Source: Bryoerythrophyllum caledonicum
Taxonomy: Eukaryota > Streptophyta > Bryopsida > Pottiales > Pottiaceae
Length of the DNA: 64,000 nucleotides
Direction of reading: 5' to 3'
Assembly (NCBI GenBank): GCA_963971425.1
Contig: OZ020525.1
Location: 3,517,560 to 3,581,559 of the forward strand
Shown here in pieces: positions 1 to 64,000 of the stretch. The notes beneath the pieces are model-generated. The model was not told the origin of the DNA. It saw only the letters and a list, made by a program, of their open reading frames with translations, and did not search any database. How positions within the stretch are numbered: position 1 is the first letter of the stretch; each line of letters opens with the position of its first letter. The position numbers were made by a program, and so were the translations under genes.

Positions 1-196
1 TAAATATTTATTTTGTGTAAATCTCCTTGACTTGAAACTTGGTACACATGTTCTCAACATAAAGATGATTTTGTGTTAAAAAATTCATGGTAAAATAACA
101 ATTTTTTAGCCCTCGGAAGGGTGTCAAAGTTGGCAGCAATGTGCACACAGTCTCTGGAATTACACAAGGTGCCAATTTGGGTGTCACCCCACTGTA
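1..196. mobile_element. Tc1-like terminal repeat, cut by window edge
   Basis: This matches the right terminal repeat of the Tc1 element at 22.8-25.6 kb. Shared landmarks are the CAACATAAAGATGAT-like tract, the word GTGTCAAAGTTGGCAGC, and an outer end CCAATTTGGGTGTCACCCC followed by ACTG and TA at 195-196. Only the outer subrepeat of the arm lies in the window, so the element body must lie to the left. It has diverged clearly from the 22.8 kb copy, so it is a separate, older insertion or a sister subfamily. No coding sequence is visible. Confidence 0.75.
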
Positions 197-582
197 CTGT
201 ACACTTAGTAATTTTGTGAGATTTAGAAGAATTTTCAAACTTGTAATTATTCAATGTCCTCCCTACCGAGAGTTAAAATTCAAGCACTTTTCATCCATTT
301 TCTAGTATATTACAGGCTTTTTGGTGTATGATAGAGATGTTCTAAGGGGTTACAAACATGTGATATGCAATTAAGTAATTACGCCCTTGGAGTTTAGAAA
401 TGCACTTGTTCATGGTGGCGACTATTGCACCCAAATATGCCAAATTTTTCCTTTAAAAAAACCCTTTTTCACTCATCCTATACATGAAGTTCATGCCAAG
501 CTAGTATTTGAGCCTATCCCATGCAATTGCATAAGTCTACAACTCACGTGAGGCCAATGCATGTGGCTAAGGGCATATTTGC
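197..582. other. unassigned AT-rich DNA
   Basis: I see no gene, RNA or clear repeat boundary here. It separates the Tc1-like arm from the first TTAA element. Confidence 0.5.
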
Positions 583-1330
583 TTAACCCCCAAAGGACAG
601 AGCCTATGACTGTGGTATCAATCATAATTTCCATTATACAATGTGCTTTAATTTTTCATCAAATGAAAGTGTATTTTTTAATTTTTTTAATTTTAAAGAT
701 ATGATCACATGTGTTTTTTATGTCACAAAAATCACAAAATTATTTGTGAAAATTTGAAATTGTTGTCATTTAATGAAGAAAATTCATATCAAATACAAAA
801 CATGCTTAAAAATCCTGAAAACTTCACTAAAGGTCTACATTATAGTGCCTAGAGTTGTGGTGTGAATGAATCTTCCATGTTTAGCTAAAATTGGAATATC
901 GATCAATTGTGGTTATAGGCCAAAGATTCAAATCACAATAACATATTTATTTTCATGTATTTTTCAATATTTCAATTTGTGATGGAAACTAGACTTCATA
1001 AGCTTCATTTCATTCCTTGGACTCAAATTCAATACATATAATTTCAATGGCTCAAAATCAAATTTAATGCTAAAGCTAGAAGTTTCTAAAATTCACTACA
1101 TTGAGATCCATGTCACAAGTACTTTCTTCTTTAGATAAAACATGATTACCTCAATGAGGCAAGTTTCGTCATCATCTAATGCTTACACACTCAAAGAACT
1201 CTTCACAAAATAATTGGGTAAAAAACAATTGTTTACATCAATTATCATCCTTGAAATGTTATTCAAGATACCATTTTTTATTACTTTAAATGTCATCCAA
1301 GACACCATTTTCTAACTCCTACAGGGAACC
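583..1330 (-). mobile_element. TTAA-flanked non-coding element, subfamily B (copy B3)
   Basis: Starts TTAACCCCCAAAGGACAG and continues into AGCCTATGACTGTGG, which is the reverse complement of the right end of the copy at 3.5-4.2 kb. The body (calcium-free AT-rich words such as ACATGTGTTTTTTATGTCAC, then CATGATTACCTCAATGAGG) matches copies B1 and B2 in reverse. The far end, near 1,320-1,330, is worn and its exact limit is uncertain. There is no coding capacity, so it is non-autonomous. Confidence 0.6.
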
Positions 1331-1474
1331 CGAAGAAGGAGCTTCAAACTCACTCGCTTGAAAACAAAGTCCAATCGATTTCTATCTTGAACATACACAA
1401 CAACCAATGGGTTGGGATAGTTCAATTGTTTGTATTTACATCCATTGGAATCAAACTTCCTACCAACTCAAAAC

Positions 1475-1683
1475 CACTACACCATTCCCTGAATATAGTG
1501 TAGACTTGACTATTTAAAATTTCCTACACTAATTGAAAATTTACATGCAATTGTTGACTAACACACACTTGCTTGAGAACAAATATCCAAACAAAAGTTG
1601 GCATGCACATGCTTTGATGGAAATCAGTGTGGGTGATCTACATCAATAATGAATCTACACTATATTCAGTGTTTATTGTAGCC
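1475..1683. mobile_element. CACTA-like miniature element (H1)
   Basis: The left end reads CACTACACCATTCCCTG and continues to AATATAGTGTAGA; the right end is an inverted copy (CTACACTATATTCAGTG, then TTTATTGTAGCC, a little worn). AAC lies directly outside both ends (1472-1474 and 1684-1686), a 3-bp target duplication as expected for CACTA (En/Spm) transposons. No open frame of note. A second copy ends at 6,066 and keeps the GGTGTAGTG end. Confidence 0.65.
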
Positions 1684-1934
1684 AACTAGGGTCTATTTAC
1701 ACATATGAAGTCTATCTAGTTAGCAAATCAAAAGTTTTAACAAAAAAATTATCAATTGGAATACTTACTATCCTGATTAGCTACGACACTTGCTTTACTT
1801 TTGTAGTTGTAGGTGTTTAGTAGAGGTCTGGTAGTTAGGAAAAAAATCCAAATAACAATTTCATTACATAATTTGAAATAGATGAGATTCAAAATACGAA
1901 GAAGACTAAACCATTGCCATGTGTCACCACAGTT

Positions 1935-2346
1935 GTAGCAATAAGGTTGGATGACCTGTAACCACCAACTTAAGCTTGTTGACCTATTTATAGCGTTTGT
2001 ATACGTGGTAAGAATTTTTTTGGGAATTCAAAATAGGATTTCATGAATATTGCAATTGTTGTGACCATTTATTTCTCCATATTGAAATTGCTACAAATTT
2101 TCAAAGTGTATAGTAAGCCGTGACCCATTTCTCGACATACAAAACTCTCTACTTCCACAGTAAATTGTGCTAATGACCACTTGTGCAAGAGACTAAAAAC
2201 TGAGAGCTTTGAACCAATTATAATCTGACACCCAATCATAATTGACTTTCCTAAAATTTCGGAAATGGGGTGGACAGCTGGTGGTTTTGGCCCACATAAG
2301 ACTGTCAATTTTGGGGTTGGTGGTGGTGATAGGTTATCCAACCTTA
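1935..2346. repeat. dispersed repeat, copy 1 of 2
   Basis: About 410 bp from GGTTGGATGACCTGTAACC to GATAGGTTATCCAACCTTA is repeated in the same orientation at 7,527-7,998 with moderate divergence. The outer words (GGTTGGATGACC and GGTTATCCAACC) are roughly inverted, which suggests a transposed unit with short inverted ends. No protein is encoded. Confidence 0.7.
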
Positions 2347-3510
2347 GCAAGCTTCCTTCTTTTCCATGCATTCACAAAAGCCTTGTACAAGTCCATGCTT
2401 TGATCCTCCAAAATATTCAATAGATTAAGAAAATTCCAAGTCCCAAAATTAGCTTGACTAGAGTTGATTTTGGATACTTCCACTCTTGAATGTATCACAT
2501 ACATATATTTCACAAGGCACATGCCTCGTGAAATATGACATTATTACAACAGAACTCCCATCCCAGGATTCAACTGAGAGCAGTCAATCGTTCTTCAAGG
2601 TTGCCGTCAACGTCCAACACCACAACGAACTTCGGTTGGAGCCACATCCATCCCACAAACTGGCCAGGCTATACAACTTGTAAGGTACAGGCTTCAAATT
2701 CAGTCCTATCATCCACTCTTTTAACCCATTACCGCCCAGGGATATTTCTAGAAAAACCAAGATTTCTGCTAATTTTTTTCTTTGAACCGGATTTGATGGA
2801 AATACAATGACTAATATCAACATCTACCGTTACAAAATTGAACTTGACCCATGACCTAAACTTTGGGGAAATTTTGCACAACATCCAACGGTTGATGGAA
2901 TGAATTATAGTGTTTAAAGTTATCGTATATTGGTAGTGAAAATTGGGGAATTTGGAGGGTGTACTACTTTAACCATTAATAGATTCTTGCAAGAATTTTC
3001 TTACTTTGAATTAGAGTGGTTCATATGTGCACTAAGTTGATAGCTTCGCATTGACATATCATATGTGAAGAAAACATTAATACATAATTATTGGTGATTC
3101 TTTTGCTTTTTTCTACTTGATTGTATACAAAAATGTACCAACCTTATACAAATCAAAACGGAATTCTTGTATGTGAGGAGAATCAACAATCACAAAACAT
3201 TGAAGAATGTCTGAAAGACAAAGTTCAATCATAGTTTAAGACCAAAATCAATGTGCATGTGTGAAATACAACATAGTATGTGACATAGTATTTAGTGTAT
3301 TTTAGTGTATTTGGTGTATTTTGTGTTGTAATCCTAGCTTTTCCAAGAGTTCTATAAGTACAAATCATGATCTGATTGTTGGAGAGTGTTTGTGTAATGA
3401 GTGCGCAAATCTAAACCTTGTATCCTAAAGCCTAGTTCGTCATGCATTTCATGCAAATTGAGTTTTAGCACCTCCGGAGTTCCATTTTGGGCTTCCTAGG
3501 CGCTGAAGGG
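2347..3510. other. no gene seen; a TTAA-type element end at its right edge
   Basis: Short open frames here are not convincing. The last 45 bases (CTCCGGAGTTCC, then CTTCCTAGGCGCTGAAGGG before TTAA) look like the right end of a TTAA element of the kind complete at 16,859-17,157, directly abutting the next copy. Confidence 0.4.
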
Positions 3511-4227
3511 TTAACCCTTAAACGCCGGAGCATCTAGAAATTGGCTTATTGGATGACATAGTTGAATGATAATCAATGTAACAACCATTTCTCATCCAAT
3601 TTTTTTTGGGAGAGTTCATTGAATGTATAATTTTTAGATGATGATGAAACTGGCCTCATTGAGTTGATCATGTTTTATCTAGAGAAGAAAATGTTTTTGA
3701 CATGGATCCCAATACAATGAATTTGAGAAACTTCTAGCTTCAGCACTGGATCTGAATTTGATCCATCAAAAGGATATTTGTTGAATTTGAGTCCAACAAA
3801 TGAAATGAAGCTGATGATGTCTAGTTTCCATACCATTTTGAAAATTTTGGAAAAACGTAAACTGAATAAGTTATTACAATTTGCGCAAGGATCTATAACT
3901 GTGGTTCCAATTTTAGCTAAACACGGAACTTTCATTTACACCACAAGTTTTGGCACTATAATGTCTACCTTTGGTGAAATTTTCAGAAGTTTCTAGCATA
4001 ATTAGTAGTTATTTTGAGTTTTCTTCACTTTTTCTTCACAAAATCACAATAATTCCAAATCTTCACAAAAAAATCTGTGATTTTTGTAACATAATTGAGA
4101 CATGTGATCTCATCTCTAAAAAATGAAGTAAAAAAATCCACTTATATTTGATGAGAAACTAGAGCATACAGTCGATTGGAAATTTAGATTGATGCCACGG
4201 TCATAAGCTCCGTTGTTTAAGGGTTAA
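3511..4227 (+). mobile_element. TTAA-flanked non-coding element, subfamily B (copy B1)
   Basis: Complete copy. The left end is TTAACCCTTAAACGCCGGAG, and the right end ends GCTCCGTTGTTTAAGGGTTAA, its imperfect inverted copy. TTAA sits at both outer edges (3511-3514 and 4224-4227). The inside is AT-rich and non-coding. TTAA targets and termini that begin CCC are the signature of the piggyBac superfamily; no transposase is present, so the assignment rests on ends alone. Confidence 0.7.
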
Positions 4228-5904
4228 ACGGAATGAAGCCATTTGTAAGACTTTGATCCATTATGAAGAGAAGGGACTTTTTCTTCCTTTTGTAAACACC
4301 ATTTTGCACCAAATAACTTGTACGGATCTATCCATCACATCTATGCCATGTGTATGTTTATTTAAAATAAGATATGTATTGTAGTGGGAGGAACTTTGAC
4401 TCCAATACTTGGCCTCTCAGCATAATTTGATCTTCAATGAGGTTTGGTCTTTAGTTCAAGTGTGAAAGGCCCCTAAGTTTTTCTTGAGCTTGAACTTCAA
4501 AGCCTTCATGTTGGCCGAGGAAAGCCAAAGGAGAGTGTACTTAAGTCGATCGTGTTGGAAGGTTTGGCATTGTATGTGGAATTTTCATTTGAATTGTGTT
4601 GCATTCAAGAGCTTGGCGTCTAGAGAGTAAGAGGCTTAGCCGTTTATTGCCTAACTAGACCACGGATCTTTTTATGCACTGCGTCTACTCACCAAATACG
4701 GTGGATGTTGCGCATGAGCTTAGGCAAAAGAAACACAATCGCCGTGGTGAAATTCTCAATAGCCAATATAAATGTGCAAATGTGTAAATCGATCAATGTT
4801 ACCCCTCAAGATCAAAATGTGGCAGATAATTATATGCCACTTTAGGTTAATCTACGGTGATACCATTCTCATACTTTCTCAGTCGAGGCCCGAGATAGTC
4901 TTGCAGATAATGGTGTCTAGCGGAATCTTGAGGCCTTTAAATAGAGATCGGAGAGCTATGGCAAACACAGACGTGCAAATTGAAGACCGTGACAAGAGCC
5001 GCCAATCATGTAAAAAGTTATACACCCATAGCCCCACCATCAACCCTCATTGGCATTGAAGGGTTCAATATTTTCTAAGTGTCGCTTTACACTATGGTGG
5101 AAAAGGGCACCAACCAAAAATTCAAGGAAAATTTTGGGAAAATGATTGGCCAATATTGGAAAAATTGTCACTCTTGGCTAAGTGTGTTCTAGATTTTCCT
5201 TGAATTATTTATAAGTGTCATTTTTCACCATAGTATGCAACAATTCTAAATGCCTCTAAGTGCTTAGATTGCTTAAGGGTCTTGAAGTGGTTGAAGGAAT
5301 GAAGAGAGATACTAAAGCAATAATTGTGTCTTCTACACTTGATTTATAAAGAGGGCAAAAAGTAGATTTATGAATTTGATATATTTTGTATGATTGGAGT
5401 GGAATCTCAGTCTAAGATTTAAAAACGTGTTTCTTATAATGTGCTTCAGCTTTGTGTGTTGGTTTTAATCCCTAAGATACAAGAAAATGCAATGCATAAG
5501 TGAGAGGAGAAGCCATTCATCCATTTGCATCATAAGGGATTAAAGAAGGAATTCACTAGAGCAGAGAACGAAGGAGCATTAAAATAGACGAGGTCCAAGA
5601 AGCATATATATTGGAGCAATACTGGTGAAGGCTTGGTTATCATTTGACGTTCTAGCTATGGCATTGAAGTTTTAGAGGTATCTTTTTCAATGTTTTATTA
5701 AAATGTTGTCAAAATCTCAAGTGCATAGCATTCATAAATTGGAAGATATGGTAGTGGTTGTAACCTTGGGTTAGAAAAAGTATTGAGGCAATAAGGTACA
5801 ATTATAGAAATTGAGCACTATTACCTATGGGAAGCTTTATTAGTTATAAATTTGTTATTGTAGGTACAACGTTCATTGAATGTCGTGTGGATTAGAATAG
5901 TTCA
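4228..5904. other. no gene or repeat recognised
   Basis: A mixed-composition tract with words such as TTGGCCTCTCAGC that recur near 6.3-6.55 kb, suggesting an old dispersed repeat. No open frame with a recognisable domain and no tRNA-like fold was found. Confidence 0.4.
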
Positions 5905-6066
5905 AGATTCTACACTATTGGAAACTTATATGCAATCGTCAACTAACACACATTTGCTTGAAAACAAAACCCAATCAAAACATAACATGCATATATTTGA
6001 TGTATATGAATGTAGGTGATCCACATCAATAATGAATCTACACTATATATAGTGAATGGTGTAGTG
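5905..6066. mobile_element. CACTA-like miniature element, left-worn copy (H2)
   Basis: Shares the body of H1 (AACTAACACACATTTGCTTG, ATCAATAATGAATCTACAC) and ends with ATATATAGTGAATGGTGTAGTG at 6,066, the inverse of a CACTACACC terminus. The left terminus is not clear, so it is probably truncated. Confidence 0.5.
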
Positions 6067-7526
6067 ACTAAGGTCTTCAATGTGCATGCAAACTTTCATA
6101 GATAGATAAAGTGGAAAAACAATTGACATTCAATCTAGAATATACATCACATGGACGACAACAACTACCATAATTAGGAGCCGTGTGCTTTCCAAACACA
6201 CATATGATAATTTAAGGATTTCTTCACACCAAGACCAAGGTCAAGAGGCCGTCAAATTCCACCAATGAGATTACAAGAATGGCCAAAGTTTAGCCTCTCA
6301 GCCTTCACATTGAAAGCTAAAGTCCAAAGGCCGTCGCCCTCCATTATTCCTACATGGCAAGACTTTTAGAGAGTTTTGGTCCCAAGGCGATCACCACTAA
6401 AGAGAAAAGTTGAGTTGCCATTTTTAGACAACCCAAACTTCCCTCAAGAGGTTGTCAACTTCCTTTAGTTTGTATATTTTGATGTCTTTTTTAGCCCAAG
6501 AGTTTGGCCTCTCCCCATTGTTTGGGCTGAAATTTTGACGGTTGGCCTCTCAACATGTTGTGGTCGCTTTACTTAGAACACACTTGAAGCTCCGAGAGAG
6601 CTTTCCAACGCATCTCTCGGATCTCCAATCAATGTTGTCATTAACAAACTACAATGATTTCCCTGAAGTGAGGTTGCCATGAAATGTACCCGTTCTCTAT
6701 ATGACATGCTCCATAATCTATTACCCTCGTGGATTCTACCGGTGCGTCCTGGTCCACTTATACGGTAAAGATTTGAAAGTGGGTTTTAAAAACAGATGAT
6801 TTCCAACTTCTTTATCCCACCAGAGCTGCCCACTTGTGAAATAGCCTACAATGTGGCTTTTTTTGTGTCCTACTATCTACACTTGAAGTTGTCTAACCAT
6901 ATAAGGTAGTCACGTCAAAAACCAGCAAAATTCCATGAGTGACTGCTAGTTTTTCTCTAGAAACTGCCAATAATTGCACATGTAACGAACTTCATAATTT
7001 AGCTCCGGTAGCAAAAGGCATGGGTAGCAGAAGTTGGTTTCAAAGCTGGTGGTTTTAGGGTTAAATGAATAGAAGGGCTCTTTTAGGGTGGAATTGCCAA
7101 GTATTACTGGCGATTTTACATCATGGCATGAATGGGCATGGGCTGATGTCAAAATTAGTGAATGCGTCAGAGTGCATGTAAGATAGAACGAACTAGGACT
7201 TTCCGGATTTTGTTTTAAGGTGAGTAATATCCAATTTCCGCTTTTTTGTTGGTGGTTTTAGGCCATTTGTGGGAGGGTCATGGCTCCCACCTACTGACGC
7301 GCACTTTCTTCACATGTGACTTTGAAAATTCATGACTAATTTATATTACATCGGAAAAATATGAAATTATTTGTTTGAAACTGTAATTCTATTCGCTATC
7401 ACTGAAAAATAATTCAATTATTATTTGGGCCCTCCATACATGCAAACTGCTTAACTTGATGGTTATGGGGGGTTTACCTTACATCAACAAAAATTTGTCG
7501 AGTCCCGTTTGTGCTTTCTGCACTAA
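6067..7526. other. no gene seen; one dispersed-repeat end
   Basis: No supported gene. Between about 7,310 and 7,485 lies a repeat ending GGTTATGGGGGGTTTACCTTA, which returns near 9.1-9.46 kb and 16.6-16.77 kb. Confidence 0.4.
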
Positions 7527-7998
7527 AGTTGGATGACCTTTAACCACCAACTTAAGCTTGCTGACCTATTTATAGCGTTTGTATACGTGATAAGAATTTT
7601 GAAGGGAATTCAAAATAGGATTTTATGAATATTGCAATTGTCGTGACCATTTATTTCTTCATATTGAAATTGCTACAAGTTTTTTAAGTGGATAGTAAGC
7701 CGTGACCCATTCCTCCATATACAAAACTCTCTACTTCCACAGTAAGTTGTGCTAATGACCACTTGTCAAAGCACCCATCGTTGTGAGCACAAGAGACTAA
7801 AAACCGAGAACAATTATAAACTGAGTACCAATTATAAACTGAGATTTAATTATAAACTGAGATCCAATTATAAACCAAGACCCAATTATAAACTCACTTT
7901 CCTAAAATTTTGGAAAAGCGGTGGGCGGCTGGCAATTTTGGCCCACATAATATTGTCAATTCTGGGGTCGATGGTGGTGATAGGTTATCCAACCTTAT
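7527..7998. repeat. dispersed repeat, copy 2, with an internal tandem expansion
   Basis: Same unit as 1,935-2,346 (GTTGGATGACCT to GGTTATCCAACCTTA). Where copy 1 has about two AATTATAATCTGAC-like words, this copy has at least five tandem AATTATAAACTGAG-type units of about 15-16 bases (roughly 7,810-7,890). The expansion therefore took place in this copy or its parent after the two separated. It encodes only an accidental NYKL-type peptide repeat. Confidence 0.7.
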
Positions 7999-8130
7999 GC
8001 ATGACTGACCTGTTTAATGCAACTCAGACCTGTTGTTTAGAGGATGGAATCTTGACCGTTGTCACTCATGCTGCAGAACAACCACAATTACCTTAATTCC
8101 AATGTCCACATGGAATTGCCTAAATACCCC

Positions 8131-8371
8131 GGTCGAGCGTTGCACCAAGCCTCAGGCTTGGAGGGGTGGAGGAGGGTAGGGACAAAACCGGCCCCTAATT
8201 TTATGTTGGAGGGGGGCCCTATTTGATCCTAGGGGGGGCCACCGAGGATAGTATGGGGCCGCAGGTCCCAAATTTGAAAAAAAAAAACCAAAAAAACCTC
8301 TAGGACCCTAAAACGGGCAGGGCCAGAAAAATGGACCCACCCGAGGCTGAGGTTTGGTGCAATGCTCAACC
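8131..8371. mobile_element. GC-rich miniature inverted-repeat element
   Basis: Left end GGTCGAGCGTTGCACCAAGC and right end GGTTTGGTGCAATGCTCAACC are inverted copies with few mismatches, extending inward for about 30 bases. The centre is unusually G-rich (GGAGGGGGGCCC, CCTAGGGGGGGCC) for this AT-rich neighbourhood. It is non-coding. No target duplication is clear, so the superfamily is unknown. Confidence 0.6.
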
Positions 8372-8528
8372 AGGGTCAATAAAGAGATTCTGTCCACATA
8401 CACATCTGCTACAGTTCCCAAAATCCACAACACCTTTTGTCCATCACATTGATCTCGTCCTGCCATTAGGAAAGAGGGAAACAAAATTGCCCTCCATCAC
8501 TTATAGGAATGTGCTCCACCAAACCAAT

Positions 8529-8758
8529 CTAAGGTAGGACAATCCAAACCCAAACCCGACAGGTGACCCAGTATTGTTCCTTTCTATACCCTTCCTAGAA
8601 TTGAGGGAGGAAATGTAGCCGGTCATCATGTCACTTATAAATTAATTGGTCATTACATACGCCAAATAAAGATATGCTACATTTCCTCCCTAGAATCTAG
8701 AAAGGGTATAGAAGGGAGTGGTATTCCGTAGCTGGTCCGTTTGGGTTGTCCTAAGTTA
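8529..8758. mobile_element. near-palindromic miniature element
   Basis: The two halves fold on each other: CTATACCCTTCCTAGAATTG then GAGGGAGGAAATGTAGC on the left answers GCTACATTTCCTCCC then TAGAATCTAGAAAGGGTATAG on the right. Pairing continues outward to AGGTAGGACAATCCAAACCC and its partner GGTTTGGGTTGTCCTAAG-like sequence. Arms are about 90 bases with a short loop, so the whole unit could form a hairpin. Confidence 0.65.
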
Positions 8759-9105
8759 CCATATGTCTTTCAAACCAACACGCTTGGCTGAATGGTCAGA
8801 GGTGGTATTGGAATTAAATTCTTTGCCATGAACTTGCCCTCACTAAAGCTACTTAGGTACTGCTGCTGGAAATTTCAAAGTCCCACTAGACTATATATTG
8901 CTTTTAAGACCAAGCTTTTTTGATGGTGGTGCATTGAACATCGACCTTTATCTTTGGCTTTGAATTGAAATGCCTCTTTGTTGCACTGGCCTTGCCACTT
9001 ATTGGATTAGAATAAGTACTAAAGAACCCACTTTCAGCCATCATTAAAAGCTGCCAGAAGTCTCAACTACCATCTTAACAGGACTTGACGACATGTACTA
9101 CAGCA

Positions 9106-9459
9106 ACCCCCCTCATAACCGACAAGTTAAGCAATGTGCATGTATGGAGAGACCAAATAGATAATAATCTATTTTTCAGTGATAGCCAATAAAATTAAAA
9201 TTTCAACCTAAGCAATTTCTTTTTTTTTTTGATGAAAATTGAATTAGTTATGAATTTTCAAAGTGTGCTGCAATGTATACTTGGTGGCCACCAAAAGGTA
9301 CCTCCGATAAGCAACGACCAAAAGCAAAGGGGTCTTGAGTAACAGAAAACCTCCATTTGGAGCTGAATGGGTGGTAATGGGATGGAAGTGGGTTGGATAT
9401 ACCCCAATTTTATAAGCGATAGTTATGGGATGTGTTTGGTTATGGGGGGCTTACCTTAC
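9106..9459. repeat. dispersed repeat with inverted ends
   Basis: CAACCCCCCTCATAACC at the left and GGTTATGGGGGGCTTACC at the right are inverted partners. The left half matches in reverse the repeat that ends at about 7,482, and related ends occur near 16,765. Boundaries are approximate. Confidence 0.45.
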
Positions 9460-10955
9460 ATCTTCTGGAAGACAAATTCTTTGAAAACTGAATGTCTTTT
9501 GTAAGACCAACCATTATGATGACTAAAATGATCATAACAGCCGTGTTTTTCTCCCCTTTTCTTTCCTAAAACTTCTTGAAGATTTTCACCTTTTTACATA
9601 AAAGACTGATTCATTAGAGAACTTCCTCTTAGAAGTCAAAGAAACCACAAGATTGACACTAGAAAGCATACTATTCCTTGATGGGATAATTATATTAAAA
9701 CTTAATTATTTATTGATATACAATCCACTACTAAAAAGAAGGTATGAGATGACCATTGAATAAACATTAAAAAATAATCTATATCAGACTTAGTGAATAT
9801 TTGTTGTAGTTGTTGGTTGTCTTACACCATCTCTTCAACAATGATAAGAGATCTAACTTCAAGGAAACTCTTTTATCTCATAGATGTAATCTAACTTTTT
9901 ATTGAAAATTCTCACATGTATATCATAAAATGACTTGGTGGTGGAACAAACATGCAATTTACTCAAGCCAACCTCTTTTGGAGACCAAAGCTCTTCTTCT
10001 TCTTTTTACATGATCATAAATTTATTAGAGGTGAGAAAGGGGTACCCCTAAGATGTTGTAGGGAGTATTAGATCTTGGTTGTAAAATTTCCATTCTCTTC
10101 TTCCTCAAAAAAACCACGCTACGAGTTATAAGCAAATTGTGTGGATTATGTAAGTTGCAAAAAATAAGCCATATGCCTAAAATATATATGAACTTTTTAT
10201 GCCTTTTGCTGATAGAATTTTCATTATGCTAAATACAAATACTCAAGAATTTCAACCCAAGATATGGTTGTTTGAGAGAAGGGATAGCATGTGAAAATTA
10301 AGAACCGTCTTTAAAAGATTTGAATAGCTCTATGTAACCACCTAGAAAATAAAATGTGCAGGACAAATTCACCAATCCGTCATGGCCAAACCTAGTTCAA
10401 ACTTCACTTACACGCATATTCATATTATCATTTTGAAAATTCTAATTTTAGAAGGCATCCCACACACTTTTAGAAATTTTGAATTTGTTTTTTACTAACA
10501 TATCCATAATGGGGTTCATTTGGTTAGTTTAGACAACTTGAGCATCAACAATCAAAATGAATGGAGATCTTTTGGTACAAGCATGGATGTAAGTTTTCCA
10601 AGTGAAGCATAGGAAATACACTATCACTACTTGGTGTACCTACTAGTTATTCTATATCATCTTTCAACTAGTGAACTAGTGACCATTGTATAAGTTCCCA
10701 ATGGACAAGAGGAATGGTTTTAGTTGGACATATTTCAAAATTGCCCTAGAAATCACTTGTGGAAAAGCTATAACTACCCCCAAGGACAAACATCAAGAAG
10801 CAACACATTCTACATTAATATCTGAAAGACATTTTTCCTTTAGAGGAATTTTCTATTTTAGGCCGATTCCTATGATGTCAAATTTGATAACAAATGGCTA
10901 CAATATTATCAACACTGAGGCACAATAGTAGCAAGTTTGTGGAAATCTTTGCATA
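9460..10955. other. no gene or clear repeat seen
   Basis: AT-rich sequence with only short open frames lacking recognisable motifs. Confidence 0.45.
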
Positions 10956-12660
10956 TTCCCATGGAAGGGTTTTGGACTTAAAGCTCGATATGAAGGAGTG
11001 GAATTGGGACCAAATATGGCATATTAAGGCGGGGAGCTATTTCTCCTAGAAAGGCTCTCAATTCTCAACACAAAGCAAGGCAAAGCTCCGATATTCACAA
11101 TTGCTTTGCAAAACAAGGGTTTCAATGTGCAACGCATTTAGAAATTCTACACGGGCTTATGGAATGAGTGGATTACCACAAAAGTTTCTACCATGATTTG
11201 GTTGATGTGCCAAGGCGGGCTTCTCCGTGCAGCTTGGAGAAAGGAAAAGGGCAATTGTCTCACAACGACAAAGTGTGCAACTTATGTAGTTCACAAGCCC
11301 AAGAAACTCTTGAACACACGTTGTGCTTGTGCTCAACGTTCGGAGAGTGTGGGAGAAAGTTAGAATCCCAAGACGGTTAGCAGGGGTGGCGTCACAACTT
11401 TAGAATTGGTAGAAGATGCTTTCAGGCATATACGATGCTCCTTGTAGACCTTCCCTTCTAACAACCACGATCCTAGTTCTTCGTCCCAATGGTTGGAACC
11501 TTGGAAACCAACTCATGGTGCCTTCCGTTCATGGCTCAATTCCGGATGCTCTTGATGGGACATCACGTCCCCTACCTACGGCTTCCAGTGCTCAAAAAAA
11601 GAAAGCAACCTAAGTTGAAAAGAATAAACCGTGGAAGGTGTTGAGATGTCTTAATTAGCAATTATGATGCCAAAAGTGTTTCACAACCTCCGCGATGGAG
11701 AGTTCCACGTGGGAGTAGCAATTTTCCGTGCGCAAAAACAAACCATTCAAGCATGAATGGGTGCGTGGAGAGAGCTTACAAGATATATCGGCCAGGGCCA
11801 CAAGTCTACTAAATACCAAAATAAAGAGGGAGAATTCTTGGTGGCATGGTGCACGTGGGACATTTTTTGCAGTAGAAAAAAAGAAATTAACGGAGCATTG
11901 TGCCCACTATTTCTACTCCGGGACCTTGCGAATCGGTACAAAGCCTTTGAACGAGGGCTTTTGCAACCTCAAGTTCCTTCTCCTTTGAGTGACACTTTGC
12001 ATGCGCCCTCTATTGTCTTCTCTCAACAGACAGATGAAGCTTCCTCCTTTAGGGCTTCTTCGGTGGGTAGTGGACCTAGGGATCACATGGATTATAAGAA
12101 GTCTGGGGCCTTTGCTGATATTTACGCAAGCAGAGTCCAGGGCAAGATTGAGGATATCTTTAGTCTTCTTGATTTGCTCCAAACTAATTTTTACCTCATG
12201 GATCAGTCAACCTTTTGGATGGGCTCCAGAGACGGGACGTTGAGGCTTCCGGTTCTAGAGGATAATTGGGATTTCCTTGAAGTTGAGGAGCTTCTCTCCT
12301 TATTGCTTTCGTTGTCTTAGGAAATTGAGGAATCGTATGGAATTTGGAATCCGTGAGACAAAATTGTTGTCCTTCATTGGTCACGGCATGTAAAGCGGCA
12401 AGAGCTCCTATGTTAGACGAGGACAATTACAAGGGAGGCTTTAAGAAGTACAAACTTGGTTGTGGTTATTTCTCTTTTGCCGGTGGTTGAACATTTTCCT
12501 ATAGAACTAGATTAATTTGTTAATTTTGAGTTAAGACTTTAGATGCATCTTTCAGTGATTGGTTGTCTCTTTGTCTTTGTGAGTCTTTTCTCTTTGAGTT
12601 GTCTCGTCTTTCCCCCTGTTAGGTTTGTAGCCTGACATTTGTCTCGTGGTACTTTTGTTT
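10956..12660 (+). mobile_element. LINE relic (3' part of ORF2 with zf-RVT)
   Basis: Broken plus-strand coding tract. Near 11,150-11,340, in shifting frames, are a WNEWI..KVSTMIWLM-like segment and then CNLCSSQAQETLEHTLCLCS, which fits the zf-RVT zinc motif found downstream of reverse transcriptase in plant non-LTR elements. A long open frame of 187 codons (11,757-12,320), richer in GC than its surroundings, follows and may be the ORF2 tail; I do not recognise it. 12,420-12,660, with TTTGTAGCCTGACATTTGTC and pyrimidine-rich runs, looks like a 3' untranslated region. No reverse transcriptase core is visible, so this is a 5'-truncated or heavily decayed copy, much older than the LINE at 42-49 kb. 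Confidence 0.5.
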
Positions 12661-12829
12661 AATTCTCCAAATTGTGTCTTTCATCTTTTCGGATATATAG
12701 CTTTTTAATATGAAACCTCTCAAATAAAAGTGATGTTATCCTAATTGCAACCTCTTGAACAATTGTTATCCGAAGAAGCACCTCCAAATTATTGTAATAT
12801 CCTTTATAAACCTTAAGTTTTACTATACA

Positions 12830-13262
12830 AATAAAAGATATTATTTTCTTTGACATTGTTAAAAAAGAAATCATTGCAAATCCTCATTTTAAGGCAAGTT
12901 GAAGGATTTCATACCCTCTTTGGGCAAAGTATCCAAAAATCTTTCCACTTTACAAAAAAACTCACAATATTGAGTTTTTTGTTCTCATTTTCATTTCTAC
13001 TTCAAGTTGTGGTAAAAACGCTTCATTTGACCGTTTGAATTTAAATCTTATAAAGAATTGCATATACAAAAAGAAAAAAGTGTGAATTAAAAAAAATTTA
13101 ACCTTTGCCCCGTGCATGACTTTTTGTACTCCTCTTGTGCTCATAAGAATTGGTGTACAAGGAATTAATATCATGTACAACATGATGGTAAAAATGTTAA
13201 TCTTTTTGAAATGCAACCATTTGATACTAAGTGAAGTCAAAAGTCAAAATGTGTTGATTTTT
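12830..13262 (+). repeat. decayed 3' part of a TTAA element, subfamily A
   Basis: Words typical of the subfamily A right half are present in order: AATTGGTGTACAAGGAATTAA, ATCATGTACAACATGATGGT, then AAGTGAAGTCAAAAGTC. No termini remain. Confidence 0.45.
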
Positions 13263-13267
13263 GGTAC

Positions 13268-13702
13268 TGGGACCACATGACAGGTGACTTGGATTGAGCA
13301 ATGCGTGGAGGAACTACTTATCAATTCTTTGAGAACCCCACGGTACTATAGAAAAGCTTTAGTTTGCATTGGATAGGGCCCAAGAGCATTGATTGTCATG
13401 CATTTCATTTGTCCAGGAAAAGGGAGCATGAAATTTCTCATGCTCTTTTTAAAGTTTTTCAGAAAGTGAAACTTGGTCACCTTGCCTGTCATCCACACTT
13501 TATGGTCTTATGTTATTATTGAGACCACATGGAAATGATGACTTAAATTGGAAAAGGTGTGAGGGAATTATTGGTCAGTTCTTCGAGAATTGAGGTACCA
13601 TGGAAGAGCTTTAGAGTGCGTTGAGTAGGGCCAAGAGCATTGATTGCTATACATTTCATTGGTGTAAAAACAAGGAGCAAAAAATCCTCATGCTCTCTAC
13701 TT
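13268..13702 (+). repeat. direct tandem duplication, about 255-bp unit
   Basis: Two diverged copies lie head to tail. Shared landmarks are GACCACATG, then GGTAC.ATAGAA.AGCTTTAG or GGTACCATGGAAGAGCTTTAG, AGGGCC..AAGAGCATTGATTG, and CATGCTC at the ends (starts near 13,268 and 13,522). No coding signal. Confidence 0.6.
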
Positions 13703-13744
13703 TCTGAATTGAAATCTCTCCTTGCCTTTCTCATTTCTTTCCTT

Positions 13745-14701
13745 TTAACCCCTAAATTCCCAAGAGTCCGCTTCGGGGACTTTTGAAGGTTTGAGAAGGT
13801 TCCTATTGTGTCAATTTACAATATTCTTCTTTGAATTTTTTACTACAAATGGACATTACTTAAAAAAAGTTATGAGTGCAATTTTTTTCCTAAATCCAAA
13901 AATCAATACAAAAGTTATGTCATCTTATAGAAAAACTTCTCAAGAGTAGGCACATTAGGCAACTCCAAAAACTTTTACTCAAACACTCTTTTAAATGTGA
14001 GATTTTCAATACTAGCAACTTAGAAAGTAATACTAGCCCTTTATGAACCTTTTTTTATTCATTTCCTTTGATATTGTCAAAGAAATGCCTTTAGTGAAAA
14101 ATAACATATTAATCCAAGTCAAACATTTTCACACATTGTGACTGCAGTCATGCAAAGTACCCCAAGAAACTTCTTCTTTTCCACATAAAAATTAATAATC
14201 TTTATTTTTTCACTTTTTTTCCCCCCAAAACAATGTGGTGTAGAAATCATTATTAAAGTTTTGCATTCTCATTCAAAAACATTTTAAGCTCACAAAAAAA
14301 ACGTGAATATGCATTTTTGAACCTTTACTTCTTCTACAATTGATTTGAATATGCTACACCCCTTTTTTATCTCTAAAAGTTGGTGTGCAAGGAACTAATA
14401 TCATGCTTTACACGATGCTAATGAATTTAGACCTTGTGTAGTGCAAAAATTGACGCCAAAGTCACAATGCAATGCAAGGAAGAAATTGAACAATTTTCTC
14501 TACCACAAACACTACAATCTTTCAATCCATGCGGTCAAAGGTCATGAAACCTTATGAGTATGTTAATTAATAGGTCTTCATTTAGATTCTTAAATTAAAA
14601 CCCGACCTCTAAGTTTTCATTTCCTTCCTTACTCATAGCACTAGAACCAACAATTTTGAAGGGATTTTGGTGTGAAATTGTCAAAGAAATTTAGGGGTTA
14701 A
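13745..14701 (+). mobile_element. TTAA-flanked non-coding element, subfamily A (A1)
   Basis: Complete copy of about 957 bp bounded by TTAA at 13,745-13,748 and 14,698-14,701. It begins TTAACCCCTAAATTCCCAAG and ends CAAAGAAATTTAGGGGTTAA. The body order (GGTTCCTATTGTGTCAAT; GGACATTACT; ACTCCAAAAACTTTTACT; TCAATACTAGCAA; TTGGTGTGCAAGGAACTAAT; CAATCCATGCGGTCAAAG) defines subfamily A and recurs in the other A copies. It has no credible protein and is taken as non-autonomous. Confidence 0.75.
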
Positions 14702-14736
14702 GGAAAGACTTTCAAGAGAAATCTTCTCTATTTGTA

Positions 14737-15358
14737 TTAACCCCTAAAGGACCAAGGCATTTTTGACCAAAAAAACTAGTCCACACTGTCACTACCATGA
14801 AGTGGCGTGAAATCATATCTTTGAGTAAACCTTTGCACTTTTAGTCATAAGATCTTAAAACAGACTTCTATATGAACATACCATAGTTTTTTTTTGGTTG
14901 TAATCCACCACTTGGATTTGAAGATTATAGCGTTTGAAGTGCAAGAAATTTTTTTCCCCCCCTTGCCCGACAACATGTGTCAATGCTTGACTTGGTTAGT
15001 ATGCTATTTTCACTAAAGTCAAGATTTTTTTTTGACAATATGAAAGGAAATTATTTTACTCGCAAGTATTGAAAATCTCAAGGTTTATTTGCGAGTACTG
15101 AAATCTCACATTCAATAGCGGGTCCTAGCAAGAGTTTTTGGAGGTGCCCGACGTACCCAATCTCCTCGTTTGATATTGAAAACCCTATAACTTTTCCATT
15201 AAATGTTGGATTTGGGAAAAAAATATTCTCCCACTAAGGTTTTAGTAATGCCCTTCTACAGTAAAAATTTCAAAGAGGAATGTTAGAAATTGACATCATA
15301 GGAACATGACCGAACCTTCAAATTGCCATTTCTGGACACTTCGTCCTTTAGGGGTTAA
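14737..15358 (-). mobile_element. TTAA-flanked non-coding element, subfamily A, shortened (A2)
   Basis: Ends TTAACCCCTAAAGGACCAAG and CGTCCTTTAGGGGTTAA, with TTAA on both sides. The right 450 bp match the left half of subfamily A in reverse (TTTTGGAGGTGCCCGACG, GTTGGATTTGGG, TAATGCCCTTCTACAG). It lies only 35 bp from A1, in the opposite orientation. Confidence 0.75.
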
Positions 15359-15727
15359 AATCCCACCCTGCCTTTCTCTTCTCTTTCCCCTTTAGGAAGG
15401 ACTTTCAGGAAAACTCTAAGTGTGGAGTCTGCCATTGAATGAGATGTGAATACAGTATGCCAGGGGCCTTGATATACTGATTTTCTTTACAGAGTTTGTC
15501 TCTGGAGTCTGGACCCTGCTCCTGACATTTGCCCTCGGAGAAGGGATAATCTAGAAGTCAATTTTGTAAGAAAACCTGTACAACACACAAACCAAAGTAT
15601 AGAGCCGCCTCTTTGATATATTGGCTCTCAACTCTCAAGTCCAATTACGGTAGAAGTTGAATTCTGAGATCGGCCCCATGACTGACATCATCTGTAGATG
15701 GAAAGCCACCATGACCAGGACATCATT

Positions 15728-15950
15728 TTAACTCCTAAAGGACAAAGTGTCCCCTTGGGTATAAATTTTTTTCACTTTGACTGCAATTATCTTTCAACCA
15801 GTATAGTCAAAATTTATATATTTTTTACAACATCATATCATATAAATCTAGAAGACAATACTACAGATACATTCTCAATAAGTTCACCTTTGCAAGTTTT
15901 AATCAGTAGAGTAGAGATTTCTCTAAAATGCCTTGGTCGTTTTGGAGTGA
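15728..15950 (+). mobile_element. short TTAA-type element, subfamily C (C1)
   Basis: Begins TTAACTCCTAAAGGACAAAG and continues with CTTTGACTGCAATTATCTTTC, ACATCAT.T.ATATAAATCTAGAAGA and AGAGTAGAGATT.CTCTAAAAT.CCTTGG. The two other copies (18.43 and 27.91 kb) share these words. The right terminus is worn (CTTGGTCGTTTTGGAG). Confidence 0.65.
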
Positions 15951-16045
15951 AGTATCATACAAACCAATGGCTACGAGGTTCTGGAATTACCATTGGTACT
16001 CTCCGCTAAAATATACGATTGGCATTAAATCAAATCATTAATCTA

Positions 16046-16081
16046 TGTTTTTGTTTTTGTTTTTGTTTTTGTTTTTGTTTT
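16046..16081 (+). repeat. (TTTTTG)n simple repeat
   Basis: About six head-to-tail hexamers of TTTTTG, then a T run. Confidence 0.9.
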
Positions 16082-16858
16082 TTTACACAAATAAAACAAA
16101 GTTTAATCTCAAGAAAGAGTGACCAAAGGAGAAGGTTGCCCCAAGATCAGCCACAACCCGTCAGAGATATCAACACTAAAGACTAGACATAGCCCATGAA
16201 CCTATGGTCTCTCTTCTAATGAACATGGCTTCGAAACAACTCCCATTGGAGTCTAAATAGGTGAAAGCTTTAATCTTGTTCTAGTCAGAGTTGGTAGTTT
16301 GATGGCCCTTCCTCCAAACAACTCTTCCATAGTCAGTGAGGAGCTCACTAAATTGCTCACCACAACAAATGCATTGAATTGATTTGAATATGCACACAAG
16401 AATGGCAAAAGACTCCTTGTGATATAACGTAAACCTCTTGATAACCAACCAAAATTCATAACCCACACCTATATAATTAGGATGTATACATCCCATTACC
16501 ACCCATTTAGCTCTGAATGAAGGTTTGCAATTAATCAAGATCCCTTACATTTGGTTGGCACCTAAGGGGGGGGGTCTATTGATGGCCGCCGGCAAAACAT
16601 GGCAACACACTTTGAAAATACACAATTAATTGACGTTTCATCTAAAAAATATAAAATCACTTGGGTTGAAATTGTAATTCTATTGGCTATCATGAAAAAA
16701 TACATGCATTATTATTAGTTTTTCCCATGCTTAACTTGTCAACTATTGGGGGGTTTACCTTAACCCTTTGAGGACAAGAGGCCCATAGGTGGTCACTTTT
16801 AAGATAATTTGCAAATTGGTGGACCAACACTTTATCTTTGTTTGATTGTTGGCCTGAT
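16082..16858. other. no gene seen; dispersed repeat end
   Basis: No supported gene. A TTGGGGGGTTTACCTTA end at about 16,745-16,765 matches those near 7,482 and 9,459, followed at once by TTAACCCTTTGAGGAC, the start of a TTAA-type element whose other end I could not place. Confidence 0.4.
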
Positions 16859-17157
16859 TTAACCCTTTAGTGCCGAGCATGATAGAGGAGACCTAGGATA
16901 TTATATGACCGTGATAGATTATGCAAAACATCATGTACACATTGGAAACATATCACCGCGATACTAATTCATGGGAATTACTTTTGTGGAGGCTGTAGCT
17001 TTGAAAATTTGGCATTTGAAAGTTGCATGTGATCTCAAATTTTAGAATGCACCTCCATTTGAAATAGGCAAAATCCACAAGTAAGTGGATTCACATATAT
17101 TTTCTCAAAATAGTACATAGGGACCATGTTTGGGCCTCCTCAGCACTAAAGGGTTAA
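16859..17157. mobile_element. short TTAA-flanked element, subfamily F
   Basis: Complete at 299 bp: TTAACCCTTTAGTGCCGAG at the left and CTCAGCACTAAAGGGTTAA at the right are almost perfect inverted copies with TTAA outside. The interior is AT-rich and non-coding. A lone right end of the same kind lies just before 3,511. Confidence 0.75.
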
Positions 17158-17346
17158 GTTCCTTGGATCCCTGTGCTTCCAACAAATGTGGTCAGTATCT
17201 GCACCAAAGTTTGACGGGCAAGCTATAGTGATGTTGTAGTGACCAATCGCAATGAAATGTATCCAGTATGTATATGATGTAATGATTAGTCACAATGAAA
17301 TGTACCCAGGGGTGACATCTCCCAAGTCTGCTTGCAGGTATTGACC

Positions 17347-18078
17347 TCAACCCTAGAACGCCTAAGAAGCTAAAAGGTAGCTTCTTGGATGATATTTGAG
17401 GATTATAACTTCTGTAAACAATCATTATTCATCCATTTTTGTGGAGAGTTCATTGAATGTGTAAATATTAGATGTTGATGAAACTTTCCTCATTGAGGTA
17501 ACCAGATCATATCTAAAAAAGAAAATGTCTGTGACATGGAGCTCAATGTAGTGAATGTTAGAAACTTCTTGCTCTAGCTTCAAACTTGAAATTAAGCAAG
17601 TATTTTATTTATTTTTGAATTTGAGTCCAGCTAATGAATTGAAGTTTTTGAAGCCTAGTTTCCATTCCCATTTGAAATGTTGGAAAATACATAAAATTGA
17701 ATAGTTTATTGCAATTTTAACTTTTGGACCTATTACCATGGTTGACCAAATTTTAATTTTAGTTGAACACAAAGGTCTCATTCACACCACAAGTTTTGGC
17801 GCCATAATATACACTTTGGGTGATATTTTCACAAAAACTATGCATATTTTGTATTTGATATAAATTTTCTTCACTTTTTTTTCAGAAAATCAGAATAATT
17901 TTTAATTCTCATATAAAAATCTGTGATTTTTGTGACATAAACAAAAGATGTGATATCATCTCTGAAAAATGTAATTAAAAAAATTCCACATATATTTAAC
18001 CAAAAAAAATGAGAGCAAAGAGTAGGATGGAAATTGAGTTTAGACCCACGGTCATAGGCTCCGTCATTCTAGGGTTAT
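17347..18078 (+). mobile_element. TTAA-type element, subfamily B (B2)
   Basis: Same body as B1 (GAGAGTTCATTGAATGTGTA, GATGATGAAACT.CCTCATTGAG, ACCCACGGTCATAGGCTCCG). The ends have drifted (TCAACCCTAGAACGCC and CATTCTAGGGTTATAG), so the flanks are TCAA and TTAT rather than TTAA. An older copy. Confidence 0.65.
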
Positions 18079-18429
18079 AGGGTTTGACACATCCTGGCTG
18101 AATTTCCTTTGAATGGAACCACCAGCTCATGGAGGCCTTAGCACACAGTTTACATCGCTGATTATGCACTACAAAACATAAATAAATTCATAAGTAATTA
18201 ACAAGAGGCCAATGAAAACTCCAACTTGCTCTTTTTGCATCATCATTTATGTATGGTGAATGATCCAAGTCAGAGTGCAGTGAAACTAAGTTCACATGAG
18301 TCTCTCACTAGGTTTTGTACATTAGTGCATGTACATCCTTATACTTCCTCATCATGTGAGCATGTACTGCGTACCATACTGTACTGTACATTGTCTGTCC
18401 ATGGGACTCCAGAGACCAGGCATGTGTGG

Positions 18430-18652
18430 TAACTCATAAAAGACCAAGTGTCGGTTCTGGGGACAATTTTTTTAAACTTTGACTGGAGTTATCTTTTGAT
18501 ACACTCAAAATTCACAAAAGATTTACCACATCATCTCACATGAGTATAGAAGAAGATCCTAGGGTTACATTTTCAAAAAGTTCATTTTGACATTTTCTTT
18601 TTAAAGTGAGTAGAGATTCTTCTAAAATTCCTTGGTCCTTTAGGGATTAGGA
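18430..18652 (+). mobile_element. short TTAA-type element, subfamily C (C2)
   Basis: Shares the C body (CTTTGACTGGAGTTATCTTT, CACATCATCTCACATGAGTA) and ends CCTTGGTCCTTTAGGGATTA. The flanks are worn. Confidence 0.65.
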
Positions 18653-20493
18653 GTCCCGAAGAAGAAAGACTCTGGTGTCCAAAGGAGCCTGGCGTAAATA
18701 AAGTGTCTACTTGTTCTACCACTAAGTCTACATTCACATGACATAGGTTAGTAGTATGGAAATACAATCAGATTTCTTTATAACAACATCTTTTACAACA
18801 CATCTTTCATTATAATAGTTGGCTTGGGTTCATAAAAAACATATGCTCTCTAGAACTAGAGTCTACTTATAACAACATTTATCAAGCCAAAAATCATCCC
18901 TCATGATGACCACTACATGAAATTTCAATAATCAACCATGTCCACTGTAAAAGGGGCTCCAAATAATATTATCAACTCTTTGTGGATTGTTGTAGAGGAA
19001 GGTGACAATACTCCCCACTCTTGAGGGTAGACTAAAACTCATGAATACAATATTTTAATGACATAGAAGGTTTGTCCAAAAATAATTGTAAAAAATAATA
19101 ATTTGGAAGATTTTGAGAGAAAAATCACAAGAAAAAAATAAAATTTTAATAACATTGTAATAATATGAAGTCATATGATTTGAAATTAGTATATAAAATT
19201 TGACAATTTGTTCTTTTTCGGAAAGGCAAATCTTGTTTCTTTAATACCAACAAGGTGATTTGACTAGAAATGGCCAACATGCTATGGAGCACTAGTACTA
19301 GGTATTAGAAAATAAGAAAATGAGCAACGCGCGTCAAACATATTCTAAATAACCAAAGGATTTCATTAATATTTTGAATTTTAGTATTGAAGCTCATAAT
19401 AGGATAAATCAGCTCATATCTCACCATATAGTTCATTCATTTCACATATCATAATGATAAACTATTGTCCAACAAAAGCACTACTAGAAATAATAAGCAT
19501 GTAATTGTAAGAAGAATTATTTAGCAACTTGGATGGAAAGTGGATCTTATTATGATTTGCATAGTTGGTATAAACGCCTTGGCATTTATTTCTTCAATAC
19601 CAACATTCTTTAAACATATATCTTAAGTATGACAAAAAAATCTCCAAAGAATAAACATTATTGCCATCCAATTGGCCATGTCTATATTCTTGATAAAAGA
19701 AGTAGTGATAAGTATTACCTTTCAAATTGATTGTTGCAATTGCTTCTAAACCTTGTTACTTACTACATCCTTTGATTTTAAACTCATATGGGATTGGTAG
19801 GCTTCACTTGTTTGTACAAAAAATAAAATTGTACCTAATGATTTAAAAAGGATTCAACAAACTTTGAACCTAGATATTTTTTATAAGACACTATTGCCAA
19901 CCAATAAACATAAGCTTGTGAATTCGCCACATCTAGAGCCTTTTGACCTTACAATCTACCCTCCCCCTTTTCTTTTTTCCTAGCCATTATTTAACATCTA
20001 AGTGGACATGAGGACTAAATTAGTTAGTAATATGTAATTACTATACTTTGTTATACATTTCACCTTTACAAGGTGGAGAATTCCTTCATAATATAAAAAT
20101 GAAGTTGGAAAACCCTACTAGCAAACAACATTGTTACTATAATTTTAAGAGATCTTTAAAATCATTTATTTGGACTTTAATGATTATATCTCTCGTCGAT
20201 ACTTGTTTCAAATTTTTATAGGCAATCCACTTAAAAGTTAAAAGTGCCTACGTCAAGTCATAAGGTGTTGCATGAAGATTCACTTCATACTTGTTGGCTC
20301 CATATTGGAAAGAAAAAAGAAAAAAGAAAAAACTCTATTACTTCCTATACTACAAGCTACAGATGTATACTAAGTTAGCTTATGTATCTATGTCTATACC
20401 TACAATAGGTAGCAACCATAATGTATCCATTTCCATAGCACAACCAAAAGACATCCTTACTTAATACCACATGTTTCAAATATTGTTATTATT

Positions 20494-20499
<6 letters not shown>
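18653..20499. other. long AT-rich tract without recognised features
   Basis: I find no gene, tRNA or terminal-repeat pair here. Poly-purine and poly-pyrimidine words are scattered through it. It may be old retroelement debris but nothing shows this. Confidence 0.45.
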
Positions 20500-20545
<46 letters not shown>

Positions 20546-20547
20546 AG
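20500..20547. repeat. (TA)n(TG)n compound microsatellite
   Basis: A run of about 16 TA units passes into about 8 TG units. It is likely to be highly variable between individuals. Confidence 0.95.
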
Positions 20548-20939
20548 TGCAATCCAAGGAATGTTATCATGACATAGAAACACATAACACTAATATATCA
20601 ATGTAGTACAAAGTATGATGTAGCACACTAATAAAAAAAATTGGATAACGTCTAATTTCAATGCCTATCACAAGACTCCAATGGCACTAGAATCAATATT
20701 GCAAATTGCTACAAACTATAAACAACTTAGAGCCATTAAGTCAACACTCTTCTAAAATTTGCTTTTCATGCTACCTTAGTGGACTTCAACCCTGCTGACA
20801 TAGGCTCACTCATAGAACAATTTGACAACCTCCTTTGCAAGTCAAAGTTGTACTTCTTGTATCTATGTCCATTAGTTTACCCTACATGAGGGTTAATCTT
20901 GTTCATAATCAATGTACAATGAAGAATGTCCAAAAATTT

Positions 20940-21323
20940 GGAAAATTTAAGAGATTTATCTAGGTGATACCCATGTAATGCCAAGGCAATACTCACATAA
21001 ATCCCATGTGATACATATGTAATGCCTAGGTAATATCCATGTAATGCTTAGATGGTACTTATGAAATGCTTAGGTGATACCCGTTATGTCAAAGTCACTA
21101 TTGTGCCAAAACATTAATATTTGCTAGAGGTTTGTTGAATGTGACCGCTACATATGGTTAGAATACTATGTTCATGATACTTCATTAACAAATTAACAAA
21201 AATCAAGGTAGTTCATTTTTCCAAATCACTGTGGTTTGGACACAATAGATATCACCTAGGTATTACATGAGTATCACCTTTGTATTACATGGGTATCACC
21301 TAGACAAATCTCTTGAATTTTCC
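20940..21323. mobile_element. foldback-like element with tandem units in its arms
   Basis: The left arm begins GGAAAATTTAAGAGATTT and continues with repeated units of about 20 bases of the type GGTGATACCCATGTAATGCC. The right arm (from about 21,248) is the inverted copy, with units such as ATCACCTAGGTATTACATG, and ends AAATCTCTTGAATTTTCC. Long inverted arms made of short tandem units are typical of foldback elements. The arms are unequal in unit number. A related single arm lies at 28,316-28,509. Confidence 0.65.
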
Positions 21324-21399
21324 ATTCAAAAAAAAAATCTCCGTTGTGAACTAATTATGTGTATACATAATTTTTTCGCAAAACAATTCTATTTTTTAT

Positions 21400-22351
21400 T
21401 TAACCTCTAAAGGACCAAGTGTAAAAAATGGGCTTTTTGAAAATTCGGTCAGGTTCCTATGCTGTCAATTTCCAACATTTCTCTTTGAAATGTTTACTGT
21501 AGAAAGGCATTACCAAGACCTTTGTGGGAAAACAATTTTTACCGAAATTGGACATTTGATGAAAAAGTTATAGGGTTTTGAATTTTAAATGGGGAGGGCG
21601 GGCACCTCGGGCACCTCCAAAAACTTTTGATAGGACACTCTATTGAAAGTGAGATTTTCAGTACTCGCAAGTAATATTAGTTCCCTTCATGTTGTCAAAA
21701 AAAAGTTATTGTCTTCAGTGAGAAATAGCATACCAACCCAAGTCAAACATTTTCACACATTGTCACTCATTGTCGGGCAAGGTACCAAAAAAACTTCTTA
21801 TTTCCACATAAAACCTAGAGATCTTCATTATTTTCACTTTTTATTTTTTCCACAACAATACGTAATGTAAACCTTCTTATTAACCATTCGAATTATCAAT
21901 CGAAAACATATAAAGTTCAAAAAAAATTAAAGTGTGAATTAACAAATTTCAAGCCTCCACTCCTTGCTCTCTTGTTTTGAATATGCTACACGCCGTCTCT
22001 ACTTCTAAAAATTGGTGTGTAAGGAGCTAACATCATGCTTAACAAGATGGTAATAGATTTAGACCTTTTGTAGTGAATTTTTTTGACACCAACTGAAGTC
22101 AAAGTCTGCTAATCCACTAAACGCAGGGAAGAAAATGAACCATTTGCTTGACTTCAAACACTATAATCTTTCAATCCGTGCGGTCAAAGTTTATGAAATT
22201 TTGGAAATGTATTACTTAATAAGCCCTTATTGAGATCCTATGGTCAAAACTTAAAATAAAAGTTTGTGTTACCTTCTTTATTCATTGCACTAGAATCCAT
22301 TAATTTTGAAGTGTTTTTGGTGTAAAAGTGCCTTGGTACCTAAGGGGTTAA
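21400..22351 (+). mobile_element. TTAA-flanked non-coding element, subfamily A (A4)
   Basis: Complete copy of 952 bp with TTAA at 21,400-21,403 and 22,348-22,351. Ends are TTAACCTCTAAAGGACCAAG and CCTTGGTACCTAAGGGGTTAA. It preserves the uninterrupted site ACTTAATAAGCC (about 22,214-22,225) that is filled by another element in copy A7. Confidence 0.75.
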
Positions 22352-22582
22352 ATAAACATTTGTTGGATCTAAAATCTAAATGGTTGGTGACATTATCATG
22401 CCATTGTCGATTAGAAGGATTTTTTTCTGAATAGAAATAAAATTCTTGATTTATGCGCAATTTTATGTAAAATCAACGACAGATGCTAAGAACTTTCCTT
22501 CATTCTAAAATTCTTGATTTATGCGCATTTTTATGTAAAATCAGCAACATATGCCAAGAACTTCCTTCATCATTGCCCACAT

Positions 22583-22800
22583 GAGCAATGCTATCTTGTG
22601 AGCGGTGAGCGGTGAGTTTAAAAAATAGGAGAAAAAAAAATGTTTTGTACCTTTTTTTGAAAAAATGAAAGTGTTATCTATTACTAAACCAAAAAACCTA
22701 AAATATAAACCCTAAACCCTACAACCATAACTCTAAACCCTAAATTTGATTGCTTGATGCTCACCGCTTACCATTTACCGCTCACAAGATAGCAATCCTC
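22583..22800. mobile_element. MULE-like miniature element D (copy D1)
   Basis: Termini GAGCAATGCTATCTTGTGAG and CTCACAAGATAGCAATCCTC are inverted copies, and the repeat goes on inward as GCGGTGAGCGGTGAG. Flanking 10-mers TTGCCCACAT (22,573-22,582) and TTGTCCACCT (22,801-22,810) agree at 8 of 10 positions, so a 10-bp target duplication is likely. The centre contains CCCTAAACCCTAC and CTAAACCCTAAAT, resembling the plant telomere repeat. It sits about 20 bp from the left end of the Tc1 element. Confidence 0.7.
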
Positions 22801-23388
22801 TTGTCCACCTCAAAAAAATGTACAATAGGGTGACATTCAAATTGGCCGTTTAGTAGTTCCAAGGATAGTGTCCTACACTGCTGCCAACTTTGACACCCTC
22901 CCCAAAGCTGAGAAATTGTTATTTTAACATGAAAATTTGGGGACAGCATCACCTTTATGTTGAAAACATGCATACCAAATTTCAAGTCCAGGAGACTTAT
23001 ACAAAAAAACTTATGCAAGATCTACCAACATGGGATAGCTGTGAGAAAAGTGTCACAGCTGCCAACTTTGACACCCTCCCAAGAATTGAGGAAATTTTTT
23101 TTGCCCATGAAATTTTTGGAGCAAAAACATTTTTATGTTGTTTGCATGTGTGGAAAATTTCAAGTCCAAAAGACCCATAAAAAAAAAAATATTCCAAATC
23201 TACCAACATGTGTAGTTTTGAGAAACAAAGGGGAAAACCATTTTACTACTTCCAACTTTGACGCCCTCCTTAGGATTGAATTTTTGTTGATACATAGTGA
23301 AATTTTTGGCACAAGATCATCTCTACGCTGGTAGCATGTGAGATAAATTTCAAAGCCAAAAGATGTACACAAAAAAGTTATTCCATAT

Positions 23389-24398
23389 CTACCAACGTGT
23401 ATGTCCTCCATTAGCGTCAATCACTGCTAGTAACCTAGAGGGCATAGAATGACATAGTTGAAGGAGCTTTGTACCATTGACTAACTTCCACTCTCTTTCA
23501 AGAACTACCTTCAACACATCTAAGCTTCTAGGGCATTGTTTGCCATGTTGCACAACATCTTTTAACATCCTCCAAACGTGCTCGATTGGATTGAGATCGG
23601 GAGAGTTTGCAGGCCAGTTGAGCTTTTCGAGAAGGTGGCTTTGTCTCCATTCTTCACATATTTTGCTCCTATGGACGGGTGCCCATCTTCCATAAGCACT
23701 CCTTGTGGAATTTGACCCATGAAATGAACCAATTTGGCATCGTAAACCACTTCTGTAAAGTCCTTAGCAGAACGTTGACCTTTAGGCATAAAGACAAGTT
23801 CTGACTTTTGTCCTCTGGCAAATGCGCCCCAAATCATTAAAGAAGTCCTTCCACTTTTAAAAGTAGGAGTTAGACAACTTGATGAATAATGCTCGTATGC
23901 ACTTCTCCAAACATGAATTTGCCGAGAATTTTTTCCAATTTCAAAAGTAGATTCACCTGTCCAAACAACACGCTCCCACTCTTTTGCACTCCATCCACGG
24001 TACTTCTGAGCAAAAGCTAATCATTGAGACATGTGACGAGGTGTCAAAAAAAGTTTTTTGACTGCAATTCGACTAAAAATGCCATTTTTATGTAAGACCC
24101 TTTGAATAGTATGTCTACACACTTGAGTAGGACATGCATTGGTAATCTCTGAGAGTGAAGAGCAACGATGAATTTTTGAGTAATGCACAATACTACGAAC
24201 ATCTCTATCACTAAGCTTTTTAGCGTGACTTCCACCACAAGGTTTGCGCTTGTAGGTTCCATCTTCTCTAAATGTTTTTACTAACCTTGTAACTGTTCTA
24301 ATAGGAACTCCAATAGTAGCTGCAATTTGGACTCCTGTAAATCCTCCCTCACTCAAACCTATGATGCGAGCACGAATTTCATCTGAAATTGCCATCAT
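23389..24398 (-). pseudogene. Tc1 transposase, broken
   Basis: Cut-and-paste transposase of the Tc1 branch. The N-terminus carries a paired-type helix-turn-helix (IIGLSEGGFTGVQIAATIGV, RTVTRLVKTFREDGT) and a second HTH around SRDVR/CRHTIQRVLHKNGI. The catalytic region follows: VVWTGESTFEIG, then MIWGAFARG, LMEDGHPSIGAK and NSPDLNPIEHVW, with 34 residues between the second Asp and the Glu once the frame change is bridged, i.e. DD34E. Three defects: an in-frame TGA at 24,021-24,023 after PRHMSQ; the first catalytic Asp is Gly (codon 23,955-23,957, WTGES instead of WTDES); and a one-base frame change near 23,648, just before LNWPANSPDL. The frame ends at a TAG at 23,389-23,391, right at the arm edge. 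It cannot make active enzyme, so any recent movement must have been helped by another copy. Confidence 0.85.
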
Positions 24399-24439
24399 AA
24401 ACTTATAGAGTGCGTGATGCTAGCTATAGCAATAGAGTA

Positions 24440-24605
24440 GGGGTTAGAGCAGAGCAAGGGGGAGAGAAGGGGGCCAAGGGGCTAGAGCAGAGCAAAGGGG
24501 GTTGCAGGATTGACACGTGACAATTGACAGAGGAAGGAGAACAGGGCTGGAGCAGAGCAAGGGGGAGAGAAGGGAGCCAAGGCGCTGGAGCAGAGAGGAG
24601 AGAGA
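24440..24605. repeat. purine-rich direct duplication inside the Tc1 element
   Basis: Two copies of GAGCAGAGCAAGGGGGAGAG-AAGGG.GCCAAGG.GCT.GAGCAGAG (near 24,446 and 24,545) lie upstream of the transposase start and are separated by a unique GACACGTGACAATTGACAG tract. They are in the position of a leader or promoter region; a function is not shown. Confidence 0.6.
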
Positions 24606-25600
24606 AGGGTCGCCAAAACACAAGCCCATATGCATACATGAAAAATCGTTTTACTCTTAATCACTCATCATGTATGCCCAATGTGAATCAACACTCATGC
24701 ATCCCACAATACAACACTCTCTGTTTTGAGGATTGTCTCAACATTCAGTCTATCACAAATCACACACACCATTCCCTTTACATAGTGTTCAATAGATATT
24801 TAGAAGAAAAAATTTGTCATGTGTCTAATGCACACTTTATGGCCAAGTGGATTCTTCTGCATGGAACACCTCTTCATTTCTTCATTTAGATGTTATTGAT
24901 CTTTTTGAGAAGCATTTATGTTTGGTGGCTTACTCACATGATTGAGTTCAATGAAAAAGCATGAGGTGTCAAAGATATTTTGACATTTTCAATATGACCT
25001 TCAAATTGTTTATCATAGTTACACATGTTGATAGATATGGAATAACTTTTTTTATGTATGTCTTTTGGCTTTGAAATTTATCTCACATGTTACTAGCGTA
25101 GAGGTGATCTTGTGCCAAAAATTTCACTATGTATCAACAAAAACTCAATCCTAAGGAGGGCGTCAAAGTTGGAAGTAGTAAAATGGTTTTCCCCTTTGTT
25201 TCTCAAAACTACACATGTTGGTAGATTTGGAATATTTTTTTTTTATGGGTCTTTTGGACTTGAAATTTTCCACACATGCAAACAACATAAAAATGTTTTT
25301 TCTCCAAAAATTTCATGGGCAAAAAAAATTTCCTCAATTCTTGGGAGGGTGTCAAAGTTGGCAGCTGTGACACTTTTCTCACAGCTATCCCATGTTGGTA
25401 GATCTTGCATAAGTTTTTTTGTATAAGTCTCCTGGACTTGAAATTTGGTATGCATGTTTTCAACATAAAGGTGATGCTGTCCCCAAATTTTCATGTTAAA
25501 ATAACAATTTCTCAGCTTTGGGGAGGGTGTCAAAGTTGGCAGCAGTGTAGGACCCTATCCCTGGAACTACTAAACGGCCAATTTGAATGTCACCCTATTG

Positions 25601-26054
25601 TACTGTACAATTCATCTCTACATTATTATGTCCAACTACCCCAAACTCAAGCTTTTGATTTTTGAAGCACCGTAACTTTTCCCTATAAGTCTAAACAAAG
25701 AAGAAAAAATCCTGCAAAGATAATTCATATTTTCATTCTCAATAAAATTTTCAAAATGATATCTTTAAAATTAGATTTTTAGGAATATGCCCAAACTCAA
25801 TTTGTAACCTATGAGTACAAATTGTCTTTCAGGGCTTGAAGCAATTGCTATAAATTCATGAGTTTGACTAGAATCATTTAGAAATGTAACGTCATTTCTA
25901 ATATAGTAAACAAAAATGGCATAAAAGTCTAAAACAAATGTGCATCCTCCAATAACACTTGTATCCTCCAATAACACTTGTGAAAACTCTAAGTGCATAT
26001 TGACCAAAATTAGACCAGGGTGACAAGGCGGGGTTAAGAAATTAAATTTTTGGC
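25601..26054. other. no gene seen
   Basis: AT-rich sequence between two transposons. A short direct repeat (ATCCTCCAATAACACTTGT twice, near 25,943-25,981) is the only structure noted. Confidence 0.5.
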
Positions 26055-27243
26055 AAAACCCCTAAATCTTCTTGACAATTTTACACCAAAAAACACTTTG
26101 AAACCGCTGATTGTCCTGGAATGAGTAAGGAAGGAAACAAAAAGTTTTATTTCCAATTTCAATTGTGGGATTCCAATCAAGACTTATAAAGTGACATACT
26201 CACAAAATTTTATTAACTTTGATTGCACAAATTGAAAGATTATTAAATTTAATGTTGAACAGAAGATCATTTTCTTCCCTGCGGTGAGTGGTTCAATAGA
26301 ATTTGACTTCACTTGGTGTCAAATTTTTGTACTAAACAAGGTTAAATTCATTAACATCATGTCAAGCATGATATTAGTTCCTTGCACACGAGTTTTTAGA
26401 GGTAGATAGGGGTGTAGCATATTAAAAAAGAGTGTGCAACAAGTGAAGATTCTAAAAGTGCCAATTCAAGTTTTAGTTTTTGTGAATTTAATATGTTTTA
26501 GAATGAGAATCCAAACAATCAATAGGTTTACACCACATCTTTAGTAGTAAAAATAAAGAGTGAAAAATATGAAGACTACTAAGTTTTATGTGGATATGAA
26601 GAAGTGTTTTTGGTACTTTGCCCAAAAATGAGGATTGCTATCTTGTGAGTAGAAAATGGTGAGCGGCGAGCATTGAGCAATCAAATTTGGGATTTAGGAT
26701 TAATGTTTTAGGGTTTAGGGTGTATATTTTAGGTATTTATGGTGTAGTAAAAGGTAACGCTTTAATATTTTTTGAAGAAAAGTACAAAATAATTATTTTT
26801 CTCCTATTTTTTTTTACTCACTGCTCGTCTCTCATTGTTCACCGCTCACAAGATAGCATGGCTCGCCCAAAAATGTGTGACAATGTGTGAAAATGTATGA
26901 CTTGGGATAAAATGTTATTATTCACTTAAGACAATAAATGTTTTTTGGCAATATGGAAAGTTCTAATATTACTTGCTAATACTGAAAATCTCTCATTCAA
27001 TAGAGTGTCCTAGCAAAAGTTTTTGGAGTTGCCCAATGAGCATACACTCAAGACGTTTCTCTTTAAGTTGGCATAACTTTTTTTCTAGAGGTCCAATGAG
27101 AATAGAAATTACATTCCCATGTGCCTCTTTTCTTCTTGCATCTTTGTACAAAATTCCAAGAATTTTAAATATGATATGTAACCATGGAATGTGCCCAAAA
27201 TATGCAAAAGCCTACCTCGGGATTTTTTTCATTTAGGGGTTAA
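26055..27243 (-). mobile_element. TTAA-type element, subfamily A (A5), interrupted by element D2
   Basis: Reverse-oriented subfamily A copy. It starts near AAAACCCCTAAATCTTCTTG and ends CATTTAGGGGTTAA, with TTAA at 27,240-27,243. Removing the 235-bp D2 insertion and one copy of its 10-bp target duplication leaves about 944 bp, close to the lengths of A1 and A4. Confidence 0.7.
26630..26864. mobile_element. MULE-like miniature element D (copy D2) with exact 10-bp duplication
   Basis: Termini GAGGATTGCTATCTTGTGAG and CTCACAAGATAGCATGGCTC are inverted copies. GCCCAAAAAT stands directly outside both ends (26,620-26,629 and 26,865-26,874), an exact 10-bp target duplication. Because the host sequence is a known repeat (A5), the empty site is predictable as TTGCCCAAAAATGTGTG, which fits the other A copies. 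TTTAGGGTTTAGGGTG-like sequence lies inside. Target size and terminal pattern suggest the Mutator superfamily. Confidence 0.8.
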
Positions 27244-27906
27244 CGTGCAACTCAATAAATTCCTTGCTATGCTGGTATTGGAAAAGCCCTTTTATGTGAG
27301 CATCAAAGTATGTGATCTACCCAAATATATAAAGAATCATGTTGTGTAAACTACATACTATAGCCCTAACCTCATGTTCAATATCTCCATGCCAAATAAT
27401 ATTTTAATTTGAGAAAAGGCGGTTTGGCTTTTAAAATAACAATGAAGTTAATTATTGATAAGAAATCACATATTAATATTTTATAGCATATCTCGATGAC
27501 CATGGGGTTTGAACCTTGGGCATCCAAATGAAATTCTTCATGACTATTCAATCAAAGGCAAAGATTTTTCTAAGCCCACTCCCCTTTGATGTCTCTTTAT
27601 GTTGCAAATTTTGTTTACTAATATTCTTTTTCAACTTCAGCATCTTCACTTGATAACGTCCCAATATATTCAACATGCTTTTTATAATTAATAAAAGTGG
27701 AACGCAAGGTTAGGCTACAGTACATCCATGGCGGTAAATGATTAATATAAGACTCACAAAGCTCTTTAATATCACTTATATAAAGCTATAATATATCCTT
27801 ACACAATATGATCATGATGCTTGTAACAAGTTTCTTTATAAGTTGTAAAGCTATGTAAGGTTATCTTGGCATGAGCTTACTGAAACATGAATACTATGAG
27901 TTTATA
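27244..27906. other. no gene or repeat recognised
   Basis: AT-rich, without supported features. Confidence 0.5.
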
Positions 27907-28130
27907 TAACCCCTAAAGGACCAAGTGTCATGTGAGGTACAAATTTCTTGAACTTTTGACTGCAATTATCTTTCAATCCGTACAATTAAAATTCATGATT
28001 TTCTTACCACATCATCTAATATAAATTTAGAAGAACATCCTATGGTTACATACTCAAAAAGTTAATCTTGGCAATTTTCAATCAAATGGAGTAGAGATTC
28101 ATCTAAAATACTTTGGTCCTTTAGGGGATA
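27907..28130 (+). mobile_element. short TTAA-type element, subfamily C (C3)
   Basis: Begins TAACCCCTAAAGGACCAAGTG and ends ACTTTGGTCCTTTAGGGGATA; the C body (TTGACTGCAATTATCTTTCA, CACATCATCTAATATAAATT) is complete. The flanks have drifted from TTAA. Confidence 0.7.
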
Positions 28131-28315
28131 CGCATGACTTATGTAACCTTACATAACTTTGTTGGGAATTCATTATTTTTTTTTTGCTAAACACACAAAC
28201 TGTAGACTTTGATCAATGTTGAAGTTATAGCAGTCTCCACATTTAGCAGATCATAGATACAGTACGTGCGGGTCAATTCCAATATAAATATTTTTTCTTC
28301 AAGGGTGATTGGGTG

Positions 28316-28509
28316 GCACAACAGGTATTACCTAGGCATTACATGGATATCACTTCTATATTATACATGTATCACCTATGTATCACATATATCACCTTGA
28401 CATTACATGGATATTACCTAGGCATTACATATGTACCACATAGGCATCATGTGAGTATTGCCTTGGCATTAATTGGGTATCACCTAAACAAATCTCTTGA
28501 ATTTTCCAA
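28316..28509. repeat. single foldback-type arm of tandem ~20-bp units
   Basis: Units such as GGTATTACCTAGGCATTACAT recur about eight times and end CACCTAAACAAATCTCTTGAA then TTTTCC, as in the right arm of the element at 20.94-21.32 kb. No opposite arm was found, so it is a solo arm or a rearranged copy. Confidence 0.6.
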
Positions 28510-28536
28510 GTTCTTTTGGACATTCTCAATCACTAA

Positions 28537-29334
28537 TTAACCCCAAAAGGACCAAGGCGATTTTTCCTCAAAATCACTCCAAAACTGCCATTTTCAGCAC
28601 ATTCAACATTTTTTTGAAAATTAAACCGTAGGATCTTGTACTAGACTTGTATGAGAGTGTGTGGTGAAATTTTTGATAAGTTTGACTGCACAAATTGAAA
28701 GATATCAGCCTTTGAAATGAGACATAATCTCTTTTTGAGGTCATACTAAACACCTTCAACAAACTTCGACCACCTTCTATGGCAACTTTTTGCACTACGG
28801 GCCGTGAATTTATTATGTTAACTTGAAAAGGATCATGTTAGGCACATGTGCACCAAATTTTAGAAGTAGAAGAGGTGTAAAAGATGTCCTAAAAAATCCT
28901 GCAATGCAACTATGTGCTGAGAATCAACAATACACTTTATATTTTGCATGTATCATATCCTTCTCAGATTTTTGAAATTCACAAATCCGTACAATAGATG
29001 CAAAGATCTCAATTTCCTTTCCAAGAAGGCATTTTCTTTCTTTTAAATGGACAAAAACTCGAATTTCTATTGAATTTAGAAGTTATTAAAGTTTAGTGAC
29101 AGTATTTGTGATATGTCACACTAAACTGCTGCACTATTTGTACATGTAATTGAAAATAAATTGTAACTTTTGAACCGTAAGTCGGAATTCGACAAAATTT
29201 GTGTCTATGCAAAGCTAATCAAAAGTTGTCCATTCTATGAAAAATCTCAGAGAATAATGCCTAGAATTGAGAACGTGGTACGTGACCCAAACTCAAAATG
29301 TCCCCCGAGGGGACATTGGTCCTTTAGGGGTTAA
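28537..29334 (-). mobile_element. TTAA-flanked non-coding element, subfamily E (E1)
   Basis: Complete, 798 bp, TTAA at both ends (28,537-28,540; 29,331-29,334). Ends are TTAACCCCAAAAGGACCAAG and CATTGGTCCTTTAGGGGTTAA. It is the reverse complement of E2 and E3 along its whole length and is especially close to E2, which points to recent activity of this subfamily. Confidence 0.8.
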
Positions 29335-31178
29335 TTATGTATGAAAGCCAACCGGAAGTAGGGTATTGTCCAACAGGCATGTATAGTACCATCATGGCTG
29401 CACTGTACTTTGACGGCCTTTGATGAAGAATTGTATATCTATTTTGGCAGATGTTGAACCACAGTAAAAGGCAATTCCCATAATCCAATCTGACAGAAAC
29501 CCTGCCTTTTCTAAAGCTGGGCCTTTTCAAGTGCACCCTGCATATAACTTAACTATGGGAATGATGTGTTGGCCCATCCATTCTGCAAACTACCACAGTT
29601 GAAATCCAGCCATGTGTACGTACCCGAGCGTTGGATGATAATCTATTTCTAAAATAGATATTCAACAAATCAAATATCTGTATCCTCCAAAAACTTGTTT
29701 TAACACCAAGTAAAAAATGTTTCTTCGGGTAAATAACCTTCAAAAAAATTGGGAGCTGTTTATAGAACTATTTTTTAATTTTTTGTTTTGTTTTGTTTTG
29801 ATTTTTTTGTTTTATTGTTTCATTGCCGAATCCGACCCTTAGGTACAATTTTTGGACTCTATGCCATTTGCCCAGCCTCTGTGATTGGTGTTGCAACATT
29901 TCTAGTTGCCACTTTCATCACAAAGTTTAAACCAAATTTTGAATAGGAAAGGTTCTACAGGAAATCAAAACCTCCTCAAAAACATGAATCTACCGAGAAA
30001 TTTGCAGCATCCGGAGAGAATTTTGGGCATAGATGGAAGCAAATTATATTTGACATATTGTGACTTGTTGACCCAGTTTCAACTGCTGGTCAAGCACTGG
30101 TCAAGCACCTGATCTGCTGAGAAGAAAGTTGACCTTGGATAGAAGAGAAACCAGAGTGAACTAGGGTTCACTAACTAGGGTAGAAAGATGGTTTGAGATC
30201 ATTATTGAGTAAATCAGTCAACAGCAATTTATACCACATTTAGTCATTGTTTGATACATTAGTTGGTAGTTTCCTACTATCTTTCTTCTCAAAAAGGTTG
30301 ATGGCATGAAGACATGAAAGCTTAAAATATGCACTATGTATAGGCAATGACTAATATGCTAATATGCATATACACCAAACAATGAGAATGTGAAGTGGAT
30401 GAAAAATACTTGATTTGATGTGGTTGGTGAGGAACACTGGAAAAGTTACAAGTTTAAGAGGGTCCTCAAAATCCCCAAGGTTCCCCAAGGTTTACTAAGA
30501 GCATCACTTGCAATGCTCTAGAATGGTCCTTGGACCGCTCACTCTCCAGGTTGCAAGCCACTTCTCACAGGAATGGCTCCCCACCAACGTCAGCACACTC
30601 AAAAGCTTTCCAGGGCTCCTTGCAAAATTTGTGCCTGCACGCTAAAAAAACCGTTTTACAGCACCATCCTCGTTCTCAAGCATCCGGAAATTAGGGCCTT
30701 CTTGCCTGTATATGCTTCTTTGTCTCTATGGGCCACTTGGATGATCCACTGGGGTATCGAGGATTGGGCTATTGAAGCCTATTGGGGCACCCCCGCAAAC
30801 TCCCTCCCACAGTAGTAGTAAGAACTCCAGCCTTCTTAGACGGTCGGCGTGAATGAAGTGTCTGTTCGTTCCATTCACTATATCGTTGCCCAGAAGAATC
30901 CCTCCCACACACTATTATTAACACCCATAAACCTCCAATTCATCAGCTAGGAACACTTCACCCTTAAACGTTAGTCGGGAACCGTATGTGTAGGATTGTG
31001 TATTACTTTGTAGAATACAAAAATGTATTAAAGTTTAGCAAGACTTATACCTTTGGATTCAAGAATCTTCAACCAACATCTTTCTTTTGGGAGTCATTTC
31101 AATATCTAAACCTTATCATGTTCAAATAGGACACCGTACATATAGAATACGGTGGCCACCAATGGCGCCTTCTGACCT
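29335..31178. other. no supported gene
   Basis: Contains a T-rich low-complexity stretch (29,770-29,822, TTTTG units) and otherwise mixed sequence. Open frames are short and without known motifs. Confidence 0.45.
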
Positions 31179-31992
31179 TTAACCCCTAAAGGACCAAAGT
31201 CCCCTCGGGGCACATTTTGAGCTTGGGTTAGGTACCACGTTCTCAATTCTAGGCATCATTCTCTGAGATTTTTTCACTGTATGGACAACTTTTGATTAGC
31301 TTTGCGTAGACACAAATTTCGTCGAATTCCGACTTCCGGTTCAAAAGTTACAATTTATTATCACTTACATATTCAAATAGTGCAGCAGTTTAGTGTGACA
31401 TATCACAAATACTGTCACTAAACTTTAATAACTTCTAAATTCAATAGAAATTCGAGTTTTTGTCCATTTAAAAGAAGGAAAATGTCCTCTTGGAAAGAAT
31501 TGAGATCTTTGCATCTACCATACGGATTTGTGAATTTCAAAAATTTGAGAAGGATATGATACATGCAAAATATAAAGTGTATTGTTGATTCTCAGCACAT
31601 AGTTGCATTGCAGGATGTTTTAGGACATCTTTTATACCTCTCCTACTTCTAAAATTTGGTGCACATGTACCTAACATGATCCTTTTCAAGTTAACATAAT
31701 AAATTCACGGCCCGTAGTGCAAAAAGTTGCCATACAAGGTGGTCGAAGTTTGTTGAAGGTGTTTAGTATGACCTTAGAAGAGATCATGTCTCACTTCAAA
31801 GGCTGGTATCTTTCAATCCGTGCAATCAAACTTATCAAAAATTTCACCACACACTCTCATACAACTCTAGTACAGGATCCTACGGTTCAATTTTCAGAAA
31901 AAACATTTTGTATCATTTTGTGTTGAATGCGCTGAAAATGACAGTTTTGGAGTGATTTTGAGGGGAAAATGTCTTGGTCCTTTAGGGGTTAA
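31179..31992 (+). mobile_element. TTAA-flanked non-coding element, subfamily E (E2)
   Basis: Complete, 814 bp, TTAA at 31,179-31,182 and 31,989-31,992. Begins TTAACCCCTAAAGGACCAAA and ends GTCTTGGTCCTTTAGGGGTTAA. Internal landmarks: GTCCCCTCGGGGCACATTTT palindrome near the left end and CACGGCCCGTAGTGCAAAAAG. Very similar to E1 in the opposite direction. Confidence 0.8.
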
Positions 31993-32548
31993 GGATTAAC
32001 TGGTGGGGATGATCTAAGTTCATATGATTATGAGAGTGGATTACTATGTCATGTATAATTTTAGTATCCACTTTATTTGGAATTACTTGTGATAACTTAT
32101 TTGTTTATTATTTGATTTTAACAATGCATTGGTGGGGGAGTGCGAACTTGATGGACCTGAAATGGATGTATAGAATTTTCACGGGGTCTTTTTCCCGTAC
32201 ACTTCAATTCCATCCCCCAAAGTTCTACTCAACTCTCAAACCTCATACTCTGACACATACTCCAAACTGTTGACACATTTACCATATGAAAAAGAACTTC
32301 TAGGATTTACCCCCCATTATGTCTATACGGATTCCAGATTCAAAGGTCATCCCATGCACAATTGCGTTCATCGCTATCGATCCCCATGACTGTACCCAAA
32401 CTCTTGAGAAGGAAACCGTTAAGTTGATGGATTCAAATCATCATGGAGTCTAGCTTCAAGGATTCACCTGCTGCTACAGTACCCGAGGGAAGGATTTGGC
32501 AAAATTAATTCCAAAATCCCAAAATCCCAAAATATTGGGATTATTCTC
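31993..32548. other. no gene or repeat recognised
   Basis: Nothing supported beyond a short AATCCCAAAATCCCAAAATATT repeat next to the following element. Confidence 0.45.
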
Positions 32549-32882
32549 TTAACCCCTAAAGGACCAAGTGTCAAAAATGGCTTTTTGAAAGTTTGGTCAG
32601 GTTCCTATCGCGTCAATTTCCAACATTCCACTTTGAAATCTTTACTGTAGAAGGACATTACTAAGACCTCAGTGGGAAAACAAATTTTTCCTAAATCCGA
32701 CATATAATGAAAAAGTTATAGGATTTTGAATTTCAAATGGGGAGAGCGGGCACTTCAGGCACCTCGAAGAACTTTTGCTAGGACACTCTATTGAATGTAA
32801 GATTTTCAATACTAGCAAGTAATATTATTTCCCTTCATATGGTCAAAAAAAAATTCTTCTCTTTAGTGAAAAATATCACATT

Positions 32883-32941
32883 GTCAAACATTTTCACACA
32901 TTGTCACATTGTCACACATTGTCACATTGTCACACATTGTC
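32883..32941 (+). repeat. (CACA)TTGTCACATTGT tandem expansion
   Basis: Seven TTGTCACA-type units in 8- and 7-base steps inside A7; other A copies have only one or two. Confidence 0.8.
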
Positions 32942-33383
32942 AAGCAATGAACCAAAAAAACTTCTTTTTTTCCACCTTAAACTTAGAGATCTTCACATTT
33001 TTGAGTTTTTTTTTTGTCCCACAACAACATGTAATGTAAATCCTCTCATTGACCATTCGGATTATCAATCTAAAACATATAAGTTCACAAAAAATTAAAA
33101 CGCAAATTGGCAATTATTAAACCTCCACTCCTTGCACATTTGTTTTGAATATGCTATACCCCTCCTCTACCTCTAAAATTTGGTGTATAAGGAACTAACA
33201 TCATGCTTAACACAATGGTAATGGATTTACACCTTGTGCAATGCAAAAATTCGACACCAAGTGAAGTCAAAGTTTGCTGATCTAGTGAATGCAGAGAAGA
33301 AAATGAACCATATGTTTGACTTTAAACACTCTGATCTTTCAATCCATGCGATCAAAGTTTATGAAATTTTGTGAGTATGTTTC

Positions 33384-34313
33384 TTAACCCCTAAAGGACT
33401 AAACGTCCCCCTAGGGTCATTTTGGATTTTGGGCATGTACCTACAATTCGAAAAAAATCTTTTTTAATTGAATTTTTTTTTTCAAGATAGGATCTGATAA
33501 GAGCTTCGTGGAGATATATTTTTATTTATTTTTGGATTTGTGGTTTGAAAGTTAGTACCACTTAAAGCCAAAAGTGGGACTTCGGGCACCTCCAAAATTT
33601 TTGACAAAAGTTTCTTTTGACATTGAGATTTTTCACACATATAAAGAATATTTCCTTCTCTGGAAATTTTCAAAAAAAACTCTTGTCTTTAGTGTAAAAA
33701 GGCATTTTATTCCAAGTCAAACATTTTCACACAATGTCAAGCAACAGGGGAAGAAAACTTCATCTTTTCTACATAAAACCTAGAGATCTTCATATTTTTC
33801 ACTTTTTTTTTTCAACAACAATATATGGTGAAAACCTTCTTATTGACCGTTTGGATTATCATTTGAAAACATACGTAGTTCACAAAAAAATAAAACGTGA
33901 AATGGCAATTTTTGAACCTCCACTCCTTGCACACTTGTTTTGAATATGCTACACCCCTTTTTTACCTCTAAAAATTGGTGTACTGGGAAATAACATCATG
34001 CTTAAGACAATGGTTAAAGATTTAGACCTTGTACAATGCAAAAATTTGATACAAAGTGAAGTCAAAGTCTGCTGATCTACTTAACGCAGGGATGAAAATG
34101 AACCATTGTTTTGACTTTAAACACTAAAATCTATCAATCCGTGTGGTGGATTGCAACCAAATTTTGAAGCATGTTTATATGGAATTCTATTTTAAGATCT
34201 TACGGTTGAAAACCTGAAATTCACTTTAAAATGTGATTTCCATGTCTCTTTTTGGCAGTGGCAGTTTTGGACTGGTTTTAGAGCGAATTAGGTCGTCGTT
34301 CTTTAGGGGTTAA
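33384..34313 (+). mobile_element. TTAA-flanked element nested in A7; chimeric A/E type (A8)
   Basis: Complete, 930 bp, TTAA at 33,384-33,387 and 34,310-34,313. It begins TTAACCCCTAAAGGACTAAA and ends CGTTCTTTAGGGGTTAA. The outer parts resemble subfamily E (CGTCCCC near the left end; GGCAGTTTTGGA near the right), while the middle (GGGACTTCGGGCACCTCC; AAGTCAAACATTTTCACAC; GAATATGCTACACCCC) is subfamily A. It sits precisely at the TTAA of A7, so it inserted after A7. Confidence 0.8.
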
Positions 34314-34430
34314 TAAGTTGTTTTTGAGATCCTACGGTCAAAACTAGAAATCAAAGTTTTTGTTTCCTGCTTTATTCATTGCACTAGAATCCAACAATAT
34401 TGAAGTGCTTTTGGAAAAGTGTCTCTGGAA

Positions 34431-35210
34431 AAAGCTGAATTTGTGAGAATATTCATTTTGTTGCATATATTGAAAGATTTGAATATTTATTTGGCACCAC
34501 AGTGCCGTATCCAACCCTTGGGTACGGTAACATAGTCCAGATTTCAGGTTCAAACACCATCCCCAACCTTACGGGATTCAATCCAATTGCCTTGACTGCA
34601 CCCAAATTAAAAGTTGATGACTTGCAGTCCCAAGAATTACTCAATGATGATTGGGTTGTGAGGATTCAGCAGGTCTCATGAGGTACACACCCCATTCTCA
34701 GCCTGCTAATGCCCCGAAGAATTAAAATCACTCAATGATGACTTTACAGTCTTTCCAAGTTCCAACCATTCATAACATCTTCAACAGCATCCCAACTTCA
34801 TTCACATGCTCTGCACTCTGTGTTTGAAGAAATTAGAACGACCCTGGGACCTGGGGATTCTTCAAGAGTGACTGGGGATCTTCAAGAGCGATAGAATATG
34901 CACAATATCATCTACACAATGGGTACATTTTATTGCTACCCCACTTCACTGAAATCGGTGTAGTTTGTCAATGCTTGCATCGATAGGAAATCAAGGAGAT
35001 GTGTTGGAAAGCTCCTGTAGAGCTCCAAGTGCGTTCTCAGTATTGCGGCGACAACGGCAATTGTGGAAAGATTTGTATGCACCTAAGCACCAAAATCAAT
35101 CTTGTCAGGGCATCGTAGGTGGTAAAGGGTTAATTCTCCATGTGGTTCTCAAAGCATATGGATATCCCTTCTTGCAAGCTTTTGATGGTTGTTAGGATGA
35201 TTAACCCCTA
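34431..35210. other. no supported gene
   Basis: Mixed sequence; short open frames without motifs. Confidence 0.45.
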
Positions 35211-36014
35211 AAGGCCCAAGTCCCCTTGGAAGACATTTTGAGTTTGGATAGGGTACCACGTTATCAAATTAAGGAATGATTTTATGATATTTTTTTATTG
35301 AATGGGCAACTTTTAATTAGCTTCCCATGGACATAATTTTCGTAGAAATCATACTTACGGTTCAAAAACTACAATTTTTTTTCTATAACATATACAAATA
35401 GTGTAGCGGTTTAGAGCATCATATAACAAATAGTGTAGCAAAACATTAACTAACTCTAAATTTGATAGAAATTCAAGTTTTTGTCCATCTAAAAAAAGAA
35501 ATAATTCTCTTGAAAAGGAAATGGAAATCTTCACATCCACCATATGGATTTTTGAATTTCAAAAATATGAGAAGGATATGCTAAATGCAAAACTTGAAGT
35601 GTATTGCCAATTTTTAGCACGTAGTTGCTCTGGAGGATTTTTAAGGACATCTTCTATCCCTCTTCTACTTCTAAAATTTGGTGCACGTGTGCCTAACATG
35701 ATCCTCTTTAAGTTAAAATAGCAAATTACTGACCATATTACAAAAAATTGCCATAGAAGGTGGTCGAAGTTTGATGAAGGTGTTTAGTATGACCTCAAGT
35801 AGAGTTTATGTCTCACTTCAAAGTATGGTATCTTTCAATTTGTGCAGTCAAACTCAAGAAAAGTTTTATTGAATACACTTGTACAATCCTAGTACAAAAT
35901 CCTACGGTTAGATATGTTAAAACCGTGTTAATTTGCATTTTGTGTTGAATGTAGTGAAACTGATAGTTTTCAGTGAGTTTGGGTGCTAAAATGCCCTGGG
36001 CCTGTAGGGGCTAA
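35211..36014 (+). mobile_element. TTAA-type element, subfamily E (E3)
   Basis: Begins TTAACCCCTAAAGGCCCAAG and ends GGGCCTGTAGGGGCTAA. Same body and orientation as E2 but clearly more diverged, and its right TTAA has become CTAA. An older insertion. Confidence 0.75.
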
Positions 36015-36603
36015 TGGTTCAATCAAGTTGTTAACCTTCGGCTTTTTTACTGTAACATCCTTTGAAAATTCATGACCAATTTGTTGTTTGTCAGAAAATT
36101 GTAATCAGAATTAATTTGATCTACAAATCTTGCTTTCCCTCCACCTAAAATATTTGGTATAATATACAATAATTATAAAAGGTCACACACCTTATTAGAG
36201 GCCGATTTACCTTACAGGCATTGAAAAATCCAGCTATTCCAAATTGAGTTTTGTTAGTGTGTTGACTGAATCCAAGTCAGCATCCATCATTGACAACAAA
36301 GCTCAACGACCTTCCCACATTTATCTGACATTTATCCGAATAATCCCTGGTAAAAAGGAAGTTCCAAAATTACCCTAAATCACTCAAGAATGAAACTGGA
36401 AACAAATCCCAACGACTTCAACAACCATACCAAAGTCATCCACCTCCAGAAATACCGGTATCCAGATACAAAAGTCACCCCAAATCAATTTACATTCAAC
36501 GCTTCCCTCATCACTTTACACTCCCCTCTTCACTTTACACTCATCCCTCACGTAAGTTATAATTAACTAAATTATGATTGTCACTAACTTATAACCTCCA
36601 GGT

Positions 36604-37204
36604 TTAAACCCTTTAATGTTGAGTTGGCTATGGGGCCACCATCATCCTACAAGTGTAGTAGATCTTATGTTTCAAAATCTATGATTATTAAACGAAGACC
36701 TTCTTCAACTCCCTTGCAAATCTTAAACCTAATGTAAGTCAAAAATTCTATAACCTTGATCTACTCATAGAGACTAAAGAAACCTCAAATCACGTTGGAC
36801 TTTATTGACTAATTCATAGTTTGTACATCTCAAAACCTACAAAGCTTCTAGTTCTTCTCCTAACTCACTAACTTGCCTAGAATCCTCACGCATGCTCACC
36901 TCCAAGAGCTTACAAGAGAGCGAGATAGATTTGGAGATCTCCCTATAAGTCCCCTCGAAACCCTAGCTTCGTCCATCCATCTAGTAAATGAGAGCTAACT
37001 AGGGAGCACATTCATCCATCCATCTAGTAAATGAGAGCTAACTAGGGAGCACATTCATCCATCAGATCAAGTACATCATCCGTTGGTTGACTAGTGGTCA
37101 TAAACAAAAACTTATACATGGTTCTGTACAACCTAGTTCTCCGCTTAACAATGACGCTAGTAGATGATGGTTGTGCCATAGACAACCTGGCCTTAAAGGG
37201 TTAA
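36604..37204. mobile_element. TTAA-type element, subfamily G
   Basis: Left end TTTAAACCCTTTAATGTTGAG then TTGGCTATGG; right end CCATAGACAACCTGGCC then TTAAAGGGTTAA, an imperfect inverted partner. About 600 bp and non-coding. It contains an exact 43-bp tandem duplication. Confidence 0.6.
36978..37063 (+). repeat. exact 43-bp tandem duplication
   Basis: Two identical 43-base units (36,978-37,020 and 37,021-37,063), each starting CATCTAGTAAATGAGAGC and ending ATTCATCCATC. No mismatch, so the duplication is recent. Confidence 0.95.
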
Positions 37205-37297
37205 AACTATTCATGAAATTTGGCAAAAATCATAATTTAGATCATATGGAAGAAACATACATGGGTCACACCAATTATTTGAGTGCAATGTACTGTA

Positions 37298-38623
37298 CAG
37301 TACCTTCATAGGAGTTTACATACTTTGCATGTTCTAGTGCCCAAGAGAAAAGAAAAGGCTCCAAATAATAATTAAAAAATTCAACATTTCACATATTAGA
37401 ATGCAAATAAGTACACAAGGGTTTGTCTCTGCATCTCATCTTTCCATCAAGCTCTGAAAAAGCTAACCCAAACACAAACCCTAGTAGAAAAACCAAAAAA
37501 TCACCAACGGGTTTGGCCACTTCCTACATCAAGAACAAATTTGATTCTCTTTGGTATGGATGCAACCAAAGATTCAAGCTTGCTTGGTAAATAGCCTTCC
37601 ACTCGGCCTTCATAGCCACCCACAACTCTGACTCATTCTTGGGCCTGTATTTCTTCTACATAACATCTTTGAGCACTTTCCAAAGCTTCTCAATTGGATT
37701 CAAATCGGGCAAGTTTGGTGGCCACTCAATCTTCTCTATTTTGCAGCTTTCTCTCTAACTTGCCAAAACCTTACTTCTGTAAACAAGAGCGCCATCACTA
37801 GCCTACAAGAATCCTCTTGTGCATCTGGAAACGGACCCAAAATCCCATCATAGATGATTTGAACAAAGTCTACAACAATGCGTCTTCCTGAAGGCATGAG
37901 AATTAGAGGAAGCTTGTGGGTGGCTGTGAATGCTCCCCAAATCATGACTGAGGTGCATCTTGACTTGAAAGTTGGCGTCAAACAATCCAATTTGTATCGT
38001 TCATCACTCTTTCGCCACACCTTGGTTTGTCGCAAGTTCTTGCCTACCTCAAATGTCCACTCATCTGTCCAAATTATCATTCTCCACTCCTCACATGACC
38101 ATTTTCAATGCTACCTTGCAAACTTAAGCTTGTTACTTCTAAGAGCATCACTCAAGAATGACTTTTTTTGTGCAACTTGGTTGTAAAACCAACCTCATAG
38201 AGAGCTTTCCTAACAGTTGAGGTACTCACATCAAAGCCACTACAATTTGAAATATTTGTTAGGGTTTGTTTGCGATTTGTCGCCAAAGCTCGTGTCACAA
38301 TCCTAATGCTACATTCTAATAATTTTTGTCAGCATCCTAGAGTCTTTTAGCCTTCAAGAGTTCCACAATGCTCAAATCTCTTCAAAACAATGTAGATAGT
38401 TGTTTTTGGATGACCTAATTTGGCAGCAATTTCTACCCCTTCATCACCAACTTTATGAATTCCAACTACATGAGATTGTTCCTCTACATTCAAGCAACAA
38501 GTTTCATCTTGATAGCAAATCCTACCATGTGATGCTTAGAAATGAAGCAACTGAAGAGAATCTACTTTGAACATGTACACAGACCATGATGCAAAAAGTA
38601 CATATACTTCTGTGAGGGTATTG
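37298..38623 (-). mobile_element. Tc1-type transposon with short terminal repeats
   Basis: TA on both sides (37,296-37,297; 38,624-38,625). The left terminus is CAGTACCTTCATAGGAGT and the right reads ACTTCTGTGAGGGTATTG, an imperfect inverted repeat of about 35 bases (TTTGCAT/ATGCAAA mark its inner edge). The length, 1.33 kb, is the classic Tc1 size. It holds a decayed transposase on the minus strand. It differs from the 22.8 kb element in both termini and transposase, so it is a second Tc1 lineage. Confidence 0.75.
37545..38520 (-). pseudogene. Tc1 transposase, heavily decayed
   Basis: Pieces in order on the minus strand: an N-terminal helix-turn-helix (VGIHKVGDEGVEIAAKLG, TTIYIVLKRFEHCGT), a second segment (FDVSTSTVRKALYEVGF), then IIWTDEWTFEVGKN with the first catalytic Asp kept, SVMIWGAFTATHKLPLILMP, and finally PDLNPIEKLWKVLKDVM. 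Several stop codons (for example after the first HTH and after KVLKDVM) and at least one frame change break it; the region of the second catalytic Asp is not readable in frame. It is more degraded than the copy at 23.4-24.4 kb. Confidence 0.75.
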
Positions 38624-38719
38624 TACATCATGGTACAAACTACCCTAGAATTCAACAAAAGCTGAACATTAAGAAATAGAGGACTACATTAACTTGATTT
38701 TTTTTTTAAAACCTCTTGG

Positions 38720-39415
38720 GACAAATTTTTTGAGATAGGGTTTTGCAAATCTTGGGCACGTACCCATGCTTGCAATTAATGTTTTCAATTCTTGAAATTA
38801 TGTAGAAAGATACGAGAAGATAAGACTTGTGAGGAAACATAGCTTTTATTCTCATTGGACATGTTAAAAAAAAAATGCCATCTCGAAGAAAACTTGTCGA
38901 GGGGAGGGGGCATGTTGGGCACCTACAAAAGTTTTGGAACAACCCACTATTAAATGTGAGATTTTAATACAAGTGAGTAGCATTATTTCATTTAAGATTA
39001 TCAGAAAAAAAACAAAAAATCTTCTCCAAGGTAAGTAAAAAATTTCCCTCCTTTTTTTGACAAGTTGCAAAAAAACATTTCATTTCCTTATCAAATAATA
39101 AAAGTTAGTGTACTAGAAACTAACATCACGTATATTATAATGGTAAGAGATTTGAAACTTTGCAATGCAAGTGAAGTCAAAGTTTGCCGATCCTTTAAGT
39201 GCAGAAAAAACAATTAAACAAAATCTTTGCTTCAAACGGTCATCTTGCAATCTATATAGTCGATGTTTAGAAAATTTAGAAAGCATGTGTTTTTTGTAGT
39301 ATAGATTAACATTTTACAATTATGGATGGAGATAAAACTTAATTCACTCTTTGCACTAGTATGAGCAAATTTGAAGTGTTTTTGGGTGAGAAATAGTCAA
39401 AGAATTTTAGGGTTT
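38720..39415 (-). repeat. decayed TTAA element, subfamily A, no clear ends
   Basis: Words of the A body in order (GGGCACCTACAAAAGTTTTGG, TTAAATGTGAGATTTTAATAC, ACTAGAAACTAACATCACG, AGTGAAGTCAAAGTTTGC) identify it. The strand is uncertain and the termini are lost. Confidence 0.4.
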
Positions 39416-39889
39416 TGTATGCATGTGTTTTGTATTATTTTTGTTTTCTAATTTGTTGTGCCACTAATTACTTCGAACCTAGGTCTAACTAATATTTAGT
39501 AGAGATATCTACAAATTGCTCGACTATTTCGCTACCTCATGTTTGCTTAATGTCAAATGCACAATTGAGCTTCCCCTGCTTGTACCACTCCAATCCAAAA
39601 AAATTTGTAATCAATTTGTTGTCCCTTGTAAATTTGAAGCAATTTCATATCAACCCCCTAGTTTTTTCCATCGAACCCTAGTCTCAAATGTTGTGTTTAT
39701 GTCAAAAATGATCCGGAAACCACCCGGGTGATGGTGGAAAATACCCAATGTATGCATCTCCAAATGGAATGGTTGCAAATTCATTTCGTGGCTGTAAAAT
39801 CTTCTCCCATCTAACAGGATTGCCACAAGTTGCCAATAGCAACTTGTGTGTGCAAACAAAAATAACAATAAATTTTAAAATAATTGGTT

Positions 39890-42342
39890 AAATAAATAAA
39901 TAAATAAAAATATAATAAATACAATTAGAAATTAATAAAAATATATAAATGTTGTTCTAGATCGAAAAAACCACCCCGTGCCCAATTTTCGTAAGAACGA
40001 CCCAATCAACCAAATCAAACAGCATTAAAACAAAGTTCAACGACCACATCCATGAATTCACCCATTCATCCATCCACGAAGCCGCCTCCAGCCCATAAAT
40101 ACAAAGCCACCTCCAGGCGCTTCAGCACCAAACCCAGGGGACCAGCACCAGGCTGGCCGGGCACAGCCGAAATCTCCCTTTGATGAGGGGTTCTTGGTGG
40201 GTCCCATTGATCACATCCCAGGAAGGAAGGGCCCCTCCTCTCACCAAGACACACAACTCCTCCACGACGCCTCTCCAACTCCGCAACACCCTACGTGTGT
40301 GCCCTCTCTCTCACTCTCTCTATAAGACGCCCCTCTCGCTCTCTTCGTCTTTCATCTCCTCAGTGAATCCCGTGACTTTAGTGACTACAAGTGTGTGCAC
40401 TCCCTACAAGACGCCTCTCTCGCTCTCTCCACTTCCCATCTCCTCAGTGAATCCCGTGACTTTGATGGTGGCTTTTGGCGAATTGGAGGCAATGCCGTTG
40501 TTTGTTTGGGTGGAAGAAGTGTTATTTTCATGAGGTATGTGATGTTGGTGGCGCTCAATCAGATGACTATGCCTGCGAGGCTCCGGCGTTGCCATCAGAT
40601 TGAGCCGCGCCAATATCACATCCTTACTGTTTTGTGCGTCTTTGTTGTGTGTGGGGGTGATGGTAACCTCTTTTGTGTTGAATTAGCTCTGGTTTTTTTG
40701 TCTGCACATAAAGATGAGGTTTTGAAGGACTTTTGGTTGGTATTGTGGAGCTCTCTCTCTCTCTCTCTCCTTCTCATTGGGAGTGGAGTGAGGTGGGAGC
40801 TTCGATGTCCCACCATTTGTGACGATTCAAGTTGCTGCTGTTGACTCCGGTTGGTGTCATCGCAGGTCGTTTTTATTTTGTGTGCTGGTGTGCTCTCGTA
40901 CACATTCTCTGTTCAGAAGGAGGACCTGAGCTTTGGTGTTCGTCACTCAATTCCACATCTGTTGGGTGGTTGAAGTAGCTATTTGTGGCATGTGTTCTGG
41001 TGCATGAATGTGGAAGTGGAGGGTGTTATAGCATGACAACATCTCAGACCTTTTTTTTTCCCTCTCTTTTTAATGTATCTCTGATCCTGATTTTGAGGCA
41101 GTAGTAGTACTTGTGCATTCATTGTGGCGCGTCTTCAGCATTGTGGGAAGCGTCTCCAGCGGGTGTGGACACCACCGGAAAACGGTGACGGACTTCAAAT
41201 GGCCACCCCTGAATAGCAATAGATATATGTGGCAACACATTGGCGGTTTTTTTAAAGAATGTTTAGGAATCCCTTCCCCTTTCGCCTCCCCAAGTGGACC
41301 CCACCTCGCTGTCGCCACTCCTTACCCTGTCGGTGATTCTGCCTGAGAAGCTTCTTTTTTTCTTGGTCGCAGTGGCTCTTGTCAGTGATTTAATTTACAT
41401 GGCTCAGGTTTCTAAGTGCTAGGTCCAAGTTCCGTTGCAGAACGACCTGACAATACAAGCTCTACATGCCTTGTTTTGATGAGGAACAGTTGTGTGACCA
41501 ATTTGTAACCTGGGTACAACCATTGTAATGGGAACATGCGTTAAGTTTGTCAACGAAGCCACATCATTTTCGGACTGCGTAAACCTGTGGGCTACATTCA
41601 CTCTATTCAATTAGCATATGCTAGAATGTATGGTAATGATAGACCAATCGCTGTAGACGCTATATTTTCTTCTTTCTCGTATTCCTTGTTCTTTTCCTAG
41701 TTTTCACTTCGAGATCGTGGTAGAAATGAGATGCGTGGGAATCTGGACGTGGTGACCTTCGGTTGGTTGTACACTTTTATAGAAAGCGGCAAGTAAAGAT
41801 GCCCCACCGGAAATGGAATCTGCACTGTTGGGAGGCCAATCGGTGCTGTTGCATGTTCCGAGGCATTTATGTGTGCTGCCTCTTCGGGATTCTGCGACCA
41901 ACAAAACGACATCTATATAATTTTGTCACCTAGCACCATTGATGCAAATTGCGGCATGGCTGCTCCTCTATTACATGCCATCTCGTAGCATACCTGTTCA
42001 TTCTTGCTGCTTTCCATCGACTACTTGTTGCCCTTGTTCCTCTAGCAGGAATGTTTTTGTTCGGTGCTTGCAATTTCATTGGAAGTTCTGATGTCAACTG
42101 ATTTTATTTATCAGAAATTTGTATGATGAAATCACGCCTGGTGCACATTTAATTATTATGTGTTATACGACTCTTCAATTATGTATTGATATTATCAAGA
42201 AAATAATTTGAAATGTTTTTATATTGACTTTTTGGACAAACAACCTTCCCAAATAAGACAATTATTGGCAGTGAGGCATTTGCCTAAATACCCATTAGGG
42301 GAGAAACTGGCCCATTTTAGTTCTCCATTTGTTATTGGCTTC
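39890..42342 (+). other. GC-richer gene-like tract, no product recognised
   Basis: Base composition rises sharply against the AT-rich repeats on the left. A TATA-like ATAAATACAAAG near 40,097 is followed by CT-rich leader-like DNA, an open frame of 117 codons (40,180-40,533) with no known domain, and AGGTATGT (40,532-40,539), a good splice-donor match just after its stop. Pyrimidine-rich microsatellites (TC)n lie at about 40,300-40,320 and 40,750-40,770. It could be the 5' part of a host or non-coding transcript; the LINE has inserted just downstream. I cannot name a gene and the coding status is doubtful. Confidence 0.3.
40322..40466 (+). repeat. direct duplication of about 80 bp
   Basis: Two copies of an AAGACGCC.CTCTCGCTCTC tract followed by CATCTCCTCAGTGAATCCCG and TGACTTT, at about 40,322-40,382 and 40,404-40,466, make the same peptide words (KTPLSLS..ISSVNPVTL) twice in one frame. 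Confidence 0.8.
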
Positions 42343-42356
42343 GACCTCTTATGATT
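42343..42356. repeat. LINE target-site duplication, 3' side copy
   Basis: GACCTCTTATGATT here and again at 49,475-49,488: an exact 14-bp duplication made on insertion of the LINE. A poly(T) run (the poly(A) tail in reverse) follows directly. Confidence 0.9.
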
Positions 42357-42511
42357 TTTTTTTTTTTTTTTTTTGACACAAGTAAAGAGAACCTTTACTG
42401 TAGAGAAGGAGGGGAGAAAGAACAGCGGCCCGGGTAGACCCCGCCAGGTCCGGCGAGGACGAGTCAAGACCTAGACTGAAGAAAAGGGAAAGGAAAAACA
42501 AAATAAAAAAC

Positions 42512-45500
42512 CTAACTACTAATAAGACTAGGAATAAGATGCCAATTAGGCTTCTCATCAACCCATGTGGCCAGGACGTCATTACAGCACCAAAGATCTT
42601 TGAACCGCTTAGAGAACTTAGTACTCTTCTCAGGAGCTTGGGAGCATCTAAGCAGCGATTTAGACCATGCGGCCCGCCCATAATCAACCAAACCAAGCCA
42701 CACTTTGTTTCTGAGTTTCTGTTGTTCCACTTGGTATCATTGAAGACCGCATCATTTCTTTCACTCCACAACTGCCAAAGAATGATGCCCCTGAGAAGCA
42801 GCCATATCCTACTGATGGAAGTGAACCTTTTCGGTATCCTATGACCGAAAATTCCTTGTTTCCACGTAGGCACAAAATCACGGATATGTTCCCTCCCCCT
42901 CAGCGAATCCTCACTGCAATTGGACTGGGAGTGCTCATCCTTAGTTCTACTATCGGCATGTTCCTCGTTCAAATACGAGGTAGGTCTAGGGGCGATCGGA
43001 GCAGAGTTCAACTGGATGGTGCGCTTCAGGCGAGGGACTCCAATCCTGCGGCGCCACTGCAGTGTACCCATCACGTTCGATCGATCTCTGTATCTACGGG
43101 CAGGGCGAGACACCGGCCGCCGAGGGAGCATAAGTGTCAGAATGCCAACCCCCCACTTCCACGTATCTTGCGCCGACCTGCAGTCCCAGAACCTGTGTAG
43201 CGTAGTCTCTGGGCTCCTTTGTTCGTAGACAGGACAACTTTGGTCGATGGAATTCTGGACTTTCCCTCTCCAAACATTGACGACAGTGGCCTTATGCCAT
43301 ATAGCCCAGATCAAGCCAGCTTCCTTTTGCGCTCGATCAGTATCCCAAATATTGCCCCACTTGAGTTTGTACGTTGCCGGGAGGATTCCGCTCCATTTGC
43401 GAACAACCACTGAAGGTACTTGGCGTTTGTATTGCAGCAGAGATGGTCCGAGTTTGGCCGAAAAGTCCATAAACTGGATTTCGCCATCCCATCTGAATCT
43501 TTCCGGATCCCACGTCAACATGTCGGTTCTCCCGTAGTACAGGTGCATAATATTTTTCTTCACGCCTCTAGAGACTTTCTCCACACGAACCCGTCGCACC
43601 ATGCCGAAGTGAGCCGTGGTCCAGTCCTCAGCATGAAAGCACCACTTGGGCTGACGCTGTGTCATTCTTGACCGGTCTTCCCAGCTGATGTTTCGGAGGC
43701 AATGAGACGCCGTTCTAACCTCGAACACTTCCCAACTCACGGGGATCGCGAGTCTGTGCCAGCCGAGTTCAGTTTGCAGCCTCTCTCCAACCTGAAGCAC
43801 CACGCTGGGGCTCTGAGCCTCTATATCCTCGAAGATCCCGATCCATTCACCAGGAGATGTCTGGAGCCTGTTAGTAGAAAGAATTCTGTGCCACGTGCTT
43901 TCCAACCTATGGACGAGCGTTAGCCAGGCCCCTCTTTTTGTCTCCGACAGGGAGTGTGTAGCCTGTAGCTCTTCAAAATTCATGAAACGATTTTCGTACC
44001 AAATGTCTCTGATCTTTTGGAGTCCCTGTCTGTGAAGTTCCAGGGCTCTGTGACGAGAAAAATCCGGCCCCATAGCTTGAAATGCAGGACAGAACCACAG
44101 GTTGCAACCTAAAAGCTCATCCAAGTTGTTGGGCAGATAATATTTTAACGTTGGAAGCAACGTTTTCCAAGCCGAGGTCGCACGGTTCCAAACTGTGGAA
44201 CCTTTCCTCGCTTGATGTTTGTTGAGTGTGAAGTAGTCGAGACTTGCATCCCATCTTCCTTTGGCGAATGGTTGAGACGACGCCAGGCGATACCTCAGGA
44301 TGGCATGCAAGTTAGAGTCACCAGGTTCCAGTGCTTTAATAACCCACTTGGTCATGAGAGCTGTCGCGGCATCTTCAATATTGATCAGGTTAAGTCCTCC
44401 GTGTGCTTTGCGTTGGTAGCATTGAATCCAGCTCACGCGGGTACGAGATCGCCTTGCCGTGCCGGAGGCAAGGTAGTTCATTATTAATCCTTTGACCCTC
44501 GTAATCCCTTTTTTTGTACCTCCCCAAATAGAGAGAAAGAAAAGAGGGGCTGATAGAAGCACACTGTTGGCGATCACACATCTCCCCATAGGATTGAGCT
44601 TCGTGGAGCTCCAGAAGACCAATTTCTTTGCGATTCTCTCGAACAGAAAGTTATCCACAGAACGAGTGGCCAACGTCATGCCGAACGGGGCCCCGAGTAG
44701 TTTGCTGACATCGCCCAGCTCGGCCCACGTAATGCCTAACTGATCGGACCATACTGGTCTTCCAGGGCCTCCCCAATCTTGCCAGTAACCGCACGATTTA
44801 GACCAGTTAATGACAAGACCTGTGGCAAGGCAGAAGTCATTCAGTAAGTCAATCAGGAACCTCGCAGATTCTTTTCTCCCGAGTAGGGTGAAAGAGGTAT
44901 CGTCGGCATACTGCGCAAGGATTTGTTGCCTGCTTGAACCACGTAGCTGAATTCCTTCAACTCGGCCGTTGAGAGCCTCTTGTTTCACCATGATATTCAA
45001 AACCTCTGCTACAATGATGAATAAATACGGAGCTAAAGGGCAGCCTTGCCTCACGCCCCTTTCAATCCTAAAGGCTAGGCCTGGGCTACCATTTACTTTG
45101 GCGGCAGAAGTAGCTCCCTAAAGGAGGATCTTGATCATTCCAATGAACATATTAGGAAAACCGAAGGCTTCTAGGATCTTGAATAGGCACTTCCAGTCAA
45201 TCATATCATAGGCCTTAGTAAAATCAAGCTTTAGAAAAAGTAGGGGCTGACTTGTCTGTTCAGCCCATGACATTGTTTCTTGGATGAGCAGTATATTATC
45301 TAGGATGTATCTAAGGGGAAGGAACGCGGATTGCTCCGGGCTGATTATGTCCATCAGAATAGGTTGTAGGCGTCTTTGGAGGGCTTTAGCGAAGATCTTA
45401 TACGCAATGTTCAAGAGGGATATCGGCCTCCAGTTGGATAAAGAGCGACGTTCCCCTCCCTTATATAACAGTGTAAGTAGACCGTGGGACATTCCTGCTG

Positions 45501-47045
45501 GCAGCTTGCCCTCGTTGATGCTCGTACGAATCATATTTGCGAATTCAGTACCTATGAGATCCCAGAACGTAGCATAAAATTCTACTCCCACTCCATCTGG
45601 ACCCGGCGACTTGCCCAGCCGCATCTCACCCAGTGCTGTCTTCAGTTCTTCTTCAGAAACTTCGGCATTTAATATACCCTTCATGCGGTCGTCAATTCTG
45701 GGATTGAGATATGTTAAGATTTTATGTATGGCTTCTTCTGTTGCAGGGGTGGCTGGTCTTGCTTTATAGAGTCGTTGGAGAACTCCTTGCATATCTTCTC
45801 CAGCCCTGCCTGTGACGATTCCAACTGACCCTCGTCATCTGCTAGCTCCACTAAATTCGACGCTGTGGACCGGGCTCTGTGTGACGAGAAAAATTCTCGT
45901 GTGCATTTATCTCCCACGTCTAACCACTTGAGACGGCTTTTTAATCGCGCCCCTTCTGCCTTTCTTTTCTCTATGACCTGAATACGAGCCAAGAGCTCAT
46001 CGAGTTGCTGTTGGGCTGGCCGGTTGTCTGGCTCTTCCTGCAGCTTTCGGTGTGCCTCTTCAAGATCTTTTCTCGCCTGGACTTTCTCCCTCCTACCTTC
46101 TCGTGCTTTGTTGATACAAAAACGTTTATAGAATCTCAGCACTCTCCGCAGCTTCCCAAAAAAGGAGAGGTTCGGATGGTCTAGCCAGGTTTGCCGGATG
46201 CCATACTGAGCCTCCGGGTGTTTGAGTAATGAGACATTCATCACGAAAGTAGATTTGCGTTGTTGGGAGGGCTCCAATTGTACTTCTCTCCAAACCGGGA
46301 GATGATCTGACAATGCCGTGTCGCCAAGGATATGGTATGACTCGCTTGTGGCTCGTGGTCGCGACCCCAGGAAGGTGTATGTACGGTCGAGTCTCGCCAA
46401 AACTCGTTGTCCGTCACGTCTTCTGCTGTCCCAGGAGAACCGAATTTTGCTCTTCGTTGGGAAGGTATCTTCTACAGCCAAGGCGCTCTTCAGCTCTTGG
46501 AATAATTGTTTCTCTTCGACCGATCTGTAAGACTCGCATGAGTTGGATTTGTCTTCCCTTGATTCTACGAAATTCCAGTCCCCTGTTAAGATCCACCGAC
46601 ATTCACGAGGAAGCAATAGGAGTAACTCCCTCCAGAGGTCACACCGTTCAGCAGAGGAGTGGGGGCAATAGACGTTGAGTAGAGCGACATCTCCTCCTGG
46701 TAGTCCTGCGAGCTTTATCCATTGTGCACTTCCTGCCTCGGTATGTCCTTGTTCGCAGATCAAGTGTGAGAGTTTTGGTGACACCCATATCCTTGTACCA
46801 CCGCTCCCCGCTCCTTCCTCTCTTCCTTCATTGTTGTAGGCTACCTGTGCTTCTTGACCAATGAAACAAGCTCCTGGCCAAAATAATTTCTCTAGTGCGT
46901 GGAACTTACTACCTCTTAGCTTAGTTTCTTGTAAACAAATGATGTCCACTTTCCCTAGTATTCTTTGATAGTATTCACTGATAACATCCCTTTTATTCCC
47001 CTCATTCATACCCCGCACATTGTGTGTTATGATGGTCAATTTCAT
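42512..47045 (-). pseudogene. LINE ORF2: endonuclease-reverse transcriptase, three breaks
   Basis: ORF2 polyprotein that nicks target DNA and copies element RNA. Order: AP-type endonuclease at the N-terminus (THNVRGMN, LQETKL, TGDWNFV, LARLDRTY, LSDHLPV; all main motifs visible), then reverse transcriptase (GKSPGPDG, NWRPISLLN, LKLDFTKAYDMIDW, RQGCPLAPYLFII, active-site YADD), then a zf-RVT region (CPVYEQRSPETTLHRFWDC). Breaks: a frame change near 45,775 between endonuclease and reverse transcriptase; an in-frame TAG at 45,118-45,120 between the LKLDF and QGCPL motifs; and a frame change near 42,725, after which the expected tail (KLRNKVWLGLVDYGRAAW) is in another frame and ends at 42,512. 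It starts with an ATG overlapping the ORF1 stop, so re-initiation is the likely mode of translation. Catalytic residues survive but no full product can be made. Confidence 0.85.
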
Positions 47046-49084
47046 GAGCGGGAGGGGGGGAGAGAGAACTGGGAGTGCACACCTCTTGTGTTGTTCACGG
47101 AAGGGCTGAACCTGACTGACTTGTTCTGATGGCTTAATTGTTGTCCAAGTTGTTGTTCCCTGCCTTGTAGCATGAAAGGCCGTGACTTGTTCGGTGAGCT
47201 TGGTTCTCCCTCATCTTCCCAGCCTTGATCCCGTAGCCACTGTCTGAGAACCGAGCCGAGGATGGCGGGTGCCAGAGCTCGACTCTTTTTATTGGGACCT
47301 TCCGAGAATTCTTCTGCGCCTTGTATATCTGCGGGTCCTAGACTAAGGTCGTCCGATTCCATTCCAGTTAGTCGAGAGTCTTCTCCTGCGATCCGCTCTG
47401 GTATCTGTTCTATGTCCTTCAGGTAAGTCAGAGTTTGATCTGGAGTGGTTGCCGATCCCAGTTCATTTCCTTGGCTCCTTGCATGGAGTCCCGTTCCTAC
47501 GTACGGTGACAAAAAACCTGTTAACGTATTCGCTGCCACCTCCGCTCGTGCGTGGCTCGGTGCCTTACGTGGCAGCTCGGAGTCTGCCGATGACGCAGTT
47601 TCATGCTCCGCCGATCTCGACGTGCTCTCGCTCACTGCTGTTCTTGGTTTGCTTGGCTGAAGTTGCGATCCCTGTATCGTCATCCTGGTGTTTGAACCTG
47701 GCTGGGGCCTTCTCGCTCTCCCGTTTCTCTTCTTCCAAAGTCCTACTGCCTGCATATGCGTATCCAGGCTTCTTCTCAATTCCCTAGCTTCAAGGCTTTC
47801 GAGATCTCTTGATACCGTCTCTTCACGGAACTGTCTTGTGTTGACGACGTCTAGGACTGTAATGTCCACTTGCTTTGATGTCTCGTCTATAGGTTGCATC
47901 TGTATGATTCTTGATTTCGGGGGCGATGGCAGCTGTTCCTGGATAGGAGGTTGATCCGGTCGCTCCTCTTCTTCCTGTGTCTTGTTTTCCCGCATCTGCT
48001 CGGTATCGTTCGGTATAATGCTTTGACTTGCGTTCGGGGACGGTCTCTGTTCTACCCTCGCTGATGTGCGTTCTTCACTGGCCGCGGCTCCTCTTGTTCC
48101 TATCTGTCTCATTGGGTGACGACTATGTGTATTCTGTAATGCACGACAGTCTTTGATCAAGTGCGTCGTAGATAGACAGTGTCTACATCTGATCGGCAAA
48201 TTGTTGTAATCTACTGCCAATGTTACTAACTCTCCTGAAATAGGGTTCATGACATTAATGTTCATGATGAACGGCTTAGCTGTGTCAATATTGACACAAA
48301 ATTTCTGATCTATAGAGTAGCGATTACCTCTGTGTTTGCCTACTACCTTCCCGATGCATTTTGCAATGTCGTTGATGCTGCTGCGTATTTCGTCTGGTAC
48401 TGCCTTGAGCGTGATCCATATCGGCATCTGGGCCTTGACAGGGACACTAGAGTTAAATCCAGCCATCCACGGTTGTAGCATGCATGTCCCCCATCGCGAC
48501 GTGTGTGGGGTGAGCATGAAGAGTTGTTGAGTGGCGCTTACATCCTTGGTTACAATCTGGAAGAACCCGTTGCCCATATTCCGTCCGAACTCACATTCCG
48601 CTTGGGCATCTCTTGAAAGTGTTGAAAGCCATGCGGGGACAGGCTCCCACCTTGCTTTGCCACCTACAAAATAGGCGATTACTGTGTTTTGTTGGAAGTG
48701 TTCCATCTCCTTCTTCACCTTATTTTCGTCAAGCGTAAATTCAGCAGCTTGTTTGCAAAGCAAGAAACCAGACCCACTGCGGAATAGAGTGTCTGGAAGG
48801 ATCTCACCGGGAGTTGCCTTGGAGGGATTAAGTATGGCGTGACTCCCGAGGTGAGCCATTGCCGCTACTACTTCAGGCTCTGACAATTCATGTTTCAGGA
48901 GTGCTTCCGCTTTCCTCCTCTCCTCCAAGGCTGAGAGTTTGATAGGGGCGTGCGCGATGTGCGCCTTGAGCACCTCTGCAAAGCTGATCCCGGGTGCTGC
49001 CTGCGACTCTCCTACGGCCCTCCCCGACATGAGTGGGGAGGCCAACGGGGGAGGTGGTATCAGTGTCGAAGGAGGGACTGCCAT
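47042..49084 (-). CDS. LINE ORF1 protein, DUF4283-like with CCHC knuckle
   Basis: 680-residue, apparently intact ORF1 product of the LINE, expected to bind element RNA and form the retrotransposition particle. A proline-rich N-terminus (PPPPLASP) is followed by a DUF4283-like region at about residues 135-255 (VIAYFVGGKARW, GNGFFQIV, PIWITLKAVPDEI), a plant-typical ORF1 domain. A zinc knuckle CRHCLSTTHLIKDC (CX2CX4HX4C) is at about 300-313. The rest is a charged, probably disordered tail ending in a basic patch (KKSR). The ATG (49,082-49,084, context GCCATGGCAG) fits a plant start site well. Its stop codon overlaps the ORF2 start as ATGA. Confidence 0.85.
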   Translation of the reverse strand: MAVPPSTLIPPPPLASPLMSGRAVGESQAAPGISFAEVLKAHIAHAPIKLSALEERRKAEALLKHELSEPEVVAAMAHLGSHAILNPSKATPGEILPDTLFRSGSGFLLCKQAAEFTLDENKVKKEMEHFQQNTVIAYFVGGKARWEPVPAWLSTLSRDAQAECEFGRNMGNGFFQIVTKDVSATQQLFMLTPHTSRWGTCMLQPWMAGFNSSVPVKAQMPIWITLKAVPDEIRSSINDIAKCIGKVVGKHRGNRYSIDQKFCVNIDTAKPFIMNINVMNPISGELVTLAVDYNNLPIRCRHCLSTTHLIKDCRALQNTHSRHPMRQIGTRGAAASEERTSARVEQRPSPNASQSIIPNDTEQMRENKTQEEEERPDQPPIQEQLPSPPKSRIIQMQPIDETSKQVDITVLDVVNTRQFREETVSRDLESLEARELRRSLDTHMQAVGLWKKRNGRARRPQPGSNTRMTIQGSQLQPSKPRTAVSESTSRSAEHETASSADSELPRKAPSHARAEVAANTLTGFLSPYVGTGLHARSQGNELGSATTPDQTLTYLKDIEQIPERIAGEDSRLTGMESDDLSLGPADIQGAEEFSEGPNKKSRALAPAILGSVLRQWLRDQGWEDEGEPSSPNKSRPFMLQGREQQLGQQLSHQNKSVRFSPSVNNTRGVHSQFSLPPSRS

Positions 49085-49474
49085 GGCAGAGTCTGTGGAG
49101 TCTGTGCCAATTGGAGCCCTCGTCTCTACACCGTACCTTGTACACTTGTTGTTCCCTCCTGTTGCTTCAGTTCTTGTTGACGGACTAATGCAGCAGAACT
49201 GATGTTGGATCTTCCTTCTAAACCCTAATCTATATACCTAATACCTAAACCCTTCTACTTGTGACCTTAACCCTAACCCTAGTCAGTCCCCCGATCGTTC
49301 CACTCTTCGTGCGATAGATCTGTGCACTTCTAGGTGCGTTCTGGATCTCTGCACACGTTGAATTGAACGATCTAGACCTAAACCTAAACGTATGTCTGTT
49401 ACTGCATTAACACAATGACGCATTCAACTGCGAGCCGCAACCTCACTCAGACTCTCATTGCGCCCCCTCTCCCG

Positions 49475-49488
49475 GACCTCTTATGATT
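49475..49488. repeat. LINE target-site duplication, 5' side copy
   Basis: GACCTCTTATGATT, identical to 42,343-42,356. Confidence 0.9.
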
Positions 49489-49491
49489 CGT

Positions 49492-50404
49492 GTAACCCCA
49501 TGGGTTCCCTCGGGGGATTCTAGAAGATTTGGGCAGGTGCCTTTTCATTTTATAATAGTTTTCTTTGATATTTTTAATGTAGATGGACATTACTAAAAAC
49601 TTGTGAGTCCAAATTTTTCCTAAATCCGACATTTAACGAGAAAGTTATAGGGATTTAAAGTTCAAATGGGGTGAGCGGGCAAGTCGGGCAACTCCAAAAA
49701 CTTTTACTAGGATATTCTATTGAATGTAAGATTTTCAATACTAGCTAACAATATCATTTCTATATATTTTCAAAAAAAATCTCATCTTTAGTGAAAAAAG
49801 AAATATAAATCCAAGTATCACATTGTCGGGCAAGGTACCTAAAGAAACTCTTCTTTTTCACATAAAACCTCGAGATCATCATATTTTTTACTTTTTGTTT
49901 TTTCCGCAGCAATATGTGGTGTAAACCTACTTATTGACCATTTGGATTCTCATTCTAAAACATACATAGTTCACAATTTTTTTTTAATGCAAATTGACAA
50001 TTTTTGAACCTCCACTTCTTCCACAATTTTTTTGAAAATGCTTCATCCTTTTTCTACCTCTAAAAATTGGAGTACAAGGAGCTAATATCATGCTTAACAT
50101 GATGATAATAAATTTGGACCTTGTGTAGTGCAAAAATTTGACACCAAGTGAAGTCAAAGTCTGCTGATCCACTAAACGCAGGGAAGAAAATGGACCCGTT
50201 TCACTACTTCAAACACTATAATATTACAATTTGTGCGGTCAAATTTTATGAATTTTTTAATGTAAGTTATTTAATAAGTCTTAATTGAGATCCTATGGTT
50301 AAAAATAGAAGCATACGTTTTTTGTTTTGTCCTTACTCATGGCACTAAAACGAGCAATTTGAAGTGTTTTTGGTGTGAAATTGTCAAAGAAATTTAGGGG
50401 TTAA
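49492..50404 (+). mobile_element. TTAA-type element, subfamily A (A9)
   Basis: Left end GTAACCCCATGGGTTCCC (flank drifted to GTAA) and right end CAAAGAAATTTAGGGGTTAA. The body is that of subfamily A (GGACATTACTAAAAAC, GCAACTCCAAAAACTTTTACT, TCAATACTAGC). About 913 bp. Confidence 0.7.
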
Positions 50405-51277
50405 GGGCCTAACAATTAAAATGACACATACTAATACCTTATTCCAACATTAGCGGCTTTAGGTGCACAAGAAGGTGGCAGATGTGAAGAATGCTAGGAT
50501 TAAACCAATCTCGGAATTGTAGAGTGCGAGGTACAAAGAGTGCTTGAGTATTTGGTTGACTAGCCAATTTTCTATTGTAACAAGCGGAGCAATTGTAGTA
50601 CTATTGTACTATACATGGGGGTACAAATAGTGGTCTGCTCTACACCATACGTCTGCCGCTTGCAATAAAGAACATCAGATTATTATAGTAAGATAAAATT
50701 GTTAGAAACATCCATTGGAGCGGACTAAAAATATTCTAGGAAGGAGATGATAAATTGTTTTCAACCAATAACGGGGTCAATTTTATACAAGCCTAGAGAT
50801 AGTACATACTAAAGTGCTAGTTGTGGCCTTGGTCTAAACATGGTGTCACCCATCTATTTTTTTCTCTAGCCTTTCTAGCTCTCCACAATTCATGTTGTGC
50901 GCTGGCACTAGACTCCTTGTTGGCTAGCTAGTGATAGTACCTCGTGGCAGCTGCTACGTCCTCTTCCTCTTCAAACTCCTGACAATTGTGTTCCTTTTAA
51001 AATTCAAATTCTATGTTGAATATTTCTGTACCAATGCTTGTAGGTCTGAATAATAATGCTAAGACGTTTTTTCCCACAAAAATGTTGAGTGTGTTTCACA
51101 TAGGCTCTCTTAGCAGCGTAGTGAGTTTTCTCCATGCCTTGGGAACTTCAAATGGCTAGGCTTCCATATTGCTCAACAAACCATGGACAATGTTTCACTA
51201 GCACGTGAGCGTAGTGAGTTACATGTCCCTCTCAAAAGCATTTCACAAACAATTTGCCAATTTTTGTCATCTTTTCT
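50405..51277. other. no gene or repeat recognised
   Basis: No supported feature; a short near-palindrome (GTAGTACTATTGTACTATAC) near 50,595-50,615 was noted. Confidence 0.45.
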
Positions 51278-52400
51278 TTAAATTTTCTTTTCTTGTCGGC
51301 TGAAAGCGATAAGGCGTTGAAATAGAATTGAACATCCTCCCACAATGCCCACATGTCCAATCAATTTTCCTTCACAACGCCCCCGTTTAGGTAATTTTTT
51401 TAAGTGCACAAATGTCTTTCCATACCCTGGACGCTCCACTCCACGAACTTTGTTTGAATAAACGGGCGACGCTTGCACCGTTGGCTGTTAGCTTGCATCG
51501 AACATTGTTGTCTGGACGAGAGAGCTTCAAGTCCTACGTGAGGATGAAGGATCTTCCACCAATGCGTGCCTTGTGAAGTGCATGTTCCATCTCGGTAACA
51601 GCCTGGGCCCATAGACGAGGGTCCTTAATGTTCTAAACAAAGCAGAAGAGTTGGTGTAGTGTCTTCTCTGTAATCCAAAGCAACAACAAAAACCTGGCCT
51701 TGTTATGAGCATGTAAAGCAATTCAATCAATGGCATTGACAAGAGACATATGTGGAAGCAAAACCATGGTTGAAATTCAAACCTTACGTGGGCATGCAAT
51801 GTACAAATGTGCACATGAGTAATTGGGATATCAAATATTGGATCAAATTTTCCTGTTAAAGAGGGCCTTCTCATAGGTTTTGGTGCAATTTCCCTTGCAA
51901 ATAGTCCCCCATTCCAAGTGCGCTTTCCTCCAAAGTATAGTGGCACCTCATGGCGAACAATTCTTGTCTGCCATCACTAAATGCAACAATGGGTTGCCAT
52001 TTCTCCGTGACTCATTCCATACAAGCATTTCACAATTTTCATATTGCAAGACATGTGCCACTTTACTTTGAATTCACCGATACCATTGACCAACAATGGT
52101 CAACCTCTGTTCTGAGCACGCACAACAGCCGGGAAATCTGTCTTGTCAAATACCCGTTGCAAGCACCAGTGTGATTCCTTCTGCACTTGGAAGCTGACAA
52201 CATGCCATATATCATACTCAAATTGAATGCAAAAATCAAAATCCTTCATCGCCTCTATTTGTGACTCTCTTTTTAGTGCACGATTTATTAGTGTTGTAGA
52301 CACCTTCTCCAGCCTCTCATTCTTCACAATTTCTGATTCATCCATCTTAAGCACAAAGATCAATGCACGATCACCTACTTTTGTTGTCAATTTACTGATG
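51278..52400 (-). pseudogene. unrecognised coding relic
   Basis: Several minus-strand open pieces in differing frames look coding by composition. At about 52,390-52,100 is an open stretch with MDESEIVKNERLEKVSTTL and DFCIQFEYDIWHVVSF; at about 51,950-51,790 one with YFGGKRTWNGGLFARE and GKFDPIFDIPITHVHICTLH; at about 51,680-51,540 a piece with DPRLWAQAVTEMEHALHKAR. Stops and frame changes separate them, so it is not a working gene. I do not recognise the family. It may be the protein of an unknown mobile element or a decayed host gene. The IPITHVHICTLH segment, with two histidines and a cysteine, is the most distinctive anchor for a search. Confidence 0.4.
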
Positions 52401-52497
52401 CCTCACATAGGTCACTACAGTGGAACTCCAATGCTTTGTTGACAACATTTAAAGGCCTAATACAACTCAAGTACTTTCCCAAGATCATGCAGGAAGT

Positions 52498-53231
52498 TTA
52501 ACCCATAAATGACCAAGTGTCAAAAATAGGCTTTTTGAAAGTCCCGTTCCTATGGTGTCAATTTCCAACATTCCACTTTGATATTTTTATAATAGAAGCA
52601 CATTACTAAGATCTTAAAGGGAGAACAATTTTTTTCCTCAATCCGGCATTTATTGAAAAAGTTAGAGGGTTTTGAATTTCAAATGGGGAGACCGGGCACT
52701 TTGGGCACCTCCAAAAACTTTTGCTAGGACACTCTATTGAATGTGAGATTTTCAATACTAGCAAGCAATATTATTTCCCTTCATCATACTACTAAAATCA
52801 TAATCTATACAATGAACCACGCAGCGATCAACCACGAAATGAACCGTGCAGTGAACTATAGAAACGTTGCAGTCAACCGCTCAATGAATCATGTTACCTT
52901 TTTAATAGTTTGTAATATAAAAGCTGCATTAAAATGGTTGGACTAATGCGTTGCAAAGCAAGCGCCAATTGCTAGTATGGTTCTAAAAAAGTTCTTGTCT
53001 TTAGTAAAAAATAGCATATTAACCCAAGTTAAACATTTTCACACATTGTCACACATTGTCAAGCAAGGTACCAAAAAACTTCTTCTTTTCCACATAAAAC
53101 TTAGAGATCTTCATATTTTTTACTTTTTATTTTTCCCACAACAAGATGTAGTGTAAATCTTTTTTTTGACCATTTGGATTATCAATCTAAAATATGAAAT
53201 AATTTCTCAAAATATTAAAACGCAAATTGGC
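52498..53231 (+). mobile_element. TTAA-type element, subfamily A (A10), truncated and interrupted
   Basis: Begins TTAACCCATAAATGACCAAG and follows the A body until AACGCAAATTGGCA at about 53,231, where the sequence changes abruptly to a gypsy pol fossil. A 195-bp insertion lies at 52,785-52,979. Confidence 0.7.
52785..52979. mobile_element. small insertion with CATACTA/TAGTATG ends inside A10
   Basis: Where other A copies read CTTCATATGGTC, this copy has 195 extra bases starting CATACTACTAAAATC and ending GCTAGTATG, short inverted ends. Inside, AATGAACC- and GCAGTGAAC-type words recur several times. It is not a family known to me. Confidence 0.55.
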
Positions 53232-54242
53232 AGATCATCAACTGTTGAGGTGGTTGATGGAATCTGACAAGCTGACAGGGAAACTAGTGCGGTGGGCCTT
53301 GATGTTGATGGAATTCGACTTCAAGGTAGTTTACAGGGCAAAGTTGGTGAACATGGATGCTGACGGCCTTTGCCGTAATCCACTTTCAATCGAAGAGGAC
53401 GTCACAAGCGCAAGGTGGCACGGTGATGGTGAGGTTGTTTTGTTGCTTCGTTGACATTGTTCGGCATTTAGGAGTATTGGCGATTCATGAAGACACCACG
53501 GGGGAAGCTACTATGGCCACGGTAGATAAGGATGGAGGTGAGGAGTCTGGGGGCACTAGAGACATCTTCAAAGACACGAATGTCATGCAGTTTCTAAAGA
53601 ATGGAGTGGCAGTGCCAACATGGTCCGCTTATGAGAAATATCGGGTTTTACAACAAGCCTAACAGTTCGTGTGGGAGAGGACTCACCTTGTTAGGACGTG
53701 GCCGGACAATACCAAGAAGGTCGTGCAGACTTCAATAGAGAGGGTGAAGCTGATCAAGCATGCATATGAGGATCTCGGACACTTTGGAGTGCGGAGGACC
53801 TATAATTTGCTACAGATCCACTATTGGTTGCGAGGGATGCACTCACAAGTCCAAGCGTTGGTCGTTTGGTGTATGATGTGTGAACATGTGCGAGCGTCTT
53901 TTAACACTCTGATGCCACAATTGCAACCATTGCCAATTATGGGCTTAGCATACAGGTGGAGCTTGGTTTTTGGATTTTGCAGGACCATTGCCAATGACAC
54001 CTTGACACAACAAGTATGTGTTGGTGATCATTGAGCATTTCTCGAAATGCATAGAATTGGTGGCATTTCTTGATAAGTTCAATGAGGGGGCCGCTGATAC
54101 TATTTTCTTGATCGTGTTCAGACTCTAGAGTCGCTTTGGAGCTCCAACGGAGGTACTCACAGACCAAGGGAGAGAATTCTTGGGTGAGTATTAGACGCAA
54201 TGTGAGCAAGCGATGATTGATCATCGCACTACTTCGAGGGGG
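53228..54242 (+). mobile_element. Ty3/gypsy pol fossil (RNase H to integrase)
   Basis: Fragment of an LTR retrotransposon of the Ty3/gypsy class, plus strand. Parts seen in order: the end of reverse transcriptase/RNase H (around 53,230-53,400), a spacer, the zinc-binding region of integrase and the first part of the integrase core (to about 54,240). It is broken by several interruptions and cut at both ends; no LTR is attached. It abuts truncated A10 on the left and a D-type repeat on the right. The age looks old from its decay. Confidence 0.8.
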
Positions 54243-54305
54243 AATGCTATTATGTGAGCGGTGAGCGGTGAGCGGTGAACGGTGAGCGGTGAGAGGTGAG
54301 TAGGA
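54243..54305. repeat. D-type terminal end with expanded GTGAGCG units
   Basis: GAATGCTATTATGTGAGCGG followed by about six GTGAGCG or close units. This is one end of a MULE-like D element with extra terminal subunits; no opposite end was found nearby. Confidence 0.5.
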
Positions 54306-57300
54306 TATATTAATCCATGATGAGTAGGGTTTCTAAGACGTCAGGCTGTGATTCCATCATTTGCTTTAAGAAAAAGCATTGATAGACCTATTACGGTGGG
54401 ATTTGAAAACTTTGCAATTGTGAAATTCGATGTAACTATATCTTAAAATCCTGAGTCGTTGATGACTCTAAAGACTCCCTAACCTCAGTTGCTGATCCAT
54501 CTATGAACTGCAAAGCATTTTCATCATATTTATTTTCGTTGGATTTTGGTTTAGAGCAACCAAGCTTTGCAAAGGCCATTGCCATCTTCCCAACACACAT
54601 TGGTAGATCATATGACTTCATCGGGCTAAAAAAAAGACCTTGATTCTTCATCAATGCATTGGCTAATGTCAATCCTGAACGGCTGCAAATTGAAATTATA
54701 CAACATAAGTATTTAGAACCAAAAAAATTAGGTAGCAAAAATGACAGTAAATAAATGTGTACACTCACTTATTGAATCTAGCCTTCAGATGGAACTTCCA
54801 GGGCACTACAACCATGGCATCAGGATCCTCTGATGCTACATCTACGGCTTTAGCTTCAGGTGGTTCCGTGACCGGAAAGGCCATCTTCATGGGCTTCAAA
54901 AGGGCATTAAACAGTTGTCTGTCCTTCTCTTAAGCCACAATTTGTCGGTGAAGACCACAACAAGCGGTAATCAATGTACCTGGAATTAAGATTCAAAACT
55001 TTAGATCAATAAACAATCTCATTTTGTAATTAAAAATTCAAATACACAACAATATAATAGATTACTCACCCGTAGATGCAGTGCAATCAAGAACCAAATC
55101 TCCTTCCACGGTCGTCCCCTCAACAAGGAGCTGGAAGAAACGTGGATCTGTTTGGCGAGGCCCCCGCCATGGTATATCACCATTCATCGCCAGGTCGCAT
55201 TCCAAGGTATAATTAATCAACATGTCGTCTCATCCGATTTCCACACTTGCAGACTTCATTGTAGTTGAGCGTTTGAAAAAGAAGTTTGATTTTCCTCTCA
55301 CCCAGGTTTTTTACAACCTGGCTGATTCCAAACTTCTGCGTCTGAAAATTCAAAATCAACATGAACATGAGAAATCAATAGGATATTTTTCAACAAAAAA
55401 ATAAATTAAAGCAAAGAAGCATAGAATAGAACTCACGATGGTGGAAACATCCATTGCTAAAGTCAAGTGAAGACGATTCATGCCCAACCATTCTTTCTTC
55501 TTCACCATCTGATATGTCTCACAGAGTCCAATAATATTCCCTTTGGAAACAACAGAGAAAGAATGGAACACTATCATGCAACCATCGTCATGGAGATGTA
55601 ATTCTGCAAATGCAAATGCAGATTAGAGATCCTCATATTCTTTGTCTTCATTCCAAACTGGCACTATAGTTGGAGGAGAAGACACCCCTAGTACAAGCAA
55701 ATTCTCCTGGCAGTCAAATAAAATCAAGCCCAATGCTGGCTTTGGTGATGCTTCGCCATTGAACTTGCGAGACTTCTCTCCAGAAAACTGTAGAGAAGTA
55801 TCAGGATTCAACATCAATATTTAACTAGTCGAAATAAGTCTATGGACTAATATTTTGTTATACATTTTGATAATAATACTAAAAAGACTTACCTTCTTCA
55901 AGAATTGAGGAACCTCAGAATATAATATTGGTGTGTCAACGTCCATGTTCTCCAAAAGATCCGTGATGGAGACATTGAGGATTAGACCTCCAAAGTCATT
56001 TATACGGTGCTCATCAAGGATAGTGAGCTGTGTCCCTTGAGTAATCACATCTTCAGACAATTCAGGGAGTGCAGTGGTTCTCATGATTCCACTATGAGAT
56101 CCACCTAGCATCTAAGAGCCTTGATCCACTGTAGAAGATGCTGGAATTGGGTTGTGAGGATCAGTCTTCTTCTTCCCTTTGCCCTTGGCCCCCTTGCTCG
56201 CCTTTGCAATTTCCATTTCCTTCTCGGCTAGCTTGGCCAAGCGTTCCTCTTCCTTCTTTTCCTTTGTGGTCATAATATCTTGCACACGTGCTTCCTTCTT
56301 CTTATTAGTGGCTTCCCTCTTGGCAATGGCCCTCTTCTTTTGTTTGTCACTGAGGCCAACGAACTCGTCAACCTCCAAATTAATGGCATTGAGGCCATCA
56401 AATGATATTTTGAGCTCCACCTCTGATGGATGGGTGAAAGTAAGGTTGCAATCCAAATACCACCCTCCCCCACTGAGATGGGCACTTGTGAAGGTGCGGA
56501 ATTGGACAAGAGTGATCATACATTCCTTTGAACTTCGGTCCAACCAAGAAGATAAGAAAGGAGGAAAATCTGACTTATTGATTGCACCCTTTGCTTCCAA
56601 TTCATACTTGAAATACCTAGAATAAAAAAGAGACAATAACAGGGGAAGTTCAAATTATGGAATTGAAGTATTAACTTAAATAGGTTCGTATACAACAATG
56701 CATTTGAATAGCATTGTATACAACAGAGCATTTGAACAACCTTAATTAATTCAAGCCCACTTTCCATAAAGAAATTTAAATACTTGAGCATGAAAATGAA
56801 AAGCATCAAGATTATATTGAAATGGAAATTACAACAAATACTGTGGAAAGTCATACCGGAAAATTACTCTTTGCACAACTTGCCCTCAACCCTCAAAATC
56901 TTGAAGATGTCAATTTTTTGGAAATGATTAGCTCCTTTAAAGGTAGGCCGGAAACCATGATCCCAAAACTTCCTCCTCCATCCTTCCACATATGCATTTA
57001 AATTCTCCGGTTGCAGCGGTAGGTTCATATTGATCGGGATTTTATCCTTCTTCACGACCATGTCAAAGAACTCAATTGCAGCATCTTCAATCTACAAGAT
57101 TGCAACGGAAGATAAAAAAACCAATTCACAATAAATCTAGGTATGTAATACTGATGAATACTGAAGGTAATTGTTACGATTGTAAGTAAACATATCCCGT
57201 CATACCAAACGCACTTGGTCAGGAATGGACCAAGATGGGCCTTTGAAATAGGCTTTGTAGGGAAATGCCAAGCGTTACGTGATGGCATGGATGAGTTCTA

Positions 57301-59359
57301 CCACTGAAAAAACTTAATCTTGTGCTTGGAGGTAGTGGAACATGTTGCTACCATCTGGAGTTTCTCCAAGGTCATCTTTGGAACTTTGTTAGAGTTCTAG
57401 TGACTGTCCACCTGAAAAGAGAAGAACACATGCATTTTTAAAGAGCAAATGATCATGGAGTGCTATATAGAGCATTAAAATAACTATAGAGGACCAAAAA
57501 ATAAGGCAGAGAATCCACCTCTTCGAGAAACCCTGAACCAAGAGCAAGGTTGGCAACAGTGAGTAATTTGTGCATCTTCTAATACAATTTTGTGGACTTC
57601 TCTTTAGCTCCCACTCTCATGCATCAGCAACTCCAGCATCAAATTTCTCATCAATTGGTGTGTCTTCATGGTATTTTTGAAGCGAGGCATATGATGCAGC
57701 AACAATTTCTTGCTGTAAACGACCAACATTAATATAACTGAAATTTTTTGTAAGACAAATTCAATGATAGCATAACATAGTACTGGAAAGAGAATGTAGA
57801 CAATGTCCATTTCTTACCCTGAAAATGAACGTAGTGAAGACATCTATTGGCAACAAATACCAAGTCTTCCGAGGCAATTGAGTAGAGCATCATTTTTTCT
57901 GTGACGTTCTTAGCATCTCATTCAACCTCTCCAAGGGCATGAGGCCATATTTCTACACTCGATACAGTGTGTGAACCAAGTTGGTCTTTACGTGGGAGTC
58001 TTTAGTGGATCTGCATTTGATCACCCGTATTGAGGTCACAAATCTATATATATTGCATAAAATCCAGTAGAAGTATGAAATTGAATGGGAATTTATTGTC
58101 ATGGCAAATCATATATGAGTGATTAAGTACTTACTTGTTTATGCCATGCATGATCTGCATGACCAATTCAATCTGACCCCTTGTCTCCAACACAATATAG
58201 TCAACCGCAATGAGCCATGAGGGGTCTGCTAAATGAAGCCTTGAAATGTGGTTCATCCACGCTAGAAGTCGATGATTGCCATCACAGACAAAAAACTTTG
58301 CGTTCTTCAAAAATTTAAGTTCACCAATTGAAGTTACATATTTTTTGAACAAATCATTCTCCTTCTTCCATTGCGTCCCAATGTTCTCAATCTCATCCGC
58401 CGTGAACTCCATGCACTCCCCGGCCTCATTAGTCGTGGAGACATAAAAAACTGTTGCCCCTTCACGATATCCATGAACAAATTCTTGTTCAAGTTTCACA
58501 ATATCGCATGAAAGAGTTGGTCTTACCATTGGCATAGAAACAAGTCTAGACAAGGGGATTTGAAGGCAGAATAGATGGTCAGGCTTCATTCGTAATGAGG
58601 TGATAGATGTCACGGAGTCCACTTTCTTCAGACGACGCAACTCATCTGCAAACATATCGTTCTCTTCATCAATCAGTACTTCAATTTCACCAAAATCCGG
58701 CCCTCCTCGAATTTCAGGTTGGACAGTCTCATCAGTTCTCAGAGTTTCATCACCTCGGTCACCTAGAGCTAGCATCTTTGAAGATGTATTTTCCTGCAAG
58801 TATCATTCCATAATGTTTTTCATTCTAATAATACTCATATTGTACAACAAATTATTCATACATGCATGGATATATGGTGCTAGTCAATTTGCTAGTTGCA
58901 TGGATATGTGGTGCTAGTTCTGATTATACACATGAATATGGTGCTAGTTATAGTACATACAAGGAATATGGTGCTAGTTGTAATGTCTAGACTCCACAAA
59001 AAAACATCCTAATTGTGACATCAAATAAGCTCCCTAATTGGCTAAGTGGGAAGGAATTCAAGTCTTACAGTCGTAGCTCCTGCAACCTCCTCTGATGATG
59101 AATCTCCAGAGACTTCAACGATTGGAGAAACATGAGCTTCATCCAATATAGCGTTTGAAGGTTGTGGCTCAGATCTTGACGAGATACCGACGTCGTCTTT
59201 AGAGTGCTACTCCATCAACACACGAAAAAAATCAGAAAGTCTGAGACATTGTTAATAATATGCATCTCAAAACATCAAAGACTGTGGGTTAAAAACTATC
59301 AAGATGAATCCAAGCGAACATTTGGTTTGATGTGTTTGATCCATATCGCCGTTCGGAAA

Positions 59360-61430
59360 CAAGCCCAATGTACATCAGTTGTCGTTACCTTCCCTGCAAA
59401 TAAGTTTTGAGCTCCAATCTGAGAGTAACATTGGCTATCAAGCGGACCCTTTTCGGATCCGAGAGGCATCCGATGGGAAGCCCAAGCTACAACAATATTT
59501 GGTAACAACCGAGACATTGCGAGTCCACCATTAGAGTCCAATCAACATAAACAGAGCGACGCCACAAAACAAGCGGCCGTTCCATCCAAATCAAAGATAC
59601 TGACATTCAACAGCATGCGTAGGAACTACCTAGGACCCTGAAATTTAATGGCCTCCAAAAAATGGGGTAGCAAGAGCTGTAACCGGGAGCCCTCTCGGAT
59701 CCGAGAGGATTGTCAAGGTTACCTTGAGCTACCTCGCTTTCCGTAAAGAATTCTTATTAACACTAGTTTCTAGTGCCTGAAGAGACACAACAAAACCCAC
59801 AACCTCATCTCAAACAATCGTAATGAGGCGATTTCTAGTAAGTGTAACACATAATCGTGAAAACGTAACTTCCGGATCACCTGAATACAACCGTGGTTGA
59901 CTTCTGCGCCGGGCTCAGCAATACACAACGTGTTCGATATATCAGTTCTACATAGAGCTCCTCCAAAAGCCTTACCATCCCGAGGGAAGGGAGCCATGAT
60001 AATCAAATCTATAGTTGTCCACCAACGATGACGAAGGCAAGGAGCGTCGATGAAAACGCAAGCTCGCCCAGTAACAAGCCCAATGTACACAAGAAATCGG
60101 TAGGACGCAACCTTTTACAAATAATTTGTCTGAAATCTAAGAGTATCGTAGGCTCTCAGGCAAACCATTTTCGGCTCCGAGAGGCATCGGATGGGAAGCC
60201 CAAGGTGCATCAACATTTGATATCATAGTAGAGTACGCGCGCCAATTCCGAACTCACTGGTGGCGATTCGGCCGACCTTGAAACGCAAATCTGTCACTGA
60301 CCGGTGGTGGAAATGGCAGGTTTTGCTCTCTTCTGACTGGAATTTAGAGACCACCAAGTTCTTTCATAACTATCTATAGTGAACAAACAATAGTATAATA
60401 AATCAAAAGAGAGGAGTATCTTCTCCAAAACATTGGCTGCTTTGCTATGCTCCCCTTTCAGAGAAGTGAATGATGATTCTCATTTCACTTTTGTGTAGTA
60501 AGTAGTGGTGGTGGACGTTGCAGGTTTTGCTCTACTATGGAACATATACAAACCTGGAGCTTCTGGAGCACTACGGGTTTCCGCTCCCCTACAATCCCAA
60601 CAATAAAGTGCACATTGACCTGCCTAGCGGCGAAGAACTGAATAATCGAGGCGCTAGTTCGAGAGGTGGTTTTTAAGAGCCAGCAGTTTCACCCAAGGAT
60701 CTCTACATCAATCACGAGGGGAAGCCTTCCTTCTCCTTGCTCTTAAACCTACGTCTCAGAGCTGCTCCTACGTCTCTCCTCAAGACTCCCCGTCATTTGG
60801 CCCTTGCTGGTGAACAAATCTCCCTAGAATTTGACAGAGTGTTGTTCTAGTGTCTGACAAATCTCTTCTCCATTGTAATTTTCGAAACGCAAATCCCAAG
60901 GTAACAAACAATCCACTAGTCTATTTGGCTGCCACTGTCTCACATCTATCTCAGTTCCTACTGTTCCTGCTGTTCGTGCTGAAAGTGTTCTTGATTTGGG
61001 TACCCGGCCCTTCACCTGTAAACCTCTCTCGGATCTGAGATGGATTCCTAGAGCTGCTATAAGATATGGATGAAACTGCTCCACGGGCTCAGCAATATAT
61101 ACATAGTGACACCGCGACTTTCACCAAGCAATAAACCTCGGTGGACTCGTGGTAATAGACGTCACCGAGCAAAGTGACCTCGCGACTTTCACCAAGGTAA
61201 TAGACCTCGCTAGCACCGGAGTCGGGAGTTCTACACCTCAGCAGGCGGTACCAGCAACCCATCAGAGCAATAAACAATGTCATAATACTGGACATTAGAA
61301 ATTGTCTTACAATTTTTTGTGAAGGTGTTCTTGATTTGGGTACCTAGCCCTTCACCCGTAAACCTCTCTCGGATCCAAGATGGATTCCTGGAATTGCTAA
61401 AACTACACATGAAACTGCTCCATGAGCGAT
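59360..61430. repeat. duplicated segments and CTCGGATCCGAG palindromes in intron 1
   Basis: Intron 1 of the methyltransferase-like gene (about 2.5 kb) holds two diverged repeat pairs: 59,362-59,505 with 60,076-60,225 (AAGCCCAATGTACA, GGCATC.GATGGGAAGCCCAA), and 60,983-61,090 with 61,322-61,425 (TGTTCTTGATTTGGGTACC, AACCTCTCTCGGATC). The palindrome CTCGGATCCGAG or a one- to two-base variant recurs near 59,455, 59,697, 60,174, 61,030 and 61,370. These look like pieces of one inserted repeat, possibly a palindrome-rich element, that enlarged the intron. Confidence 0.55.
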
Positions 61431-61689
61431 CGGGAAGCAGAAAATCTAAACTGCTCCTTCAGCGACTAACTAACACAGACCCTCTTGGTTATATTCATCA
61501 AGCTCTCGATTGCTCGATACCATCTATAAACCAGCACCTCGAAGACCACTCTGCAAATCTCAATGCTGGAAAATGAAACCACAGCTTCATCCTATCGTCC
61601 CCTGATGCTTGCGGCTTCTTCCTAAAGCCCCCCGACACTAAACAACTCGCGCGGCAAGAGCAAAAATCATCAACGCAGTTGATACTTAC
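61431..61689. other. start of intron 1
   Basis: The intron donor GTAAGTATC follows exon 1 at 61,689. Nothing else is recognised. Confidence 0.4.
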
Positions 61690-62216
61690 CTTTGATCGAT
61701 GCTCGTCTTCTCTATCTTCTAAATTGACGCATCGTCTCCTTGGTCGTCCAGCTCCCACGACAACCGACTTCATGTGCTTCTCATTGCGCCTTCTTTCTCC
61801 TCGCCAACCTGCAAGGAACTCATGTCGAACACTGCCGCACTCGCTCACTGCCGCTCCCGCTCACTGCCGCTCTCATGATCTGCCGCTTGTGCTTACTTCC
61901 ACATATGCAAACTCTCGCAAAAGCCTACTAAAGCCTTGCCGCACTTGCCTCGCGAAGAGAGAACTCTGGATACCCTCTAGTCGAGTATGAGATCCTTACT
62001 CTCGGGTTTAGGGTTCTATCCTTGCTTCGTTAGTTTTAATGATCTGCCACTATATTAAGGATCCAAAATATTTTAAAGCCCCCACTATTTACGTAATTTT
62101 GTTATCAATTTTCAAAGAAATTTTTTGATCACTTCATATTTATTATTTAGTCATTCTCGATAGTTATTCATAAAAAACCAAAATTCCAAAACGACAATTG
62201 ATTTGCGGACGCTTAC

Positions 62217-62405
62217 GCCTGATATATCTGGTCTTCTGATATGCCTATCTATTGCGCTCTCCAGGAATGACTCTCCATCATCATTTGCACTATCTGCAGC
62301 AACATCTTCATCTTCTATAATTGATCCGCCAGCAAAATGCAACACTTTCCGTACTTTTTCAGGTGATGTTCGTCCTATTTTAGATGTAACTTTCTTTAGT
62401 TTCAT
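62217..62405 (-). CDS. possible upstream coding exon
   Basis: A 63-codon open piece from an ATG (62,405) to a good donor, GGC|GTAAGC, at 62,216. It has a basic start (MKLKKVTSKIGRTSPEKVRK) and an acidic middle (IIEDEDVAADS). It is phase 0, like the start of the exon at 61.7 kb, so it could be the true first exon of the methyltransferase-like gene or an alternative one. No acceptor links it with certainty. It could also belong to an unrelated gene. No domain is recognised. Confidence 0.35.
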
Positions 62406-62439
62406 TCTAAATCTTCTAATCTGAGCCTTCGTTCCCACA

Positions 62440-63095
62440 AAGAATCATCGAGAATTACAACGACTAACAACAAGCCTAGATCTGTACAATGTCAAGTATA
62501 CCACAATAGATACATCAAAAGAGAGGAAAGAAAGGTTTAGACCATGAGCTCTGAGCGTTAATTATACCAACCACCTCGCTCAAGTGCCTCCTTCGAGTAG
62601 GATCCTACTTGGCCCAGATCCTTCGTGGCCCAGTTTTAGGTAGTCTAAACTTATAGCTTTATACATATGTACACTATAGACATCCAGCGTACGTTAGCAC
62701 CCAGATAGGATATATCACCACGACCAATGGTCCGTGGACTCACAGAGATTTTAGTGTGGATACAAGTAACGACTATCTTCCCTCACATTCTCTCCTTCTG
62801 TCTCTACTCACTCACTTGGATGTTTATGGTGTCACTAAGGTCCCCTTTAAGGGGGAGTTAGACCCGAGATACTGAAACTAAGAGAGACGTAAAGTAAGTG
62901 AGAAGGGGGCCTGCCCGCCCACTATCCAAAACTCTCTAAGTCTCCCTCCACATCCGATGCGGCTGGAGGTAGGATGCTTCCGAGAACGACACTAGTCTTC
63001 ACAACCAACGCCAACCTGACACTGGAAGGTCACTCAAGACTTCCTATGACCCTTCACGTCCGTCACTCTTCCCTTATCCTCCCCTAAGCACTTAC
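62440..63095. other. no supported gene
   Basis: Mixed-composition DNA between the possible upstream exon and the duplicated donor-like segments. No feature is recognised. Confidence 0.4.
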
Positions 63096-63246
63096 AATCT
63101 CACCTGTTATTTCCATCCACACGAACTAACTCTATTTAATGGGACAAGGAAACAACTGCAAATATCAAAGTTAGAGTCACACCCGACTAACAATCTAACC
63201 ATCTCACCTGTTATTCCCATCCACACGGACTAACTCTACTTGATGG
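63096..63246 (-). repeat. direct repeat, each copy with a splice-donor-like end
   Basis: 63,096-63,142 and 63,197-63,246 are about 49-base copies with few differences. Read on the minus strand, each ends GGAAATAACAG|GTGAGAT or GGGAATAACAG|GTGAGAT, a strong donor match. An acceptor-like TTGATATTTGCAG lies between them. Confidence 0.55.
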
Positions 63247-63433
63247 AACAATGATACAATTACTTCAACGGTTAGTACGGACTTGAGGAGTGGACTACTT
63301 GAAATGACATTCACAGTCATGTATAGAATCCGAGCTCTCCAACCATAGAAGGTTTTCTGAGAGCGTAGGTTTAGAATTAAACTGAAAGCAAATACACACA
63401 TCAAGCAACGAAGAGAGGTGCCACGAGACTCCT

Positions 63434-63441
63434 CTCTTATA
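63434..63441 (-). promoter_or_regulatory. TATA-like box
   Basis: TATAAGAG read on the minus strand, followed about 30 bases on by open leader-like sequence with an ATG near 63,401. It could drive leftward transcription toward the possible exon at 62.4 kb, or belong to a long terminal repeat. Position and composition are the only evidence. Confidence 0.3.
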
Positions 63442-63659
63442 CTGCCAAGAACTTACACAAACGTCCAAAAGCAAACGATACCTTCAAACTAAAACGACGG
63501 CATTAACTACCCTTGGCAACTGCGGCCGCCACTCCTCACTACGTGCACCGTCAGAAGGTAACTTATTACACAAATCCTAAGGCAAAACTAAGTCAAAACC
63601 AAAGTCAACCGGGGGCCAAATCCTGAATGAACAGTGACCTACGAAATTAGATTCCTAAC

Positions 63660-64000
63660 CTACTTCCGGGCCAACTCCTCGAGTCTCTTCCTCTCTTCCC
63701 TCCTCTTGCGCTTCTTGGAACTCCGGCTCGAAGTCGAGGTGGGCGTGGCCGCCGCAAGTGCTATCAATGGCGCCAACACATCCGCAGAAGTCTCTGGCAG
63801 GGCAGTGGATGTCCTAAGCAAGGTTTCCCTTCAAGGCAAGGAGGTATCCGGGCCATCCGGGGTGAGTGGCACGGTAGCCATGCCCGGATGAAACACGGAT
63901 CATGTCGAGAGGACCGATACCTGACTCGGAGTTCTCATGATGACATCTTGTCCGGAGGTCCGTCCTCGAGTGTATAAGTAGGAAGAACTTTCACTTGCGG
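63660..64000 (-). pseudogene. partial coding-like tract at window edge
   Basis: A minus-strand frame, largely open from the window edge, is rich in Pro, Ser and Thr and ends in a very basic tail (SSKKRKRREERKRLEELARK) before a stop at 63,660. A few interruptions suggest a decayed copy. It could be the end of a gag-like protein of a retroelement, given the TATA-bearing sequence downstream, or of a host nuclear protein. No domain is recognised and the other part lies outside the window. Confidence 0.35.

Follow-up and report, generated by a model that had tools for sequence, protein, structure and literature searches.

A decayed gene with ParB-like and prokaryote-type methyltransferase domains, probably a transposon accessory gene, in the land plant Bryoerythrophyllum caledonicum

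Accessory genes that combine a ParB domain with a 4mC/6mA methylase are described in transposons of brown, green and red algae in the available text of PMC12477816, which also names Pack-MULEs as an analogue of its non-autonomous giant elements. ParB-methylase fusions occur in bacteria as well: B. cereus Bce_0392, of the PF02195 plus PF01555 type, is cited as one in the part of PMC5512222 that we draw on. Another eukaryotic gene with a bacterial methylase is N4CMT of bdelloid rotifers, a permuted N6_N4 methylase with eukaryotic introns that clusters with phage enzymes; it is active, has an SPPY motif and a chromodomain, and the available text of PMC8885841 does not mention a ParB domain.

The gene that we describe here lies on the minus strand at positions 54436-61773 of a 64-kb stretch of DNA from Bryoerythrophyllum caledonicum (hereafter the window; Table 1). 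With a probability of about 0.6, it is a decayed copy of a two-domain DNA-transposon accessory gene in a land plant. Like the algal proteins, to which we liken it by description and not by sequence, it probably joins a ParB-like domain to a predicted 4mC/6mA methyltransferase and appears to be associated with a DNA transposon, and the sizes are close (1104 residues for the algal protein, 1,165 for the read-through protein without exon 1). The algal elements are Sola1 or EnSpm according to the same text (PMC12477816), whereas here the host is a land plant, the terminal repeat is MULE-like, no transposase was seen and the copy is a pseudogene. Among the literature matches listed, there is no land-plant report of this kind of gene; the kind itself is known from algal transposons.

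That a ParB domain precedes the methylase in bacterial enzymes, as the earlier note stated, is borne out by 11 of the 13 loci fetched as candidates, which contain both domains. These fusions resemble the gene studied here in having the ParB domain (a probable one here) at the N-end and, at the C-end, a methylase in which motif IV comes before motif I. They differ from it in that their frames are open, intronless and short (449-484 residues in 10 of the 11) while the gene here is spliced, and in that about 100 residues separate the ParB core from the methylase, compared to about 500 here.

Table 1. Features of the locus (positions in the window).
Feature	Position	Strand	Basis
Gypsy-type integrase remnant, flank outside the gene, ends at the TIR	53663-54238	+	PF17921 8.4e-12; PF00665 6.2e-7
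Left terminal inverted repeat (TIR) of putative transposon: GGGGAATGCTATTATG, then ~6.7 GTGAGCG copies	54239-54300	+	Pattern common to both window MITEs
Exon 12: C-terminal tail and stop	54436-54682	-	TGCAG acceptor; phase agrees with exon 11
Exon 11: motif I end, second half of AdoMet-binding part; 1 in-frame stop	54769-54979	-	Alignment of the read-through protein with phage methylases
Exon 10: target-recognition part and motif I LDCTASTG; 1 frame change	55070-55341	-	ORF 55065-55229 first of 557 against phage methylase profile A1
Exon 9: catalytic half, SSPPT...WNED and LHDDGCMIVFHS; 1 stop	55437-55787	-	Phage methylase alignment and exon model
Exon 8: Lys/Glu-rich linker, then putative methyltransferase domain start; 1 stop	55893-56616	-	ILDEHR..VPQF aligns with bacterial ParB-methylase fusions
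Exon 7; 1 stop	56857-57091	-	Exon model
Exon 6; 3 stops	57206-57411	-	Exon model
Exon 5; 1 or 2 stops, 1 frame change	57519-57712	-	Exon model
Exon 4; 1 stop, 1 frame change	57819-58043	-	Exon model
Exon 3: probable ParB/Srx-like domain, VCDGNHRLLAW core, open throughout	58135-58793	-	PHROG_1033 ParB E 0.01; first of 557 against broad ParB profile
Exon 2	59069-59206	-	Exon model
Putative exon 1	61690-61773	-	Only ATG and GTAAGT donor
Five copies of 16-bp palindrome, consensus CTCTCGGATCCGAGAG	59450-61381 (at 59450, 59692, 60168, 61026, 61366)	+	Pattern search
Weak right terminal repeat candidate	61837-61892	-	Local score 31 to inverted left repeat

The motifs quoted in the earlier note are all found on the minus strand, ITAC and QLFNALLKPM within exon 11 and the others in the exons given in Table 1, with LDCTASTG closing exon 10. 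Exons 3-12 form an unbroken series on one strand: the introns between them measure 86 to 240 bases, and there is no intergenic gap. All 11 introns can take GT/AG ends; of the phase agreement first claimed for the 12 exons, 8 of the 11 junctions are left, since the use of GT donors leaves E4/E5, E5/E6 and E7/E8 out of phase. The break at E4/E5 comes from placing the donor of exon 4 at its GT, one base past the tabulated border. Most donors are GTAAGN or GTGAGT; GTATGA is the donor of exons 6 and 7, and exon 5 has a weak one, GTGGAT. When each exon is read in its best frame, the in-frame stops number 10 in total, two of them in exon 5 (9 in total if the frame change of exon 5 comes before its first stop), and three frame changes are internal to exons 4, 5 and 10. 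The stops, the frame changes and the failed phases together indicate a decayed copy, and we are practically certain that the gene is a pseudogene. A non-standard code in which the stops are read as Gln was rejected by eye, since the frame changes persist and one stop is TGA; it is also contradicted by exon 11, where the position of the stop is occupied by I, F or M in phage methylases.

A transposon end lies right behind the 3' end of the gene, whose stop is 197 bp inside from the left TIR. The TIR pattern has four matches in the window at up to 3 mismatches, when 0 are expected from 100 shuffles. On the other side of the TIR, the PF00665 match of the integrase remnant covers positions 24-101 of the 102 of the profile (30.1 bits, cut-off 32.6). 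Two complete MITEs with the same TIR (22583-22800 and 26630-26864) are flanked by 10-bp target duplications (8/10 and 10/10 identical), which indicates a Mutator-like family. Mutator-like elements of plants, Pack-MULEs included, have terminal repeats and target duplications of 8-11 bp, a range that includes the 10 bp of these MITEs; the cargo of Pack-MULEs consists of pieces of host genes, whereas the cargo here is of prokaryotic type. While the left TIR is firm, a right TIR is not proven within the 64-kb window: the candidate ranks third in the window after two MITE ends, and the plain reversed sequence still scores 28. The target duplication of the gene-bearing unit matches at 7/10, with a chance of 0.005 to 0.31 depending on the slack allowed. 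Pfam found no gypsy or transposase domain in the 8 ORFs tested beyond 62 kb, so that gypsy does not visibly resume there, and no MuDR-type transposase among the window ORFs submitted to it. The gene-bearing element may extend past position 64000. That the whole gene is contained in one element is supported, but more weakly than the left end.

On balance, these observations favour the gene being an accessory gene of a MULE-like transposon. The TIR could also be that of a truncated MITE merely adjoining the gene, and the gene one dead paralogue of an old plant host gene family, acquired from bacteria or phages, which gained introns. This alternative, which we consider rather unlikely, would account for the twelve spliced exons, the shortness of the introns downstream of exon 3 and the plant-like splice sites; the architecture has bacterial homologues, and a right TIR and a transposase are not proven. 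It is at odds with the heavy decay, with a stop codon so close to a TIR at which the integrase match ends, and with the published relatives of three algal groups being transposon-borne, as far as the available text of PMC12477816 goes. The undescribed host gene family put forward in the earlier note is thus not supported, since this kind of gene is published for algal transposons and the copy is a pseudogene abutting a transposon TIR; a transposon accessory gene is the best reading.

The prokaryote-type methyltransferase domain can be seen directly in the alignments, and from its sequence it is almost certainly a real beta-class N6/N4 amino-methyltransferase domain. Using hhalign, the read-through protein aligns with six phage methylases over 174 columns (probability 92.5, E 4.8e-7 for this single comparison), and the methylase score of 52.5 compares with at most 31.3 in 100 shuffles. 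A PHROG methyltransferase family matches at E 1.9e-5. All 557 window ORFs of at least 45 residues, each cut at 400 residues, were ranked by profile score: with a phage N6/N4-methylase profile the exon 10 ORF comes first at 31.5 (the runner-up has 19.4), and with a mixed methylase profile the two methylase exons rank 5th and 6th only. The Pfam comparison proposed in the earlier note has a divided outcome, in that PF01555 (N6_N4_Mtase) stays below its cut-off (E 0.045, 14.1 bits, cut-off 26.7) while the phage methylase profiles match; no Pfam domain is above cut-off in the whole gene. Of the 7 PDB matches that phmmer gave for the methylase part, 4 were methylase sequences (E 0.027-0.14), and NCBIfam gave CcrM at E 0.087 beside a chance match to NusB at 0.027. 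The order of the motifs is that given in the earlier note: the alignment of the catalytic half (LHDDGCMIVFHS) lies upstream of motif I, motif IV itself being off consensus. The catalytic [DNS]PP[YFW] is not present, and the candidates in this decayed copy, SSPPT in exon 9 and VPQF in exon 8, are non-canonical. The alignment of ILDEHR..VPQF with the bacterial fusions (29.5, at most 21.0 in 60 shuffles) is only a hint, because it ranked second of the 557 ORFs.

Exon 3 quite probably encodes a ParB-like domain, judging from profile comparisons whose results are mixed. A profile match was nearly lacking: Pfam ParB has none in exon 3, where the best Pfam match is the unrelated SL4P (E 0.0046, below its cut-off), and with a mostly canonical ParB profile of 54 sequences the score of 14.0 is within that of shuffles (up to 18.1). 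The ParB/Srx-like assignment of the earlier note finds some support in a broad profile of 31 diverse domains (14 of the 54 sequences of the canonical profile, 10 of the 11 fusions, L213 being omitted, and 7 divergent ParBs selected by hand), against which exon 3 ranks first of the 557 ORFs (25.2, next 18.1) and scores 24.9 compared to at most 17.0 in 60 shuffles, in an alignment that spans only 16 columns. The significance is somewhat flattered because this profile was chosen after the negative result of the canonical one, and the window-wide ranking is a better control than the shuffles. The 10 fused ParB ends alone as a profile give 18.4 (highest of 60 shuffles, 15.1). PHROG_1033, 'ParB-like', is the best match in one PHROG search; in another, a family of unknown function has the same E value as the ParB PHROG, 0.026. 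NCBIfam gave DGQHR at E 0.12. Searches with the ParB part gave nothing meaningful by tblastn in phages (4 records, best E 7) or plasmids (2 records, best E 5), and one chance match only by phmmer in PDB; an IMG/VR scan with a bacterial ParB as the query gave 3 loci. The single-sequence AlphaFold model of exon 3 is unusable (pLDDT 30). By eye, an insertion of about 45-50 residues appears to interrupt the ParB core.

The shortness of the ParB alignment and the three phase breaks would also fit two unrelated decayed genes lying side by side, exons 2-7 (with a ParB-like motif by chance, or another fold) and exons 8-12 (the methylase). This is quite improbable, considering that exons 3-12 run without a gap on one strand with short introns, that each half tops an independent scan of the same 557 ORFs and that the order of the domains matches known fusions. 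An endogenised large DNA virus, or another viral insertion carrying a ParB-methylase gene, is very improbable: the methyltransferase half does resemble phage enzymes, and ParB domains and methylases recur in phage and conjugative-element proteins (available text of PMC5512222), but the gene has twelve spliced exons, no viral family appears among the neighbouring ORFs given to Pfam, and IMG/VR scans with both halves, which reach close relatives only, returned no relative.

If the gene is indeed a transposon accessory gene, its intact ancestor would have been a protein of about 1,100-1,200 residues in which a long middle region separated a ParB/sulfiredoxin-like domain from a beta-class amino-methyltransferase, an architecture that would be that of the bacterial ParB-methylase fusions and the algal accessory genes. 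The methyltransferase would add N4-methylcytosine or N6-methyladenine to DNA. The ParB-like domain may have bound the DNA of its own element, or nicked it, and the protein may have methylated that DNA, thus marking the transposon for protection, timing or regulation of transposition; we propose self-methylation as the ancestral function only tentatively. The five palindromes, which are possible candidate sites of the ParB domain as judged from sequence, are the only matches in the window at up to 3 mismatches and are all in the 5' part of the gene locus (shuffles: mean 0.06, largest 1). They do not amount to five independent events, since the pattern was derived from the repeats themselves and several copies are inside longer duplicated segments. 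The most far-reaching proposal, that land-plant Mutator-like transposons encode their own bacterial-type methyltransferase, guided by ParB to parS-like 16-bp palindromes and self-writing 4mC/6mA outside the 5mC system, is unlikely.

It is a matter of dispute whether land plants have any enzyme dedicated to writing 4mC or 6mA in DNA, and a dedicated 6mA writer is doubted in the available text of PMC12695648. If our main reading is true, a transposon-borne writer of prokaryotic type would be a concrete candidate and could account for patchy distributions, and a class of transposon accessory proteins known from algae, and little studied so far, would extend to land plants. Intact copies in the same or related species would make transposon self-methylation directly testable.

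Last, we note that the window also contains a MIR171 precursor, which points to a land plant, and a plant-type LINE.

The gene with a ParB/Srx-like and an N6/N4 DNA methyltransferase part carries splicing signals: in the 12-exon model rebuilt from the sequence of the minus strand, GT/AG ends can be assigned to 11 of the 11 introns. The spliced gene of the earlier note is real, and unusual. Most donors are consensus (GTAAGN or GTGAGT), the exceptions being exon 5, which is followed by GTGGAT, and exons 6 and 7, both followed by GTATGA. The exon phases had been described as agreeing, and with GT donors they do so at 8 junctions of 11, but not at E4/E5, E5/E6 and E7/E8. Taking the best frame of each exon, there are 10 in-frame stops (9 if the frame change of exon 5 precedes its first stop), together with three frame changes within exons. 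These stops, frame changes and phase breaks make the gene a decayed copy, which, given the stops and frame changes, should not produce the protein. Exon 3, which encodes the ParB-like core, is free of stops across all 659 bases.

The gene contains a methylase domain. None of the exons tested singly matched a Pfam methylase, and the read-through (the conceptual protein typed across stops and frame changes, without exon 1) matched N6_N4_Mtase with an E value of 0.045, under the cut-off of that family. HMM-HMM comparison (hhalign) with an alignment of six phage enzymes, which is not fully independent since the six were chosen from matches of the same query, gave a probability of 92.5 and an E value of 4.8e-7 over 174 columns, with a score of 52.5 versus a maximum of 31.3 in 100 shuffles. 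The aligned columns span the catalytic half and then the AdoMet half, which is indeed the beta-class order read earlier from the sequence. A PHROG methyltransferase matches the read-through (E 1.9e-5), and a tblastn search against phages, run at a loose limit of 10, returned 272 records; among the best 20 of these 272, the top E value is 0.002 and the majority are annotated as methylases. With a phage methylase profile, the exon 10 ORF ranks first (31.5, runner-up 19.4) among all 557 ORFs of the window (minimum length 45 aa, truncated at 400 aa). What counts against the assignment is that a mixed profile, made of phage enzymes and of bacterial proteins fusing the two domains, places the two methylase exons only at ranks 5 and 6 of 557. 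The candidate catalytic motifs, SSPPT and VPQF, deviate from the consensus and do not tell which base the ancestral enzyme would have methylated.

The assignment of exon 3 to ParB is likely, and is based on motifs. Pfam ParB does not match this exon, whose best Pfam match, SL4P, is an unrelated family that falls short of its own cut-off (E 0.0046). Among PHROGs, a ParB family matches the ParB-like stretch best (E 0.01); for a longer query, the ParB PHROG (E 0.026) is equalled by a family of unknown function, and the NCBIfam DGQHR domain matches at E 0.12. Profiles were made from ParB domains gathered from bacterial genomes. The profile built from 54 mostly canonical ParBs aligns CDGNHRLLAW to GERRWRA, and its comparison with exon 3 is negative (14.0, within a shuffle range of up to 18.1). 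A broader profile of 31 rows, in which canonical rows were thinned and divergent and methylase-fused ParBs added, scores 24.9 over only 16 columns, versus a maximum of 17.0 in 60 shuffles, and ranks exon 3 first both among the 68 ORFs that reach 90 aa and among the 557 (runner-up 18.1). By eye, an insertion of about 45–50 residues separates the two halves of the core; this may be why longer alignments fail. The domain names proposed earlier were about right.

As a fusion, ParB followed by a permuted methylase is ordinary in prokaryotes, since 11 of 13 candidate loci fetched from bacteria encode both in one frame (449–484 aa in 10 of the 11). In an excerpt of PMC5512222, the ParB domain of a Bacillus cereus fusion is cited as a non-specific nickase. 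In eukaryotes, the bdelloid N4CMT shows, according to an excerpt of PMC8885841, that a bacterial amino-methylase can function in such a host. Excerpts of PMC12477816 describe an Ectocarpus accessory gene (1104 aa) that combines a ParB-like domain with a methyltransferase predicted for 4mC or 6mA and lies in a 21.5-kb Sola1 element on the strand opposite to the transposase; going by these excerpts, it is the closest known kind, alike in make-up and in size (the read-through is 1,165 aa long, exon 1 excluded). No land-plant example of a ParB and methylase gene is among the literature matches listed. The gene is probably a land-plant member of this known class of transposon accessory proteins, present here as a dead copy, and probably not the new plant family envisaged earlier. 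Its ancestor would have been an accessory enzyme of a transposon, whose ParB-like domain may have recognised or nicked the element, and which would have methylated amino groups in the element's DNA.

A transposon end is located behind the 3' end of the gene: GGGGAATGCTATTATG begins 197 bp beyond the stop codon and leads into an array of about 6.7 GTGAGCG copies. The motif of this end also opens and closes two small elements, which are MITEs of one family with GTGAGCG in their terminal repeats. A longer pattern of the terminal inverted repeat (TIR), with up to 3 mismatches, occurs four times in the window versus none expected. The target duplication is perfect (10 bp) for the second MITE and 8/10 for the first. 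The TIR and target duplications fit a Mutator-like family, a name that we infer. Gypsy integrase matches (PF00665 and PF17921) adjoin the TIR, and that to PF00665 stops where the TIR starts, having reached profile position 101 of 102, itself nearly the profile's end. None of 8 ORFs tested past 62 kb has a gypsy domain, Pfam coverage of the gypsy integrase end being poor.

This TIR either bounds a unit bearing the gene or belongs to a truncated MITE. A gene-bearing unit would either run from 54239 to 61892 and contain only this gene, or extend past the window. At the candidate right end, the match to the inverted repeat is the third best in the window, behind only the two MITE ends, and scores 31 versus 28 for plain reversal of the sequence; the candidate target duplication is 7/10 (chance 0.005 without slack, 0.08 and 0.31 with slack). 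Farther on, an open frame that resembles an exon, has a GTAAGC donor and matches no Pfam family could be a piece of another gene or an upstream portion of the gene-bearing unit.

Features of the window
Feature	Position	Strand	Remarks
Repeat family	13.7-15.4, 21.4-22.4, 26.0-27.0, 32.5-34.1, 49.5-50.4, 52.5-53.2 kb		up to ~0.9 kb, many diverged copies
First MITE	22583-22800
Transposase-like frame	23562-24020	-
Second MITE	26630-26864
MIR171 precursor	40531-40629	+	Rfam RF00643
LINE remnant, large	42349-49237	-	ORF1-like, endonuclease, reverse transcriptase parts
TIR behind the gene	54239 (start)
ParB/methylase gene	61773-54436	-	12-exon model
Palindrome cluster	59450-61381		5 copies
Candidate right end	61837-61892
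Exon-like frame	62151-62444	-

The 16-bp palindrome CTCTCGGATCCGAGAG, with up to 3 mismatches allowed, is found in five copies, which lie between model exons 1 and 2 and hence all upstream of the exon for the ParB-like domain; it is absent from the rest of the 64 kb (shuffles: mean 0.06, maximum 1); the motif was picked by inspecting repeats, and some copies belong to longer duplications. Palindromes beside the gene of a ParB-type protein invite the idea that they are putative binding sites.

MIR171 is a marker of land plants, and its precursor here points to land-plant DNA. This precursor scores 59 bits (E 1.1e-8; gathering score 48), forms a very stable hairpin (-52.6 kcal/mol, z -6.1) and has the mature sequence with one mismatch. 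The 3' end of the LINE remnant bears a run of 20 T, as read on the plus strand; RVT_1 is above its cut-off, zf-RVT and DUF4283 are below theirs. One copy of the repeat family hosts a MITE, and an open frame without Pfam match resembles, by eye, a Tc1/mariner-type transposase.
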